NCBI GenBank assembly: GCA_018993155.1
Contig: JAGKSX010000099.1
Span: 16,850 to 80,849 of the forward strand
Direction: 5' to 3'
Length of the DNA stretch: 64,000 nt
Origin: Hydrogenophaga sp.
GTDB taxonomy: Bacteria > Pseudomonadota > Gammaproteobacteria > Burkholderiales > Burkholderiaceae_C
How positions within the stretch are numbered: the first letter of the stretch is position 1; each line of letters starts with the position of its first letter. The notes beneath the pieces are model-generated. The model had not been told where the DNA came from, searched no databases, and was given only the letters and a program-made list of their open reading frames with translations. A program made the translations under genes and the position numbers. Below are positions 1 to 64,000 of the stretch, one piece after another.

Positions 1-569
1 ATGTCGAGGTGCAGGTAGCGGTAGATCCGGCCGGAGTCGCCCAGCAGGGTGAGGATGTAGCTGCCGATCGAGCTGATCCGCCCGGCCTCGGCTGCGACGG
101 CCCAGTGCACCTTCTTCTGGCAGGTGGCCGGGCGGATGTCCTGGCCCTGGTGGCCCCGCCCGGCGGGGCACTTGCTGTTCGACCAGGAGCGGGTCTCGCA
201 GAAATTGTCGCGCCAGGGATAGGCGTAGTTCCGGGGATCGCATTGACCGCCCGGGCCGGGGGCCTGCCAGCCGCCATAGCCATAGACCTGGGAGTTGGCC
301 CAGGCGGGGGCGGCCTCCAGCGGGAAACGCATGCCGGCGGCCCAGAGGGTCGGGTCGGTCGCCCCGCTGCCCGAGCCGGGATAGAGGACGCCCGGCGGCT
401 CGTGCGGCCAGGTCACGGGCTCTGGCGCTGGTGGTTCGGCCGGGGGCTGCGGGGTCGACGCGGCGCCTTCCGGCTCGGCCGGGGACGTCGGTGGGACCGT
501 TCCGCTGCATCCGCCCGGCGCGCAGGCGCTCAGACCGAGCAGGGCGGCGGCGACCGCGAGGCGACGCAT
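1..569 (-). CDS. M23 metallopeptidase-like lipoprotein (3' end beyond window)
   Basis: The frame is open from the ATG at 569 down to position 1, so the C-terminus lies outside the window. The first 16 residues form a lipoprotein signal ending in the lipobox LSAC, with Cys16 as the lipidation site. A Pro/Glu-rich linker follows. Residues 139-144 read GHQGQD, which fits the H-x3-D zinc motif of M23/LytM peptidases (His140, Asp144), and residues 183-189 read YRYLHLD, which fits the second zinc histidine (His187). It is probably a periplasmic peptidoglycan endopeptidase or a LytM-like activator. Its start overlaps the stop of the upstream gene by ATGA, so the two are co-transcribed. The family call is from motifs only. 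Confidence 0.72.
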   Translation of the reverse strand, partial: MRRLAVAAALLGLSACAPGGCSGTVPPTSPAEPEGAASTPQPPAEPPAPEPVTWPHEPPGVLYPGSGSGATDPTLWAAGMRFPLEAAPAWANSQVYGYGGWQAPGPGGQCDPRNYAYPWRDNFCETRSWSNSKCPAGRGHQGQDIRPATCQKKVHWAVAAEAGRISSIGSYILTLLGDSGRIYRYLHLD

Positions 570-1255
570 CAGGCGCCCCCGCCCAGCAGGACGAGACTGG
601 CGACGAAGGCCGTGGCGTCCGCCTCGCTGCAGCCGGCGCCGTTCGGGGCGTCGCAGATGAAGCTGACGTTGTAGACCGCGCCATAGCGGCTGAAGGCGAC
701 GTCGACGCCGTATTCGGTGCGCTCGGCCTGTACATTCTGCGGCCGGTCCGCGGCCGGGGCGCGGACGGCGGCCCGGAGCGCGCCGGGGGGCGTGCGTGGC
801 GCGAGCCCGGCCGTCGGCGCGCCCGGGCCTTTCGGCAGGCCGGCCGATCCGGCCTCGCCGGAGCCGGCGGGCGCCCGAAAGGCCTGGGTCGAGCCATAGA
901 TTTCGATGATGCGGCCCGGCTGCTCGATCACCAGCATGTAGTGGCGTTCGCCGTCGAGAAAGGTGGCGGCCTGCAGCAGGGCGGGCGTCGGCGGGCCGAG
1001 GACGGGCACATCCGAGGCCGAAATCCGCGCGAGCGTCTGCGGCCCGCCGGGGGCCTGGGCGAGGACGCTTCGGAGCCGCTGGGCCAGCGGATCCTGCCGG
1101 GCGGCCGCGAGGGCGGCCTCGCCCGGCGCATCGCGGGGCACGTCCGCAACCGTCGCGGCCAGCGGCGGCGGAGCGGGCTGGCGCGAGCTGGCGATGCCCG
1201 CAAAGCCGGCGACGAGGACCACGACGCCGGACAGCGCAACGGTGCGTATGGACAT
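569..1255 (-). CDS. hypothetical exported protein
   Basis: This 228-residue protein begins with a hydrophobic segment at about residues 5-24 that could be an uncleaved signal or a membrane anchor. The rest is Ala/Pro/Gly-rich and ends with a Cys pair (FICDAPNGAGC) near residues 203-213 that could form a disulfide. I do not recognise a family. It overlaps the M23-like lipoprotein gene by four bases (ATGA), so the two probably form an envelope-related operon. Codon use and GC resemble the neighbouring Caulobacterales genes, and the frame is better supported than the overlapping plus-strand frames because of the start, the signal and the coupling. Confidence 0.6.
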   Translation of the reverse strand: MSIRTVALSGVVVLVAGFAGIASSRQPAPPPLAATVADVPRDAPGEAALAAARQDPLAQRLRSVLAQAPGGPQTLARISASDVPVLGPPTPALLQAATFLDGERHYMLVIEQPGRIIEIYGSTQAFRAPAGSGEAGSAGLPKGPGAPTAGLAPRTPPGALRAAVRAPAADRPQNVQAERTEYGVDVAFSRYGAVYNVSFICDAPNGAGCSEADATAFVASLVLLGGGA

Positions 1256-1411
1256 GACCCTTCTCCCGCACTCAGCCTAACAGCGTTCCGCGAACGTGTC
1301 GCCCTGGAACTGCACCGCTTGCTTTCCGGCGGCGTCTTCCCTAGAAGCGCGGCGCACTTCGCACGCGGGCGTGGGGCGTTCCGGGGAGACATCCCGGGCC
1401 GTTCCGTTCCG

Positions 1412-1433
1412 AGGGCCGGGTTTCCGGCCTTTT
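1412..1433 (+). terminator. terminator-like hairpin in the rpsB leader
   Basis: GGCCGG at 1414-1419 pairs with CCGGCC at 1424-1429 around a four-base loop, and four T residues follow. The hairpin sits about 45 bases upstream of the rpsB ATG. It could be an attenuator or part of an S2 autoregulatory leader, a role known for rpsB leaders in other bacteria. The function here is inferred from structure only. Confidence 0.4.
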
Positions 1434-1475
1434 ATCGCCCGCGCCAGGATTGATCGGAAGAAGGATAGACGATCG

Positions 1476-2387
1476 ATGGCTCTGCCTGAATTCTCCATGC
1501 GCACGCTTCTGGAAGCCGGCGCGCACTTCGGCCACCAGACCCACCGCTGGAACCCGAAGATGGAGCGCTACATCTTCGGCGCGCGCTCCAACATCCATAT
1601 CATCGACCTCTCGCAGACGATGCCGCTGCTGCACCAGGCGCTGGTCGCCGTGCGCGAAGTGGCCGCCAAGGGCGGTCGCGTGCTGTTCGTCGGCACCAAG
1701 CGCCAGGCCGCCGACCCGGTCGCCGAGGCCGCCAAGCGCTGCGCCCAGTACTACATGAACAACCGCTGGCTCGGCGGCACCCTGACCAACTGGAAGACGG
1801 TGTCGGGTTCGATCGCCCGCCTGCGTGAACTGGACGCCCTGCTGGAGTCGGGCGGCGAGGGCCGCGTCAAGCGCGAGCTGCTCAGCCTGCAGCGCGAGCG
1901 CGACAAGCTGGAAGCCTCGCTGGGCGGCATCAAGGACATGGGCGGCATTCCCGACATCATGTTCGTGATCGACACCAACAAGGAAGCGATCGCGATCCAG
2001 GAAGCCCGCAAGCTGAACATCCCGATCATCGCCATCCTCGACACCAACTGCGATCCGGACGGCATCACCTATCCGATCCCGGGCAACGACGACGCCGCCC
2101 GGGCCATCCAGACCTACTGCGACCTGATCGCCGACGCCGTCCTCGACGGCCTGGCGTCGGGCGCCGCGGCCTCGGGCATCGATCTGGGCGCCTCGGAAGC
2201 CCCGGTCGAGCCGATGCTGCGCGAGGCCGAGGCCCCCAAGGCTGAAGCCGAGGCCGCTCCGGCCGGTACGGAAGGCGTCGCCGCCGAGATGGAAGCGGCC
2301 GCCGAGCCGGCCGTCGCCGACGCGGCCGCCCAGGAGGCCACGACCGAGGCCAACGACGCGGTCGAGACCGAGAAGGCCACGGGCTGA
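1476..2387 (+). CDS. rpsB: 30S ribosomal protein S2
   Basis: S2 binds the 30S subunit near the neck, is among the last proteins to join, and is needed for S1 binding. The N-terminus ([20 protein letters not shown]) and the block [14 protein letters not shown] are classic S2 signatures. The ATG at 1476 is chosen because it matches the family N-terminus and follows a GAAGAAGGA ribosome-binding site at 1457-1465; longer in-frame starts upstream are not credible. At 303 residues it exceeds the roughly 240 of E. coli because of an Ala/Glu-rich acidic tail after about residue 235, common in alphaproteobacteria. It is the first gene of the rpsB-tsf-pyrH-frr series. Confidence 0.98.
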
Positions 2388-2429
2388 TCGCCCGACGGCC
2401 CTCTGGAGAGGGTCGTGCGTGACTGACAC

Positions 2430-2454
2430 ACGGCCGGGCTAACCACCCGGCCGT
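2430..2454 (+). promoter_or_regulatory. rpsB-tsf intergenic hairpin
   Basis: ACGGCCGGG at 2430-2438 and CCCGGCCGT at 2446-2454 form a perfect nine-base-pair stem with a seven-base loop. No T run follows, so it is more likely an attenuator or mRNA-stability element than a complete terminator. It could adjust tsf expression relative to rpsB. Confidence 0.45.
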
Positions 2455-2483
2455 ACCCGCATATCAAGACTCAGGAGACTACA

Positions 2484-3422
2484 ATGGCCGAGATCACTGC
2501 CGCCCTCGTGAAGGAGCTTCGCGAGCGTTCGGGCGTCGGCATGATGGACTGCAAGAAGGCGCTGGCCGAGAACAACGGCGACCTGCAGGCCTCGATCGAC
2601 TGGCTGCGCGCCAAGGGCCTGTCCAAGGCCGCCAAGAAGGCTGACCGCGTCGCCGCCGAGGGCCTCGTGGCCGTCGCCGCCCGCGCCGAAGGCGCCGGCG
2701 AGACCGCCGCCGCGATCGAGTTCAACGCCGAAACCGACTTCGTCGCCCGCAACGACCTGTTCCAGACCGCCGCCAAGGCCTTCGCCGAGGTCGCCCTCGG
2801 TCATGACGGGCCCGAGGCGGTGAACGCCGCGACCCTGCCGAGCGGCAAGACCGTGCAGGACGAGGTCACCAACCTGATCGCCACCATCGGCGAGAACATG
2901 CAGCTGCGCCGGGCCCAGCGCCTGTCGGTCAGCCAGGGTGTCGTCGCGTCCTACGTCCACAACGCCGTCGCCCCGTCGCTGGGCCGCATCGGCGTGCTGG
3001 TGGCGCTGGAAGGCGAGGGCGACCAGTCCCAGCTGCGTGAGCTGGGCCGCAAGATCGCCATGCACGTCGCCGCCACGGCGCCGCTGTCGCTCAACACGGA
3101 CGACCTCGACCCGGCCGCCATCGAGCGCGAGCGCGCGGTCCTGATCGAGAAGGCCAAGGAAGAAGGCCGTCCCGAGAACATGATCGAGAAGATCGTCGAC
3201 GGTCAGATCGCCAAGTTCCAGAAGGACGTGGTGCTCTCCAAGCAGCCGTTCGTCATGAACCCGGACCAGACCATCGAGCAGCTGGTCGCCGACACGGCCA
3301 AGAGCCTCGGCAGCGCCAACCTGAAGCTGACCGGCTTCGTGCGCATGGCCCTCGGGGAAGGCGTCGAGAAGGTCGACGGTCCGGACTTCGCGGCTGAAGT
3401 CGCCTCGATGACCAAGGGCTGA
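2484..3422 (+). CDS. tsf: elongation factor Ts
   Basis: EF-Ts is the guanine nucleotide exchange factor that recycles EF-Tu from GDP to GTP in the cytoplasm. The N-terminal UBA-like domain ([20 protein letters not shown]) is followed by the DCKKAL segment and the hallmark TDFVARND at about residues 80-87, which contacts the Mg and GDP site of EF-Tu. At 312 residues it matches the alphaproteobacterial family. An AGGAG ribosome-binding site lies just before the ATG at 2484. It follows rpsB after 96 bases containing a hairpin, the usual arrangement in proteobacteria. Confidence 0.98.
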
Positions 3423-3447
3423 TCCCCCACTTCGTGGATCAAATTGG

Positions 3448-3479
3448 GGGCGCGCCGGGCTTTGAAGCCGGGCGCGCCC
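3448..3479 (+). terminator. GC-rich hairpin between tsf and pyrH
   Basis: GGGCGCGCCGGGCTT at 3448-3462 is complementary to AAGCCGGGCGCGCCC at 3465-3479 with a single mismatch, giving a long stem. The following bases (TTCGTCTAT) are only weakly T-rich, so termination may be partial. It probably separates ribosomal-factor expression from pyrH and the genes downstream. Confidence 0.5.
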
Positions 3480-3537
3480 TTCGTCTATAAGACGCTCGCC
3501 GATTCCGGCGCGCCCCTGCCTGCAAGATGGAAGACCG

Positions 3538-4278
3538 ATGTCCGACGCGCCCAGCGAGTTCCGATACAAGCGCGTCCTGCTGAAGGTCTCGGGCGAGGTC
3601 CTGATGGGGGACCAAGGCTACGGCATCGACATGAAGACCGTCGCCGAGGTGGCCCAGGCCGTCGCCGAGGTGGCGCGCGAGGGCGTCGAGATCTGCCTCG
3701 TCATCGGCGGCGGCAACATCTTCCGCGGCCTGAGCAAGGCGGCGGGTGACATGGATCGCGCCTCGGCGGACTACATGGGCATGCTGGCCACGGTCATGAA
3801 CGCGCTCGCCATGCAGGCGGCGCTCGAGAAGATCGGCGTCCAGACCCGGGTGCAGAGCGCCCTGGTCATGAACGCCGTGGCCGAGCCCTACGTGCGCCGC
3901 CGCGCCCTGCGGCACCTTGAGAAGGGCCGCGTGGTGATCTTCGCCGCCGGCGTGGGCGCGCCCTTCTTCACCACTGACTCCGGCGCAGCCCTGCGCGCGG
4001 CCGAGATGGGCTGCGACGCCCTGCTGAAGGGCACCAGCGTCGACGGCGTCTACACCGCCGATCCGAAGAAGGATCCGACGGCCACGCGCTATGACGAGCT
4101 GACCTATCATGATGTGCTGGCGCGCGACCTGAAGGTGATGGACGCTTCGGCTGTCGCCCTGATGCGTGACTCGGGCATTCCGATTGTGGTGTTCTCGATT
4201 CGCGAGAAGGGCTCGTTCCGCCGGACCCTGCGGGGTGAGGGCGCCTTCACCGTGATCCGCAACGCCCCGGTCGCCTGA
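3538..4278 (+). CDS. pyrH: UMP kinase
   Basis: This hexameric bacterial UMP kinase phosphorylates UMP to UDP with ATP and is regulated by GTP and UTP. It belongs to the amino-acid kinase fold: KVSGEVLMG near residues 16-24 binds phosphate, [10 protein letters not shown] (about 58-67) is the nucleotide loop, and [10 protein letters not shown] (about 145-154) and [14 protein letters not shown] (about 165-178) are signature blocks. Length 246 is typical. It lies between tsf and frr, the near-universal order. This is the biosynthetic pyrimidine kinase of the Caulobacterales part and has no link to the pyr-type operon at 37-45 kb. Confidence 0.98.
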
Positions 4279-4337
4279 CCTGATCCGCCTGACCTGCTCC
4301 CGCTGACCCAAGAGACGACGACACAAGAGACACGCTG

Positions 4338-4895
4338 ATGGCCAAGCCCGACCTGAAGACCTATCGCGACCGCATGGACAAGGCGGTCTCGGCGCTCAAG
4401 GAAGAGTTCGCCGGGCTGCGCACCGGCCGCGCCAACGCGGGCCTGCTGGAGCCGGTCATGGTCGAGGCCTACGGCTCGACCTCGCCGCTGAACGCCGTGG
4501 CGGCGATCAGCGTGCCCGAGCCGCGCATGATTTCGGTCAGCGTCTGGGACAAGGGCATGGTGGTTTCGGTCGAGAAGGCCATCCGCTCGGCGGGTCTCGG
4601 GCTGAACCCGGTCGTCGACGGCCAGACCCTGCGCATCCCGATCCCCCCGCTGACCGAGGAGCGCCGGAAGGACCTGGTCAAGCTGGCCGCCAAGTACGCC
4701 GAGCAGCAGAAGGTGGCTGTCCGCAACGTGCGCCGCGACGCCAACGACGAGCTGAAGAAGGCCGAGAAGGCCGGCGACATCAGCCAGGACGAGCAGAAGA
4801 AGATGGAGGCCGAGGTCCAGAAGGACACCGACGCCGCCGTGAAGCGCATTGACGAGGCGCTGAAGGTCAAGGAAGCGGAGATCATGCAGGTCTGA
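4338..4895 (+). CDS. frr: ribosome recycling factor
   Basis: RRF splits post-termination ribosomes together with EF-G. The 185-residue length is standard. The N-terminal [20 protein letters not shown] block (about residues 29-48), the [11 protein letters not shown] strand of the beta domain and the coiled C-terminal helix with [13 protein letters not shown] are all conserved. It follows pyrH by 59 bases and precedes uppS by 19, so it is part of the same transcription unit. Confidence 0.98.
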
Positions 4896-4914
4896 CGGAC
4901 CTGAGCGCCCTGGA

Positions 4915-5670
4915 ATGCATGCGATGACCGACGCCCCAGACGTCGCCGGCCCTGACGGGCCTGCGCACGTCGCCATCATCATGGACGGCAACGGCCGCTG
5001 GGCCGAGCGTCGGGGCGCGCCCCGGGCCCTGGGGCACCGTGAGGGCGTCCAGGCGCTCAAGCGGACGGTGCAGGCGGCTCCGGACTTCGGCATCCGCTGT
5101 CTGACCGTGTTCGGCTTCTCGACCGAGAACTGGCGGCGCCCTGCCGAGGAAGTCTCGGACCTCATGGGCCTGGTCCGCGCCTATGTGGCCAGTGACCTTG
5201 AGCGCCTCGCGCGCGAGGGCGTCCAGGTCCGCATTCTCGGGCGTCGCACCGGTCTGCCGGCCGACATCGCCGAGATCGTCGCCCGCGCCGAGCAGCGCAC
5301 GGCCGACAACGTCCGCTTCCGTCTTCAGGTGGCCTTCAACTACGGCGGACAGGCCGATCTGGTCGACTCCGCCCAGGCGCTGGTGGATCGCGCTGGCCGC
5401 GAGGGCCGCTTCGAGGTGAGAGAGGACGACCTGGCGGCCGGTCTGTCCGGCGCCGGCGCACCGCCGCTGGACCTGATCGTGCGCACCTCTGGCGAGCAGC
5501 GCCTGTCAAACTTCCTGCTGTGGGAAGCCGCTTACGCCGAGCTGGTGTTCCAGGATGTGCTGTGGCCCGACTACGGGGCCGAGCCGCTCGCGGCCGCTGT
5601 GGCCGAGTACCGGCGTCGCCAGCGACGGTTTGGCGGCCGGCCGGCCCAGCCCGTGCTGGCGGCTGGCTGA
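4915..5670 (+). CDS. uppS: undecaprenyl diphosphate synthase
   Basis: This cis-prenyltransferase elongates farnesyl diphosphate with isopentenyl diphosphate to the C55 carrier lipid used for peptidoglycan and O-antigen. [10 protein letters not shown] at residues 21-30 contains the catalytic Asp24; [11 protein letters not shown] and [14 protein letters not shown] are the other substrate-binding blocks. The ATG at 4915 gives 251 residues, but an in-frame ATG at 4924 is equally plausible. The stop overlaps the cdsA start by one base (TGATG), indicating translational coupling. Confidence 0.97.
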
Positions 5671-6485
5671 TGCCCGGGCGGATCGGCGACATCGGGCCAC
5701 GCGCCGCCTCCGCTCTGGTGATGGCCCCGGTGGCTGTCTTTGCGGTCTGGCTGGGCGGGCTGTGGACCGCCGCCGTGATCGGCCTCGTCTGTGTGCTGCT
5801 GGCGTCCGAATGGGCGCGCATGAGCGCCCCCGCCGCCTGGCGGCGCATTCTGGCGGTCGTCGCCGCGGCCCTCCTGGCGTCGGTGGCCACAACCCATCTG
5901 GCCGGGCTGTCCGCGGGGCTGGTGGTGCTGGTGGTCGGGGCCGGCATGGCTGCGGTTCTGGCCTGGCGGGTCGGGCGATCGCGCACCGACGCGGCCTATG
6001 GGGTGCTCTATATCGGCTGGCCGGCCGTCCTGTTCCTGTGGTTGCGCGACGGGACCAGCGCCGAGGGCTTCTACTGGGTGACCCTGACCTTCGCCGTGAC
6101 CTGGGCCGCCGACATCGCCGCCTTCATCACCGGCTCGCTGCTCCGGGGGCCAAAGCTGTGGCCGCGGTTCTCGCCCAACAAGACCTGGTCGGGCTTCATC
6201 GGCGGCCTTGTGGCCGGGACGGTGGCAGGCGCCCTGATGACCGCCCTGCCGGAGCAGGGAACCGACAGCGTCCTCGTCGGCGCGCTGCTGGGGCTCGCCG
6301 GGGGCGCGGCCGCCATGGCCGGAGACCTGTGGGAATCGGCCCTCAAGCGGCGCTTCGGGGTCAAGGACGCCGGCGACATCATCCCGGGGCATGGCGGCCT
6401 GCTGGACCGTGTCGACGGGCTCATGTTCGCCATCGTCGTCATCGCGGCCGGCCGCTTCCTGATCGAATGGGGCCAGATCGGATGA
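5670..6485 (+). CDS. cdsA: phosphatidate cytidylyltransferase
   Basis: CdsA makes CDP-diacylglycerol from CTP and phosphatidic acid in the inner membrane, the branch point of phospholipid synthesis. The protein has 271 residues with about seven predicted membrane segments. The C-terminal signature is complete: [20 protein letters not shown] followed by [14 protein letters not shown], with the metal-binding Asp residues. The ATG at 5670 is chosen because it overlaps the uppS stop and matches the usual N-terminus. It ends four bases into dxr. Confidence 0.96.
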
Positions 6486-7681
6486 GGTCCGTCCGTCGCG
6501 TGTCCGTCCTCGGGGCGACCGGTTCGGTGGGCGTCTCCACCCTAGAGGTGATGGCGGCCATTGAGGCGGCGGGCGGCGAGCCCTTCGAGGTCGAGGCCCT
6601 GACCGGGGCGGGCAACATCGCCCGGCTGGCCGAGCAGGCGCGGCGCTGGCGACCCCGGCTGGTGGTCACGGCGGATTCGTCGCGCCTGCAGGATCTGCGC
6701 GATGCGCTTGCCGGAGAGCCGATCGAGGTTGCGGCGGGAGCAGACGCCCTTGTCGAGGCCGCCGTGCGCCCGGCCGACCTGGTCATGGCCTCGATCGTGG
6801 GCGCCGCCGGCCTGCGCTCGGCCTGGGCTGCGGCCGGGACCGGAACCACCCTGGCGCTGGCCAACAAGGAAAGCCTCGTCTGCTGCGGTCCCGCCCTTCG
6901 CGCCCGTGTTGACGCCGCCGGGGGGCGGCTGATCCCGGTGGACTCCGAGCACTCGGCCATCTTCCAGGTGTTTCCAAACGACCGGCCCGAGACCGTGGCG
7001 AAGGTCATCCTGACCGCTTCGGGAGGCCCCTTCCGCAATCGGACCCTGGCGGAGATGGCGGCGGTGACCCCGGAGCAGGCGGTGGCCCACCCCAACTGGA
7101 GCATGGGGGCCAAGATCTCGGTCGACAGCGCCACCATGGCCAACAAGGGCCTCGAGATGATCGAGGCGGCCTATCTGTTCGACCTGCCCGCGGACCGGAT
7201 CGATGTGGTGGTGCACCCGGAGTCGATCATCCACAGCCTCGTGGAGATGATCGACGGCTCGACCCTGGCGCAGATGGGGCCGCCGGACATGAAGACGCCG
7301 ATCGCCTGCGCCCTGGCCTGGCCGGGGCGCGCGAAGTGGGACGCGCCGAAGCTCGATCTCGCCCGCCAGGGCCGCCTGACCTTCGAGGCGCCGGACCTTG
7401 AGCGCTTTCCGGCGCTGGCCCTCGCACGCCAGGCCCTTGAGGCCGGCGGGGTCGCCCCGGCGGTGTTCAACGCGGCCAACGAGGCTGCGGCGCGCGCCTT
7501 CCTTGACCGGCGTCTGGCCTTTCTCAATATTGCCGCAGTCGTCGATCAAACCCTGCAACGGGTGTGCGGCGCAGGGGTGGAGTTCAGCGCTGAGGACGCC
7601 TGCGGGGCGGCGCTCCGGGTTGACGCTGTCGCCCGGGACACCGCCGGGACCGTCATCGCCTCGATGGCGGCCGCGGCCTGA
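6482..7681 (+). CDS. dxr: 1-deoxy-D-xylulose 5-phosphate reductoisomerase
   Basis: DXR is the second enzyme of the MEP isoprenoid pathway. It converts DXP to MEP with NADPH and a divalent metal, and supplies isopentenyl diphosphate to UppS. The Rossmann motif [12 protein letters not shown] lies near residues 9-20; [17 protein letters not shown] (metal-binding Asp and Glu) and ASGGPFRN are active-site blocks, and [21 protein letters not shown] carries the substrate-binding residues. Length 399 is standard. Its ATG overlaps the cdsA stop (ATGA). Confidence 0.97.
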
Positions 7682-7704
7682 CGGACAGGAGTTGATCGGC
7701 GCGC

Positions 7705-8922
7705 ATGTTGGATGTCTTGGGACAGGTCCTGATCTACGTCGTACCGTTTCTGCTGGTGCTGACGGTCATCGTGACCATCCACGAGCTCGGACACTTCTGG
7801 ACCGCCCGCGCCTTCGGCGTGAAGGTCGACCGGTTCTCCATCGGCTTCGGCCGGGCCATCCTCAGCCGGCGGGACCGCCACGGCATCGAGTGGCGTCTCG
7901 CCTGGCTGCCGCTCGGTGGCTACGTCAAGTTCGCCGGTGACCTCGACGCCTCCAGCGTGCCGGATCGCAAGGGGCTGGACGAGCTGCGCGAGCGCATCGC
8001 CCGCGACGAGGGCGAGGGGGCCGTCAGCGACTATTTCCACTTCAAGCCGGTCTGGCAGCGGGCGCTCATCGTGGCCGCTGGGCCATTCGCCAACTTCGTG
8101 CTGGCGGTGCTCATCTTCGCGGTCCTGTTCAGCGCCCTCGGCGTCCAGGTCAGCCCCCCGCGGGTCGCCGGGGTCGCCCCTGACGGCGCGGCGGCCGAGG
8201 CGGGCTTTGCGCCAGGCGACCTGATCGTCGCCATCGACGGGCGCCAGATCGAGGACGCCAACGAGATGGTGCGCATCGTCAGCCTCAACGCCGGCGAGCC
8301 CCTGACCTTCGAGATCGAGCGCGACGGGCAGCCTGTCGAGCTGATCGCCACGCCGACCCGCACGGTCGAGCGGGACCCGATCGCCGGTCGCGTCACCGTG
8401 GGGCGCATCGGGCTGCAGCTGGGCTCGTTGCCCGGGGAGACGCGCTTTGTGCGCTATGATCCGCTGTCTGCCGTCGGTCGTGGCGTGCAGGAGGTCGGCG
8501 ACGTCATCGGCACGACCCTGCACTATCTCGGACGGCTGCTGACCGGTCGCGAGAGCGGCGACCAGCTGAGCGGCCCGCTGGGCATCGCCAAGGCCTCCGG
8601 GGCCCTGACGGACCGGGCGGTGAGCGCCAACCCCGATCCGGTGTTCACCGCGCTGAACGTGCTCCTCACGCTGGTCCAGTTCGCCGCCATCCTCTCGATC
8701 GGCATCGGCTTCATCAACCTCATGCCGATCCCGGTGCTCGATGGCGGTCATCTGGTGTTCTACGGCTATGAAGCTGTGGCCGGAAAGCCCGTCGCCGCCG
8801 CTGTCCAGGAGGCCGGTTACCGCGTCGGTCTTGCCTTGGTCGCAGCTTTGATGTTGTTCGCCACCTGGAACGATCTGCAGAAGCTCGATCTGTTCCGTTT
8901 CCTCGGCGGGCTCGCGAGTTGA
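7705..8922 (+). CDS. rseP: RIP metalloprotease RseP (site-2 protease)
   Basis: This inner-membrane zinc protease cleaves transmembrane substrates such as anti-sigma factors and remnant signal peptides. HELGH at residues 26-30 holds two zinc histidines and the catalytic glutamate within the first membrane helix. NLMPIPVLDGGH near residue 340 supplies the aspartate ligand. One PDZ domain with GDLIVAIDGR lies in the periplasmic region (about residues 150-225). Length 405 suits the alphaproteobacterial form with a single recognisable PDZ. It is directly upstream of bamA, as in most proteobacteria. Confidence 0.96.
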   Translation: MLDVLGQVLIYVVPFLLVLTVIVTIHELGHFWTARAFGVKVDRFSIGFGRAILSRRDRHGIEWRLAWLPLGGYVKFAGDLDASSVPDRKGLDELRERIARDEGEGAVSDYFHFKPVWQRALIVAAGPFANFVLAVLIFAVLFSALGVQVSPPRVAGVAPDGAAAEAGFAPGDLIVAIDGRQIEDANEMVRIVSLNAGEPLTFEIERDGQPVELIATPTRTVERDPIAGRVTVGRIGLQLGSLPGETRFVRYDPLSAVGRGVQEVGDVIGTTLHYLGRLLTGRESGDQLSGPLGIAKASGALTDRAVSANPDPVFTALNVLLTLVQFAAILSIGIGFINLMPIPVLDGGHLVFYGYEAVAGKPVAAAVQEAGYRVGLALVAALMLFATWNDLQKLDLFRFLGGLAS

Positions 8923-8939
8923 GCCGACGCCAGCCCCCG

Positions 8940-11345
8940 ATGGTAGACCGCATGACCCGAACTCCTTCCCGCGCTGCACTCCGCCTGGGCGCCTGCGCCA
9001 GCGTCGCCGCCCTCGTGGCTGCCGCGGGGCCCGCCCTGGCCCAGGCCGCTCCGGCGCCCGAGGACGGCGCGGCCGCTGCCGGCGCCGCGCCGGCCCAGGC
9101 TGCGCAGCAGGCCCGCGTCAACCGCATCTTCGTGCGTGGCAACCAGCGCATCGATCCGTCGACGGTGCTGTCCTACCTGCCGATCCAGCCGGGCGACGTC
9201 GTTGATCCGCTGACGCTCGATGTGGCGGTGCGGACCCTCTACCGCACCGACCTGTTCGCCGACGTGCAGATGGGCGTCCAGCCGAACGGCGACCTGATCA
9301 TCGAGGTCGTCGAGAACCCGATCATCAACCAGGTGGTGTTCGAGGGGAACAGCGCGGTCCGTGAGGACAAGCTGCGCGAGGAAGTCACGCTGCAGCCGCG
9401 CGGCATCTTCACCCGCGCCCGGGTGCAGGAGGACGTGCAGAGCATCGTCGAGCTGTACCGGCTGCAGGGGCGTATCTCGGCCTCGGTCACGCCCAAGCTG
9501 GTCCAGCTCGAGCAGAACCGCGTCGATGTGGTGTTCGAGATCGACGAGGGCCCGCAGACCGGCGTCCGCCAGATCACCTTCATTGGCAACGAGGCGTTCT
9601 CGGATGGCGATCTGCGCGAGGTGATGGTCACCAAGACGTCGCGCTGGTGGCAGTTCTTCTCGTCGAACGACAACTACGACCCGAACCGGCTCGACTACGA
9701 CCGCGAGCAGCTGCGGAAGTTCTACACCAACCGCGGCTACTATGATTTCCGCATCCTGTCGGCGGTGGCCGAGCTGTCGCCTGACAACGACTCCTTCGGC
9801 ATCACCCTGACGGTCGAGGAGGGGGATCGCTACAACTTCGGCGAAATCACCGTCGAGACGACCAGCGATCGCCTGAACGAGGAGTTCCTCCGGGCCCTCG
9901 TGCCGATCCGCACCGGCGATCTGTACGAGAGCGACCGGATCGAGAACGCCGTAGACGCCCTGACCTTCGCCGCGGGCTCGGCCGGTTACGCCTTCGTCGA
10001 GATCAACCCGACCTATCGCGCCAATCCGGAGACGGACACGGTCGACGTGGTGTTCAACGTCACCGAGGGGGAACGCGTCTACGTCGAGCGCATCGATGTG
10101 GTGGGCAACACCCGCACGGTCGACCCGGTCATCCGGCGCGAGCTGCTGCTTGTCGAGGGCGACGCCTTCAACCGCCGCCTGATGGACCTGTCGCGCAACA
10201 ATCTGCGCGCCCTCGGCTTCTTCGAGGAGGTCGAGATCGAGGAGGCGCGCGGCTCGGCGCCGGACCGCAGCGTGCTCAACGTCAACGTCACCGAGCAGCC
10301 CACCGGCGAGCTCTCGGTCGGGGCCGGCTTCAGCTCCGTCGACTCCTTCGTGGTCAATCTCGGCATCTCGGAACGGAACTTCCGCGGTCGCGGCCAGAAT
10401 GTCGTGGCGCGGGTCGAGTGGGGCTCGCTGCGCCAGCAGATCGACTTCCGCTTCACCGAGCCGCGCTTCCTCGGCCGCAATCTGCGCGCCGGCTGGGACC
10501 TGTTCCACTCGCGCTACGACTTCCAGCAGGAGTCGTCGTTCGACTATCGCTCGACGGGCGGCGGTCTGCGGATCTCCTATCCGCTCAACCGCTACACCCT
10601 GTTCAGCGCCCGCTACTTCCTGCGCGATGACGAGATCATCGTTCCGCGGGGCTACTGCAACGGCCAGGGCTCGCGGGCCCTGTGCGAGCAGGTCGGGGCG
10701 TCGCTCAACTCGTCCGCCGGCTACACGGTCTTCGTTGACCAGCGGAACGACCCGATCCGTCCGACACGCGGCTGGACCGCCAGCCTGCGGCAGGACTTCG
10801 CTGGCATCGGCGGCGACGTGAACTACGTCAAGAGCGAGGTCGAGGGCGCCTGGTATTGGGGCATCACCCCCTCGTGGGTCGTCAGCCTGCAGGGCTCGGC
10901 CGGCTACGTGGCCGGCTGGAACGGCGATGCGGTGCGCATCAACGACCGCTTCTTCAAGGGCGGCAACAGCTTCCGCGGCTTCGAGACGGCCGGCATGGGC
11001 CCGCGCGACCTCGCCACCAACGACGCCCTCGGCGGCAACTACTATGTCGTCGGTACGGCCGAGCTCACCGTCCCGAACGGACTTCCCGAACAGTACGGCA
11101 TCCGCACCTCGCTGTTCGCGGATGTCGGCACGCTCGGCCGGCTCGACGACCGCTATACGGTGAACAGCAACGGGGTCCGCGACGCCAACATCGTCGATGA
11201 CCCCTCGCTGCGGGCCTCCGCCGGCGTCAGCATCCACTGGCGTTCGCCGATGGGCCCGATCCGCTTCGACCTCAGCAAGATCCTGTCGAGCGAAGACTAC
11301 GACGAGTCGGAAACCTTCCGCTTCTCGACCTCGACCCAGTTCTAA
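8940..11345 (+). CDS. bamA: outer membrane protein assembly factor BamA
   Basis: BamA is the Omp85-family core of the BAM complex that folds and inserts beta-barrel proteins into the outer membrane. The N-terminal segment ends in GPALAQA, a likely signal peptidase site, and is followed by five POTRA repeats (beginning RIFVRGNQRIDPSTV) and a C-terminal barrel. SFRGFE near residue 680 is the loop-6 (V/I/F)RGF motif. The protein ends in phenylalanine, as expected for an outer-membrane barrel. The start is uncertain: ATGs at 8940 and 8952, and a TTG at 8919 overlapping the rseP stop, are all possible. The first ATG is used here. Confidence 0.96.
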   Translation: MVDRMTRTPSRAALRLGACASVAALVAAAGPALAQAAPAPEDGAAAAGAAPAQAAQQARVNRIFVRGNQRIDPSTVLSYLPIQPGDVVDPLTLDVAVRTLYRTDLFADVQMGVQPNGDLIIEVVENPIINQVVFEGNSAVREDKLREEVTLQPRGIFTRARVQEDVQSIVELYRLQGRISASVTPKLVQLEQNRVDVVFEIDEGPQTGVRQITFIGNEAFSDGDLREVMVTKTSRWWQFFSSNDNYDPNRLDYDREQLRKFYTNRGYYDFRILSAVAELSPDNDSFGITLTVEEGDRYNFGEITVETTSDRLNEEFLRALVPIRTGDLYESDRIENAVDALTFAAGSAGYAFVEINPTYRANPETDTVDVVFNVTEGERVYVERIDVVGNTRTVDPVIRRELLLVEGDAFNRRLMDLSRNNLRALGFFEEVEIEEARGSAPDRSVLNVNVTEQPTGELSVGAGFSSVDSFVVNLGISERNFRGRGQNVVARVEWGSLRQQIDFRFTEPRFLGRNLRAGWDLFHSRYDFQQESSFDYRSTGGGLRISYPLNRYTLFSARYFLRDDEIIVPRGYCNGQGSRALCEQVGASLNSSAGYTVFVDQRNDPIRPTRGWTASLRQDFAGIGGDVNYVKSEVEGAWYWGITPSWVVSLQGSAGYVAGWNGDAVRINDRFFKGGNSFRGFETAGMGPRDLATNDALGGNYYVVGTAELTVPNGLPEQYGIRTSLFADVGTLGRLDDRYTVNSNGVRDANIVDDPSLRASAGVSIHWRSPMGPIRFDLSKILSSEDYDESETFRFSTSTQF

Positions 11346-11372
11346 GGGAACCGGCCACGCCGGACATGTAAC

Positions 11373-11963
11373 ATGAAGACGACCCTCGCCATCGCCCTCG
11401 CGGCGCTCACCACCCTCGCCGCCGGGGCGGCCTCGGCCCAGACCGCCGGGCCCGCCAACCCCGGCCCGGTGATCCCGGGCGTGTGCGTCTATCACAACGA
11501 GCGGGTCATCGCGCAGTCGACCGCAGGCCAGGCGCTGAACAGCGGCATGCAGCGGCTGTTCGAGGAGGTGCGCGGGGAGCTTCAGCCTTACGCCGCCTCG
11601 ATCGAAACCGAGGCCCAGACCCTCGCCCAGGGCCAGGCCACCATTCCGGCTGCCGAAATGCAGCAGCGCCGTCAGGCCCTGCAGCAGCGCCTTCAGGAAG
11701 CCCAGCAGCTGGAGCAGCAGCGCGACGCCGAGCTGCGCTACACTCGTGCGGTGCAGCTGCAGGCCATCGCCCAGGCCGTCGATCCGATCATCGTCGCCGT
11801 CTACCAGGAGCGCGGCTGCGGCCTGCTGCTGGATCGCGAGAGCGTCTATGTCATGAACCCGGCGATGGATATCTCCGAGCTCGTGATCCAGCGCCTGAAC
11901 GCGGCCCTGCCGACGCTGAGCTTCAATCGTCTGGCGGTCCCGGCCGAGCTCCAGGGCCAGTAA
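11373..11963 (+). CDS. skp: OmpH/Skp-family periplasmic chaperone
   Basis: Skp-type chaperones hold unfolded outer-membrane proteins in the periplasm as trimers with coiled-coil tentacles. The first 22 residues are a clear signal peptide with cleavage after ASA. The middle (about residues 65-125) is Gln/Glu/Ala-rich helical sequence suited to the tentacle arms, and the C-terminal part (VYVMNPAMDIS, LNAALPTLSF) matches the OmpH end. The protein is 196 residues, slightly longer than the E. coli protein. It sits between bamA and lpxD as usual. Confidence 0.92.
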   Translation: MKTTLAIALAALTTLAAGAASAQTAGPANPGPVIPGVCVYHNERVIAQSTAGQALNSGMQRLFEEVRGELQPYAASIETEAQTLAQGQATIPAAEMQQRRQALQQRLQEAQQLEQQRDAELRYTRAVQLQAIAQAVDPIIVAVYQERGCGLLLDRESVYVMNPAMDISELVIQRLNAALPTLSFNRLAVPAELQGQ

Positions 11964-11970
11964 GGCGCTC

Positions 11971-12990
11971 GTGCCCGACCGGCGGTTCTTCGCGCAGGCC
12001 CAGCCCCTGACGGTCGCCGTGGCGGCGGCCGACTGGGGCGAGGTGGTGCGGGGCGGCGAAGCCTTGCTCACCGGGGTTGCGCCGCTCGATGCGGCCGGGC
12101 CGGGCGACCTCGCCTTCCTGTCCGACAGACGACTCGCGCCACGGCTTGAGGTCACGGGCGCGGGGGCCGTGGTGGTCGCCCCGGAGATGGCGGACCGAGC
12201 GCCTGCCGGGGCCGCGGTCATCGTCAGCCGCTTTCCCCAGGCGCTCTGGGCGCGGACCGCCGGACGGCTGTTCCAGCCGCTGCCGGCGCTCGAAGCCGCG
12301 CGGCTGGAAGAGGTCTGTGAGGACGACAGCGTGCGCATCGCGCCGGGCGTCTTCCTGGGCCAGGGCGCCCGGATTGGCCGTGGCAGCGTGGTCGGCCCGG
12401 GCGCTGTCATCGGCCCTGGCGTGCAGATCGGACGCGACGCCCGCATCGGCGCCCACGCCAGCCTGTTCTGCGCCCTCATCGGCGACCGGGTGACCCTCCT
12501 GTCCGGCGCGCGGATCGGCGAGGCCGGCTTTGGCGCCGCGCCGTCGCCGGCCGGGCCCATGGACGTCCCGCAGTTGGGGCGCGTCGTCCTGCAGGATCAC
12601 GTCACCGTCGGGGCCAACACCTGCATCGACCGCGGGGCCTATGATGACACCGTCATCGGCGAGGGCACCAAGATCGATAACATGGTCCAGATCGGCCATA
12701 ACTGCCGCATTGGCCGCTTCTGCCTGATGGCTGCGCATACCGGCATCTCCGGCTCAGTGACCGTCGGCGACGGCGTCATGTTCGGCGGCCGGGCCGGGGT
12801 TGGCGATCACATCACCATCGGCGCCGGCGCCCGGATCGCGGCTGGGGCCGGGGTGCTCGCGGACGTTCCGGCCGGCGAGACCTGGTCCGGCTATCCGGCC
12901 AAGCCCCTGCGACAATCCTTGCGTGAAGCCGTGTGGCTGGCCAAACAGGCGCAAGGAAAGACTCGCAGCGGGACCGAAGGGCATGGCTGA
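11971..12990 (+). CDS. lpxD: UDP-3-O-acylglucosamine N-acyltransferase
   Basis: LpxD adds the N-linked acyl chain in the third step of lipid A synthesis, using acyl-ACP. The N-terminal uridine-binding domain (about residues 1-100) precedes a left-handed beta-helix of hexapeptide repeats. IGHNCRIG near residues 235-242 contains the likely catalytic histidine. The start is GTG at 11971, seven bases after the skp stop; the length of 339 is normal. Its 3' end overlaps fabZ by eight bases. Confidence 0.96.
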   Translation: MPDRRFFAQAQPLTVAVAAADWGEVVRGGEALLTGVAPLDAAGPGDLAFLSDRRLAPRLEVTGAGAVVVAPEMADRAPAGAAVIVSRFPQALWARTAGRLFQPLPALEAARLEEVCEDDSVRIAPGVFLGQGARIGRGSVVGPGAVIGPGVQIGRDARIGAHASLFCALIGDRVTLLSGARIGEAGFGAAPSPAGPMDVPQLGRVVLQDHVTVGANTCIDRGAYDDTVIGEGTKIDNMVQIGHNCRIGRFCLMAAHTGISGSVTVGDGVMFGGRAGVGDHITIGAGARIAAGAGVLADVPAGETWSGYPAKPLRQSLREAVWLAKQAQGKTRSGTEGHG

Positions 12991-13450
12991 GGACACGGGC
13001 AGGATCGACTACGCCGAGGTGATGCGGCGGCTGCCGCACCGGTATCCGTTCCTGCTGGTCGACCGGGCCGAGGACTTCGTGCCGGCCACCTCGATCACCG
13101 GCATCAAGAACGTCACCCACAACGAGCCCTTCTTCCCGGGGCACTTCCCGATCGATCCGGTCATGCCGGGCGTGCTGATCGTCGAGGCGATGGCCCAGAC
13201 GGGGGCGCTGCTGATGTCCAAGACGCTGGACGTCTCGGTCGAGGGCAAGGTGATCATGTTCATGTCCATCGACGGCGTGCGCTTCCGCAAGCCGGCGCGG
13301 CCGGGCGACCAGCTGCGCATGGAAGTGAAGGTCATCAAGGCGCGCGGCGACGCCTTCAAGTTCCGCGGCGAGACCTTCATCGACGGCAAGCTGGCGGCCG
13401 AGGCCGAGTTCATGGCCATGGCCGTGACCGTCGAGGCCCCGGTGAGCTGA
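12983..13450 (+). CDS. fabZ: 3-hydroxyacyl-ACP dehydratase FabZ
   Basis: FabZ dehydrates 3-hydroxyacyl-ACP in fatty acid elongation and competes with lipid A synthesis for 3-hydroxyacyl-ACP, which explains its place here. LPHRYPFLLVDR starts the hot-dog fold, FFPGHFPIDPVMPGVL carries the catalytic histidine, and IVEAMAQTGA the catalytic glutamate. The ATG at 12983 gives 155 residues, the family size; it overlaps the lpxD end, so earlier in-frame starts are rejected. Confidence 0.97.
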   Translation: MAEDTGRIDYAEVMRRLPHRYPFLLVDRAEDFVPATSITGIKNVTHNEPFFPGHFPIDPVMPGVLIVEAMAQTGALLMSKTLDVSVEGKVIMFMSIDGVRFRKPARPGDQLRMEVKVIKARGDAFKFRGETFIDGKLAAEAEFMAMAVTVEAPVS

Positions 13451-13452
13451 CC

Positions 13453-14238
13453 ATGGCCATCCACCCCAGCGCCCAGGTCGACGCCCGAGCCGAGCTGGCC
13501 CCCGACGTCGAGATCGGTCCCTGGTGTATCGTCGGCCCCGGCGTACAGCTGGCCGCTGGCGTGCATCTGGTCAGCCATGTGGTCGTGCAGCAGGACACCT
13601 CGGTTGGCCCCGGGACCGTGATCCACCCGTTCGCGGTGATTGGCGGCGACCCGCAACACAACGGCTACAAGGGCGAGCCGGTCCGGCTTGAGGTCGGCGC
13701 CAACAACGTCATCCGAGAGCACGCCACCTTCAACCGCGGGACGCCCCAGGGCAGCGGCGTGACCCGCGTGGGCTCGAACAGCCTGTTCATGACCGGGGCT
13801 CATGTCGGCCATGACGCGGTCGTCGGCGACCATGTCGTCATGGCGAACAACGCCACGCTCGGGGGCCACGCCCGGGTCGGCGACCGGGTCTTCCTCGGCG
13901 GCCTGTGCGCCGTGCACCAGAACGGCCGGGTGGGGCAGGGCGCCATCGTCGGCGGTCTGGCCGCCGTGACCCGCGACGTGATCCCCTACGGCTCGGCCTG
14001 GGGCAATCACGCGCGCCTGCACGGGCTCAACCTCGTCGGCCTGAAGCGCAAGGGTTACGGCAAGGACGCCATCCGGCGGCTGCTGGCGGCCTACCGCGAC
14101 CTGTTCGAGGGCGAGGGCGTCTTCGCCGATCGCATCGACCGTACGGCCGAGGCCTATGGCGACCTGCCGGAGATCGGCGAGATCATCGCCTTCATCCGTG
14201 AGGACGCGCGCCGGCCGCTGTGCCTTCCGGGCGAATGA
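13453..14238 (+). CDS. lpxA: UDP-N-acetylglucosamine 3-O-acyltransferase
   Basis: LpxA catalyses the first, reversible step of lipid A synthesis, transfer of a 3-hydroxyacyl chain to UDP-GlcNAc. Hexapeptide repeats form the beta-helix from residue 3 onward; TGAHVGHDAVVG near residues 114-125 holds the catalytic histidine, and IREHATFNRGT is the conserved acyl-chain region. The C-terminal helical domain (KRKGYGKDAIRRLL) is present. It starts three bases after fabZ and overlaps lpxI by four. Confidence 0.97.
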   Translation: MAIHPSAQVDARAELAPDVEIGPWCIVGPGVQLAAGVHLVSHVVVQQDTSVGPGTVIHPFAVIGGDPQHNGYKGEPVRLEVGANNVIREHATFNRGTPQGSGVTRVGSNSLFMTGAHVGHDAVVGDHVVMANNATLGGHARVGDRVFLGGLCAVHQNGRVGQGAIVGGLAAVTRDVIPYGSAWGNHARLHGLNLVGLKRKGYGKDAIRRLLAAYRDLFEGEGVFADRIDRTAEAYGDLPEIGEIIAFIREDARRPLCLPGE

Positions 14239-15077
14239 GCGCGCCTGCGCCCCGGCTGGGTCTGATCGCCGGCGGGGGCGACCTGCCGCTGCGCATCGCG
14301 GCCCGCTGCGATGAGGAAGGCCGCGGTCTGTTCGTGATCCGCCTGAAGGGCTTCGCCGACCCGCACCTCGCCCGCTGGCCGGGCGTCGATCTGGGCATGG
14401 CCGAGATCGGGGCGATCCTCGCGGCGCTGAAACGTGAGGGCTGCGGCGTTGTCTGTTTTGCCGGCATCGTCGCCCGCCCGGATTTCCGCAGCCTGAAGCC
14501 CGACCTGAAGGGCGCCGCCCTGCTGCCGGGCATCATCGCCGCCGCGACGAGGGGCGACGACGCCCTGCTGCGCAAGATCCTGTCGATCTTCGAGGCCGAG
14601 GGCTACGCCATCGCCGGGGCGGATGACCTGCTCGGCGGCGAGACCCTGCCTGCCGGGGCCCTCGGTCGGGTCACGCCGACGCCGGACCAGCTTTCCGATC
14701 TCAGGAAGGCGCTCCATGTCGCGGAAAAAGCCGGAGAACTTGATATCGGGCAGGGAGCCGTCGTGGTCGACGGCCTCGTTCTGGCGGTCGAGGCCCAGGA
14801 GGGCACCGACGCCATGCTGCAGCGGACGGCGGGGCTCCCTGCCGACCTGCGGGGAACCGCGGCTGCGCGCAAGGGCGCGCTCGGCAAGGCGCCCAAGCCG
14901 ATCCAGGACCTGCGCGTCGACATGCCGGTGATGGGGGTGCGCACCGTGGAACTGGCCGCCGCCGCTGGCCTGGCGGGCGTGGGGGGGGTCGCCGGCCACC
15001 TGATTCTGATCGACCGCGCCGGGATGATTGCGGCGGCCGACCGCCTCGGGCTGTTCGTCTGGGGCGAAGCGCGATGA
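14235..15077 (+). CDS. lpxI: UDP-2,3-diacylglucosamine pyrophosphatase LpxI
   Basis: LpxI hydrolyses UDP-2,3-diacylglucosamine to lipid X and UMP. It replaces LpxH in alphaproteobacteria, where the Caulobacter enzyme is the characterised prototype. The N-terminus GLIAGGGDLPLRIA and the C-terminal block from TPTPDQLSDL through VDGLVLAVEAQEGTDAML and DMPVMGVRTVE are characteristic. The ATG at 14235, overlapping the lpxA stop by ATGA, gives 280 residues; the GTG 15 bases earlier is less likely. Its presence is key evidence that this half is alphaproteobacterial. Confidence 0.95.
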   Translation: MSAPAPRLGLIAGGGDLPLRIAARCDEEGRGLFVIRLKGFADPHLARWPGVDLGMAEIGAILAALKREGCGVVCFAGIVARPDFRSLKPDLKGAALLPGIIAAATRGDDALLRKILSIFEAEGYAIAGADDLLGGETLPAGALGRVTPTPDQLSDLRKALHVAEKAGELDIGQGAVVVDGLVLAVEAQEGTDAMLQRTAGLPADLRGTAAARKGALGKAPKPIQDLRVDMPVMGVRTVELAAAAGLAGVGGVAGHLILIDRAGMIAAADRLGLFVWGEAR

Positions 15078-16240
15078 GCGCGCCCCTGACCGTGATGCTG
15101 GTCGCGGCCGAGGCCTCGGGCGATGCGCTCGGGGCCGGGCTGGCGGCGGCGCTGAAGCGCCGTCTCGGGGGCGGCGTCCGTTTCGTCGGCGTGGGCGGCG
15201 CGCGCATGGCCGCCGAGGGGGTCGAGAGCCCGTTCGACATCGCTGAACTGTCGATCCTCGGCTGGGTCGAGGGCCTGAAGGCCTACGGCCGGGTCAAGCG
15301 GCGGGTGGCCGAGACGGCGGCGCTGGCCGCGCGCGAGAGGCCAGATGTGGTGGTGCTGATCGACAGCTGGGGCTTCACCATCCGGGTGGCCAAGGCGATC
15401 CGGGCGGCCGCGCCGCAGACGCCGCTGGTCAAGTACGTCGGGCCGCAGGTCTGGGCCTCACGGCCGGGGCGCGCGAAGACCCTGGCGAAGGCGGTGGATC
15501 ATCTGCTGGCGCTCTACGCCTTCGATGCGCCGTGGTTCGAGCGCGAAGGGCTGAAGACCACGGTCGTCGGCTCCCAGGCCCTGCATGTGGACATGGACGG
15601 GGCCGATCCGGCGGCGCTTCGGCGCGAGCTGGGTCTGGCGGCGAACGCCCGGGTGCTGCTCGTCCTGCCGGGCAGTCGCCCCGCCGAGATCACGAGAATG
15701 ACCCCGGTCTATGAGCAGGCCGTCGCGCGGTTGCGGGCCGGGCGTCCGGATCTCGAGATCGTGGTCGCCGCCGCGGGACCGGTGGCCGAGAGCGTCCGCA
15801 CCCGGGTCGCCGCGTGGCCGTTCCGGGTGCATCTGGTCGACGAGGACCGCAAGTACGCCGCCATGCGGCTGGCCGATGTGGCGCTGGCGACTTCGGGGAC
15901 GGTGTCGACGGAGCTCGCCCTGGCCGGCGCGCCCATGGTCATCGCCTATCGCATCGGCGCGCTGAGCTACCGGATCATGAAGCGGTTCGTCACGGCGCGG
16001 CATGTGACCCTGTTCAACATCGCCGCCGACCGCCGCATCGCCCCCGAGTTCATCCAGGACGCGGCGACGCCCGAGGCCCTCGCGGCCGCTGTCGCCCGGC
16101 TGCTGGACGATCCGGCCGTCGCCGCGCAGCAGGCGCAGGACCAGACGGAGGCCCTGTCGCTCATGGGCCGCGGCGGGGCCGATCCGTCCGAGCTGGCCGC
16201 CGACGCCGTGCTGGATGTGCTGGCCGCGCGCCGCGGTTGA
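15074..16240 (+). CDS. lpxB: lipid-A-disaccharide synthase
   Basis: LpxB is the GT19 glycosyltransferase that condenses UDP-2,3-diacylglucosamine with lipid X to form the lipid A disaccharide. The N-terminus VMLVAAEASGDALGAGLAAAL, YVGPQVWASRPGRAKTL, the nucleotide-binding LPGSRPAEI (about residues 199-207) and ATSGTVSTELALAGAPMV are typical. The 388 residues and four-base overlap with lpxI complete the lpxD-fabZ-lpxA-lpxI-lpxB run. It is the last gene of the long plus-strand series. Confidence 0.97.
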   Translation: MSAPLTVMLVAAEASGDALGAGLAAALKRRLGGGVRFVGVGGARMAAEGVESPFDIAELSILGWVEGLKAYGRVKRRVAETAALAARERPDVVVLIDSWGFTIRVAKAIRAAAPQTPLVKYVGPQVWASRPGRAKTLAKAVDHLLALYAFDAPWFEREGLKTTVVGSQALHVDMDGADPAALRRELGLAANARVLLVLPGSRPAEITRMTPVYEQAVARLRAGRPDLEIVVAAAGPVAESVRTRVAAWPFRVHLVDEDRKYAAMRLADVALATSGTVSTELALAGAPMVIAYRIGALSYRIMKRFVTARHVTLFNIAADRRIAPEFIQDAATPEALAAAVARLLDDPAVAAQQAQDQTEALSLMGRGGADPSELAADAVLDVLAARRG

Positions 16241-16249
16241 AGGCAGCGT

Positions 16250-16278
16250 TTGCTTTCCGGGGCCGACCCGCCTATAGG
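16250..16278 (+). promoter_or_regulatory. candidate promoter of the cold-shock gene
   Basis: TTGCTT at 16250-16255 and TATAGG at 16273-16278 are separated by 17 bases, a good sigma-70-type arrangement. Transcription from here would give an untranslated leader of roughly 120 bases before the ATG at 16407, in keeping with the long regulated leaders of cold-shock mRNAs. Confidence 0.45.
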
Positions 16279-16406
16279 GGCCACGTCGATCTCTGTGCGT
16301 AACGCCCCGTTCTCTCTGCGCACGCACGAGTTTTCCGGCCGATCCATTCAGAACCGACACGTCGTCCGGGGTCGTCCCGGCGGCGAACGCCATGTGGAGA
16401 TCTGAA

Positions 16407-16622
16407 ATGGCGACTGGAATCGTTAAGTGGTTCAACCCGACCAAGGGCTACGGCTTCATCCAGCCGGAAGACGGCGGCAAGGACGTGTTCGTCCACATCA
16501 CCGCCCTCGAGGCCGTTGGCCTGCGCAGCCTGAATGAAAACCAGCGCGTGTCGTACGAGCTGGAGCGCGACCGTCGCACCGGCAAGGAATCGGCCGGTAA
16601 GCTGGTCGTCGAAGGCGCCTGA
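16407..16622 (+). CDS. cold-shock protein, CspA family
   Basis: This is a 71-residue single cold-shock domain that binds single-stranded RNA or DNA and acts as an RNA chaperone. RNP1 (KGYGFI, residues 13-18) and RNP2 (VFVHI, residues 27-31) are intact. The ATG at 16407 follows TGGAGA at 16394-16399; the ATG 15 bases earlier adds a non-conserved MWRSE. A strong terminator follows at 16657. It lies between lpxB and gltA with its own promoter. Confidence 0.96.
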
Positions 16623-16656
16623 CGCGCCCGAGACGCTTCGGTGCAAGCCGGACATG

Positions 16657-16689
16657 AAAACGCCGGGGTCGTGGACCCCGGCGTTTTTT
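16657..16689. terminator. bidirectional intrinsic terminator between csp and gltA
   Basis: AAAACGCCGGGGTC at 16657-16670 pairs with GACCCCGGCGTTTT from 16674, followed by more T residues to 16689. The A run on the opposite side makes it work for gltA on the minus strand as well. It separates two convergent genes. Confidence 0.9.
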
Positions 16690-16710
16690 GTTGGGCCTGA
16701 GGCGGACGGC

Positions 16711-18005
<1,295 letters not shown>

Positions 18006-18009
<4 letters not shown>

Positions 18010-18317
18010 GCAGGTTCCTCGGATGATGAGAGAGGTCGCAGGCCGCGCAGCAGTGCAAGCACTTGCGTCACGTCCGCGCGTTCGAGATCGCCTTGGAGGG
18101 GCTTTCGACCGAGCAGCAGATCCAGCAGGTCGTTGTCGGACAAGTCCATCAAGAGCCCGAGTGCATCGGCTTGGCGCACGGTTAAGCCAGATTCGTGCCT
18201 GGCGAAGAATCGCTCGATGAACAGATCGTTCTCGAGCAGGCCACGACGACACCGCCAGCGCAGCTTGCTCAGCGCGCGCTCGTCCAGCAAGGCATCCTGC
18301 AGGGGGGTGTCGGTCAT
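18006..18317 (-). CDS. sdhE: FAD assembly factor SdhE
   Basis: SdhE binds SdhA and promotes covalent FAD attachment in succinate dehydrogenase. The small acidic helical protein (103 residues) contains the diagnostic [14 protein letters not shown] at about residues 24-37, equivalent to the RGxxE motif. The C-terminal half (LDLLLGRK) is also typical. It is encoded between sdhB and gltA with a four-base overlap with gltA, the standard Burkholderiales arrangement. Slightly longer than the roughly 88 residues in E. coli. Confidence 0.93.
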
Positions 18318-18336
18318 GGGGTTCGGGGGTGGGCAC

Positions 18337-19041
18337 TCAGACCGAGCGCAGCACCATCATTTCCTTGATCTTGCCGATGGCCTTCGTGGGGTTCAGGCCC
18401 TTGGGGCAGACGTCCACGCAGTTCATGATGGTGTGGCAGCGGAACAGGCGGTACGGGTCTTCCAGGTTGTCCAGGCGCTCGCTGGTGGCCTGGTCGCGGC
18501 TGTCGGCGATGAAGCGGTAGGCCTGCAGCAGGCCCGCGGGGCCGACGAACTTGTCCGGGTTCCACCAGAAGCTCGGGCAGCTGGTGGAGCAGCTGGCGCA
18601 CAGGATGCACTCGTACAGGCCGTTGAGCTCTTCGCGCTCTTCGGGGCTCTGCAGGCGCTCCTTCTCGGGCGCCACGGTTTCGTTGATCAGGTAGGGCTTG
18701 ATGCTGTTGTACTGCTTGAAGAACAGCGTCATGTCCACGATCAGGTCGCGCACCACCGGCAGGCCGGGCAGCGGCTTGAGCACGATGTCGCCCTTGAGCG
18801 TGTTCATGTTGGTCAGGCAGGCCAGACCGTTCTTGCCGTTGATGTTCATGGCGTCCGAGCCGCACACGCCTTCGCGGCACGAGCGGCGGAACGAGATGGA
18901 GGGGTCCACCGCCTTGAGCTTCATCAGGGCGTCAAGCAGCATGCGCTCGTGGCCATCGAGTTCGACCTCGATGCTCTGCATGTAGGGCTTGGCGTCCTTG
19001 TCCGGGTCGTAGCGGTAGATCTTGAAGGTGCGTTTTGCCAT
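18337..19041 (-). CDS. sdhB: succinate dehydrogenase iron-sulfur subunit
   Basis: SdhB passes electrons from the flavin of SdhA to quinone through three iron-sulfur centres. CREGVCGSD near residues 55-63 plus a later Cys bind [2Fe-2S]; CILCASCSTSCPSF binds [4Fe-4S]; CHTIMNCVDVCPKGLNP binds [3Fe-4S] together with the third cluster of the preceding motif. Length 234 is standard. It lies 40 bases after sdhA and is followed by sdhE and gltA. Confidence 0.98.
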   Translation of the reverse strand: MAKRTFKIYRYDPDKDAKPYMQSIEVELDGHERMLLDALMKLKAVDPSISFRRSCREGVCGSDAMNINGKNGLACLTNMNTLKGDIVLKPLPGLPVVRDLIVDMTLFFKQYNSIKPYLINETVAPEKERLQSPEEREELNGLYECILCASCSTSCPSFWWNPDKFVGPAGLLQAYRFIADSRDQATSERLDNLEDPYRLFRCHTIMNCVDVCPKGLNPTKAIGKIKEMMVLRSV

Positions 19042-19081
19042 GGTTTGTTCTCCGTGCGTCGTGGGTGCTGGGTGAAGGGGC

Positions 19082-20887
19082 TCAGAAGGTGCGGACCTTC
19101 GGGGGCACCGACTCCACGGTCAGGGGCTTGAGGTTGACAGGCTTGTAAGTCAGGCTGTTGTCGGCGCTGTGCCACAGCGTGTGCTTCATCCACTCCGCGT
19201 CGTTGCGGCCCAGGGGGAACTGCGCGTCGTCGGCCGGGCGCTCATAGTCGTTCACCGTGTGGGCACCTCGGCACTCGCGGCGCGCGGCGGCCGAGGTCAT
19301 GGTGGCCTGGGCGCATTCGATCAGGTTCTCCACTTCCAGCGCTTCGATGCGCGCGGTGTTGAACACCTTGGACTTGTCCTTGAGCGTGATGGCGGCGACG
19401 CGAGCGCGCATCGCGTTGATCTTGACCACGCCCTCGTCCATGCTGGCCTGGGTGCGGAACACGCCAGCGTGCTGCTGCATGGCCGTGCGCAGGTCGTTGG
19501 CCACGTCCTGCGAATACTCGCCATCGGTGGCGTTGTCCAGGCGGGCCAGGCGGGCGAGCGTCCTGTCCGCCGCGTCGGCGGGCAGGGGCTTGTGGATCTT
19601 GTTCTTGTTGTTGTACTGGACGATGTGGTCACCAGCCGCCTTGCCGAACACGAGCAGGTCGAGCAGCGAGTTGGTGCCCAGGCGGTTGGCGCCGTGCACG
19701 CTCACGCAGGAGCATTCGCCCACGGCGTACAGGCCGTTGACCACCTTCTGGTTGCCCTGGCCGTCCGGCGTCACCACCTGACCGTGGATGTTGGTCGGGA
19801 TGCCTCCCATCTGGTAGTGGATGGTGGGCACCACGGGGATGGGGTCCTTGGTGATGTCGACGTTGGCGAAGTTGTGCCCGATCTCGTAGACCGAGGGCAG
19901 GCGCTTCATGATGTCGTTGACGCCGATGTGCGTCATGTCGAGGTGGATGTAGTCCTTGTTCGGACCGCAGCCGCGTCCTTCCTTGATTTCCTGGTCCATG
20001 CAGCGCGAGACGAAGTCGCGCGGTGCCAGGTCCTTCAGCGTGGGCGCGTAACGCTCCATGAAACGATCGCCGTTGACGTTGCGCAGGATGGCGCCTTCGC
20101 CGCGGCAGCCTTCGGTCAGCAGCACGCCTGCGCCGGCCACGCCGGTGGGGTGGAACTGCCAGAACTCCATGTCCTGCAGCGGGATGCCGGCGCGCGCCGC
20201 CATGCCCAGGCCGTCACCGGTGTTGATGAAGGCGTTGGTGGAGGCCGCGAAGATGCGGCCGGCGCCGCCGGTGGCCAGCAGCGTGGTCTTGGCTTCGAGG
20301 ATGTAGGTCTCGCCGGTTTCCATTTCCAGCGCGGTCACGCCGACCACGTCGCCGCTGGCGTCGCGGATCAGGTCCAGCGCCATCCATTCGACGAAGAAGG
20401 TGGTGCGGGCCTGCACGTTCTGCTGGTACAGGGTGTGCAGCATGGCGTGACCGGTGCGGTCGGCCGCGGCGCAAGCGCGCTGCACCGGCTTTTCACCGTA
20501 GTTGGCGGTGTGGCCGCCGAATGGGCGCTGGTAGATCGTGCCGTCGGGGTTGCGGTCGAACGGCATGCCGAAGTGTTCGAGCTCGTAGACGACCTTGGGC
20601 GCTTCACGGCACATGAACTCGATGGCGTCCTGGTCGCCCAGCCAGTCGGAGCCCTTGATGGTGTCGTAGAAGTGGTAGTGCCAGTTGTCCTCGTTCATGT
20701 TGCCGAGCGAGGCGCCGATGCCGCCCTGGGCCGCCACGGTGTGCGAGCGGGTGGGGAACACCTTGGAGAGCACGGCCACCTTGAGGCCGGCGCGCGCGAG
20801 TTGCAGCGAGGCGCGCATGCCGGAGCCGCCGGCGCCGACGATGACCACGTCGAACTGACGCTTGGGAAGGGATGCGGATGCGGTCAT
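19082..20887 (-). CDS. sdhA: succinate dehydrogenase flavoprotein subunit
   Basis: SdhA oxidises succinate to fumarate on the cytoplasmic face of the inner membrane. VIVGAGGSGMRASLQLA near residue 16 binds FAD, and SHTVAAQGGIGASLGN holds the histidine that carries FAD covalently. HPTGVAGAGVLLTEGCRGEGA and NRLGTNSLLDLLVFG are the substrate and FAD blocks. The 601 residues match the family. It is the central gene of sdhCDAB. Confidence 0.98.
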   Translation of the reverse strand: MTASASLPKRQFDVVIVGAGGSGMRASLQLARAGLKVAVLSKVFPTRSHTVAAQGGIGASLGNMNEDNWHYHFYDTIKGSDWLGDQDAIEFMCREAPKVVYELEHFGMPFDRNPDGTIYQRPFGGHTANYGEKPVQRACAAADRTGHAMLHTLYQQNVQARTTFFVEWMALDLIRDASGDVVGVTALEMETGETYILEAKTTLLATGGAGRIFAASTNAFINTGDGLGMAARAGIPLQDMEFWQFHPTGVAGAGVLLTEGCRGEGAILRNVNGDRFMERYAPTLKDLAPRDFVSRCMDQEIKEGRGCGPNKDYIHLDMTHIGVNDIMKRLPSVYEIGHNFANVDITKDPIPVVPTIHYQMGGIPTNIHGQVVTPDGQGNQKVVNGLYAVGECSCVSVHGANRLGTNSLLDLLVFGKAAGDHIVQYNNKNKIHKPLPADAADRTLARLARLDNATDGEYSQDVANDLRTAMQQHAGVFRTQASMDEGVVKINAMRARVAAITLKDKSKVFNTARIEALEVENLIECAQATMTSAAARRECRGAHTVNDYERPADDAQFPLGRNDAEWMKHTLWHSADNSLTYKPVNLKPLTVESVPPKVRTF

Positions 20888-20891
20888 GGCT

Positions 20892-21257
20892 TCAGAGCCT
20901 CCAGAGAACTTGAACGGCCCAGCCCAGGCAGGACAGGAGCCAGACGATGGTGAAGACGTGCAGCACGAGGCGGATGCCGGCGGGCTTGACGTAGTCCATC
21001 CAGATGTCGCGCATGCCGACCCACACGTGGTAGGCCAGGGCCAGGAAGACGGCGAAGGTCAGGGCCTTCATCCACTGTTGGGCGAAGATGCCGGCCCAGC
21101 TTTCGTAGCCGATGGGGCCGCTGATGAACAGCACCTGCAGCAGCACGATCAGGGTGAAGATCGCCATGAGGGCGGCGGTGATGCGCTGGGCGAGCCAGTC
21201 GCGCAGGCCGTAGTGGGCGCCGGTGACGACGCGCTTGGAACCGTAGTTGACGGACAT
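20892..21257 (-). CDS. sdhD: succinate dehydrogenase membrane anchor SdhD
   Basis: This 121-residue protein has three predicted membrane helices (about residues 28-48, 60-80 and 95-117). It anchors SdhAB and helps bind heme b and quinone. The loop GMRDIWMDYVKPAGIRL is typical of SdhD. It ends four bases before sdhA. The Burkholderiales-type N-terminus (SVNYGSKRVVTGAHYGLRDW) supports the lineage assignment of this half. Confidence 0.94.
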   Translation of the reverse strand: MSVNYGSKRVVTGAHYGLRDWLAQRITAALMAIFTLIVLLQVLFISGPIGYESWAGIFAQQWMKALTFAVFLALAYHVWVGMRDIWMDYVKPAGIRLVLHVFTIVWLLSCLGWAVQVLWRL

Positions 21258-21307
21258 GAATATGTTTCCTAGTCAGTTGGGGTCAGAGCTGAAGATCTGA
21301 CCCTCAA

Positions 21308-21739
21308 TCAATACAGGTTGAACAGCTTGGCGCCCAGCACCAGCGTGAGGCCGATGCTCAGCACCAGCGTGACGATGGCGGAAGAGCGGCCGAATTCCTT
21401 GCTCACCGCATGGCAGGCGTCCATGTACAGGTGGCGGACGCCGGCGATCAGGTGGTGCAGGTAGGCCCAGATGATGGACAGCACCACGAGCTTGAAGAAC
21501 CAGCCCGGCACGAAGCCGATGCCGGCGGAAAACGCCGAGCTGAAACGTTCGAAGGACAGCTCGGACGACACGGAGGTGTCGAACAGCCAGACGATCAGGG
21601 GGAGCAGGATGAACATCAGGCCGCCGCTGGCGCGGTGCAGGATCGACACCCAGCCGGCCGGAGGCAGGCGGTAGGTGGTGAGATCCTTGAAGGCGTTGAT
21701 GTTGCGGAACTCGGGCCGCTTCTTGGTCAACTCGGTCAT
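21308..21739 (-). CDS. sdhC: succinate dehydrogenase cytochrome b556 subunit SdhC
   Basis: SdhC is the other membrane anchor of complex II. The 143-residue protein begins RPEFRNINAF and contains the GWVSILHRASG block with the conserved quinone-site Ser and Arg. HHLIAGVRHLYMD carries the likely heme-ligand histidine. Three membrane helices are evident. It is the first gene of the sdhCDAB-sdhE-gltA unit; a tandem repeat upstream at 21779-21800 may be regulatory. Confidence 0.95.
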   Translation of the reverse strand: MTELTKKRPEFRNINAFKDLTTYRLPPAGWVSILHRASGGLMFILLPLIVWLFDTSVSSELSFERFSSAFSAGIGFVPGWFFKLVVLSIIWAYLHHLIAGVRHLYMDACHAVSKEFGRSSAIVTLVLSIGLTLVLGAKLFNLY

Positions 21740-21778
21740 GGTGGGGCTTTCTTCCGGGGAGGGAGGGGTCGTCGCGGC

Positions 21779-21800
21779 TTGGTAACTCGTTGGTAACTAA
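21779..21800 (-). promoter_or_regulatory. tandem TTGGTAACT repeat upstream of sdhC
   Basis: TTGGTAACTCG at 21779-21789 and TTGGTAACTAA at 21790-21800 are two head-to-tail copies of an 11-base unit. They lie 40-60 bases upstream of the sdhC start, within or just after the promoter region, with one helical turn between them. This is the pattern of paired operator half-sites, though the binding factor is unknown. Confidence 0.4.
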
Positions 21801-21893
21801 TGCCAAGGCGCGTCAAATTCTATTGCAATGCACCAAACCGCAGTCCGGCACTCGGACGCTCCCCGATATCCGGGGCTCCGGCTGGGTGCGCCA

Positions 21894-22691
21894 TCAGCTC
21901 AGCTCGTTGCGGTAATGGCGTGCGTCGGTGCGGTAGTAGCCGCGGCGCAACTCCATGGGTTCGTCGTTGTAGGTGTAGGCCAGGCGTTCCACGCTCAGCA
22001 GCGGGTGCCCGGGCGCGACGCCCAGCAGGGTGGCGGTGTCTTCGTCGGCGCTCACCGCCTTGATCTTTTCCACCGCGCGCACCATGCGCACGCCGAACTG
22101 CGTTTCGAACAGGGCGTACATCGGGCCCTTGTCTTCCGACAGCGCCTCGATCGTCAGGCCTTTGAAGGGGCCGCCTGGCAGCCAGAGTTCTTCCACGATG
22201 GCGGGGATGCCGGCGAACGCCAGCACGCGCTTGACCTGCAGCACGGCGTCGCCCGTGCGCAGGGACAGCTGGCGCGCCACTTCGGCCGGCGCGCGCAGGC
22301 GGCGGCATTCCACGATGCGGCGCTCGGCCGGTCCCTGGTCTTCCAGCGTGCCGGTGTCGGGCAGCAGGCGCAGGAAGCGGTACTGGATGTGCTGCTCGGC
22401 GTGGGTGGCCACGAAAGTGCCCTTGCCCTGGCGGCGCACCAGCAGGTTGTCGGTGGCGAGTTCGTCGATCGCCTTGCGCACGGTGCCCTGGCTCACGCGA
22501 AAGCGCGCGGCCAGGTCGAATTCGCTCGGGATCATGTCACCCGGCTTCCACTCGCCCGCCTGCAGGCTGCGCAGGATCAGGGTCTTGATCTGCTGGTACA
22601 GCGGGCTGAAGGCTGGCGCGGTGTTCTCGAACACGGGGGCGCCGGCCTCTGCAGGTGCCGCGTCGGTGGGATTCTGGGGTGAGGTGGCCAT
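21894..22691 (-). CDS. GntR-family (HutC/UTRA) transcriptional regulator
   Basis: The 265-residue protein has a winged-helix GntR domain at about residues 30-95 (YQQIKTLILRS, GDMIPSEFDLAARFRVSQGTVRKAIDEL, GKGTFV) and a C-terminal UTRA ligand-binding domain ending in RRGYYRTDARHY. It sits divergently between sdhC and mdh, as is usual in Burkholderiales. That position suggests it controls the TCA genes in response to a small carboxylate or related ligand. Its own promoter contains a perfect palindrome in the spacer, so autoregulation is likely. Confidence 0.92.
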   Translation of the reverse strand: MATSPQNPTDAAPAEAGAPVFENTAPAFSPLYQQIKTLILRSLQAGEWKPGDMIPSEFDLAARFRVSQGTVRKAIDELATDNLLVRRQGKGTFVATHAEQHIQYRFLRLLPDTGTLEDQGPAERRIVECRRLRAPAEVARQLSLRTGDAVLQVKRVLAFAGIPAIVEELWLPGGPFKGLTIEALSEDKGPMYALFETQFGVRMVRAVEKIKAVSADEDTATLLGVAPGHPLLSVERLAYTYNDEPMELRRGYYRTDARHYRNELS

Positions 22692-22729
22692 GGTTTGCGG
22701 GCGCCATCGGGAGGGCGCTCATGACTTCA

Positions 22730-22788
22730 ATCATATCTTATATAAGACATAAGACAAATTGACGTATCAGGGTTTGCGAGGGTACACT
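22730..22788. promoter_or_regulatory. divergent promoters of gntR and mdh with palindromic operator
   Basis: On the minus strand TTGTCT (complement of 22752-22757) and TATGAT (complement of 22730-22735) have a 16-base spacer. The spacer contains the perfect palindrome TCTTATATAAGA at 22736-22747. On the plus strand TTGACG at 22759-22764 and TACACT at 22783-22788 (18-base spacer) form the likely mdh promoter. A further AAGACA half-site follows at 22751-22756. A GntR dimer on the palindrome would block its own promoter and lie just upstream of the mdh -35 box. Confidence 0.7.
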
Positions 22789-22861
22789 CACGGGCTGTCC
22801 AGGGGGTTCGTCCGCCTCGTCATTTCTCTCTTCCCCAACGTCCTTTTCCGGAGTTTTCACC

Positions 22862-23848
22862 ATGAACAAGAAGCCCGTTCGCGTTGCCGTCACCGGCGCC
22901 GCTGGCCAGATCGGTTACGCCCTGCTGTTTCGCATCGCCTCCGGCGAGATGCTGGGCAAGGACCAGCCCGTGATCCTGCAGCTGCTGGAAATCCCGGACG
23001 AGAAGGCCCAGAAGGCGCTCAAGGGCGTGATGATGGAACTGGAAGACTGCGCGTTCCCGCTGCTGGCCGGCATGGAAGCCCACAGCGACCCCACGACCGC
23101 CTTCAAGGACACCGACTACGCCCTGCTGGTGGGTGCCCGTCCCCGCGGCCCCGGCATGGAGCGCGCCGACCTGCTGGCTGCCAACGCCCAGATCTTCACG
23201 GCCCAGGGCAAGGCGCTGGACAAGGTCGCCAGCCGCGACGTCAAGGTGCTGGTGGTCGGCAACCCCGCCAACACCAACGCCTACATCGCCATGAAGAGCG
23301 CGCCCAGCCTGCCGCGCGAGAACTTCACCGCCATGCTTCGCCTGGACCACAACCGCGCCGCCAGCCAGATCGCCGCCAAGACCGGTGGCAAGGTCGGTGA
23401 GATCGAGAAGCTCACCGTCTGGGGCAACCACTCGCCCACCATGTACGCCGACTACCGCTTCGCCACCATCGGCGGCAAGAGCGTGAAGGACGCGATCAAC
23501 GACCAGGTCTGGAACGCCGACACCTTCCTGCCCACCGTGGGCAAGCGCGGCGCCGCCATCATCGAGGCGCGTGGCCTGTCGTCGGCCGCCTCGGCCGCCA
23601 ATGCCGCCATCGACCACATGCGCGACTGGGCCCTGGGCTCCCACGGCAAGTGGGTCACCATGGGCGTGCCCTCCAACGGCGAATACGGCATTCCCAAGGA
23701 CGTGATCTTCGGCTTCCCGGTCACCACCGAAGGCGGCAAGTACAAGATCATCGAAGGCCTGGAAATCGACGCCTTCTCGCAAGAGCGCATCAACAAGACG
23801 CTGGACGAGCTCAAGGGTGAGCAGGACGGCGTCAAGCACCTCCTGTAA
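22862..23848 (+). CDS. mdh: malate dehydrogenase
   Basis: This NAD-dependent enzyme oxidises malate to oxaloacetate in the TCA cycle. [21 protein letters not shown] binds NAD at the N-terminus; [17 protein letters not shown] carries the substrate-binding arginines, NPANTNAY and [11 protein letters not shown] the active site including the catalytic histidine. The 328-residue form with the longer N-terminal block is the type found in Burkholderiales. It starts the plus-strand mdh-citE-like-acnB group, divergent from the GntR gene. Confidence 0.98.
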
Positions 23849-23866
23849 TCGGCTGGTAACCGCGCC

Positions 23867-24871
23867 TTGGCTCCGCTCCATCCTCGCCACATCCTGCTTG
23901 GTGCCCAGGCCGGTGCGTTCGCGCTGCCGGTCTGCGACCACTACAGCGGGGTGGAAGCCCGGATGCGCAAGAGCCTGGCGCTGCAGGCCGAGATGGCCGA
24001 GGAGTTCGGCACCTGCGTCTTCGACGTCACGCTCGATTGCGAGGACGGCGCGCCCGTGGGCGGGGAGGCCGAGCACGCCGCGCTGGTGACCGAACTGGCC
24101 CTGGCCGCGGCGCCCGAGGCGCGCGTGGCGGTGCGCGTTCACCCGGTGGACCACCCGGCGTTCGACGCCGACGTGGCCACCGTCGCGGCGCGCGCGGGCC
24201 ATCGCCTGGCCCACCTCATGGTGCCCAAGGTCGAATCGGTGGCCGACGTGCAGCGCGCGGCGGACGCCCTCGACGCCGCCGGTGCCCGGGCCTTGCCCCT
24301 GCACGTGCTGGTCGAATCCCCCGCTGCGGTGCACCGTGCCTTCGACATCGCCGCGCATCCCCGGGTGCAGAGCATCAGCTTCGGCCTGATGGACTTCGTC
24401 TCGGCGCACGGCGGCGCCATCCCGGCCGACGGCATGAGCGCCGCCGGCCAGTTCTCGCACCCGCTGGTGCTGCGCGCCAAGCTGGAGATCGCCTCGGCCT
24501 GCCATGCGCACGGCAAGGTGCCCTCGCATTGCGTGGTGACCGAGTTCAAGCACCTGGATGCCCTCCAGCAGGCGGCCCGCAAGGCCGCCCATGAGCTCGG
24601 TTACACGCGCATGTGGAGCATCCACCCTGACCAGATCCGCCCCATCCTGGCCGCGTTCGCGCCCCAGGCGAGCGAGGTTCACACCGCCGCCGCCCTCATC
24701 GAGCGCGCCCTGGCCGCCGACTGGGCGCCGGTGCAGTTCGAAGGCCGCCTGCACGACCGGGCGAGCTACCGCTATTTCTGGCAGGTGCTGGAGCGCGCGC
24801 ACCAGACCGGCCTGCCATTGCCCGACACGGTGCAAGCCCACTTCGCCGAACCCGCCGCCCTGCGGCATTGA
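23867..24871 (+). CDS. CitE-like CoA ester lyase (HpcH/HpaI family)
   Basis: The 334-residue protein is related to the beta subunit of citrate lyase and to malyl- and citramalyl-CoA lyases, which split or form 3-hydroxyacyl-CoA esters in a Mg-dependent aldol reaction. LDCEDGAP near residues 57-64 provides metal-binding acidic residues; MVPKVES and the [10 protein letters not shown] segment contain the second glutamate ligand. The start is a TTG at 23867, 18 bases after mdh. Its place between mdh and acnB is a Comamonadaceae feature and suggests a link to C4/C6 acid metabolism, but the substrate is not known. Confidence 0.85.
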
Positions 24872-24936
24872 GCTTGCTTGCCCCGTCCCCACCTGTTTTC
24901 TGCCCCACGAATTTCACTTCCCCACTGGAGAACCCC

Positions 24937-27537
24937 ATGTCCACCTTCCTCACCGACTACCGCGCCCACGCCGCCGAACGCGCCGCGCTGGGCATTCCTC
25001 CGCTGCCGCTGGACGCCAAGCAGGTCGCCGACCTGATCGAGCTGATCAAGGCACCGCCGGCCGGTGAGGACGCCTTCCTGCTGGACCTCATCACGCACCG
25101 CGTGCCGCCCGGCGTGGACGATGCGGCCAAGGTCAAGGCCAGCTTCCTGGCCGCCGTGGCGCACGGCGACGTGAAGGTGGGCCTGATCTCCAAGTCCAAG
25201 GCCACCGAGCTGCTGGGCACCATGGTGGGTGGCTACAACGTGCATCCGCTGATCGAGCTGCTGGACGACGAGGAAGTGGCCAGCGTGGCGGCCGAGGGCC
25301 TGAAGAAGACCCTGCTGATGTTCGACTTCTTCAACGACGTGGCCGAGAAGGCCAAGGCCGGCAACCTCAAGGCCCGCCAGGTGATGCAGAGCTGGGCCGA
25401 CGCCGAGTGGTTCACCAGCCGCCCCGAAGTCGACAAGACCATCACCGTGACCGTGTTCAAGGTGCCCGGCGAAACCAACACCGACGATCTCTCGCCCGCA
25501 CCCGACGCCTGGAGCCGCCCGGACATCCCGCTGCACTACCTCGCCATGCTGAAGAACACGCGCGAAGGCGCGGCCTTCAAGCCCGAGGAAGACGGCAAGC
25601 GCGGCCCGATGCAGTTCATCGACGACCTGAAGAAGAAGGGTCACCTCGTGGCCTACGTGGGCGACGTGGTGGGCACCGGCTCCAGCCGCAAGTCAGCCAC
25701 CAACAGCGTGATCTGGGCCACCGGCCAGGACATTCCCTTCGTGCCCAACAAGCGCTTCGGCGGCGTCACGCTGGGCGGCAAGATCGCCCCCATCTTCTTC
25801 AACACGCAGGAAGACTCGGGCGCGCTGCCGATCGAAGTGGACGTGAGCAAGCTCGAAATGGGCGACGTGATCGACATCCACCCCTACGACGGCAAGATCA
25901 CCAAGGGTGGCGCCACGCTGGTCGAATTCCAGCTGCGCAGCGACGTGCTGTTCGACGAAGTGCGCGCCGGCGGCCGCATCAACCTCATCATCGGCCGCTC
26001 GCTCACCGCCAAGGCGCGTGAGTTCCTGGGCCTGCCCGCCAGCACGGTGTTCCGCCTGCCGCAGGCACCCGCCGAAACCAAGGCAGGCTTCACCCTGGCG
26101 CAGAAGATGGTGGGTCGCGCGGTCGGCCTGCCGGAAGGCTTCGGCGTGCGCCCCGGCACCTACTGCGAACCCAAGATGACCACCGTCGGCTCGCAGGACA
26201 CCACCGGCCCGATGACGCGCGACGAACTGAAGGACCTGGCCTGCCTGGGCTTCAGCGCCGACATGGTGATGCAGTCCTTCTGCCACACCGCCGCCTACCC
26301 CAAGCCCGTGGACGTGAAGACCCACCGCGAGCTGCCCGCCTTCATCAGCAACCGCGGCGGCGTGGCCCTGCGCCCGGGCGACGGCGTGATCCACAGCTGG
26401 CTCAACCGCCTGCTGCTGCCCGACACCGTGGGCACCGGCGGCGACTCGCACACCCGCTTCCCGATCGGCATCAGCTTCCCCGCCGGCTCCGGCCTGGTGG
26501 CCTTCGGCGCCGCCACCGGTGTGATGCCGCTGGACATGCCCGAATCCGTGCTGGTGCGCTTCAAGGGCCAGATGCAGCCCGGCGTGACCCTGCGCGACCT
26601 GGTGCACGCGATCCCGCTGTACGCGATCAAGGCCGGTCTGCTGACCGTGGCCAAGGCCGGCAAGATCAACATCTTCTCGGGCCGCATCCTGGAAATCGAA
26701 GGCCTGCCGGATCTGAAGGTCGAACAGGCCTTCGAGCTGAGCGACGCCTCGGCCGAACGCTCGGCCGCCGGTTGCACCATCAAGCTCAACCCCGAGCCGG
26801 TGAAGGAATACCTCACCAGCAACGTGGTGCTGATGAAGAACATGATCGCCCAGGGCTATGCCGATGCCCGCAGCCTGAAGCGCCGCATCGAGAAGGTGGA
26901 AGCCTGGCTGGCCAACCCCAGCCTGCTCGAAGCCGACAAGGACGCCGAGTACGCCGCCGTGATCGAGATCGACCTGGCCGACATCAAGGAACCCATCCTC
27001 TGCTGCCCGAACGACCCCGATGACGCCAAGACCCTGTCCGAGGTGGCCGGCACCAAGATCGATGAAGCCTTCATCGGTTCGTGCATGACCAACATCGGCC
27101 ACTTCCGCGCCGCAGCCAAGCTGCTGGGCGGCCAGCGCGACATTCCCGTCAAGCTGTGGGTCGCGCCGCCGACCAAGATGGACGAGAGCGAGCTGATCAA
27201 GGAAGGCCACTACTCGGCGTTCGGCACCGCCGGTGCCCGCACCGAAATGCCCGGCTGCTCGCTGTGCATGGGCAACCAGGCGCAGGTGCGCGAAGGCGCG
27301 ACCGTGGTGTCCACCTCGACCCGCAACTTCCCGAACCGCCTGGGCAAGAACACCAACGTGTACCTCGCCTCGGCCGAACTCGCGGCCATTGCCTCCAAGC
27401 TGGGCCACATCCCCACCGTGGCCGAGTACCACGAGGCGATGGGCGTGGTGAACAAGGACGGCGCGGCGATCTACCAGTACATGAACTTCGACCAGATCGA
27501 GGAGTACGCCGAGGCCGCGAAAGGCGTGGCGGCGTAA
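24937..27537 (+). CDS. acnB: bifunctional aconitate hydratase 2 / 2-methylisocitrate dehydratase
   Basis: AcnB isomerises citrate to isocitrate with a [4Fe-4S] cluster and is the main TCA aconitase in many proteobacteria. The N-terminal HEAT-like domain (residues 1 to about 160) and swivel domain (containing [12 protein letters not shown]) precede the catalytic domains, the AcnB-specific order. [23 protein letters not shown] and [12 protein letters not shown] contain cluster ligands and active-site residues. The ATG at 24937 follows CTGGAGAA and gives 866 residues. Confidence 0.98.
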
Positions 27538-27543
27538 AAGGGA

Positions 27544-27619
27544 CCCCCCGCGCCGCCTTCGGCGTCACCCCTCAGGGGGCGGCGCTGGAGGGCCGGCGGA
27601 GCCGGACCCTCGGCGCCCT
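27544..27619 (+). repeat. dispersed intergenic repeat, copy A
   Basis: This GC-rich element lies directly after acnB. It has the order CCGCGCCGCCTTCGGCGTC, a C-tract/G-tract hairpin, GGCCGGCGGAGCCGG and CCTCGGCGCCCTGG. The same order occurs at five other sites in the window. It is not coding and precedes a true terminator. Confidence 0.75.
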
Positions 27620-27622
27620 GGA

Positions 27623-27656
27623 TAAAAAAGCCGCTGCGGTTGCAGCGGCTTTTTTA
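27623..27656. terminator. bidirectional terminator between acnB and the XRE gene
   Basis: AAAAAAGCCGCTGC and GCAGCGGCTTTTTT form a perfect stem around a short loop, with T runs on both strands. It ends acnB on the plus strand and the XRE regulator, whose stop overlaps it, on the minus strand. Confidence 0.92.
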
Positions 27657-28460
27657 CGCCTGCGCGGCGAGTTGCCTGAGCAACTCGGCAGACGCTTCAT
27701 CGCCTGGAAAGAAGGTCTCCAGCGCCAGCTCCTGCAGGGTGATGTCCACCGGCGAGCCGAACACCGTGGTCGTGCTCACGAGGTTCAGCACGCCATGGCC
27801 GGTGTTGAACTGGAAAGGCATCAGCACGCCATGGTGCTCGCCCGGCAGCGTGCCGGCGTCGTTGCCGAACGATTCCGGGTAGCCCTTGAGTTCGGACAGC
27901 AGCGCGGCCAGCGCCTCGTCGCCGGTGGCGTGGATCTGCTGGCGCAGGCGCTCGAACAGGTGCTCGCGCCATTGCCGCAGGTTGGCGATGCGCGGCGCCA
28001 GCCCCTCGGGGTGCAGGCTCAGGCGCAGCACATTGACGGGGCCCTCCAGCAGCCGGGGCGAGGCCCCCGCCATCAGCAGCGGCACCAGCCGGTTGGCCAT
28101 CACCAGGTTCCAGTGCCGGTCCATCGCCAGCGCGGGCCAGGGTTCGTGGCAGTCCAGGATGCGCTTGACCGCCGCGCGCGCCGAGGCCATGTCGGGCGCG
28201 TCCAGCGGGCGCTCGCGGTACATCGGGGCGTACCCGGCGGCTTCCAGCAGCGCGTTGCGTTCGCGCAGAGGCACCTCGAGCCGGTCGACCAGGCGCAACA
28301 CCATGTCGCGGCTGGGGCTGGCGCGGCCGGTCTCCACGTAGCTCAGGTGCCGGGTGGACACATCGGCCACGTGCGCCAGGTCGAGCTGGCTCAGGCGGCG
28401 GCGCTGGCGCCAGTGGCGCAGGCGTTCGCCGAATGGAGAGGGGGTGGTCAGGGCGTTCAT
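27654..28460 (-). CDS. XRE-family regulator with MmyB-like ligand domain
   Basis: The protein has an N-terminal helix-turn-helix (GERLRHWRQRRRLSQLDLAHVADVSTRHLSYVETGRASPS) and a C-terminal MmyB/MltR-like domain (WPALAMDRHWNLVMANRLV and later blocks) that in related proteins binds fatty acid-like ligands. The ATG at 28460 gives 268 residues; another in-frame ATG at 28469 adds MPP. It is convergent with acnB and divergent from the small membrane protein gene. Target genes are unknown, the neighbouring membrane protein being the obvious candidate. Confidence 0.88.
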   Translation of the reverse strand: MNALTTPSPFGERLRHWRQRRRLSQLDLAHVADVSTRHLSYVETGRASPSRDMVLRLVDRLEVPLRERNALLEAAGYAPMYRERPLDAPDMASARAAVKRILDCHEPWPALAMDRHWNLVMANRLVPLLMAGASPRLLEGPVNVLRLSLHPEGLAPRIANLRQWREHLFERLRQQIHATGDEALAALLSELKGYPESFGNDAGTLPGEHHGVLMPFQFNTGHGVLNLVSTTTVFGSPVDITLQELALETFFPGDEASAELLRQLAAQA

Positions 28461-28594
28461 GGGCGGCATGGTAGGGCACCCGGGTGCCGACCGGCCATGC
28501 CCTGCCACGTCATGGACGCCGCGCACCCGCCGGCCGACCATGCACCCCGGATGCCCTGACTTCCATCCGTCCTCACCTCATCAAGGAGTGCACC

Positions 28595-29008
28595 ATGTCC
28601 CTCATCGCTTCCCTCACTTCCCCGGTCGGCCTGCGCCGCGTGCTCTGGGCCGATGCCCTGTCCGGCTCCGGCACCGCCGTGCTGCACCTGGCCCTGACCG
28701 GCTCGCTGTCCGCCCTGCTGGGCCTGCCCGGCGCGCTGCTCAGCGCCTCGGGCATCCTGTTGCTGCTCTATGTCGCCCTGGCCGGCACGTTGGCCCTGCA
28801 GGCCACGCCGTCGCGCGCGCTGCTGGGCGTGCTGGTGCTCGGCAATTTCGCCTGGGTGGCGGCCTGCCTCGCGCTGCTGTTTGGCGGCCTGGTCTCGCCC
28901 ACGCCGCTGGGCCAAGCCTACCTGGTGGTCCAGGCCGTGGCGGTGCTGGTGCTGGCCGAGCTGCAGTGGATGGCGCTGCGGCGCCAGCGGCCAGCCGCCC
29001 TGGCCTGA
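28595..29008 (+). CDS. small integral membrane protein (four helices)
   Basis: The 137-residue protein has about four hydrophobic helices (near residues 8-30, 40-60, 68-88 and 98-118) separated by short loops. I recognise no enzymatic motif. The ATG at 28595 follows AAGGAG at 28583-28588, which decides the start over longer frames. It is transcribed away from the XRE/MmyB regulator and is probably its target. It may be a sensor or a stress-related membrane protein, but this cannot be told from sequence. Confidence 0.7.
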   Translation: MSLIASLTSPVGLRRVLWADALSGSGTAVLHLALTGSLSALLGLPGALLSASGILLLLYVALAGTLALQATPSRALLGVLVLGNFAWVAACLALLFGGLVSPTPLGQAYLVVQAVAVLVLAELQWMALRRQRPAALA

Positions 29009-29118
29009 GCCATGTGCGCCAGCGAACAGATGCGCGCGCCCTCAGCGCCTACGCTGGGTGCGCGCCATTGATGGATAGGCCGTCATTGGGCAAGGCTCTC
29101 TGAAAAAAGGAAAAAACC

Positions 29119-29277
29119 ATGACCCTCGGTACCATCCTCCTGATCATCCTGGTGCTGATCCTGCTTGGCGTCTTTCCCACTTGGCCGCACAGCCGGGGCT
29201 GGGGTTACGGTCCCAGCGGTGTGCTGGGCGTCGTGCTGGTGATCGTGATCGTGCTGCTGCTCACCGGCAGGTTGTGA
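29119..29277 (+). CDS. DUF3309-type small membrane protein
   Basis: This 52-residue protein reads MTLGTILLIILVLILLGVF, then PTWPHSRGWGYGPSG and a second hydrophobic helix ending LLLTGRL. The two-helix layout with the central W/G/Y-rich turn is that of the DUF3309 family, found in many proteobacteria and of unknown function. An AAGGAAA ribosome-binding site precedes the ATG. It is too short for standard ORF cut-offs. It stands alone, with a terminator-like hairpin after it. Confidence 0.85.
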   Translation: MTLGTILLIILVLILLGVFPTWPHSRGWGYGPSGVLGVVLVIVIVLLLTGRL

Positions 29278-29315
29278 CCTGAGCGTCACCCGCCCCGCGC
29301 GCCGTGCACGCGCGT

Positions 29316-29350
29316 CCTCCGGGTGCCTTGGCCCCGGAGGCTTTCCTGTT
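29316..29350 (+). terminator. intrinsic terminator after the DUF3309 gene
   Basis: CCTCCGGG at 29316-29323 pairs with CCCGGAGG at 29333-29340 around a nine-base loop, and CTTTCCTGTT follows. It separates the small gene from acnA. Confidence 0.6.
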
Positions 29351-29437
29351 CGGCAAGGAATTCATCGCTGTCAGCACGGAATAGCCTGCTCCTGACAGAA
29401 TGGACCGGTGTTTCACCGATTCCGTCAGGAGCCCCAC

Positions 29438-32302
<2,865 letters not shown>

Positions 32303-32357
32303 GCCCGATGCCGCAACGCGGCATGATGTGTTTTCGTTCTGCCCTTCGGGAGTCGCC

Positions 32358-33287
32358 ATGCGAAAGCCTGCCTTGTACAGCCCGTCCACCCGCCCCGGGG
32401 TGCCGAAGGCGGGCGCGCAAGGCGCCGAGGCGGCCGTGGAGCAGGCCGACACCCCGGTGGCTCCCTCCCCGCGCCGCAGCCGCTGGCGGGCCGCCGCCGC
32501 CCGCTGGGCGGCCAGCCCGCGGATCATGTGGTCGGCCCTGGCCCTGCTCGCGGCCCTGCTGGCCGCCAGCGCCTGGCAGGGCAGCGCGAACGGGCCCAAG
32601 GCGCTGACGCAGAAGGACATCGACGCGGCCGTGCTGCGCACCCTCACCACCCAGAGCATCCCGTCCAAGGCCGCGCGCGCGGCGGAGAAGATCCGCCCCG
32701 CCGTGGTGCGCGTCATGTCCTACGGCAAGGACAAGAAGGGCGAGGAGCAGGAAATGGGGGTGGGCACGGGCGTGGTGATCGTCGACAAGGGCATCATCCT
32801 GACCAACCTGCACGTGGTGCAGCACGCGCAGACCATCAAGCTGGTGTTCGCCGACGGCACCGAATCCGGCGCCAGCATCACCGGCGTGCAGGCCCAGAAC
32901 GACCTGGCCGTGCTGCAGGCCCACACCATCCCCGACGACCTGATCGCCGCCACCATGCGCTCCACCGGCGACCTCGTGCCCGGCGACGAGGTGGTCGCGG
33001 TGGGCTTTCCCTTCGGGATCGGCCCCTCCACCTCGTCGGGCGTCATCTCGGGTTTCGACCGCGCCTTCAAGTCGCCCGAGGGCGAGCAGGAGATTGGCAA
33101 CCTGATCCAGTTCGACGCCGCGGCCAACCCCGGCAACTCGGGCGGCCCGCTGGTCACCATGGACGGCGAGGTGGTCGGCATCGTCACCGGCATCCTCAAC
33201 CCGACCAGCCACCGCACCTTCCTTGGCATCGGTTTTGCAGTGCCGATCGAGAGCGCCGCCAGCGCCGCCGGTCTGCCCCCGTTTTGA
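32358..33287 (+). CDS. membrane-anchored S1C trypsin-like serine protease
   Basis: The 309-residue protein starts with a basic Pro-rich cytoplasmic segment and a membrane helix at about residues 57-75, so the protease domain is periplasmic. The triad is visible: ILTNLHVVQ (His), AQNDLAVLQ (Asp) and NPGNSGGPLV (Ser), as in DegP/DegQ. No PDZ domain follows, so it is a short HtrA-like form ending after the barrel. The ATG at 32358 follows CGGGAG. It lies 56 bases after acnA and before repeat copy B. Confidence 0.9.
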   Translation: MRKPALYSPSTRPGVPKAGAQGAEAAVEQADTPVAPSPRRSRWRAAAARWAASPRIMWSALALLAALLAASAWQGSANGPKALTQKDIDAAVLRTLTTQSIPSKAARAAEKIRPAVVRVMSYGKDKKGEEQEMGVGTGVVIVDKGIILTNLHVVQHAQTIKLVFADGTESGASITGVQAQNDLAVLQAHTIPDDLIAATMRSTGDLVPGDEVVAVGFPFGIGPSTSSGVISGFDRAFKSPEGEQEIGNLIQFDAAANPGNSGGPLVTMDGEVVGIVTGILNPTSHRTFLGIGFAVPIESAASAAGLPPF

Positions 33288-33292
33288 CATGA

Positions 33293-33408
33293 GCACCCCC
33301 GCCGCACTTCGCGCGACCCCCTCGGGGGGCAACACCAGCGGCCTGGCAAAGCCAGTTCCGCGGTGTTTCTGGCAGACATCCCTTTGCGCCCGCTGATGGG
33401 CGTTGTTT
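33293..33408 (+). repeat. dispersed intergenic repeat, copy B
   Basis: This copy sits between the S1C protease and the MoxR gene. It shows CACCCCCGCCGCACTTCGCGC, a CCCCCTCGGGGGG hairpin, GGCCTGGCAAAGCCAG and a tail ending TGGGCGTTGTTT. That tail also ends copy D. Confidence 0.75.
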
Positions 33409-33428
33409 AACAACCTGGAGAGCGTTCC

Positions 33429-34430
33429 ATGGACCAAAGCACCGCCCCCGACACCGCCCAGCTCATGGAGCAGATCCTGTACGAGGTCAAGCGCGTGGTG
33501 GTCGGGCAGGACCGGTTCCTCGAACGTGTCATGGTCGCCATGCTGGCCCAGGGCCACCTGCTGGTCGAAGGCGTGCCCGGCCTGGCCAAGACCCTCACGG
33601 TCAAGACGCTGGCCAACGTCGTGCAGGGCCGCTTCAAGCGCATCCAGTTCACACCCGACCTGGTGCCCGCCGACCTCGTGGGCACGCGCATCTACAACCA
33701 GAAGACCGGCGATTTCAGCACCTCGCTGGGCCCCGTGTTCGCCAACCTGCTGCTGGCCGACGAAATCAACCGCGCGCCCGCCAAGGTGCAGAGCGCGCTG
33801 CTGGAGGTGATGCAGGAGCGCCAGGTGACCATCGCTGGCGACACACACAAAGTGCCCAACCCTTTCCTCGTGATGGCCACGCAGAACCCGATCGAAACCG
33901 AAGGCACCTACCCGCTGCCCGAGGCGCAGGTCGACCGCTTCATGATGAAGGTGATGGTGGACTACCCGACGGACGAGGAAGAGTTCGTCATCGTCGAGCG
34001 CGTCACCGGTCCGGCCGTCAACGTCAACGCGGTGGCCACCACCGACCAGCTCGCCGCGCTGCAGGCGCAATGCCGGCAGGTGTACGTGGACCCCTCGCTC
34101 GTGCAGTACGCCGTCAAGCTGGTCTCGGCCACGCGCACGCCCGAGAAGCACGGTATCAAGGACATGGCGCACCTCATCACCTTCGGCGCCAGCCCGCGCG
34201 CCACCATCGGCCTGGTGGAAGGTGCGCGCGCCCTGGCCATGCTGCGCGGGCGCAACTACGCGCTGCCCGAGGACATGACCGACCTCGTGCCGGACGTGCT
34301 TCGCCACCGCGTGGTGCTCTCCTATGAAGGTTTGTCCGAAGGCCTGACCAGCGAAACCCTGATCGGCCGCATCATGAAACACATTCCTGCGCCCGCCCGG
34401 CCGCTGGAGCACGAGAAAAAGGTGGCCTGA
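33429..34430 (+). CDS. MoxR-family AAA+ ATPase
   Basis: MoxR ATPases act as chaperones that, with DUF58 and VWA proteins, help assemble metal-containing or envelope complexes. Walker A is GVPGLAKTLT near residues 44-53; Walker B is LLADEINRAPAKVQSALLEVMQE, typical of the MoxR group; ATQNPIETEGTYPLPEAQ is sensor 1 and its flank. Length 333 is normal. It starts a three-gene set with DUF58 and BatA-like proteins, although repeat copy C lies between it and the DUF58 gene. Confidence 0.95.
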   Translation: MDQSTAPDTAQLMEQILYEVKRVVVGQDRFLERVMVAMLAQGHLLVEGVPGLAKTLTVKTLANVVQGRFKRIQFTPDLVPADLVGTRIYNQKTGDFSTSLGPVFANLLLADEINRAPAKVQSALLEVMQERQVTIAGDTHKVPNPFLVMATQNPIETEGTYPLPEAQVDRFMMKVMVDYPTDEEEFVIVERVTGPAVNVNAVATTDQLAALQAQCRQVYVDPSLVQYAVKLVSATRTPEKHGIKDMAHLITFGASPRATIGLVEGARALAMLRGRNYALPEDMTDLVPDVLRHRVVLSYEGLSEGLTSETLIGRIMKHIPAPARPLEHEKKVA

Positions 34431-34440
34431 GATGATGAGC

Positions 34441-34526
34441 CACCCCCTGCGCCGCCTTCGGCGTCTCCCCCCTGGAAGGGGGGCGGCACCTGAGGCCCGG
34501 CAAAGCCGGTTCCTCGGTACCACTGG
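34441..34526 (+). repeat. dispersed intergenic repeat, copy C
   Basis: This copy lies between moxR and the DUF58 gene. It reads CACCCCCTGCGCCGCCTTCG, then a CCCCCTGGAAGGGGGGCGGC hairpin, GGCCCGGCAAAGCCGG and TTCCTCGGTACCACTGG. It is the cleanest match to copy A. Confidence 0.78.
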
Positions 34527-34555
34527 ATGGGGCCATCGCGCTCCGGGAGGCTGAC

Positions 34556-35623
34556 ATGCTGGGCCGGCTGTTTCGCAAACGTGATGAGACAGCTTCGGCT
34601 GCTGCCACCGCCACGCCGGTTGCGCGACGGGCCGAGGCGCTGCTGCGCCGGCTCGAATGGACCGTGCTGCGCCGGCTCGACGGCCTGCTGCAGGGCGACC
34701 ACCGCACCCTCATGCGCGGCTCCGGCCTCGACCTCGCCGACCTGCGCGAGTACCAGCACCACGACGACGTGCGCCACATCGACTGGAACGTCACCGCGCG
34801 CCTGCAGACGCCGCACGTGCGCGTGTTCACCGAAGACCGCGAGATGGCCGCCTGGTTCCTGCTCGACCTCAGCCCCTCGGTGGACTTCGGCTCGGGCGAG
34901 CAGCGCAAAAGTCAGGTGCTGCTGGACTTCACCGCCGTGCTCGCGCGCCTGATCGGCCGCCACGGCAACCGCGTGGGCGCCGTGCTCTACGGCTCGCGCG
35001 GCCAGCCCGTGGTGGACGCGGTGCTGCCCGCGCGCGGCGGCCGCACCCAGGTGCTGCGGCTCATGCAGATGGTGCTGCAGCCGCCGGTGCACGCCCAGGC
35101 GAAGAACGGCGTGACCCAGCTCGCCGACCTGCTCAAGGCCGCCGTGCACACGGTGCGCCAGCGCGCCACCGTCTTCGTGGTGTCCGACTTCATCAGCGAG
35201 CCCGGCTGGGAGAAACCCCTGGGCGAACTCGCGCGCCGGCACGACGTGGTCGCCGTGCGCCTGCTCGACCCGCTGGAACTCGACCTGCCCGACCTCGGCC
35301 TGATCCCGATCCGCGATGCCGAGACCGGCGAACAGCTCCTGGTGGACACCCACGACGCCGGCTTTCGCCAGCGCTTCGCGCGCATCGCCGCGCAGCGCGA
35401 GGCGCAGCTGCGCGAAAGCCTGAGCCGCGCCGGCGTCGACACCCTGGAGCTGTCCACCGACGACGACCTGGCCGAGGCCGTGCTGCGCTTCATCGACCTG
35501 CGCAAGCGCCGCCTGCGCGAGACGCGCAACGGCACCGGCGCACGCCCTGTGCCCACCCAGTTGCCTACCCGGGACCGCCGCAGCTTCAGCGGCGTCCCAC
35601 GCGAAGGAGCCCGTCCATCATGA
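34556..35623 (+). CDS. DUF58 domain-containing protein
   Basis: The 355-residue protein contains the DUF58 core (GSGLDLADLREYQHHDDVRH, then IDWNVTARLQTPHVRVFTED) near residues 55-95, followed by a vWA-like fold (WFLLDLSPSVDFG and VFVVSDFIS). Such proteins are partners of MoxR ATPases. It lacks clear membrane helices. Its stop overlaps the VWA gene by four bases. The exact client of the set is unknown. Confidence 0.92.
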   Translation: MLGRLFRKRDETASAAATATPVARRAEALLRRLEWTVLRRLDGLLQGDHRTLMRGSGLDLADLREYQHHDDVRHIDWNVTARLQTPHVRVFTEDREMAAWFLLDLSPSVDFGSGEQRKSQVLLDFTAVLARLIGRHGNRVGAVLYGSRGQPVVDAVLPARGGRTQVLRLMQMVLQPPVHAQAKNGVTQLADLLKAAVHTVRQRATVFVVSDFISEPGWEKPLGELARRHDVVAVRLLDPLELDLPDLGLIPIRDAETGEQLLVDTHDAGFRQRFARIAAQREAQLRESLSRAGVDTLELSTDDDLAEAVLRFIDLRKRRLRETRNGTGARPVPTQLPTRDRRSFSGVPREGARPS

Positions 35624-36687
35624 ACAGCTGGCCTGTCACCTTTCTCTGGCCGCAGTTGCTGTGGTTGCTGCTCGCGCTGCCGCTGCTGGTGCTGCTCTAC
35701 GTGTGGCTGCTGCGAAGGCGCAAGCAGGCCGCGCTGCGCTACGCGAGCCTGTCCATCGTGCGCGAGGCCATGGGCAAGGGCCCGGGCTGGCGCCGCCACG
35801 TGCCCCCGGTGCTGCTGCTGCTGGCCATCGGCATCATGCTGCTGGCCTCGGCGCGGCCCATGGCCACCATCGTGCTGCCCTCGACCCAGCAGACCATCAT
35901 CCTGGCGATGGACGTCTCGGGCAGCATGCGCGCCGAAGACGTCAAGCCCAACCGCCTGGTGGCCTCGCAGAACGCGGCCAAGGCTTTCCTGGCCGAACTG
36001 CCGCGCCATGTGAAGGTCGGCATCGTTGCCTTCGCAGGCTCGGCGCAGGTGGTGCAGCCCGTCACGCTCAGCCGCGAAGACCTGGTCGCCGCGATCGACA
36101 AGTTCCAGCTGCAGCGCGCCACCGCCATCGGCAGCGCCATCGTGGTCTCGCTCTCCGAGCTGTTCCCTGAGCAGCGCATCAACCTCGGCGACATGACCTA
36201 CAGCCGCAACACCGATCCGTTCGCGCCCAAGGGCCGCTCGCTCGACCAGCCCAAGCCCGACGAGAAGACCTTCACGCCGGTGGCTCCGGGCTCCTACACC
36301 TCGGCCGCGATCATCCTGCTCACCGACGGCCAGCGCACCACCGGTGTGGACACCGCCGAGGCCGCGAAGATGGCGGCCGAGCGCGGGGTGCGCGTCTACA
36401 CCGTGGGCGTGGGCACGGTGGACGGCGAGATCATCGGCTTCGAAGGCTGGTCCATGCGCGTGCGGCTCGACGAGGACAGCCTCAAGGAAGTGGCGCGCGC
36501 CACGCAGGCCGAGTACTACTACGCCGGCACCGCCGAGAACCTCAAGAAGGTCTACGAGACCCTGAGCTCGCGGCTGACGGTGGAGAAGAAGGAAACCGAA
36601 ATCTCCGGCCTGCTGGCCCTGGCCGCCTCGCTGCTCGCGCTGCTGTCGGCGGGCCTGTCCGTGCTCTGGTTCAACCGCATCCTCTGA
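35620..36687 (+). CDS. BatA-like VWA domain membrane protein
   Basis: The 355-residue protein has two N-terminal membrane helices (about residues 8-28 and 60-78), a periplasmic vWA domain and a C-terminal helix (about 325-348). The MIDAS motif is MDVSGSM near residue 104, with the later AIILLTDGQR. In aerotolerance (Bat)-type operons such proteins pair with MoxR and DUF58. Here only three genes are present and the BatB/TPR partners are missing. The ATG at 35620 overlaps the DUF58 stop. Confidence 0.92.
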   Translation: MNSWPVTFLWPQLLWLLLALPLLVLLYVWLLRRRKQAALRYASLSIVREAMGKGPGWRRHVPPVLLLLAIGIMLLASARPMATIVLPSTQQTIILAMDVSGSMRAEDVKPNRLVASQNAAKAFLAELPRHVKVGIVAFAGSAQVVQPVTLSREDLVAAIDKFQLQRATAIGSAIVVSLSELFPEQRINLGDMTYSRNTDPFAPKGRSLDQPKPDEKTFTPVAPGSYTSAAIILLTDGQRTTGVDTAEAAKMAAERGVRVYTVGVGTVDGEIIGFEGWSMRVRLDEDSLKEVARATQAEYYYAGTAENLKKVYETLSSRLTVEKKETEISGLLALAASLLALLSAGLSVLWFNRIL

Positions 36688-37033
36688 ACGCCGAGGGCAC
36701 GCGCCGGCACGGGGTGCAGCGGCCCGCGCGTCGGCGCGCCACGAAGAAGGCCTGAACGGCGAACCGTTCGGGCCACCGGCTGCGCCTGCAGTCCCGGCGC
36801 TGAGCGCCTCCCATTTCCCCTCCATCACACCGCGCCGTCGGCATGAGGCGCAGGCCTCTGCGCGCGCGTTGACGCCCCATCACCGGCCGTCGCATCGGGG
36901 AAAACACTTATCTCACGATCGAGACAAGTATCAAAAAAGATACTAGTATCAAAACATAGAAGAGATGTCGAACCTCGCCGAGACCTTGCGGCGATGTCCC
37001 GTGCAACGAAAGCCCTGCGGGGTGGAGACTCAA
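36688..37033. other. intergenic region upstream of the orotate-type operon
   Basis: No convincing gene is present in these 346 bases. The left 200 bases are GC-rich with no recognised element. The right part turns AT-rich (36,901-36,960) and contains the palindromes listed separately. A short ATG-led frame at 36965 merely extends the transporter and lacks proper ribosome-binding spacing. Confidence 0.6.
36911..36954. promoter_or_regulatory. operator-like palindromes upstream of the MFS gene
   Basis: TCTC-N6-GAGA lies at 36911-36924. GTATC-N6-GATAC lies at 36928-36943 with AAAAAA as spacer. GATAC-TA-GTATC at 36939-36950 overlaps it, and GTATCAAAA continues to 36954. The two six-base-spaced palindromes are 18 bases apart, centre to centre. 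This is the only AT-rich patch in the region and is the best candidate binding site for the XRE regulator encoded in the operon. Confidence 0.6.
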
Positions 37034-38245
37034 ATGAGCAAGAAGGATGCGGTGGATGGCTACAGCTGGAAAGCCCTGGCAGGCTCGGCGGTGGGCTATG
37101 CGATGGATGGATTCGACCTGCTGATCCTGGGCTTCATGCTCAGCGCGATCTCGGCCGAGCTGCAACTGACGCCCAGCCAGGCCGGGTCGCTGGTGACCTG
37201 GACCCTGGTGGGCGCGGTCTTCGGCGGCATCGTCTTCGGGGCGCTGAGCGATCGGTACGGGCGCATCCGGGTGCTCACCTGGACCATCGTGCTGTTCGCC
37301 GTCTTCACCGGCCTGTGCGCATTCGCGCAGGGCTACTGGGACTTGCTGATCTACCGCACGATCGCGGGCATCGGCCTGGGCGGGGAGTTCGGCATCGGCA
37401 TGGCGCTGGCGGCCGAGGCCTGGCCCGCCAAACACCGCGCGCGCGTGTCCTCGTACGTGGCGCTGGGCTGGCAATGTGGCGTGCTCGGCGCCGCCTTGCT
37501 GACGCCCTTGCTCCTGCCCGTCATCGGCTGGCGTGGCATGTTCCTGGTGGGGGTGCTGCCCGCCTTGGTGGCCTGGGTGATCCGCAACAAGCTGCATGAG
37601 CCCGAGGTGTTCGTGCGCAGTGCCGCCAAGACGGCGTCGAAGGGGCAGGCTTTCAGGTTGCTGGTGAAGGACAAGGCGACCGCGAAGATCAGCGCGGGCA
37701 TCGTGGTGCTGTGCTCGGTGCAGAACTTCGGCTACTACGGCATCATGATCTGGATGCCCAGCTTTCTGGCCAGGCAGCTCGGGTTCAACCTCACCAAGTC
37801 GGCCCTGTGGACCTCGGTGACCATCCTCGGGATGATGGCCGGCATCTTCATCTTCGGCCAGCTGGCCGATCGCATCGGCCGCAAGCCCAGCTTCCTGCTG
37901 TTCCAGGCAGGCGCCGTGGTCATGGTGCTGTTCTATTCGCAACTGACCGATCCCATCCAGATGTTGTGGGCGGGTGCCGTGCTGGGCATGTTCGTGAACG
38001 GCATGCTGGGCGGCTACGGTGCGCTGATGTCGGAGGCCTACCCGACGGAGGCCCGTGCCACGGCGCAGAACGTGCTGTTCAACATCGGCCGCGGCGTGGG
38101 TGGGTTCGGGCCCGTGGTCGTGGGGGCACTGGTGAGCGCCTATTCGTTCCAGATCGCCATCGCCTTGCTGGCGGCCATCTACCTGCTGGACATGGTGGCC
38201 ACGGTGTTCCTCATTCCCGAACTCAAGGGCAAGGAACTGGAATGA
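37034..38245 (+). CDS. MFS transporter, proposed orotate/dihydroorotate importer
   Basis: The 403-residue protein has 12 predicted helices and the major facilitator motif GALSDRYGRIRVL between helices 2 and 3, with a second copy (GQLADRIGRKPS) in the second half. DGFDLLILGFML in helix 1 is typical of the aromatic acid/H+ and lactate/H+ symporter groups, which carry small carboxylates. The ATG at 37034 follows GGTGGAG at 37021-37027, preferred over 36965. It overlaps pyrK by ATGA. Orotate as substrate is inferred from the genes that follow. Confidence 0.9.
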   Translation: MSKKDAVDGYSWKALAGSAVGYAMDGFDLLILGFMLSAISAELQLTPSQAGSLVTWTLVGAVFGGIVFGALSDRYGRIRVLTWTIVLFAVFTGLCAFAQGYWDLLIYRTIAGIGLGGEFGIGMALAAEAWPAKHRARVSSYVALGWQCGVLGAALLTPLLLPVIGWRGMFLVGVLPALVAWVIRNKLHEPEVFVRSAAKTASKGQAFRLLVKDKATAKISAGIVVLCSVQNFGYYGIMIWMPSFLARQLGFNLTKSALWTSVTILGMMAGIFIFGQLADRIGRKPSFLLFQAGAVVMVLFYSQLTDPIQMLWAGAVLGMFVNGMLGGYGALMSEAYPTEARATAQNVLFNIGRGVGGFGPVVVGALVSAYSFQIAIALLAAIYLLDMVATVFLIPELKGKELE

Positions 38246-39141
38246 CCGAAGCGCTCCAGCGTCTCCCGGCCGCACCGCGAGCCTGCGCCACCCTGACCGA
38301 GCGCGCCTGCTTCCAGCGCAATGCCGAGGCGGTGGCCTCGCACCGCTGCGAAGTGGTGGAGCACCGTTGGGTCAACGACCGCTACAAGTACCTCCGGCTC
38401 ACCGCCGAGGTGGATCTCGCGGCCATCACCCGGCCCGGGCAGTTCTACCAGCTCAAGTGCCCGTCGACCGACGACATGAAGCCTTTCCTGCTGCGGCCGA
38501 TGAGCGTCTATGGCGTCGGCCCCGCTCCCGGCACCGTCGAATTCCTCTACAACGTGACCGGCCTGGGTACGAAGGCCCTGGCGACCCTGGCCGTGGGTGG
38601 ACAGATGGACATCGTCGGCCCCCTGGGCAACACCTTCGTGCTGGACGCCAGCGTCCGGCGCATCCTGGTGGTGGCGCGGGGTGTCGGCCTGGCCACCATG
38701 GCGCCCTTGCTGCAACTGGCGGCGCGCTCGGGCATCGCCATCACGGCGGTGATGTCGGCACGCGCACCCAAGGACCTGATGCGCGACGAATTCCTGCGCG
38801 GCGCGCAGGCCGATGTGCACGTGGTCCATGACAGCGATGGCAGCTCGTCGGTCGAGGCGGTCGAGGCCCTGGTGCGTCGGCTGATGGACGCGCAGCACCA
38901 CGATGTGGTCTACACCTGTGGATCGCACCGCCTGCTCATGTTGCTGCAGCAGGTGCTGAAGGACTATCCGCAGACGCGCGGTGAAGTCGCCATGGAACAG
39001 CGAATGGCCTGTGGCATGGGGGTCTGCCTCTCCTGTGTGCGGCTGTTCGACCACGGCGGCGACAAGCGGTTCCTGCGCGTCTGCCGCGAAGGCCCGGTGT
39101 TCTCGATCGATCAGGTGGTGGGGGAGGTGGAGTTTGGCTGA
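38242..39141 (+). CDS. pyrK: dihydroorotate dehydrogenase electron-transfer subunit PyrK
   Basis: PyrK carries FAD and [2Fe-2S] and couples class 1B PyrD to NAD(H). The ferredoxin-reductase-like FAD site has LLRPMSVYG near residues 80-88, and a nucleotide-binding region follows (ILVVARGVGLATMAPLL). The cluster motif is complete: Cys257-x4-Cys262-x2-Cys265-x15-Cys281 (ACGMGVCLSC, then CREGPVF). At 299 residues it is longer than the usual 230-280 because of an N-terminal extension. The ATG at 38242 overlaps the transporter stop, and pyrD overlaps its end. An NAD-linked PyrDK in a betaproteobacterium, whose biosynthetic PyrD is normally the quinone-linked class 2 enzyme, points to catabolism. 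Confidence 0.9.
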   Translation: MTEALQRLPAAPRACATLTERACFQRNAEAVASHRCEVVEHRWVNDRYKYLRLTAEVDLAAITRPGQFYQLKCPSTDDMKPFLLRPMSVYGVGPAPGTVEFLYNVTGLGTKALATLAVGGQMDIVGPLGNTFVLDASVRRILVVARGVGLATMAPLLQLAARSGIAITAVMSARAPKDLMRDEFLRGAQADVHVVHDSDGSSSVEAVEALVRRLMDAQHHDVVYTCGSHRLLMLLQQVLKDYPQTRGEVAMEQRMACGMGVCLSCVRLFDHGGDKRFLRVCREGPVFSIDQVVGEVEFG

Positions 39142-40084
39142 TCTCCATGTCAAAGTGGGCGACGTCGTGCTGCGCAACCCTGTCATGCCCGCCTCCGGCT
39201 GCTTCGCGATCGAGTACGCCGAAGCGCTGGACTTCAACCGCCTGGGCGCGCTGGTGATCAAGAGCGTCTCGCCGAAACCGCGCGCGGGCAACCCCACGCC
39301 GCGGGTGACCGAAACCCACGGCGGCATGATGAACTCGATTGGCATCCCGAGCAAAGGCCTGGAACACTACCGGCGCGAAGTGCTGCCGCCCTACACGCGG
39401 TTCGACACACCGGTCGTCGTGTCCATCTCGGCCGACACGGTGGACGAGTTCGCGCAGGCCATCGAGGAGATGTCGCTGCCGGAGGTCGCCGTGATCGAGG
39501 CGAACATCTCGTGCCCCAACCTGGAGGCCGACGGCATGGCTTTCGCGATGACGCCCGAAACCACCTACAAGGTGGTGAGCGCCATCCGGCGGCGAACCCC
39601 GCATCCGTTCTGGGTCAAGCTCACCCCCAACGCATCGCACATTGCCGCCGTGGCGAAAGCCGCCGAGGAGGCCGGGGCGGATGCCCTGGTGATGGGCAAC
39701 ACGGTGCTGGGCATGTCCATCGACGTCCGCACCCGAAAGCCTAAGCTGGGCAATGTCATGGGGGGCTTGTCCGGACCCGCCATCAAGCCGATTGCCTTGC
39801 GCATGGTGCACCAGTGCTACCGCAGCGTGCGCATCCCGGTCATCGGCTGCGGCGGCATCTCGACCGCCGAGGACGCGGTCGAGTTCATGCTGGCCGGTGC
39901 CAGTGCCGTCCAGGTCGGCACGGCATCGTTCATCGATCCCGGTGCGATGCAGAAGATCATCGACGGTCTTCACGCCTTCTGCGACGAGACCGGCGTGACC
40001 CACATCCGCGAGTTGACCGGCCAGGTCCGGCTGGATCGGCAGCTGTCCGACCGCTGGTTGCGCTTTGCCCAGCAATCGGGTTGA
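39134..40084 (+). CDS. pyrD: dihydroorotate dehydrogenase, class 1B catalytic subunit
   Basis: The FMN barrel interconverts dihydroorotate and orotate; with PyrK it can use NADH to reduce orotate. ANISCPN places the class 1 catalytic cysteine at Cys127, where class 2 enzymes have serine. NPVMPASGCF near residues 14-23, FWVKLTPN and IPVIGCGGISTAEDA are FMN and phosphate-binding blocks. The start is TTG at 39134, chosen because GGGGAGG lies at 39121-39127 and the protein then begins as the family does; this overlaps pyrK by eight bases and gives 316 residues. Confidence 0.92.
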   Translation: MADLHVKVGDVVLRNPVMPASGCFAIEYAEALDFNRLGALVIKSVSPKPRAGNPTPRVTETHGGMMNSIGIPSKGLEHYRREVLPPYTRFDTPVVVSISADTVDEFAQAIEEMSLPEVAVIEANISCPNLEADGMAFAMTPETTYKVVSAIRRRTPHPFWVKLTPNASHIAAVAKAAEEAGADALVMGNTVLGMSIDVRTRKPKLGNVMGGLSGPAIKPIALRMVHQCYRSVRIPVIGCGGISTAEDAVEFMLAGASAVQVGTASFIDPGAMQKIIDGLHAFCDETGVTHIRELTGQVRLDRQLSDRWLRFAQQSG

Positions 40085-40105
40085 TGCCCACCGCCGGCGA
40101 CTTCC

Positions 40106-41362
40106 ATGAACCTTGCTGAACTTCGGCCCCTGGCCGAAAAACTCTTTGCCGACATCCGTGAACTCTCGTTCGACGGGGTGGGCGTGACGCGGGAAAGCTA
40201 CGGACCGGGCGAAACCGCCACGGCCAACTACCTGCGGGACTTCGCGCACTCGGAGGGGCTGGTGGCCACCTCGGACCGGGCCGCCAACGTGGTGTTCTCG
40301 CTGCCGGACGCACCGGTGGATCGGCCTTCGGTCTGGATCGGTTCGCACATCGACTCGGTGCCGCAAGGCGGCAACTTCGACGGTCTGGCCGGGGTCGTGG
40401 CGGGCCTGCTGTGCCAGGTGGCCCTGCGGCGCCAGGGCGTCAGTCCCGCGGTGCCCATCCAGACCATTGCCTTGCGGGGCGAGGAAAGCGCCTGGTTCGG
40501 CAAGGCCTATATGGGCTCCGGCGCCCTGTTCGGCCAACTGGGCGCCGAGGACCTGGTGCTGCGCCAGCGCAGCACCGGCGAGTGCCTGGCCGATTGCATG
40601 AAGCACAGCGGTGCCGACATCGAGGCGGTCCGCGCGCAGGAGGTGCTCATCGACAAGGCGGCGGTCAAGGCCTATATCGAACTCCACATCGAGCAGGGGC
40701 CGGTGATGGTGGCGCGCCAGCTGCCGCTGGCCGTGGTGTCGGGCATCCGTGGCAACGTCCGGCACAACCGCATCGAGTGCCTGGGCGATGCCCAGCACTC
40801 CGGCGTGGTGCCGCGCTGGCTCCGCCACGACGCCGTCTTCGCCGTCTCCGACCTCGTCATGCGGCTGGACGCCCATTGGCGGGCCCTGCTGGAACGCGGC
40901 ACCGATCTGGTGGTGACGGTGGGCATTCTGCAGACGGACACGGCGGAACACGCCATTTCGCGCATTCCCGGGCAGGTGGGCTTCAGCCTGGAGGCGCGCA
41001 GCAAGAGCACGGACACGCTCGAAGCCTTCTACCAGCTGGTCCAGGCCGAGGTGAGTGCGATCACCCGCGAGCGAGGCGTGACCTTCCGCTTCGACCGCCG
41101 CCTGGTGAGCGAGCCCGCCACCATGGACGAGCGCCTGTGCGCCCTGTTGTCGCAGGCTTGCGCGGACCAGGGCGCGGCCTGCGAAGTCCTGCCCAGCGGC
41201 GCCGGGCACGACGCCGCGCTGTTCGCCAACGCGGGCATTCCCAGCGCGATGCTGTTCATCCGCAACCAGAATGGCTCGCACAACCCGCACGAGTCCATGG
41301 ACCTCGACGATTTCATGCTGGGCGTGCAGGCGCTCTCCGTCGCGGCCAGCCGCATCGCCTGA
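40106..41362 (+). CDS. M20 N-carbamoyl-amino-acid hydrolase, proposed ureidosuccinase
   Basis: The 418-residue protein belongs to the dinuclear-metal AmaB/HyuC/AllC group, which removes N-carbamoyl groups from amino acids or ureido acids and releases CO2 and ammonia. Metal ligands are visible: GSHIDSV (His81), NFDG (Asp92), RGEES (Glu126-Glu127), ELHIEQG (His194) and NGSHNPHE (His392). A lid/dimerisation domain lies at about residues 212-325. Its place between dihydroorotate dehydrogenase and dihydroorotase suggests N-carbamoyl-L-aspartate as substrate. Allantoate or hydantoin-derived substrates are the alternatives, but no hydantoinase or allantoinase is nearby. Confidence 0.9.
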   Translation: MNLAELRPLAEKLFADIRELSFDGVGVTRESYGPGETATANYLRDFAHSEGLVATSDRAANVVFSLPDAPVDRPSVWIGSHIDSVPQGGNFDGLAGVVAGLLCQVALRRQGVSPAVPIQTIALRGEESAWFGKAYMGSGALFGQLGAEDLVLRQRSTGECLADCMKHSGADIEAVRAQEVLIDKAAVKAYIELHIEQGPVMVARQLPLAVVSGIRGNVRHNRIECLGDAQHSGVVPRWLRHDAVFAVSDLVMRLDAHWRALLERGTDLVVTVGILQTDTAEHAISRIPGQVGFSLEARSKSTDTLEAFYQLVQAEVSAITRERGVTFRFDRRLVSEPATMDERLCALLSQACADQGAACEVLPSGAGHDAALFANAGIPSAMLFIRNQNGSHNPHESMDLDDFMLGVQALSVAASRIA

Positions 41363-41373
41363 AGAGGCCGACC

Positions 41374-42591
41374 ATGACCGACCTGATCACGATCCGGCGC
41401 CCCGACGACTGGCACCTGCATCTTCGCGATGGCGACGTGCTGGCCACCGTGCTGCCCTACACCTCAGGGTGGTTCGGGCGGGCGATGGTCATGCCCAACC
41501 TCCAGCCGCCGGTGACCACGGTGGAGGCGGCCCGCGCCTACCGGGCGCGCATCCTGGCCGCGGTGCCCGCAGGCGATCGCTTCACGCCCCTGATGGCCGC
41601 CTACCTCTGCGACCACACGCCGCCCGACGAATTGCGCCGTGGCCACGAAGAGGGCGTGTTCAGCGCCGTCAAGCTGTACCCGTCGGGCGCCACCACGCAT
41701 TCGGAATTTGGCGTGACGGACATGGCCAAGGTGGCCCGGGCGCTGGAGTGCATGCAGGCCATCGGCATGCCGCTGCTGCTGCACGGTGAGAGCACGGACC
41801 CGGCGGTGGACGTGTTCGATCGCGAGGCGGTGTTTCTCGAGCGCACGCTGCAGCCGCTGCTGCGCGACTTCCCCGCGCTGAAGGTGGTGCTGGAGCACAT
41901 CACCACCGAAGAGGCGGCGCAAGTGGTGCGGTCCAATCACAGCGGGCGCCTGGGCGCGACCATCACGCCGCAGCATCTTCTGTTCAACCGCAACGCCATC
42001 TTCACCCAGGGCATCCGGCCGCACTTCTACTGCCTGCCGATCCTGAAGCGGGAGCGCCACCGGCTGGCCCTGATCCAGGTGGCGACCTCGGGCGACGCCC
42101 GTTTTTTCCTGGGCACCGACTCGGCGCCCCACGCGCGCGCGCTGAAGGAATCCGCCTGCGGCTGCGCTGGGATCTTCAACGCGCCCACCGCCCTGGCGGC
42201 CTACGCCACGGTCTTCGATCAGGCCGGCGCGCTGGATCGCCTGGAGGCCTTTGCGAGCCTCAACGGGCCCCGGTTCTACGGCCTCTCGCCCAACGAGGAC
42301 ACCCTCACCCTGCTGCGCGCGCCGCAAACGGTGCCCGACAACGTGGCGCTGCCCGGCGGCGCGGCGATCCACCCTTTCCTGGGCGGGAGCACCGTGCCCT
42401 GGCAGGTGCGCCCGGCGCCATCCCCATCGCTCACCCACGGCCCGGAGCCTGCCCATGAAATCGTCCGTTCGTCCCCATCGCACGCGGGTGCGCCGCAGGA
42501 GGGTGCGCAACCGGGGGAGGGCGCCCGTTCGACGCGGGTATGTCTTTTCCAGCGGGTGCCCTATATTCTCTTTTTTGATTCGACCGAGTGA
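41374..42591 (+). CDS. pyrC: dihydroorotase, with unusual C-terminal extension
   Basis: The enzyme resembles E. coli PyrC (class II) and interconverts dihydroorotate and N-carbamoyl-aspartate reversibly. DWHLHLRDGD (His14, His16), VKLYPSGATT with the carboxylated Lys100, EHITTEEAA, TPQHLLFNRN and FLGTDSAPHA are all present. The natural end of the family corresponds to VPWQV near residue 344, yet the frame continues for about 60 Pro/Ser/Ala-rich residues through the promoter region of the next gene and stops eight bases before it. The extension is probably non-functional. The ATG at 41374 is 12 bases after the hydrolase stop. Confidence 0.93.
   Translation: MTDLITIRRPDDWHLHLRDGDVLATVLPYTSGWFGRAMVMPNLQPPVTTVEAARAYRARILAAVPAGDRFTPLMAAYLCDHTPPDELRRGHEEGVFSAVKLYPSGATTHSEFGVTDMAKVARALECMQAIGMPLLLHGESTDPAVDVFDREAVFLERTLQPLLRDFPALKVVLEHITTEEAAQVVRSNHSGRLGATITPQHLLFNRNAIFTQGIRPHFYCLPILKRERHRLALIQVATSGDARFFLGTDSAPHARALKESACGCAGIFNAPTALAAYATVFDQAGALDRLEAFASLNGPRFYGLSPNEDTLTLLRAPQTVPDNVALPGGAAIHPFLGGSTVPWQVRPAPSPSLTHGPEPAHEIVRSSPSHAGAPQEGAQPGEGARSTRVCLFQRVPYILFFDSTE
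42562..42579 (+). promoter_or_regulatory. internal promoter and operator-like site before the XRE gene
   Basis: TATATT at 42562-42567 is a good -10 box in an otherwise GC-rich region. TCTTTTTTGAT at 42569-42579 lies just downstream, a typical repressor position. The same 11 bases occur, in reverse complement, inside the GTATC-N6-GATAC palindrome upstream of the transporter. No good -35 box is visible. The site overlaps the pyrC extension. Confidence 0.5.
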
Positions 42592-42598
42592 AAAAGAG

Positions 42599-43519
42599 AT
42601 GAGCACACCCGTCTTGCCACCAGCTTCCTCGATTGACTACGCGGACCTGGGCAACCGGCTCAAGGCCTACCGCATCGGCGCGTCGCTGCAGGCTGAGGAT
42701 GTGGCCGAGCAGCTCGGCGTGTCGCGCGCGGTGGTGTACCGCATGGAGAAGGGCGAGATCGTCAAGATCGAGACCCTGGAGAGGCTGGCCCAGCTGCTGA
42801 ACACGTCGCTGGCCTCCTTGCTGGGGGTGGAAGTCGAGTACTACTCGAACGCCCTGGGCCTGTTCGAACGCATGCGCCAGCTCGAGCAGACATCCGACCG
42901 CATCCTGGCCCACTTCGAACCCATTTCCTTGCTGCTGACCTCCGACGAGTACCTGACGCACCTGCGGGAAATGCTGCTCGAGGCCTCGCCAAAACCCCAG
43001 GGCAAAGCGCGCCAGGGCGAAGTGGAGGACATGCTGACCATCCTGGCCGAGCGTCGGCGGTTCTTCGAGCAGCGCCGCATGAGCATCGTGAGCCTGATCG
43101 GCATGCGCGAGCTGGAGCGCTTCGTGCTGACGGGGCTGGTCGGGCGGGTCGATCTCCCGCACGAGGTCCGGATGCAGCGCGTGCGGGCCGCGCGCAACGA
43201 AGTGGTGCGCATTGCCGATCTGATGGAGAGCGAGCCGCTGAATGTGCAGATCGGCCTGATCGACGACGCCATGCCCTCGTCGACCTTCCAGCTGTTTTCC
43301 GGGAACCAGCGCACCGTGCTGGCGGTGAGCCCCTTCAGGCTGGGCGAGTTGCCCAACGTGCGCAACGGCATTGCCACCGTGACCGCCTCACCCGAGGCCG
43401 TGCGCCTGTACGAGGACATGATCGGCCGCCTCTGGAAGAGCGCCTACAAGGGCCGCACGGGCGCGCAGCGCTTGCGGCGCCTGCTGGAGCGGGTGGATGC
43501 ATTGACGGAGTTGCCATGA
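42599..43519 (+). CDS. XRE-family regulator of the orotate-type operon
   Basis: The 306-residue protein has an N-terminal helix-turn-helix at about residues 18-70 (GNRLKAYRIGASLQAEDVAEQLGVSRAVVYRMEKGEIVKIETLERLAQLL). A long C-terminal domain of about 230 residues follows (TSDRILAHFEPISLLLTSDEYLTHL, SEPLNVQIGLIDDAMPSSTF) that I do not recognise but that looks like an effector-binding domain. It starts seven bases after pyrC and overlaps pyrE by four. Its position and the shared TC-N6-GA sites suggest it senses a pathway compound and controls the locus. Confidence 0.9.
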   Translation: MSTPVLPPASSIDYADLGNRLKAYRIGASLQAEDVAEQLGVSRAVVYRMEKGEIVKIETLERLAQLLNTSLASLLGVEVEYYSNALGLFERMRQLEQTSDRILAHFEPISLLLTSDEYLTHLREMLLEASPKPQGKARQGEVEDMLTILAERRRFFEQRRMSIVSLIGMRELERFVLTGLVGRVDLPHEVRMQRVRAARNEVVRIADLMESEPLNVQIGLIDDAMPSSTFQLFSGNQRTVLAVSPFRLGELPNVRNGIATVTASPEAVRLYEDMIGRLWKSAYKGRTGAQRLRRLLERVDALTELP

Positions 43520-44199
43520 TGCCCAACCCATCCTCCGCCCATGCGGTGGCCGAGCTGCTGATCGAGGCGGGCTGCGTCAGCTGCCGGACCGATGAGCCTT
43601 TCCGCTTGCCATCGGGCTGGGCCAGCCCGGTGTACATGGATTGCCGTCGACTGATTTCGTTTCCACGGACGCGGCAGGTGCTGCTTGAGCAGGCCCTGGC
43701 CCGGCTTCGCGCCGCCGGCGCCCTGGAGGGCCTGGCCGCCGTGGCGGGCGGGGAGTCCAGCGGCATCGCCTTCGCGGCCTGGATGGCGGATGCCTTGAAC
43801 CTGCCCCTGCAATACGTTCGCAAGCGCGCCGTGGGCCAGGCCCAGGTGGAAGGCGTGGTGGCGCCCGGCTCGGCGGTGCTGCTCGTGGACGACCTGATGG
43901 CCGCGGGCCTGTCCAAGCTCACGTTCTGCCAGGCCCTGCGCGCGCGGGGTGCCGTGGTCCGCGACGTCTTCGTGGTGTTCGACTACGGCACCTTCGATGC
44001 CACGGCGATGCTGCACGCGCACCAGATGCGTGTGCATGCCCTGTGCACCTGGCAGGACGTGCTCGATGCCGCGCGCGGGCGCGATGGGTTCGACCCATCG
44101 GCCGTCGCGGAATGGGCCGCATTTCTTCGAAACCCGGGGGCGTGGTCCGAGGCCCATGGTGGCATCGCATCCTCCCCCGTGTCCCCTGTCCCCGCCTAA
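43516..44199 (+). CDS. pyrE: divergent orotate phosphoribosyltransferase
   Basis: OPRT makes OMP from orotate and PRPP. The protein matches a PyrE branch with PFRLPSGWASPVYMDCRRLISFP and AGGESSGIAFAAWMADAL near the N-terminus and middle. The PRPP loop reads VLLVDDLMAAGLSK, which satisfies the general PRPP signature but lacks the usual T-x-G-G/T residues. The flexible catalytic loop after YVRK is shortened to RAVGQAQVEG, about five or six residues fewer than related proteins. It may be a weak enzyme or an orotate sensor. Length is 227 residues; the ATG at 43519 is an alternative start. Confidence 0.85.
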   Translation: MMPNPSSAHAVAELLIEAGCVSCRTDEPFRLPSGWASPVYMDCRRLISFPRTRQVLLEQALARLRAAGALEGLAAVAGGESSGIAFAAWMADALNLPLQYVRKRAVGQAQVEGVVAPGSAVLLVDDLMAAGLSKLTFCQALRARGAVVRDVFVVFDYGTFDATAMLHAHQMRVHALCTWQDVLDAARGRDGFDPSAVAEWAAFLRNPGAWSEAHGGIASSPVSPVPA

Positions 44200-44214
44200 A
44201 GGAGAACCTCCGGC

Positions 44215-44541
44215 ATGACTTTTCAACACATCGCGCAGACGTTTGCGCAGGGCCTGGCGGGAACCGACCAGTTCAAGGCGTTCTACAAAGGCGCGTTCGC
44301 CCTCATGAAGACGGATCCGGCCAACGCCGCGCTGTATTTCGTGGTGGGCGTCGCGGCCCATTCCTATGTGCAGAAGTTCGAGGACCAGGCGGTGGACCCC
44401 GCGCAGGCGGACCAGGCCAAGGCGACGCTCGACGCGTTCAATGCGCGCTTGCTGGCGTCGCTGTCCCAGTCGCCCGAGGAGCGCCTGGCCGCGGTGAGCG
44501 CCGTGGCGCTCGACTACGAGTGGAACGTCCAGGCGTTCTGA
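44215..44541 (+). CDS. conserved-looking small protein of unknown function
   Basis: The 108-residue protein is mostly helical, soluble and moderately acidic, with FKAFYKGAFALMKTDPANAALYFVVGVAAHSYVQKFEDQ at its centre (shown in parts by residues 18-57). No signal or membrane helix is credible. AAAGGAGAA precedes the ATG with good spacing. It follows pyrE by 15 bases and precedes the LOG-family gene by 15, so it belongs to the operon. I do not recognise the family; a small accessory or stabilising subunit is possible. Confidence 0.75.
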   Translation: MTFQHIAQTFAQGLAGTDQFKAFYKGAFALMKTDPANAALYFVVGVAAHSYVQKFEDQAVDPAQADQAKATLDAFNARLLASLSQSPEERLAAVSAVALDYEWNVQAF

Positions 44542-44556
44542 ACGTCCCTGGGTGCC

Positions 44557-45081
44557 ATGGCCGTCATCGGCGTCATGGGTTCGGGCTCCCGACCCTGGAA
44601 CCGGCTCGCCAAACCACTGGGCGCGTGGATCGCCGAGGCCGGCCACCACCTGCTCACAGGCGGTGGCCAGGGCGTGATGGCGAGCGTGGGCAAGGCGTTT
44701 CACGAACACCCCGGCCGACGCGGTTGCGCCATCGGGGTGCTGCCTACCCTGGCCGACCCCGAGCGCGGTTTCCGGCCGCTGGAGGGCTACCCCAACGCGC
44801 ATGTCGACATCCGGATCGTCACGCCGCTCCCGCGCCGTGCCGCATCCGATCCACCCGAGCTGCACACGCGCAACCACGTGAACGTGCTGAGCAGCGACGT
44901 CGTCGTGGCCTTGCCGGGTGCGCACGGCACCCACGATGAGGTGCGCCTGTGCCTGGCGTTCCACAAACCCGTCATCGGCTTCGGGCCGCAGGCGCAGTTT
45001 GCGGACATGCCGGGCGAGCTGTTGGTCGTGCAGCGCCTCGAGCGCGTCGTCGCGTTCATCGAAGACCAGCTGAAAGCCTGA
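44557..45081 (+). CDS. LOG-family / TIGR00725-like nucleotide-binding protein
   Basis: The 174-residue protein has the Rossmann-like core of the LOG/putative lysine decarboxylase superfamily: VIGVMGSG at residues 3-10, HLLTGGGQGVMASVGKAF near 33-50, and VALPGAHGTHDEVRLCLAFHKPVI near 115-140, the last replacing the classic PGGxGTxxE. Characterised LOG and PpnN proteins cleave nucleoside monophosphates to base and ribose 5-phosphate. In this operon such an activity could return OMP or UMP to the free base, but the altered motif makes a non-catalytic role equally possible. Confidence 0.82.
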   Translation: MAVIGVMGSGSRPWNRLAKPLGAWIAEAGHHLLTGGGQGVMASVGKAFHEHPGRRGCAIGVLPTLADPERGFRPLEGYPNAHVDIRIVTPLPRRAASDPPELHTRNHVNVLSSDVVVALPGAHGTHDEVRLCLAFHKPVIGFGPQAQFADMPGELLVVQRLERVVAFIEDQLKA

Positions 45082-45108
45082 TCCCTTCGTCCCTCGGCGC
45101 GCGCGCGT

Positions 45109-45816
45109 TCAGGCGCCGTTGCCGTAGTCCAGCCTGGGGTACCAGTCGGTGCCGCGCCCGCCCGGCGTGAGGTCCAGGATGTTCCACAGCGGCGTGGGGT
45201 CGGGTGCGCCGCGAGGGTCCTGGCCCGGGTCGGCCGTGCCGCCGAGCTCGGAGCCCCAGAAGTGCCGCACCTGGCCGTCGCGCCGCACCCAGACATCGAG
45301 CGCGGGCCACTCCTCGCCATTCGGTGCCAGGCCCCGGTAGTCGCGCGCGAAGCGGTCGCCCACCGTCGCGTAGAACTTCAGGTTCTTCCAGCCCCGCTCG
45401 CGCGCGAAGGCCAGCTGCCGCTCCACCGGCGAACGGCCGATCACCGCCAGCGCCACGTGCTGCGAGAGGTCGCGCGCGGGAATGTCGAGCGAGCCGATGA
45501 ACGCGGTGCACATCGGGCAGGGCCGCTCGCGTTGAGGCCCGTACATCCAGAAGTAGGTCACCAGCGTTTCGTGCGCGTCGAACAGCGCCTTCCAGCCCAC
45601 CGTCTTGCCGTTCTCGTCGCGGAACTCATAGTCGGCCGCCACGCCGCCCGGCGGCAGCGCGCGCCGCTGCGCGGCCACGCGCTCGATGTGGCGCCGCAGT
45701 TCGATCTCTTCGGCCAGCAGCGCCGTGCGCGCCGTGCGGTATTCGCTGCTGTCGTTGGGGTAGGGCTGGCTGGCCGCCCGGGCCAGGGCGGTGGCGGGCT
45801 GGAGGGAGGCGGTCAT
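45109..45816 (-). CDS. DUF899 family thioredoxin-like protein
   Basis: The 235-residue protein matches DUF899: LLAEEIELRRHIERVAAQRRALPPGG near residues 34-59, YEFRDENG, TYFWMYGPQRERPCPMCTAFI with a C-x2-C pair in thioredoxin-like position, and a C-terminal DVWVRRDGQVRHFWGSE. The biochemical role of the family is unknown; a redox function is suggested by the Cys pair. It is convergent with the orotate-type operon and stands alone. Confidence 0.9.
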   Translation of the reverse strand: MTASLQPATALARAASQPYPNDSSEYRTARTALLAEEIELRRHIERVAAQRRALPPGGVAADYEFRDENGKTVGWKALFDAHETLVTYFWMYGPQRERPCPMCTAFIGSLDIPARDLSQHVALAVIGRSPVERQLAFARERGWKNLKFYATVGDRFARDYRGLAPNGEEWPALDVWVRRDGQVRHFWGSELGGTADPGQDPRGAPDPTPLWNILDLTPGGRGTDWYPRLDYGNGA

Positions 45817-45904
45817 CGGAGGTCCTTTCCGGGTGCTCGGGGCACCAGCCTAAGGCTTTCCCGAGCGCCTGTTGGTGCGGTACCTCACGCAGCGCCCGCC
45901 AGGC

Positions 45905-46303
45905 TCAGAGGTGCGCGAAGAACGCCGGCGCGGACGGCCGGTCGTGCAGGCCGTCGATGTAGGTGATCGGCACCTTCGACAGCTCTTCGTCCGTCACATC
46001 GTTCAGGCAGCCCAGGTTCACGCCGATCATCTGGCCCATCGGCGTGTCGTTGCCGATGCCGAAGCTGCGCACACCACAGTGCCTGCAGAAGAGGTGGTGG
46101 TTCTTCATCGTGTTGAAGCGGTAGAGCGTGAGGTCCGCCTCGCCGCTCAGCAGGCGGAAGTGCTCGGGCGTTGCCACCGCCGGCCAGAAGCGGTTGCGCC
46201 GGCAGATGGAGCAGTTGCAGCGGTAGCTGCTTTGCGCGAGGTCCAGGTCGGCCTCGAAGGTGACGGCGCCGCAATGGCAACTGCCGTGGTAGGTCTTGAG
46301 CAT
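45905..46303 (-). CDS. GFA family (glutathione-dependent formaldehyde-activating enzyme-like) protein
   Basis: The 132-residue zinc-binding protein has the GFA/CENP-V cysteine pattern: CHCGAV (residues 9-14), CNCSICRR (about 29-36) and CRHCGVRSFG (about 74-83). Few family members have proven formaldehyde-related activity and most are of unknown function. The ATG at 46303 matches the family start; the long frame upstream is spurious. It is divergent from the flavin monooxygenase across 78 bases that must hold both promoters. Confidence 0.9.
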   Translation of the reverse strand: MLKTYHGSCHCGAVTFEADLDLAQSSYRCNCSICRRNRFWPAVATPEHFRLLSGEADLTLYRFNTMKNHHLFCRHCGVRSFGIGNDTPMGQMIGVNLGCLNDVTDEELSKVPITYIDGLHDRPSAPAFFAHL

Positions 46304-46381
46304 GGCGACTCCTCGGGCGTGGCGGGAGGGCGTGGTGTCGGCCAATATAGCCGGCCCCGCCCAGGCGGCACAATCGCGCGC

Positions 46382-47584
46382 ATGAACCAACAGGTGATCG
46401 TGGCGGGCGGTGGCATTGGTGGACTGGCTTGCGCCCTGGCGCTGGCCCGCGCGGGCATGCGCTCGGTGGTGCTGGAACAGGCCGAGGCCTTTGGCGAGGT
46501 GGGGGCGGGCCTGCAGCTCGGGCCGAACGCGGTGCGCGTGCTGGCCGAGTGGGGCCTGATGGACGCCCTGCAGTCCTGCGCCGCGTTCCCGGAGGCGCTG
46601 CGCGTGCGCGACGCCCACCGCGCGAATCAGCTCGGCCACCTGCGCCTGGGCGCCCTGGCGCTGGCGCGCCACGGGCAGCACTACGCCACCCTGCACCGCG
46701 CCGACCTGCACGGCCTGCTGCTGGCCGCGGTGCAGCGCCGACCCGAAGTGCAGCTGCGGTTGGGCGCGCGGCTGGCGAGCTGGACGGAAGACGGCGAGGG
46801 TGTGCAGGTGGCGCTGGACGGCGGCGAGACGCTGTCGGGCGAGGCGCTGATCGGCTGCGATGGCCTGTGGAGCCGGGTGCGCGCCGGCCTGCTCGGCGGG
46901 CCGGCCGTGCGCGCCACCGGCCACCTGGCCTACCGGGGCATGGTGCGCTCGGTGGACCTGCCCACGCCCCTGCGCGCCAACCTCGTCACGGCCTGGCTGG
47001 CGCCGCGCCTGCACGTGGTGCACTACCCGGTGAAGCAGGGCGACTGGTTCAACCTCGTGGCGGTCGTGCACGGCAGCCTGCCGCCCGGCGACGACCCCCA
47101 GGCGTGGACGCACGAGGCCCACGCCAGCGACCTGCGGCGCGCCCTGGGCCCCGCCTGCGGCGAGCTGATGGCCATGGTCGCGGCCGTTCCCGACTGGACG
47201 CTGTGGCCGCTGAACGACCGGCCCGCCTTGCGCGGCCCGCACGAACAGGCGCGCGGCCGCGTGGCCCTGCTGGGCGACGCCGCCCACCCCATGCGGCCCT
47301 ATTTCGCGCAGGGCGCGGCCATGGCCATCGAGGACGCCTGGACGCTCGGGCGCCTGGCGCAGGACCGCGAGGCCGGCAGCGACTGGGCGCTGCGGCTGTC
47401 GCGCTACGCCCAGACCCGCTGGCAGCGCAACGCGCGCGTGCAGAAGCTCTCGCAGCGCAACGGCGTGGTCTTCCACGCGCAGGGCCTGCTGCGCTGGGCG
47501 CGGGACTCCGCCATGGGCATGCTGGGCGAACGATTGCTGGACAATACGTGGCTCTACGACGGACCGCCCGAGCCGATGAGATGA
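46382..47584 (+). CDS. FAD-dependent monooxygenase (salicylate hydroxylase-like)
   Basis: The 400-residue protein is a group A aromatic hydroxylase-type flavoprotein. VIVAGGGIGGLACALALARAG binds FAD at residues 5-25, GCDGLWSRVR is the DG motif near residue 160, and GRVALLGDAAHPMRPYFAQGA is the second FAD motif near residue 295. It resembles 3-hydroxybenzoate 6-hydroxylase and salicylate hydroxylase groups. No ring-cleavage genes are adjacent, so the substrate is open. It is followed by repeat copy D. Confidence 0.9.
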   Translation: MNQQVIVAGGGIGGLACALALARAGMRSVVLEQAEAFGEVGAGLQLGPNAVRVLAEWGLMDALQSCAAFPEALRVRDAHRANQLGHLRLGALALARHGQHYATLHRADLHGLLLAAVQRRPEVQLRLGARLASWTEDGEGVQVALDGGETLSGEALIGCDGLWSRVRAGLLGGPAVRATGHLAYRGMVRSVDLPTPLRANLVTAWLAPRLHVVHYPVKQGDWFNLVAVVHGSLPPGDDPQAWTHEAHASDLRRALGPACGELMAMVAAVPDWTLWPLNDRPALRGPHEQARGRVALLGDAAHPMRPYFAQGAAMAIEDAWTLGRLAQDREAGSDWALRLSRYAQTRWQRNARVQKLSQRNGVVFHAQGLLRWARDSAMGMLGERLLDNTWLYDGPPEPMR

Positions 47585-47586
47585 GA

Positions 47587-47705
47587 CATCCCCCTGCGCC
47601 GCTGCGCGGCTTCCCCCCTCCGTGGCGCGCCTTCGGCGCTTCGAGGGGGGACGGCACCTTGGGCCGGCGCAGCCGGACCCTCGGTGCCTCTGGTGGGCGT
47701 TGTTT
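47587..47705 (+). repeat. dispersed intergenic repeat, copy D
   Basis: The copy begins CCCCCTGCGCCGCTGCGCGGC and holds an additional inner segment (TGGCGCGCCTTCGGCGC). It continues with GAGGGGGG, GGGCCGGCGCAGCCGG, CCCTCGGTGCCTCTGG and ends TGGGCGTTGTTT, like copy B. It fills most of the gap between the monooxygenase and the Bug-type gene. Confidence 0.75.
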
Positions 47706-47775
47706 CGCGCGCGGCGGTCGTGCCCCCGGGCGCAGTGAGAGTCCTTTTGAATCCATCCCGAAACCTGAGGCAGAC

Positions 47776-48768
47776 ATGAACTTCCAGAACACCCCCGTCA
47801 CCCGCCGCCATGCCCTGGCCACCGCCGCCGCCGTGGCCGCTTCCACCGTGCTGCCCGCCGCGCATGCGCAAGCCGCCTGGCCCAGCCGGCCGCTGAAGAT
47901 CATCGTGGGCTTCCCCGGCGGTTCCTCGCCCGACCTCACCGCGCGCCTCCTGGCCGAGCCGCTGCAGCAGGCCCTGGGCCAGCCGGTGGTGATCGAGAAC
48001 CGGCCGGGTGCCGGCGGCAACATCGCCGCCGCAGCCGTGGCCCGCGCCACCGACGACCACACCATCGGCCTGATGATCAACGGCAACATGACGATCGCCA
48101 AGATCCTCAACCCCGACACCACCTACGACCCGATCACCGAGCTGGCCCCCGTCTCGCTGATCGCCGTCGCGCCCCTGGTGCTCAGCGTGCCCGCCAGCGT
48201 GGCCGAGAGCGGCGCGGCCTACATCGCCGCCGCGCGCGCCTCCGGCGACAAGTGGAACTACGGCACGCCCGGTGTGGGCACCGTGGCCCACCTGGGCATG
48301 GAGCTGCTCAAGAGCCGCGCCGGCATCGCACCGGTGCATGTGCCGTACCCGGGCAACCCGCAGGTCATCACCGCCATGCTGGGGGGCCAGGTGCAGATGT
48401 CGCTGCTGCCCCCGGGCCTGGCCATGCCGCAGGTGACGGCGGGCAAGCTCAAGGCCATCGGCGTCACGTCGGCCGGCCGCAGCAGCCTGGTGCCCGGCGT
48501 GCCCAGCCTGAGCGAGGCCGGCGTGCGCGACTTCCAGCTCGAGATCTGGAACGCCGTGGCCGCGCCCAACAGCCTGCCCAAGGCGCACGTGAACCGCCTG
48601 GCCACCTTGCTGACCGAGATCGTGCGCCGCGAAGACATCCGCCAGAAGATCTTCGGCCAGGGCTGGCAGGTGGCCGGCACCGGTCCGGAAGGACTGGCGC
48701 GCCGCATCAAGAGCGACACGGCCGCCATGGCCGAGGTCATCAAGCGCAACAACATCCGTCCGGGCTGA
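47776..48768 (+). CDS. Bug/TctC-family tripartite tricarboxylate transporter binding protein
   Basis: The 330-residue periplasmic protein starts with a twin-arginine-like signal (TRRHALATAAA) cleaved near AHAQA. WPSRPLKIIVGFPGGSSPDLTARLLAEPL and VVIENRPGAGGNIAA are the Bug signature blocks. Such proteins bind carboxylates. No TctA/TctB membrane genes are nearby, so it is an orphan receptor, a common situation in Comamonadaceae with many bug genes. Co-location with the monooxygenase hints at an aromatic acid ligand, but this is a guess. Confidence 0.94.
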   Translation: MNFQNTPVTRRHALATAAAVAASTVLPAAHAQAAWPSRPLKIIVGFPGGSSPDLTARLLAEPLQQALGQPVVIENRPGAGGNIAAAAVARATDDHTIGLMINGNMTIAKILNPDTTYDPITELAPVSLIAVAPLVLSVPASVAESGAAYIAAARASGDKWNYGTPGVGTVAHLGMELLKSRAGIAPVHVPYPGNPQVITAMLGGQVQMSLLPPGLAMPQVTAGKLKAIGVTSAGRSSLVPGVPSLSEAGVRDFQLEIWNAVAAPNSLPKAHVNRLATLLTEIVRREDIRQKIFGQGWQVAGTGPEGLARRIKSDTAAMAEVIKRNNIRPG

Positions 48769-48844
48769 TCGGCCGCCCCCGCCAGCCGGCGGGGTCCCGC
48801 GGGTGGTGGCGCGAACGCCCGCGAACTGCTAATGTGGCGCTCTC

Positions 48845-50020
48845 ATGAGTGAACACGCTCCGCCCGCGCCCGCTGGTGTCCGGCTCCACGCGCTGGACAA
48901 CCTGCGTGCCATCCTCATGTGGCTGGGCATCGTGCTGCATGTGTCGGCCGTCTACGCCACGCACCCGATGCCCAACGTCTGGCTGGACGAGCAGCGCACC
49001 GTGGTGGCCGATGCCCTCATCACCGTCATCCACGTGTTCCGCATGCCCGCCTTCTTCATCCTGTCGGGCTTTTTTGCGGCCTTGCTGGCGAAGTCGCGTG
49101 GCCCGGCGGGCCTGCTGCGGCACCGGCTCGCGCGCCTGGCCCTGCCGTTCGCGATCTTCTGGCCCATCCTGTGGCTGCTCACCAGCCTCGCGGTGCTGCT
49201 CTTCCTCAATCGGCTGGCCCTCAACCAATGGGGGTTCGACCTGGCCGTGGCCGCGAACGTGCCCGACAAAGGCATCAGCACCATGCACATGTGGTTCCTG
49301 TGGCTGCTGCTGTGGTTCTGCGTCATCGCCTCCGTGCTGATGCGGCTGCCCCGGCACTGGTTCACCCCCGTGGCTTCGATGCTCGCGTGGGTTGCGCGGC
49401 AGCCCTGGGGCTTCGCGCTGCTCGCGCTGCCGCTGCTGTTCGCCACCGCCGGCTACCCGCGCGGCTTCATCGTGAACTCGGGCTCCTTCCTGCCGCCCTG
49501 GAACGAGTGGGTGCACTACGGCGTGTACTTCGCCTTCGGGCTGGTGCTGTACGGCCAGCAGGCGGTGCTGTTCGCGCAGTTCCAGCGCCGCTGGCTCCTT
49601 TGCGCCCTGGTGGGCCTGGTGTTCTTCGTGCTCTCCGAAGGGGTGACGCGCCGCCATGGCCCCATGCTGCTGGGCGCCTACAGCTTTCACTGCGCGGCCT
49701 GGCTCTGGAGCTTCGCCTCGATCGGCCTGGCCCTGCGCTTCCTGCAGTCGCGCCACAAGGTGCTGGGGTATCTCGCGGACAGCGCTTACTGGGTCTACCT
49801 GGTGCACTTCCCGCTCACCATCCTTTTCGGCGCCTTGCTCTACCAGCTGCCGCTGCCGGCCCTGGTGAAGATCGCCATCAACATCTCGGCCACCACGCTG
49901 GTCTGCCTGGGCAGCTACCGCCTGTTCGTGCGCCACACCTGGATCGGTGCGTTGCTCAATGGCACGCGCCACCCGCAACCCTCACACGATCTGCCCATCA
50001 CGGCCGACGGCAGGGTCTGA
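48845..50020 (+). CDS. acyltransferase family 3 (OpgC-like) membrane protein
   Basis: The 391-residue protein has about ten membrane helices and the acyltransferase-3 start RLHALDNLRAILMWLGIVLHVSAVY, with the conserved Arg and the histidine LH. FRMPAFFILSGFFAALL and the later YWVYLVHFPLTILFG are typical. Related proteins transfer acetyl or succinyl groups to periplasmic glucans or surface sugars. It is monocistronic as far as can be seen. The acceptor is unknown. Confidence 0.92.
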   Translation: MSEHAPPAPAGVRLHALDNLRAILMWLGIVLHVSAVYATHPMPNVWLDEQRTVVADALITVIHVFRMPAFFILSGFFAALLAKSRGPAGLLRHRLARLALPFAIFWPILWLLTSLAVLLFLNRLALNQWGFDLAVAANVPDKGISTMHMWFLWLLLWFCVIASVLMRLPRHWFTPVASMLAWVARQPWGFALLALPLLFATAGYPRGFIVNSGSFLPPWNEWVHYGVYFAFGLVLYGQQAVLFAQFQRRWLLCALVGLVFFVLSEGVTRRHGPMLLGAYSFHCAAWLWSFASIGLALRFLQSRHKVLGYLADSAYWVYLVHFPLTILFGALLYQLPLPALVKIAINISATTLVCLGSYRLFVRHTWIGALLNGTRHPQPSHDLPITADGRV

Positions 50021-50099
50021 GCGGACGGCCCGTCTGAATCTTCTTCCGCCGTGTCGCACTGAAGGACACCAGGCATCTGCCTGGGGATTCACTTTTCGT

Positions 50100-50666
50100 A
50101 TGACACCCACTTCCATTTCCCGACTCGGCATTGCATGTCAACAGCGCTTTTCCCTTCTGCACCCTTCCAGGCAAGCCATCGTCGCCGAGCTGCTGCGCGC
50201 GTGGACAGATGACGCGACGGGGGCGATCGCGCAAGCCGAGACCACCCTTTCCAGGCACCATCCCGCGCTGTTCGCGGAGTACCGCTCCTTCATGGATGCC
50301 AACCGGCTGGCACCCATGCGGTCCAAGGCTGAGATGTGGTGCCGGCAGGAGCTCGACGAACCGATGGTCTTGTCGACCCCTGTTCTGCCCTCTGAGCCCA
50401 AGCATGTGCCCGAGCCGACCTGCCTGTTGTTGAACAAGCGGCACCGACCCTCCGTCCACGACGGTGGTTTCAAACAGCCGAAGCCGGTGCGCCGCACGGA
50501 CTTGACCATGGTGCGTGTTCAGCGGCCCATCCTCCAGCCTCCGAGTGACCTGCAGGACGTCATGCAGCTCCACGCCCTGCTGGCTGTGCAAATGAAGCAG
50601 ATTCAGGTCAAGGCCTTGTCCATGGCGCTGGCGAAATGCCGGGCATTCATGGACAGGTTCCGGTAG
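50100..50666 (+). CDS. hypothetical protein with atypical composition
   Basis: The 188-residue frame begins MTPTSISRLGIACQQRFSLL and ends CRAFMDRFR. The first 90 residues look helical and the middle is Pro/Arg/Lys-rich (SVHDGGFKQPKPVRRTD), resembling a linker between two helical parts. There is no recognised domain. GC is visibly lower than in the neighbours, including at third codon positions, which suggests a recent arrival. No clear ribosome-binding site is seen, and a competing minus-strand frame covers 49998-50591, so the gene call is uncertain. Confidence 0.5.
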   Translation: MTPTSISRLGIACQQRFSLLHPSRQAIVAELLRAWTDDATGAIAQAETTLSRHHPALFAEYRSFMDANRLAPMRSKAEMWCRQELDEPMVLSTPVLPSEPKHVPEPTCLLLNKRHRPSVHDGGFKQPKPVRRTDLTMVRVQRPILQPPSDLQDVMQLHALLAVQMKQIQVKALSMALAKCRAFMDRFR

Positions 50667-50676
50667 GGCTGGCGTT

Positions 50677-52143
50677 TCACGTGGCCCGTGTCAGCGGTGC
50701 TGGCAGGATTCGCACTTGCTGTGGCCGCTTGAAGCGCGCCAGTCGCTGCGCCACGAAGCCGATCAGATCGGCTTCGGTGGCTATCGCGCCGGGCTTGAGG
50801 GCGCAGGCCGCGTGCACCGCCTCGCCCCATTTCTCATCCGCCTGGCCGAACACGAAGGCCTCGGCCACGGCCGGGTGTTCGAGCAGCACCTGTTCCACCT
50901 CGGCCGGGTAGACGTTTTCGCCCCCGCTCTTGATGAGCTGCTTGTGTGCCGTGCGGCCGGTGAACCACAGCCAGCCGTCCGCGTCGAGCCGCCCCAGGTC
51001 GCCGGTGCGGTGCCAGGGGTCGGCCGGTTTGAAAGGGCGCCGCGTTTCCACGTCCCAGTAGCCCAGGAACACGGTCGGACCGCGCACCGCGATCTCGCCC
51101 TCCGCCCCGTCGGCCACCGGCTGCCCGGTCGCGTCCTGGATGCGGATCTGTGAAGGCGGCACGGCGCGGCCGGCGGAGCCCGGGCGCTCGCTCTGTAGCC
51201 CCAGGCACACCATGCTCGACACCTCGGCCTGCCCGTAGGCGGACCAGAAACCGACCCCAGGGCACAGCGCGGTCAACCGCGCCTGCGTGGCCGGTGGCTC
51301 CAGACCCATGCAGATGCGCAGGCTGGCCAGAGAGGCGCCGCTGGTCTGTGCGGCATCGAGCATGGCGCCGAGCATGGGCGCGAAGGTGGCGCTCACCGTG
51401 ACCTGGTGCTGTTCCACCGCCGCCACGGCGGCGGCGGGGTCGAAGCGCGGCAGCAGCACGCAGGTGCCGCCTGCGGCCAGCAGCGCGAGCGAGAGGCCGA
51501 TGCCGGCCGCGTGGAACAGCGGCAGCACGCCGAGCCAGCGGTCGTTCACGCCGAGCGACCACACGGCACCGATCTGCCGGGCCGAGGCGGTGAGCTGCGA
51601 CTGCGCCAGCACCGCGCCGCGCGCGTGGCCTTCCACGGCGGCGGTGAACAGCATGAGCACGCCGAGTTCCGGGGCGTCCTGCCGCGCCACCGGCGGCGCG
51701 GTGCCGGGACCGGCATAGGCGGGCGAGGGCCCGTTCGCCGCGCCGAGCCGCACGGTCGGCACCCCGGGCATGCCCTCGGGCCAGGCCGCCTGCCACAAGG
51801 GCGCGCAGGCGGCGTCCACCACGGCCATCGCCGGCGTGGCGTCGCGCGACTGCTGGGCCATTTCGGCCGGCGAGAGCCGCAGGTTCAGCGGCACCAGCAT
51901 CGCGCCCAGCCAGGCCACCGCGCCCAGCATCACCAGCACCTCGGCGCGGTTGCCGGCGACCAGCACCACGCGGTCGCCCTGGCCGACTCCCAGGGCCGAC
52001 AGGGCGGCGGCCTGCCGCTGCACGGCCACGTAGAGCAGGGAGTGGGACTGCGGCGCGCCGTCGTCGATCACGGCGGGGCGGTCGGCGTGGGCGACGGCGT
52101 TGTGCGCGAGCAGGTCGATCAGCGTGGGCAGGGTGGAGGTCAT
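50677..52143 (-). CDS. AMP-dependent acyl-CoA synthetase, atypical or frameshifted at the C-terminus
   Basis: The 488-residue protein has the ANL fold: GVLPLFHAAGIGLSL, FWSAYGQAEVSSMV, GEIAVRGPTVFLGYW and WHRTGDLGRLDADGWLWFTGR. The phosphate loop is degenerate (LFTAAVEGHARGAVL instead of the SGTTGxPKG form), a variant I believe occurs in one ligase subgroup. The protein stops at RILPAPLTRAT, before the C-terminal catalytic lysine motif; a shift of one base at about 50,695 would continue as DTGHVKRQPYR. It is the last gene of the minus-strand cluster. Confidence 0.83.
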   Translation of the reverse strand: MTSTLPTLIDLLAHNAVAHADRPAVIDDGAPQSHSLLYVAVQRQAAALSALGVGQGDRVVLVAGNRAEVLVMLGAVAWLGAMLVPLNLRLSPAEMAQQSRDATPAMAVVDAACAPLWQAAWPEGMPGVPTVRLGAANGPSPAYAGPGTAPPVARQDAPELGVLMLFTAAVEGHARGAVLAQSQLTASARQIGAVWSLGVNDRWLGVLPLFHAAGIGLSLALLAAGGTCVLLPRFDPAAAVAAVEQHQVTVSATFAPMLGAMLDAAQTSGASLASLRICMGLEPPATQARLTALCPGVGFWSAYGQAEVSSMVCLGLQSERPGSAGRAVPPSQIRIQDATGQPVADGAEGEIAVRGPTVFLGYWDVETRRPFKPADPWHRTGDLGRLDADGWLWFTGRTAHKQLIKSGGENVYPAEVEQVLLEHPAVAEAFVFGQADEKWGEAVHAACALKPGAIATEADLIGFVAQRLARFKRPQQVRILPAPLTRAT

Positions 52144-52147
52144 AGGG

Positions 52148-53131
52148 TCATCCTGGGAAACGGGAGGGGCCGGCGGGTGCGAAGCCCAGGCTGCGCTGGC
52201 GCGCGGCATCGTATTGGCCGGCGAGTTCGTCCACCAGCGCGGCGACGGGCAACACGCCGTGCACGCCGGCCGCCGAATGGCCGGCGCTGAAGAGTTCGGT
52301 CCAGCGCCGGGGGCGTTGCTGGGTTTCGCGGGTGCCGTACAGCTCGGCGGCGTCGGCTTCCAACGCGCTGGCATCGAGCGCATCGGGGTCGAGGCCCGCA
52401 TCGACGAGGGAGGCGCGCAGCCAGTTCACCGGCAGCCCGGTGAACGCGCTGGACGGCACGATGTCGTCCCAGCCCGCGTCCACCAGCATGCGCCGGTGGG
52501 CCTCGCTGGCCAGGCTCTCGGGCGTGGCGATGAAGCGCGTGCCCATGTAGCCGAGGTCGGCGCCCAGGGCCTGCGCGGCCCACAGCGCATGGCCGTCGCT
52601 CAGGCCGCCGGCGACAACCAGCGGGCCGTCGAACAGCGCGCGCAGCGAGCGCACGCCCGCGAAGGGGCTCACCCAGCCGGTCTGCCCGCCCGCGCCCGCG
52701 CACAGCAGCACCAGGCCGTCCACGCCGGCGGCCAGCGCCTTCTCGGCATGCGCCAGCGTGGCCACGTCGGCGAACACGCGGCAGCCCGCACCGTGCAGCG
52801 GACCCACCAGCGCGGCCGGCGAGCCCACGCTGGTGATCACGAGCTCCACCTTCTCGCGCAGCACGCAGGCCAGGTCGTCGGCGAGCGTGGCGCTGCGCAC
52901 GATGAGGTTGACGGCGAAGGGCGCGGCCTTCGCGGTGTCGCCGATGGCCTCGCGGATGCTCGCGATCCACGCCGCCAGTTCGCCGTGCCGGCGGCAGTTG
53001 GCGGCCGGGAAGGCGCCAATCACCCCCGCGCGGCAGGCGGCCGCCACCAGCGCCGGCCCGGACACGTGCAGCATGGGTGCCGCGATCAGCGGCAGCCTCA
53101 GGCGCGTGCGCCACTCGGCGGGCAAGGCCAT
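52148..53131 (-). CDS. nitronate monooxygenase-family flavoprotein
   Basis: The 327-residue FMN-barrel protein has LPLIAAPMLHVSGPALVAAACRAG at the N-terminus, VITSVGSPAALV, GAGGQTGWVSPFA, and PLVVAGGLSDGHALWAAQALGADLGYMGTRFIATPES with the FMN phosphate site. Members oxidise alkyl nitronates or act as enoyl reductases in some catabolic clusters. Placed between an enoyl-CoA hydratase and a CoA ligase, a role in acyl-CoA breakdown is as likely as nitronate detoxification. Confidence 0.9.
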   Translation of the reverse strand: MALPAEWRTRLRLPLIAAPMLHVSGPALVAAACRAGVIGAFPAANCRRHGELAAWIASIREAIGDTAKAAPFAVNLIVRSATLADDLACVLREKVELVITSVGSPAALVGPLHGAGCRVFADVATLAHAEKALAAGVDGLVLLCAGAGGQTGWVSPFAGVRSLRALFDGPLVVAGGLSDGHALWAAQALGADLGYMGTRFIATPESLASEAHRRMLVDAGWDDIVPSSAFTGLPVNWLRASLVDAGLDPDALDASALEADAAELYGTRETQQRPRRWTELFSAGHSAAGVHGVLPVAALVDELAGQYDAARQRSLGFAPAGPSRFPG

Positions 53132-53137
53132 GGCGAC

Positions 53138-53929
53138 TCAACGGCCGGTGAACGTGGGCGTGCGCTTGGCCACGAAGGCCGAGGTGCCTTCGCGTGCGTC
53201 GGCGGTGCGGGCGCAGGCCTTGAGCAGCTGCTGCTCCAGCGAAAGGTAGGCCTGCAGCGAAAGGGCCGGCCCTTCGAGCGAGAGCCGCTTCATGGCCGAG
53301 AGCGAGGCCGGCGCCGAGGCGCACAGCCGCTGCACCAGGGCCTGCGCCGCGGCGTCCAGCCCGGCGGCGGGAAACACCTGGTCCACCGCGCCGGCGGCCA
53401 GGCATTGCGCGGCGTCGACGGCGTCGCTGAGCATCAGCCACTGCTGCGCGCGCACCGGGCCCACGCGGCGCGCCAGGAAGTAGGAGGCGCCCACGTCGGG
53501 CGAGAGGCCGATGGCCGCGTACCCGGTGCGCAGCTTCATGGTGTCGCTGGCGAGCACGAAGTCGCCGCACAGCGCCAGGCCCACACCCGCGCCACCCACC
53601 GGGCCACCCACCACCGTCACGATGGGGCAGGTGGCCTGCGCGAGCTGGAGGTAACCCGGCAGCAGCTCGTCGAGGATTTCATCCACCAGTTCATCGAGCC
53701 GGTCGCCGGCCTTCACGAATTCGCGGATGTCGCCGCCCGCGCAGAAGATCGGCCCGCGCGCCTCGATCACCACCACGCGCGGCTGGCCCGCCAGCACCTC
53801 GGTGATGGCCTTCACCAGCGCAGGCGCGTTCGATGGGCCCAGCGCGTTGTTGTGTTCCGGCCGGTTGAGCACGATGCGCCCCACGCCCTGGCCGTCCACG
53901 TTCCATTCGATGCCGTTCATGTTGTTCAT
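53138..53929 (-). CDS. enoyl-CoA hydratase/isomerase family protein
   Basis: The 263-residue crotonase-fold protein hydrates or isomerises enoyl-CoA esters. RIVLNRPEHNNALG near residues 18-31, FCAGGDIREF (oxyanion hole) and GGAGVGLALCGDFVLAS are conserved. The C-terminal KRTPTFTGR is typical. One catalytic glutamate position appears altered in the YAAIGLSPDVGASYFLAR segment, where Asp follows Pro, as in several isomerase-type members. The ATG at 53929 is used; another ATG lies nine bases downstream. Repeat copy E precedes it. Confidence 0.92.
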   Translation of the reverse strand: MNNMNGIEWNVDGQGVGRIVLNRPEHNNALGPSNAPALVKAITEVLAGQPRVVVIEARGPIFCAGGDIREFVKAGDRLDELVDEILDELLPGYLQLAQATCPIVTVVGGPVGGAGVGLALCGDFVLASDTMKLRTGYAAIGLSPDVGASYFLARRVGPVRAQQWLMLSDAVDAAQCLAAGAVDQVFPAAGLDAAAQALVQRLCASAPASLSAMKRLSLEGPALSLQAYLSLEQQLLKACARTADAREGTSAFVAKRTPTFTGR

Positions 53930-53951
53930 GATTTTTCTCGGTTGCCTGAAG

Positions 53952-54040
53952 TGCCCCAGCCAAGGATGCCGCCGATCTGGCTTTGCCAGTCGGCAGGCAT
54001 CGCCCCGGGGGGTGACGCCGAAGGCGGCGCGGGGGTGGGC
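53952..54040 (-). repeat. dispersed intergenic repeat, copy E
   Basis: Read on the minus strand it gives CCCCCGCGCCGCCTTCGGCG, TCACCCCCCGGGGCGATGCC, CTGGCAAAGCCAG and CATCCTTGGCTGGGG. It fills the gap between livF and the enoyl-CoA hydratase gene. It matches copies A to C in order of blocks. Confidence 0.75.
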
Positions 54041-54041
54041 G

Positions 54042-54866
54042 TCAGCCCAGCCATCTCTTTCGCCGGCGATAGTGTTTGACTTCGCGGTAGTTGCGCCGCT
54101 CGCCGCTGGCCTGATGGCCCAGGTAGAACTCCTGGATGTCCTCGTTGGCGCGCAGCTCGGCGGCCGTGCCTTCGAGCACCACGCGGCCGTTCTCCAGGAT
54201 GTAGCCATGGTCGGCCAGTTCCAGCGCGGCCTGCGCGTGCTGCTCCACGATCAGCAGCGACACGCCTTCGGCGCGCAGCTTGCCGAGCAGGTCGAAGATC
54301 TCCTTCACCATCAGCGGCGCCAGGCCCAGCGAAGGCTCGTCGATCATCAGCAGGCGGGGCCGGGCCATCATGGCGCGGCCGATCAGCAGCAGCTGCTGCT
54401 CGCCGCCCGAGAGGTAGCCGGCGGTGCGCGTGCGCAGCTCGGCCAGGCGCGGGATCAGGCCGTAGACCCGCTCCAGCCCTTGCTTCACATCGGCCATGCG
54501 CGTGAGCCGGTGCCCGCCCACCACCAAGTTCTGCTCGGTGCTCATGTGGCGCAGCACCTTGCGGCCTTCGACCACGTGCACCACGCCATCGGCCACCATC
54601 CGCTCGGCGGACGCGCCGGTGATGTCCTGGCCCAGCATGCGCACGTGGCCCGAGGCGACGCGGCCTTCCTCCACGTCCAGCATGCCCGAGATGGTCTTGA
54701 GGGTGGTGCTCTTGCCGGCCCCGTTGGGGCCGAGCAGCACGGTGCAGCTCCCGGCGGCCACCTCCAGCGTGATGCCTTTGAGCGAAAGGATCACGTCGGC
54801 GTAGAGCACCTCGACGTTGTTCAGAGCGATCAGCGGTTCCGACACGGCACTGCTCTCACTCACCAC
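54042..54866 (-). CDS. livF: branched-chain/hydrophobic amide ABC transporter ATP-binding protein LivF
   Basis: The 274-residue ATPase has Walker A LLGPNGAGKST, the ABC signature YLSGGEQQLLLIGRAM and Walker B RLLMIDEPSLGLAP. It pairs with LivG in LIV/HAAT-type importers. A basic C-terminal tail (GERRNYREVKHYRRRKRW) is unusual for LivF and could interact with RNA or membrane. The start at 54866 is a GTG that overlaps the binding-protein stop; a later GTG is possible. Confidence 0.93.
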   Translation of the reverse strand: MVSESSAVSEPLIALNNVEVLYADVILSLKGITLEVAAGSCTVLLGPNGAGKSTTLKTISGMLDVEEGRVASGHVRMLGQDITGASAERMVADGVVHVVEGRKVLRHMSTEQNLVVGGHRLTRMADVKQGLERVYGLIPRLAELRTRTAGYLSGGEQQLLLIGRAMMARPRLLMIDEPSLGLAPLMVKEIFDLLGKLRAEGVSLLIVEQHAQAALELADHGYILENGRVVLEGTAAELRANEDIQEFYLGHQASGERRNYREVKHYRRRKRWLG

Positions 54867-56092
54867 TTCGCCAGCTTGGGCACCGGCACGCCCTTGGCCA
54901 CCGTGGTCAGCTTGCCGCCCACCACCTGGCCGATGTTGACGCGCGGGTCCTTGATCGGGAACGGTGCCTCGACCGAGAAGTCGATGTCGCCACCGCCGGT
55001 GAAGCCGTAGAAGTCCTTGGCGGGGAAGTGGGTCTCGATCAGCGTGTTGTAGAGCATCTCGCCGGTGAGCTTGTCACCGCCGTTCTTCTTCGCCGCCGCC
55101 TCCACCGCGCGCACCAGCACCAGGGTCTGGTTGATGCCGATGGTGGTGATCGAGTGCCAGGGCGCCTTCACGCCGTACTTGGCCACCAGCATGTCGTAGA
55201 ACTTCTTGGCCTCGGTGTCTTCGTCGGTGGCGATCACGCCGGCGTGCACCTCGTAGTCGCCGTCCATGGCCGACAGGCTGCCCAGCAGCTTCTGCAGCAT
55301 GGCGGGCGAGTTCTGCAGGCTGTAGACGATGGGCACGTTCTTGCCCAGGGTCTGCATGGCGCGCTTCACCGCCACCGCCTGCTGGATGTTGGACGGCACC
55401 AGCACCACCTCGGCGCCCGCGTTGAGCACGCGGCGCAGCTGCAGGGTCACGTCGGCCGGCTGGGGCTCCACGTAGACCATCTCGACCAGGCTCACCACGT
55501 TGGGGTTGGCCTTGGCGTAGGCGATGACGCCCTTGCCCATGTCGGCGAAGGTGGGCGAGGCCTCGGTGGTGAACATCGCCACCTTGGTCGGGCGGCCCGG
55601 CGTCTTGGTCTTCTGGAACCAGTCGATGAAGCCGGTGACCTCGTGCACGAAGGTCGGCCGCGTGGCCAGCACCCACTGGTTGGGGCGCCAGCCGAAGCCG
55701 TTGGCGGCCGAGCCCAGGATCATGGGCACCTTGTCGGTGGGCAGGCGCTGCTGCAGGGCCGAGGTGTCGGGGCCACCGAGCGAGAGACCGATCACCGGCT
55801 TGGTGGCCAGCACGCCGGGCCACAGGCTGGCGGTCTGTGCGGTGTCGTAGCGCGTGTCGTAGGTCTTGAGCTCGAGCTTCACGCCCAGCTTGCTGCCCAC
55901 TTCCGCGTTCCACCAGTTCACCACGCCCTCGCGGCCCGGGCCCACCATGGGCATGATGGCCGCGAAGGGGCCCGAGTAGTCGGACAGGGCCGGGATCTGG
56001 TACACGGTCTGCGCGCCGGCGGGCGTGACGGCCGAGGCGGCGATCCCCGCCAGCAAGGCGGCCTGGGCGGCCCAGTGTTTCAGTGCTTTCAT
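54860..56092 (-). CDS. LivK-type ABC transporter substrate-binding protein 1
   Basis: The 410-residue periplasmic protein has a signal peptide ending PAGAQ and a type I periplasmic-binding fold (YQIPALSDYSGPFAAIMPMV, ALQQRLPTDKVPMILGSAANGFGWRPNQWV). The related protein encoded immediately upstream is visibly similar along its whole length, with many identical blocks, so the two arose by tandem duplication. The substrate is presumably the carboxylic acid processed by the surrounding genes, not an amino acid. Confidence 0.93.
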   Translation of the reverse strand: MKALKHWAAQAALLAGIAASAVTPAGAQTVYQIPALSDYSGPFAAIMPMVGPGREGVVNWWNAEVGSKLGVKLELKTYDTRYDTAQTASLWPGVLATKPVIGLSLGGPDTSALQQRLPTDKVPMILGSAANGFGWRPNQWVLATRPTFVHEVTGFIDWFQKTKTPGRPTKVAMFTTEASPTFADMGKGVIAYAKANPNVVSLVEMVYVEPQPADVTLQLRRVLNAGAEVVLVPSNIQQAVAVKRAMQTLGKNVPIVYSLQNSPAMLQKLLGSLSAMDGDYEVHAGVIATDEDTEAKKFYDMLVAKYGVKAPWHSITTIGINQTLVLVRAVEAAAKKNGGDKLTGEMLYNTLIETHFPAKDFYGFTGGGDIDFSVEAPFPIKDPRVNIGQVVGGKLTTVAKGVPVPKLAKW

Positions 56093-56129
56093 CGTGTTGT
56101 CTCCTGGTTGGAATGAAGAGAAAAGAGGC

Positions 56130-57359
56130 TCACCACTTGCCCAGTTTGGGCACCGGCACACCCTTGGCCACGGTGGTCAACTTGCCCCCCACCACCTGGC
56201 CGATGTTGATGCGCGGGTCCCTGGTGGGGAAAGGTGCTTCGACCGAGAAGTCGAGGTCGCCGCCGGTGAGGCCGAAGAAGTCCTTGGCGGGGAAGGTGGT
56301 CTCGATCAGCGCGCTGTAGATCAGCTCGCCGCTGAGCTTGTCGGGGCCGTGTTTCTTCGCGGCCACCTCGATGGCCCGCACCGCCAGCAGCGTCTGCGTC
56401 ATGCCGAGCGAGGTGATGGCGTGCCAGGGCACCTTCATGCCATGCCTGGCCACCAGCAGGTCGTAGAAGCGCTTGGCCTCGGTGTCTTCCTCGGTGGTGA
56501 TCACGCCACCGTGCATCTCGTAGTCGCCTTCCATCGCGGCCATGCCGCCCACCAGCTTCTGCAGCATGCCGGGCGAGTTCTGCAGGCCGTGCACGATGGG
56601 CACGTTCTTGCCGAGGGCCTGCATGGCGCGCTTCACGGCCACCGCCTGCTGGATGTTGGTCGGCACCAGGATCACCTCGGCGCCCGCGTTGAGCACGCGG
56701 CGCAGCTGCAGCGTCACGTCGGTGGGCTGCACGTCCACGAAGACCATCTCCACCAGGTTCACCACGTTGGGGCTGGCCTTGGCGTAGGCCGACACGCCCT
56801 TGGCCATGTCGGCGAAGCTGGGCGAGGCCTCGGTGGTGAACATCGCCACCTTCACCGGGCGGCCCGGGGTCCGGGTCTTCTGGTACCACTCGATGAAGCC
56901 GGTGATCTCGTGCACGAAGGTGGGCCGGGGCGTGAGCACCCACTGGTTGGGTCGCCAGCCCGAGCCGTTGGCCGCCGAGCCCGAGATCATCACCACCTTG
57001 TCGGTGGGCAGGCGCTGCTGCAGCGCGGCCGTGTCGGGCCCGCCGGCCGAGAGGCCCACCAGCGGCCTGGTGGCCAGCACGCCGGGCCACAGGCTGGCGG
57101 TCTGCGCGGCGTCGTAGCGCGTGTCGTAGCTCTTCACCTCGATCTTCACGCCCATCTTCGCGCCCACCTCGGCGTTCCACCAGGTCGCCACCGCCTCGCG
57201 GCCGCCGGCCATCATCGGCATGATGGACGAGAACGGCCCCGAGAAATCGGACATCGCGGGCACCTGGTACACGGTCTGCGCCGTGGCCGGCAGGGCCGCC
57301 GACAGACACAGCCCGGCCGCGGTGGCGGTTCGGGTCACCCAACGCTTCAGTGTTTGCAT
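56130..57359 (-). CDS. LivK-type ABC transporter substrate-binding protein 2
   Basis: The 409-residue protein has a signal peptide ending PATAQ and is a close paralog of the next gene downstream. Shared blocks include TASLWPGVLAT, ALQQRLPTDKV, NIQQAVAVKRAMQ and the C-terminal NIGQVVGGKLTTVAKGVPVPKL. Differences cluster in the middle and in loops likely to face the ligand (SGSAANGSGWRP, EMHGGVITTEEDTEAKRF). The two receptors may widen or tune substrate range for a single membrane complex. Confidence 0.93.
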   Translation of the reverse strand: MQTLKRWVTRTATAAGLCLSAALPATAQTVYQVPAMSDFSGPFSSIMPMMAGGREAVATWWNAEVGAKMGVKIEVKSYDTRYDAAQTASLWPGVLATRPLVGLSAGGPDTAALQQRLPTDKVVMISGSAANGSGWRPNQWVLTPRPTFVHEITGFIEWYQKTRTPGRPVKVAMFTTEASPSFADMAKGVSAYAKASPNVVNLVEMVFVDVQPTDVTLQLRRVLNAGAEVILVPTNIQQAVAVKRAMQALGKNVPIVHGLQNSPGMLQKLVGGMAAMEGDYEMHGGVITTEEDTEAKRFYDLLVARHGMKVPWHAITSLGMTQTLLAVRAIEVAAKKHGPDKLSGELIYSALIETTFPAKDFFGLTGGDLDFSVEAPFPTRDPRINIGQVVGGKLTTVAKGVPVPKLGKW

Positions 57360-57382
57360 GTTGTCTCCTGTTGTCGTGATGG

Positions 57383-58432
57383 TCAGTACGGGAACGGCCA
57401 GAGCCGGTACGCCTGCTTGGTGATCTGCACGCGGTGCATCACGCCCTTGGGCTCGAAGAGCAGGAACAGAATGATCACGGTGCCCAGCAGCACGTTCATG
57501 GCGGCGAAGACGAAGTCCTGCCCCACGGCGGGCACCCACTGGATGACGCTCGGGCCCAGGCTGGTCACGCCCTCGCGCGCCAGCTGGATCAGCACGGTGC
57601 CGATCAGCGCCCCCACGATGGAGCCCAGGCCGCCGACGATCATCATGGCGATCATCCAGATCGCGTTGAACAGCGTGAACTGCTCCACCGACACGTGGCG
57701 CAGCGCCACCACCCACAGGCCGCCGGCCACGCCGGCATAGAACGCACTCACCAGGAAGGCGCGCGCCTTGGTGGCGGCCACGGGAATGCCCATCATCCCG
57801 GCGGCCACGTCGTCGTCGCGCACCGCCTCGAAGCTGCGGCCGTGGCGCGAGCGCACGATGCCGAAGGCCCCGATGGTCATGACCACCAGCACGATGAACG
57901 AGAAGCCGTAGATCGCGCGGTCGTTGTTCAGCGAGATGCCCAGGGCCGTGGCCGACTCCACGTGCAGGCCACCCGCACCGCCCAGCCAGGCCTGCGGCAG
58001 GTTGAGCACCAGAAAGTGGAACAGCGCCTGCGCCGCGATGGTGGTGAGCGCGAGGTAGAAGCCCTTGATGCGCGCCGCCGTCAGGCCGAACATCACGCCG
58101 AAGAGGGCCGCGCCCGCGCCGCCGATGAGCAGGGCCGCCAGCGCGTCCCACCCGGCCGACATGGCCAGCGCCGCGCCGTAGGCGCCCACGCCCATGAAGG
58201 CCGACTGCCCCAGGTTGATCTGCCCCGCGTAGCCGGTGCAGATCTGCAGGCCGATCACAGCCACGGCGGTGATGAAGGTGGTGTAGCCGATGCTGACCCA
58301 GCGGTCCGAGGCCCACCAGGGCAGCGTTGCCAGCACCAGCAGCAGGGCAACCAGGCAGACCCACTGCGCGCGCGTGCGGATCAGGGAGCGGTCGCCCGCG
58401 TGGCTGGTGAAGAAAATGCCGGACGGGTCCAT
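57383..58432 (-). CDS. livM: branched-chain-type ABC transporter permease LivM
   Basis: The 349-residue permease has about ten helices, starting after a short cytoplasmic segment (DPSGIFFTSHAGDRS). The LivM signature is present: GYAGQINLGQSAFMGVGAYGAAL, GFYLALTTIAAQ, GRSFEAVRDDDVAAGMMGI (EAA-like ATPase contact) and GGLGSIVGALIGTVL. The ATG overlaps the livH stop by one base. It works with LivH, LivF, LivG and the two receptors. Confidence 0.94.
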   Translation of the reverse strand: MDPSGIFFTSHAGDRSLIRTRAQWVCLVALLLVLATLPWWASDRWVSIGYTTFITAVAVIGLQICTGYAGQINLGQSAFMGVGAYGAALAMSAGWDALAALLIGGAGAALFGVMFGLTAARIKGFYLALTTIAAQALFHFLVLNLPQAWLGGAGGLHVESATALGISLNNDRAIYGFSFIVLVVMTIGAFGIVRSRHGRSFEAVRDDDVAAGMMGIPVAATKARAFLVSAFYAGVAGGLWVVALRHVSVEQFTLFNAIWMIAMMIVGGLGSIVGALIGTVLIQLAREGVTSLGPSVIQWVPAVGQDFVFAAMNVLLGTVIILFLLFEPKGVMHRVQITKQAYRLWPFPY

Positions 58433-59316
58433 CACACACGCTCCACATGGCGCCAGCCGAACAGGCCGGTGGGACGCACCAGCAGGATCAGCAGCATGAA
58501 AACAAAGGGCACGATGGACGAGGCCGAGCCGCCGATCGCAGGGTCTACATAGGCCGCCACCAGGGCCTGCACGATGCCGACGATGGCACCCGCCAGGATC
58601 AGCCCACCGATGGACTCCAGCCCGGCCAGCAGCGCCACCGGCAGCGCGGCCAGGGCCACGTCGGCCGTGCCCACCGTGAGCGAGCGGCCGCTGAGCAGCA
58701 CGATGGCACCGGCCGTGGCGATCACCGAGCCCATCATCCAGGCCAGGGTGACCGCGCGCTTGACCGAGATGCCGAGCGAGATCGCCGTGGTGGGTTCTTC
58801 GGCCACCGCCGTCAGCGTGAGGCCGGCGCGGGTGCGGTTGAAGAACCACGACATGCCCACCGTCACCACCAGCGTGAGAATGGCGCCGATCACCAGCGAC
58901 GACGGGAAGATCATGTCGCCGACGATGAAGGGCGTGGGCGGCAGCAGCACGGGGAACTGGCGGTCCGCCGCGCCCCACACCACCAGCACGATGCCGCGGA
59001 TCAGGATCACCAGGCCGATGGTCACCATCACCATGGAGAACACCGACTCGCCGACCAGCCGCTCGAAGAACAGCCGCTCGATCAGCCAGCCGTAGACCAG
59101 CGCGCAGACGAAGGCCAGTGGAATGGCCAGCCAGGGCGGGAGGTCGGCGCCCAGCGTGAGCGTCCACACCGCGTAGGCGCCGAGCATCATCAGCTCGCCC
59201 TGCGCGAAGTTGAACACCTTGCTGGCGCGGTAGATCACCATGAAGCCCAGCGCCAGCAGGGCATAGATCTGGCCTTGCAGGAAACCGTTGAAGAGGTAGT
59301 TGAAGAAATCGGTCAT
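58432..59316 (-). CDS. livH: branched-chain-type ABC transporter permease LivH
   Basis: The 294-residue permease has about eight helices. NGFLQGQIYALLALGFMVIYRASKVFNFAQGELMMLGAY at the N-terminus and TAVAEEPTTAISLGISV (ATPase contact) in the middle are LivH hallmarks. GLESIGGLILAGAIVGIVQAL near the end is also typical. It lies between the acyl-CoA synthetase gene and livM, with overlaps or three-base gaps that indicate one transcript. Confidence 0.94.
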   Translation of the reverse strand: MTDFFNYLFNGFLQGQIYALLALGFMVIYRASKVFNFAQGELMMLGAYAVWTLTLGADLPPWLAIPLAFVCALVYGWLIERLFFERLVGESVFSMVMVTIGLVILIRGIVLVVWGAADRQFPVLLPPTPFIVGDMIFPSSLVIGAILTLVVTVGMSWFFNRTRAGLTLTAVAEEPTTAISLGISVKRAVTLAWMMGSVIATAGAIVLLSGRSLTVGTADVALAALPVALLAGLESIGGLILAGAIVGIVQALVAAYVDPAIGGSASSIVPFVFMLLILLVRPTGLFGWRHVERV

Positions 59317-59319
59317 GGG

Positions 59320-61260
59320 TCAGGTCTCCTGGGCGATCGAAGCCGGCACGTGGCCGGTGGTCACGTCCGCGCGCAGCACGCCGGCGCGGCCGTCCTGGTA
59401 GCGCACCGGGATCTCGATCCCTGTGGCGGGCCGGTTGTCGTACATCGCCTCGATCAACGCGCCATAGCGCTGCTCGATGAAGTCGCGCTTGAGCTTGCGG
59501 GTGCGCGTCAACTCACCCTCGTCGGCGTCCAGCTCCTTGGGCAGGTTCACGAAGTGCTTCAGGCGCGCCGCCTCGGGCAGCGTGCGGTTCACGACCGCGA
59601 TCTCCTTGGCGACCTGGGCCAGCACCTCGGGGCGCTGTGACAGGTCGGTGAAGGTGGTGAAGGACACGCCGTTGCGCTCGGCCCAGCGGCCGAACACCTC
59701 GCCGTCGATGTTCACCAGCGCGGTCACGTGCGAACGCGTCGGGTCGCCCACCACCATCACCTCGCGGATGTAGGGCGAGAAGCGCAGCCGCACCTCGATG
59801 AACTGCTTGGAGAACAGGTGGCCACCCTGCAGCCGGTTCATGTGCTCCACGCGGTCGTAGTAGATGAGCTCGTTGCCGCTGGGGCCCTGGCCCACCGCGT
59901 CGCCGGTCTGGAACCAGCCCTCGTTCATCTTCTCGGCGCTCTTCTCGGGCTTGCCCCAGTAGCCCGAGAAGCCCGCGCCGCCGCGCACTTCGAGCCCGCC
60001 GCCGTCGGTCACGCGCCACTCCATCGGCACGCCCCAGGCGCTGGCCATGGCCACGGTCTCGCCGATGGTCTCGGCGTTGACGCGCTCGCCCTGGTGCACC
60101 GTGATCAGCCCGAACTCGCTGCAGCCGTAGACGTTGCGCAGCATCACGCCCATGGCCGCGAACAGCCGGAAGATGTCGGGCGCCACCGCCGCGCCGCCGG
60201 TGAAGGCGATGCGCGCGCGTTTCAGGCCCAGCTGCTCGCGCAGCGGGCGCAGCACCAGCGCGTCGGCCAGCGGCAGCTGGGCGCGCACCCACCAGGAGCG
60301 CGCGCGGGTGTCCATCTGGTCCGCGCGCGCCAGCTTGCCGATGCGCAGGCCCCAGTCCACCACCTTCTGGCGCCAGGGCGCGGCGTCGAGCATGCGGGCA
60401 TGCACGCGCGCGGCCAGGCTTTCCCACTGGCGCGGGCCGAAGAACACCATCTCGCAGGCCAGCTCGCGGATCGCTTCCTGGATCTGGTCCGGCCGCTCGG
60501 CGAAGTTCACGCGCAACGGGCGCATCAGTCCCATGGTCACGCCCACCCACTGTTCGGTGGCCCAGGAGAGCGGGATGTACGACAGGTACTCGCCGCCCTC
60601 GGGCACCTGCATGGTCTGGCCGATCAGCTCGGCGTTGTGCATCAGCGAGGCGTGCGTGGTGATCACGCCCTTGGGCGCGCCGGTGGTGCCCGAGGTGTAG
60701 GACAGCACGGCGATGTCGCTCGCCTGGCCCTGCATCACCGACTGCTCGAACCAGGCCGCGTCATCGGCCAGCGCGCGCAACGCGTCCCAGCCCAGCAGGC
60801 CTTCGTGCCGGTACGACCACAGGCCGCCCGACTCCCACCACACCACGGTGTGCAGGCCGCCGTGGCGCGCCATCACGGGCAGCACCTTGTCCACCTGCTC
60901 CTGGTCTTCGGCGAACACGCAGACCGCCTGCGCGTCTGCCACCACGTAGTCCACTTCCGATTCGGCGGCGTCGGGGTAGAGCGCCACCACCTTGGCGCCG
61001 ACCGCCATCGCGGCCCATTCGGCCCAGTACAGCTCGGGCCGGTTCTCGCTCAGCAGCACCACGGTCTGGCCGCGCTGCACGCCGCGTGAGCGCAGGCCCA
61101 GGGCCAGGGCGCGCACTTCGTCGCGCACGTCGGTCCAGGTGAATTCGTGCCACACGCCGTCGCGCTTGTGGCGTTGCGCCACCTCACCGCCGCGCGTGGC
61201 GGCGTTGTGCAGCAGCCATTGCGGCAGGGTCTGCGGGGTCTTGTTGGGTGTCGCGCTCAT
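59320..61260 (-). CDS. long-chain-type acyl-CoA synthetase
   Basis: The 646-residue ANL enzyme activates a carboxylic acid to its CoA ester. AVLSYTSGTTGAPKGVITTH is the ATP loop, NVYGCSEFGLITVH the second core motif and WFQTGDAVGQ the third. KLKRDFIEQRYGALIE near the C-terminus is like the very long or branched-chain ligase group found beside LIV-type ABC transporters. The ATG at 61260 is chosen; the 28 extra residues upstream come from repeat copy F. It sits among transporter genes, implying activation coupled to uptake. Confidence 0.92.
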   Translation of the reverse strand: MSATPNKTPQTLPQWLLHNAATRGGEVAQRHKRDGVWHEFTWTDVRDEVRALALGLRSRGVQRGQTVVLLSENRPELYWAEWAAMAVGAKVVALYPDAAESEVDYVVADAQAVCVFAEDQEQVDKVLPVMARHGGLHTVVWWESGGLWSYRHEGLLGWDALRALADDAAWFEQSVMQGQASDIAVLSYTSGTTGAPKGVITTHASLMHNAELIGQTMQVPEGGEYLSYIPLSWATEQWVGVTMGLMRPLRVNFAERPDQIQEAIRELACEMVFFGPRQWESLAARVHARMLDAAPWRQKVVDWGLRIGKLARADQMDTRARSWWVRAQLPLADALVLRPLREQLGLKRARIAFTGGAAVAPDIFRLFAAMGVMLRNVYGCSEFGLITVHQGERVNAETIGETVAMASAWGVPMEWRVTDGGGLEVRGGAGFSGYWGKPEKSAEKMNEGWFQTGDAVGQGPSGNELIYYDRVEHMNRLQGGHLFSKQFIEVRLRFSPYIREVMVVGDPTRSHVTALVNIDGEVFGRWAERNGVSFTTFTDLSQRPEVLAQVAKEIAVVNRTLPEAARLKHFVNLPKELDADEGELTRTRKLKRDFIEQRYGALIEAMYDNRPATGIEIPVRYQDGRAGVLRADVTTGHVPASIAQET

Positions 61261-61263
61261 GCG

Positions 61264-61342
61264 ATCCGGCGCCGGGCCGCCCCAAGCCGGATCAGCCCCC
61301 TTGGGGGGCAGCGACTCGCGCAGCGATGGAGCGTGGGGGCTC
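61264..61342 (-). repeat. dispersed intergenic repeat, copy F
   Basis: On the minus strand it reads CACGCTCCATCGCTGCGCGAGTC, CTGCCCCCCAAGGGGGCTGATCC (hairpin) and GGCTTGGGGCGGCCCGGC. It fills the space between livG and the acyl-CoA synthetase and creates a false N-terminal extension of the latter. It is the most divergent of the six copies and may belong to a sister family. Confidence 0.6.
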
Positions 61343-62129
61343 ATGCGTGTACTCCCAGGTAGGCCGAGATGACCTTCTCGTCTTTTTGCACCGCGGCGGG
61401 CGAGGCGTCGGCGATCTTGCGACCGAAGTTCAGCACGATCACGCGGTCGGCGATGTCCATCACCACGCCCATGTCGTGCTCCACCAGCACCACCGGGATC
61501 TGCCGCGATTCGCGGATGTCCAGGATGAAGCGCGCCAGGTCTTCCTTCTCCTCGGTGTTCATGCCGGCCATGGGCTCGTCCAGCAGCAGCATGCGCGGCT
61601 CCATGGCCAGCGCGCGGCCCAGGTCCACGCGCTTGCGCATGCCGTAGCCCAGCGTACCCACCGTGTGGTGGCGCAGGTGCTCGAGTTCGAGAAAGCCCAG
61701 GATCTCCTCGGCCACGGCGCGGTGCGCCACCTCTTCGCGGTGCGCGAACGGGTAGTAGAAGAAGGCCGTGGTCAGCGTGCTCTTCATGTGCATGTAGCGG
61801 CCGACCAGGATGTTGTCGAGCACGCTCATGTGCGGCAGCAGGTGTGTGCCCTGGAAGGTGCGCGCCAGGCCGGCCTGGGCCACGCGGTGCACCGGCCAGC
61901 GGCCGATGTCCTGGCCTTCGAAACGCACCGTGCCGGTGCTCGGGCGGTAGAAGCCCGAGAGCACGTTGAGCAGCGAGCTCTTGCCCGCGCCGTTGGGGCC
62001 GATGAGGGCCACCAGCTCCTGGTGGCCGATGTCCACCGAAATCTCGGACAGGGCCGTGACGCCGCCGAACTTCAGCGTGAGGTCGCGCGCCTCCAGCATG
62101 GCGGCGTTGGAACGCCGGGCTTCATTCAT
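61341..62129 (-). CDS. livG: branched-chain-type ABC transporter ATP-binding protein LivG
   Basis: The 262-residue ATPase has Walker A LIGPNGAGKSSLLNVLSG, the LivG-specific GLARTFQGTHLLPHMSVLDNILVGR, a degenerate ABC signature (TLGYGMRKRVDLGRALA, where LSYGxQ is usual) and Walker B MLLLDEPMAGMN. The partner ATPase is livF. The ATG at 62129 overlaps the racemase stop by eight bases. Confidence 0.93.
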   Translation of the reverse strand: MNEARRSNAAMLEARDLTLKFGGVTALSEISVDIGHQELVALIGPNGAGKSSLLNVLSGFYRPSTGTVRFEGQDIGRWPVHRVAQAGLARTFQGTHLLPHMSVLDNILVGRYMHMKSTLTTAFFYYPFAHREEVAHRAVAEEILGFLELEHLRHHTVGTLGYGMRKRVDLGRALAMEPRMLLLDEPMAGMNTEEKEDLARFILDIRESRQIPVVLVEHDMGVVMDIADRVIVLNFGRKIADASPAAVQKDEKVISAYLGVHA

Positions 62130-63174
62130 GGGTGTGGGCCTTTGGCAGGGGGGTGAAGCGGGGCGCGGCACCGGTGCGGCGTTCGCCCGACGGCGTCTGC
62201 GCATACAGGCCGCGCACCACGTTGTGCGGGTGGCTGGCGGCTTCGTCCAGCGTGAGCACCGGGGCGAAGCAGGCGTCCGTGCCTTCGAGCAGATCGCACC
62301 AGTGCTGGCGCGGCTGGGTGAGGAAGAGAGCGCGCACGCGTTCTTTCAGGGCCGGCCAGGCGTCGGTGTCGAACTGGGCGGCCGGGTCCACGTCGGTGAG
62401 CCCGAGCTTCTGCACCAGCAGCGCGTAGAACGGCGGCTCGATCGCGCCCAGCGTGACGAAGCCGCCGTCCGCGCAGCGGTACACGTCGTAGAACGGCGAG
62501 TCGTGGAACACACTGGGTCGGTCGTTGCCTTGGCCACCCAGGCCGCCGGTGCTGGCGATCCATTGCGCCAAGCCGCCCAGCATGGCGACCACGTCCACGA
62601 TGGCGGCATCCACCACGCAGCCCTGGCCGCTCTGGCGCGCCTGCAGCACGCCGCTGACAATGCCCAGCGCCAGGCCGAGTGCGCCACCGGCATCGCCCAG
62701 CACCGTGGGCGGCGAGACCGGCACCTGGCCGTGCACGGCCGAGAGCGAGAGCATGCCGCTGAGCGCGACGTAGTTGATGTCGTGTCCGGCGGCCTGCGCC
62801 AGCGGGCCCTGCTGGCCCCAGCCCGTCATGCGGCCGTAGACCAGCTGCGGGTTCACCGCCGCACAGGCGGCAGGGCCCAGGCCCAGGCGCTCCATCACGC
62901 CCGGGCGGTTGCCTTCGATCAGCGCGTCCGCGCTGGCCACCAGGGCCAGGGCCCGGGCCACGTCGTCGGGCTGCTTGAGGTTGAGTTCGACGACGGTCTT
63001 GCCTTCGCGCAACGGTGGCTGCCCGCCGCCCGAGAGCTTGTCGACCACCGCCGAGGTGCCCGGCCGCGCGATCACGGTGACGCGCGCGCCCAGGTCCGCC
63101 AGCACACGGCCGCACAGCGGGCCGGGGCCGATGCCCTCGAACTCGATCACATGGAGGTGGTTCAGCGGTTGCAT
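62122..63174 (-). CDS. alpha-methylacyl-CoA racemase-like CaiB/BaiF protein
   Basis: The 350-residue protein belongs to the family III CoA-transferase fold. GHDINYVALSGML near residues 124-136 and VLGDAGGALGL near 153-163 match the catalytic His and Asp region of AMACR, which epimerises 2-methylacyl-CoA esters so that acyl-CoA dehydrogenases can act. LEGIGPGP-like N-terminus (IEFEGIGPGPLCGRVLADLGA) also fits. Racemase rather than CoA-transferase activity is favoured. It suggests that the pathway substrate carries a 2-methyl branch. Confidence 0.86.
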   Translation of the reverse strand: MQPLNHLHVIEFEGIGPGPLCGRVLADLGARVTVIARPGTSAVVDKLSGGGQPPLREGKTVVELNLKQPDDVARALALVASADALIEGNRPGVMERLGLGPAACAAVNPQLVYGRMTGWGQQGPLAQAAGHDINYVALSGMLSLSAVHGQVPVSPPTVLGDAGGALGLALGIVSGVLQARQSGQGCVVDAAIVDVVAMLGGLAQWIASTGGLGGQGNDRPSVFHDSPFYDVYRCADGGFVTLGAIEPPFYALLVQKLGLTDVDPAAQFDTDAWPALKERVRALFLTQPRQHWCDLLEGTDACFAPVLTLDEAASHPHNVVRGLYAQTPSGERRTGAAPRFTPLPKAHTHE

Positions 63175-64000
63175 CAACCCACCACCTTGCGCGCGATCAG
63201 GTCTTTCATGATCTCGTTGGCGCCGCCGTAGATGCGCTGCACGCGAGAGTCGGCGTAGAGCCGCGCGATCGGGTACTCGGCCATGTAGCCGTAGCCGCCG
63301 AAGAGCTGCAGGCACTCGTCCGTCACCTTGCACTGCTGCTCGGAGCACCACCACTTCGCCATGTAGGCGGCCTCGTTGTCCAGCGTGCCGTCGAGCTGGC
63401 GCTGGATGCAGTCGTTCACGAAGCTGCGCACCACGTGCGCGAGCGTGGCGCACTCGGCCAGCTTGAAGCGCGTGTTCTGGAAGTCCGCCAGTGCCTGTCC
63501 GAAGGCCTTGCGCTCCTTGGTGTATTCCACCGTGAGTTCCACCGCGCGCTCGATCACCGCCGCAGCGGGCACCGCGAGCAGCAGGCGCTCGTAGGTGAGT
63601 TGGCTCATCAGCTGCACGAAACCCTGGCCGTCCACGCCACCCAGCAGCTGCGAAGCCGGCACGCGCACGCCTTCGAATGAGAGTTCGGCCGTGTCCGAGG
63701 CGTGCTGACCCAGCTTCTCCAGCCGCCGGCCCACGCGAAAGCCCGGCAGGTTCTCGGTCTCCATCACCAGCAGCGACACACCCTTGGCACCAGCGTCGCC
63801 CGTGCGCACCACCACCACCAGCAGGTTGGCCGTGAAGCCGTTGGTGATGAAGGTCTTCGCGCCGTCCACCACGTAGTGGTCGCCGTCAAGCCGGGCCCGG
63901 GTGCGGATCGCCTTGAGGTCCGAGCCCGCGCCCGGCTCGGTCATGGCAATGCCGGCCAGCAGCTCGCCGCTGGCCAGCCGGGGCAGCCAGCGCTGCTTCT
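63174..64000 (-). CDS. acyl-CoA dehydrogenase (5' end beyond window)
   Basis: The frame is open to the window edge, so the N-terminal helical domain is missing. The visible part begins KQRWLPRLASGELL and includes IAMTEPGAGSDLKAIRTRA (FAD/substrate loop), DGAKTFITNGFTANLLVVV, and the C-terminal domain with YTKERKAFGQALADFQNTRFKLAE, QLFGGYGYMAEYPIARLYAD and the active-site region RIYGGANEIMKDLIAR. It introduces the alpha-beta double bond in acyl-CoA. Its stop overlaps the racemase start (TGATG), tying the two steps together. Confidence 0.95.
   Translation of the reverse strand, partial: KQRWLPRLASGELLAGIAMTEPGAGSDLKAIRTRARLDGDHYVVDGAKTFITNGFTANLLVVVVRTGDAGAKGVSLLVMETENLPGFRVGRRLEKLGQHASDTAELSFEGVRVPASQLLGGVDGQGFVQLMSQLTYERLLLAVPAAAVIERAVELTVEYTKERKAFGQALADFQNTRFKLAECATLAHVVRSFVNDCIQRQLDGTLDNEAAYMAKWWCSEQQCKVTDECLQLFGGYGYMAEYPIARLYADSRVQRIYGGANEIMKDLIARKVVG

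Follow-up and report, generated by a model that had tools for sequence, protein, structure and literature searches.

A candidate operon for orotate catabolism, combining PyrDK, dihydroorotase and an M20 carbamoylase, in Hydrogenophaga sp. and other Proteobacteria

What are copies of pyrK, pyrD and pyrC for when they lie in one operon with genes for a carrier and an M20-type carbamoylase? The question is raised by a locus in the window, the stretch of 64,000 nt of Hydrogenophaga sp. DNA that we analysed. The preliminary description had seen nine genes on one strand, overlapping or closely spaced, and the frames were confirmed: all nine ORFs are real and lie on the + strand at the coordinates given below, and adjacent genes share up to 8 bases or lie no more than 21 apart. 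For the genes of an MFS carrier, PyrK, PyrD, the M20 enzyme and PyrC, the best reading is an operon for orotate catabolism, in which the biosynthetic route would be reversed down to aspartate, CO2 and ammonia. Very probably, its products take up orotate, which then serves as a nitrogen and carbon source.

A PyrK with a complete Cys motif, a class 1B PyrD, an M20 enzyme with its metal ligands and a divergent PyrE had all been proposed in the preliminary description, and profile scans and alignments bear these assignments out. PyrD (39134..40084, with a TTG start) scores 379.7 bits with the class 1B model NF005574 (cut-off 269) and, at 335 bits, also belongs to class 1 according to TIGR01037 (cut-off 270); its best matches among solved structures include 1ep1, the PyrD of DHODH B. 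The electron-transfer subunit PyrK (38242..39141) contains the Fe-S domain PF10418 (53 bits, cut-off 23.9), and the four Cys of the 2Fe-2S cluster are invariant in all seven aligned sequences. It stays below every curated equivalog cut-off (best 128.1 of 314) and, judged by its sequence, is a divergent PyrK. PyrC (41374..42591 in the ORF list) is a dimeric-type dihydroorotase with a C-terminal extension (436.9 bits, cut-off 292.95). The carrier (37034..38245, alternative ATG start at 36965) clearly matches the aromatic acid/H+ symport model, although below its cut-off (363.7 of 418.55).

The M20 enzyme (40106..41362) belongs to the hydantoinase/carbamoylase subfamily TIGR01879 (266 bits, cut-off 204). 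The residues that we take to be its metal ligands are kept among the cluster enzymes that have the respective column: H81 in 86/86, D92 and H194 in 85/85 each, H392 in 84/84 and E126 in 85/86. Arg215 is found in all 85 cluster enzymes that have this column and in none of the five aligned solved relatives; Arg286 was rejected as a diagnostic residue in its favour, being replaced by Val, Ile or Lys in 11 of 85. Its neighbouring genes make the M20 protein a putative N-carbamoyl-L-aspartate hydrolase, an activity known as ureidosuccinase, EC 3.5.1.7.

The proposed pathway is as follows. The MFS symporter would import orotate, which PyrDK, NAD-linked class 1B by sequence, would reduce with NADH to dihydroorotate. 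PyrC, a dihydroorotase by family, would act in the ring-opening direction and yield N-carbamoyl-L-aspartate, and the M20 enzyme would cleave the latter irreversibly to L-aspartate, CO2 and NH3. Owing to this irreversible hydrolysis, the two reversible preceding steps would be drawn backwards. Aspartase, encoded in the cluster of some relatives, would then convert aspartate to fumarate and NH3. At the level of families, not of activities, enzymes for all three catabolic steps are thus encoded together in the window. The preliminary description held that the operon encodes exactly those steps; the host genes and the linkage with M20 described below support orotate utilisation, but 'exactly' is too firm, as we infer the substrates.

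Is this grouping of genes conserved? The 80 related loci that we analysed were chosen by closest PyrK similarity. They contain M20 in 78 cases, XRE in 58, P108 (a 108-residue protein described below) in 54, MFS in 52, PyrE in 50, dimeric PyrC in 25, aspartate ammonia-lyase (aspartase) in 20, TRAP carriers in 16 and a malic-enzyme-like gene in five. Since M20 joins PyrK-PyrD in 78/80 loci, the grouping is not due to chance; many near relatives (Pandoraea) are included, however, and hence these are not 80 independent events. The co-occurrences suggested earlier as a check, of class 1B pyrDK with M20 and with this carrier, were thus both found, a close MFS (at least 60% identity) being present in 51/80 loci. 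Other clusters with the same enzymes carry TRAP instead of MFS, and in some relatives an ABC-type carrier, whose genes were identified by eye, replaces it. PyrC is encoded in 26/80 clusters, 25 dimeric and one of another class as judged with our reference proteins; elsewhere, a housekeeping dihydroorotase or one of an unseen class would therefore have to serve. In Pseudomonas, the dimeric PyrC is swapped for another class of dihydroorotase, as on a P. putida plasmid (NF006688, 701.3 bits, cut-off 535).

The spread of the operon is patchy, and it occurs on plasmids of Beta-, Gamma- and Alphaproteobacteria. PyrK matches were found in four of 299 genomes of the family, the window's own included, and in 18 of 399 genomes of the order. 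Ten of the latter were inspected: M20 is present in the stretch inspected in four and absent from six, all with 44-45% PyrK identity, a point against the orotate reading. These M20-less relatives at about 44% PyrK identity lend some weight to the idea that a different ring is degraded, such as dihydroorotate, a substituted hydantoin or another carboxylated pyrimidine, with PyrDK acting on an orotate-like product of a molybdenum hydroxylase. Near three of them, we saw by eye ORFs resembling CoxG or xanthine dehydrogenase subunits; similar neighbours are annotated in loci L016 and L017, and a molybdopterin oxidoreductase adjoins the operon on two Variovorax plasmids. We nevertheless consider this explanation improbable: the dihydroorotase of the window is well above its cut-off, there is no molybdenum hydroxylase among the window's operon genes, and aspartase (742.1 bits, cut-off 510) is encoded in 20/80 related clusters, although not in the window.

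Could the cluster rather be a second, acquired set for biosynthesis or salvage, in which orotate import, PyrE and extra PyrDK increase the supply of UMP? PyrDK and PyrC are able to run in the biosynthetic direction, and a PyrE-like gene is present in 50/80 clusters. However, as noted in the preliminary description, neither PyrB nor a carbamoyl-phosphate synthetase is encoded among the nine genes, and the single PyrB-like match among the 80 loci shows 29% identity and lies on the opposite strand (L047). The M20 enzyme would destroy carbamoyl-aspartate, and the PyrE-like protein of the window is three loop residues short. The check for a separate host pathway, also suggested earlier, was positive: outside the operon, the host encodes another PyrD, of the quinone type (class 2), another PyrC, PyrB (on contig C51) and PyrE. 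Moreover, each of the 24 operon carriers tested (four genomes and 20 loci, with G022 and L025 being one genome, hence 23 distinct) has two or more DHO_dh matches that exceed the cut-off, the class of the second PyrD being determined in the window's host only; in Leclercia (L042), the two main DHO_dh matches contain internal stops. A biosynthetic or salvage role is thus very unlikely.

Just as implausible is an ordinary allantoate amidohydrolase or general L-carbamoylase that happens to sit in the cluster, as the names of the nearest NCBIfam models (allantoate amidohydrolase, 385.4 of 399; Zn-dependent hydrolase, 380 of 461, neither cut-off being reached) and the M20 genes without a PyrK match in six of ten family genomes might suggest, given the linkage to PyrK in 78/80 loci and 47-73% identity between the window M20 and those of Beta-, Gamma- and Alphaproteobacterial operons, against 1e-46 for the best solved carbamoylase. 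Those ten, among the 299, are the family genomes with M20 at 1e-90, and the other four have a PyrK match. Contexts were inspected in five of the six PyrK-less genomes, the sixth (42% identity) being left out: four (M20 at 54-56%) have a PyrE-M20 pair and an ABC transporter, and the stretch inspected in the fifth (43%) is free of pyr genes.

Three genes lie 3' of the regulator gene. The PyrE-like phosphoribosyltransferase (43516..44199) scores just under the curated PyrE cut-off (239.3 of 245), and its flexible loop is the shortened one mentioned above. P108 (44215..44541) matches neither a Pfam nor an NCBIfam family at E 0.001 and has no convincing relative among solved structures (best E 0.68); it defines a five-helix family with no known relative. 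On an Agrobacterium plasmid, a protein of 552 residues annotated as one gene (L015:10718-12376) is the single M20-P108 fusion. This fusion and the co-occurrence in 54/80 clusters suggest that P108 most likely works with M20 as a subunit or scaffold. An apparent dihydroorotase-P108 fusion in P. entomophila was rejected, as it is merely a long alternative frame. The last gene (44557..45081), listed earlier as an operon member, is indeed present on the + strand and codes for a LOG protein of SLOG cluster 4 (89.6 bits, cut-off 26.3), but such genes occur in just five of 80 clusters, four times on the opposite strand; its membership of the pathway is a weak point of the operon reading.

The tight spacing described earlier needs a correction where the XRE regulator gene (42599..43519) follows PyrC: the PyrC-XRE gap looks small because the PyrC frame extends about 50 residues beyond the length of Variovorax PyrC proteins (353 and 356 aa), and a shared element lies before XRE. 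This inverted repeat (42567..42599, + strand) is possibly an autoregulatory site; CTTTTTYGAT is exact in 6/22 XRE upstream regions (0.005 in simple shuffles). A perfect palindrome, GATACTAGTATC (36939..36950), ends 83 bases 5' of the MFS start, with a weaker second copy, GAGACAAGTATC, with two mismatches at 36921..36932. An operator palindrome before the MFS gene is common to relatives: GATACTARTATC is exact in 7/57 MFS upstream regions (shuffles 0.0) and within two mismatches in 14/57 (shuffles 0.38). Both motifs were first spotted by eye, and the upstream regions in which this happened are those where they were later counted; the counts are therefore not an independent test. Unlike them, the uniqueness of GATACTAGTATC, with one exact match in the 4.9 Mb host genome, is such a test. 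GATACTAGTATC is the likely binding site of the XRE regulator, which would control the MFS promoter through it for as long as neither orotate nor a product is sensed. The C-terminal domain of the XRE protein has weak, phospholipase-D-like fold matches (best E 2.2e-4, TM 0.36), which point to no particular ligand.

The operator, the recurrence of P108, the TRAP and ABC variants and the Klebsiella lac plasmids go beyond the preliminary description. The operon is found on 53 Klebsiella plasmids, with lac genes adjacent in 49; a megablast search of 5,426 complete E. coli genomes with the Klebsiella copy gave no match. Of the 53 plasmid rows, nine have milk or mastitis milk as their source and 29 a human one; taken without a background rate, these counts demonstrate no enrichment. 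Ruminant milk contains orotate among its non-protein nitrogen compounds (PMC8614319), and mastitis Klebsiella carry plasmid lac and fec modules (PMC12724306). The latter paper likewise concerns lac operon plasmids of Klebsiella from milk; its main text, however, has no instance of 'orot', 'dihydroorot' or 'pyrC'. It is conceivable, if rather doubtful, that the M20 gene is the ureidosuccinase gene and its product needs P108 as a subunit, in a widespread, dedicated orotate catabolism where the degenerate PyrE is not an enzyme but the orotate-binding partner of XRE, and where the Klebsiella copy moves together with lac as a cassette for milk nutrients.

If the orotate reading is true, a catabolic pathway known to us only from the biochemistry of one anaerobe gains its genes, and the hydrolysis of carbamoyl-aspartate a candidate gene. 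The reading would also supply a rule by which copies of 'pyrD', 'pyrK' and 'pyrC' now assigned to biosynthesis in sequence records could be annotated anew. A connection between milk orotate and Klebsiella plasmids bearing lactose genes, which can be tested, is suggested as well. We found no description of this operon in the open-access (PMC) papers searched, and the main texts looked up contained no orotate words.

Related chemistry occurs in known systems. In the reductive catabolism of uracil (Pyd), PydA/PreA, dihydropyrimidinase and beta-ureidopropionase follow the same logic of ring reduction, ring opening and carbamoyl hydrolysis, but with enzymes of their own, whereas the operon would use the PyrDK and PyrC families in reverse. 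The Pyd dehydrogenase is akin to DHODases (PMC4016543), and its section 5 contains no description of the cluster reported here. According to family descriptions, ErtD and ErtE of ergothioneine utilisation are alike in pairing a ring-opening amidohydrolase with an N-carbamyl-L-glutamate hydrolase of the M20 type. The M20 enzyme of the window, however, is far under the ErtE cut-off (274.9 bits versus 520), and the window PyrC belongs to a different family, that of dihydroorotases. A further parallel in chemistry is Clostridium (Zymobacterium) oroticum, which ferments orotate by NADH-dependent reduction to dihydroorotate, ring opening and ureidosuccinase cleavage of carbamoyl-aspartate, the same three steps as those proposed here by family. 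What differs is that, here, the steps are assigned to a defined proteobacterial gene cluster with a carrier, a regulator, an operator and P108, and that the hydrolase step has a candidate gene.

The nine genes reported in the preliminary description were recovered at 37034-45081, all on the plus strand and overlapping or shortly spaced. Family scans assigned the MFS carrier to the aromatic acid/H+ symport family and identified PyrK with its Fe-S domain, a class 1B PyrD, an M20 protein of the hydantoinase/carbamoylase group, a dimeric dihydroorotase (PyrC, 41374-42591), an XRE regulator, a PyrE-like protein and a LOG/SLOG cluster 4 protein; none of the carrier, PyrK and the PyrE-like protein reaches the curated cut-off of its best model, and the 108-residue protein (P108, 44215-44541) is without a family. 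The PyrC frame extends ~50 residues beyond the Variovorax PyrC genes (353 and 356 residues), reaching the XRE start.

Seven operon PyrK proteins were aligned and used to scan GTDB genome contigs, and the best 80 of 376 relatives were kept. Clusters, counted as contiguous genes on either strand, were annotated with proteins of the window and of seven other loci (L009, L013, L014, L015, L018, L020 and L044) and a P108 profile. Among these best 80 of 376 PyrK relatives, the association of M20 with class 1B PyrDK, proposed earlier as a check, was found in 78 loci; of the other two, L082 is from Thermoflexia and the contig of L064 stops within PyrD. The same 80 clusters include XRE in 58 cases, P108 in 54, MFS in 52 (51 with at least 60% identity), PyrE in 50, a porin-like gene named by eye and devoid of NCBIfam matches in 29, dimeric PyrC in 25, aspartate ammonia-lyase in 20, TRAP genes in 16 (some distant), and malic-enzyme-like and LOG genes in five each. 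Another dihydroorotase class is encoded inside the L097 operon and has a reverse-strand match in L095. The record titles are chiefly Burkholderiales (Variovorax, Cupriavidus, Pandoraea, Paraburkholderia, Pusillimonas and Pseudacidovorax), the remainder being Alphaproteobacteria, Pseudomonas entomophila, Leclercia and one Thermoflexia MAG.

The operon appears dispensable for biosynthesis: outside it, the host's 4.9 Mb genome (94.2% complete) encodes PyrB (300.9 bits), another dimeric PyrC (455.3 bits), a PyrD assigned by its model to the quinone-dependent type (519.6 bits, cut-off 457) and PyrE (178.6 bits, cut-off 106.8). A check for separate pyr genes in each operon carrier had been proposed, and two or more DHO_dh matches exceed the cut-off in 24/24 operon-bearing entries tested (23 distinct genomes, as G022 is L025), the class of the second copy being determined for the window's host alone; in Leclercia, both main matches contain stops.

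Import of orotate and its breakdown to aspartate is the reading we favour. It is supported by the aspartase of related clusters (742.1 bits, cut-off 510) and, in fewer loci, by a malic-enzyme-like gene (538.6 bits, below the cut-off of 1178), the products of which would take aspartate onwards. Dihydroorotase activity is maintained while its gene changes, which also argues for orotate catabolism: the place of PyrC is taken by a different class in P. entomophila and on the P. putida plasmid p716811-VIM (NF006688, 701.3 bits, cut-off 535). So does the exchange of carriers around constant PyrDK and M20, with MFS, TRAP or, in the Pseudacidovorax group, amino-acid-type ABC transporters (by eye). Both dihydroorotase and the NAD-linked class 1B enzymes work reversibly and decarbamoylation is irreversible, so that M20 would draw the route towards aspartate. 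On a P. putida plasmid, a methyl-accepting chemotaxis gene lies near the orotate operon (L013:15172-16842).

Two genome samples gave results that weigh against this reading. PyrK was matched at 1e-30 in 18 of 399 genomes of the host's order, and the contexts of ten (the host's own and nine fetched) were inspected. M20 is present in four (G000, the host, G413, G524 and G664) and absent from six with PyrK identities of 44-45% (G377, G330, G458, G658, G494 and G554), four of which have PyrC (G377, G330, G458 and G554). At 1e-90, M20 was matched in 10 of 299 family genomes, just four of them with a PyrK match. G020, G088, G190 and G232 (M20 identity 54-56%) combine PyrE-M20 with an ABC transporter without PyrK; G150, in the family sample, has an M20 match of 42% identity without a PyrK match, and the stretch of G146 (43%) contains no other pyr gene. 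Thus, M20 and PyrDK are tightly linked among the closest relatives and more loosely in distant ones, and there may be a sister system that acts on a different substrate. These counts leave the likelihood of the favoured reading as it was.

Loci L106-L109 have a PyrE-M20 pair and an amino-acid-type ABC transporter without PyrDK, with GntR and divergent LysR type regulators seen by eye in L107. In L116, L118, L121, L016 and L017, PyrK-PyrD, in some cases with PyrC, are found near CoxG/xanthine-dehydrogenase-type genes (ORFs resembling CoxG or xanthine-dehydrogenase subunits in the first three), and the M20 reference found no match in these clusters, which possibly belong to another heterocycle pathway. 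The pair on the deep-seawater plasmid (L016:7732-12045) sits amid cupins, a ring-hydroxylating dioxygenase, a ferredoxin subunit and asparaginase.

Local regulation very likely falls to the XRE protein. Upstream of the MFS gene, the palindrome GATACTAGTATC ends 83 bases from the start. The sequence GATACTARTATC is exact in 7/57 MFS upstream regions (0.0 in dinucleotide shuffles) and present with up to two mismatches in 14/57 (0.38 in shuffles), and a second element, CTTTTTYGAT, just upstream of XRE, is exact in 6/22 XRE upstream regions (simple shuffles as control), both motifs having been first spotted by eye in the regions later counted. XRE is on the PyrK strand in all 14 loci with at most two mismatches; loci with divergent XRE show at least three, and L020, L024, L040, L075 and L084 have XRE on the PyrK strand with three to five. 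The host genome has the exact site once, at the operon, and one further site with one mismatch. In Pandoraea loci L041, L043, L045, L049 and L061, where XRE is divergent, a different palindrome, about TTGTCTAAATATTTAGACAA, precedes MFS and is maybe the operator of that subgroup.

PyrK and M20 of the window are each matched by 53 Klebsiella plasmid records, PyrK at ~65% identity. The one record opened (L009, region 8561-21555) has a divergent MFS gene followed by PyrK-PyrD-M20-PyrC-XRE-P108, near plasmid lacY-lacZ. A query spanning operon and lac genes is at least 80% covered by 49 records, and milk is the source of 9/53 plasmid rows; a milk-nutrient cassette is plausible in Klebsiella. The Leclercia chromosome (L042) harbours a copy of this Klebsiella-type operon with several genes broken.

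P108 is predicted with high confidence as five helices (mean pLDDT 92.7), without a convincing relative among solved structures. In the order sample, its profile matched two of 399 genomes, the host's and G413, both operon-bearing; G524 and G664, with PyrK-M20, gave no match. An Agrobacterium plasmid encodes P108 fused to the M20 C-terminus, and we interpret P108 as a partner protein of M20. The flexible loop of the PyrE-like protein is three residues shorter in 15 of 51 aligned sequences, including that of the window (the 51 include the biosynthetic L018, and L062 with no loop aligned). Full loops occur in TRAP-type operons with an aligned loop, L019 excepted, and in six MFS-type or carrier-unseen loci with a window-kind PyrE (L028, L032, L036, L040, L047 and L059). 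The PyrE-like protein may have weak or no remaining enzyme activity, or may serve in binding.

The chemistry of orotate breakdown is old; no description of the operon, the hydrolase gene, P108 or the operator was found in the open-access papers searched. Solved relatives of M20 include the N-carbamoyl-L-amino acid hydrolase 3n5f and the allantoate amidohydrolase 1z2l. The presumed ligands are conserved across 86 M20 proteins from the clusters, a set that excludes copies with internal stops. At Arg215, part of the GIRGN motif, 85/85 cluster proteins having that column carry Arg, and we hypothesize that this residue holds the second carboxylate of carbamoyl-aspartate. The five aligned solved relatives have Ala, Val, Val, Gln and Ala at this position.
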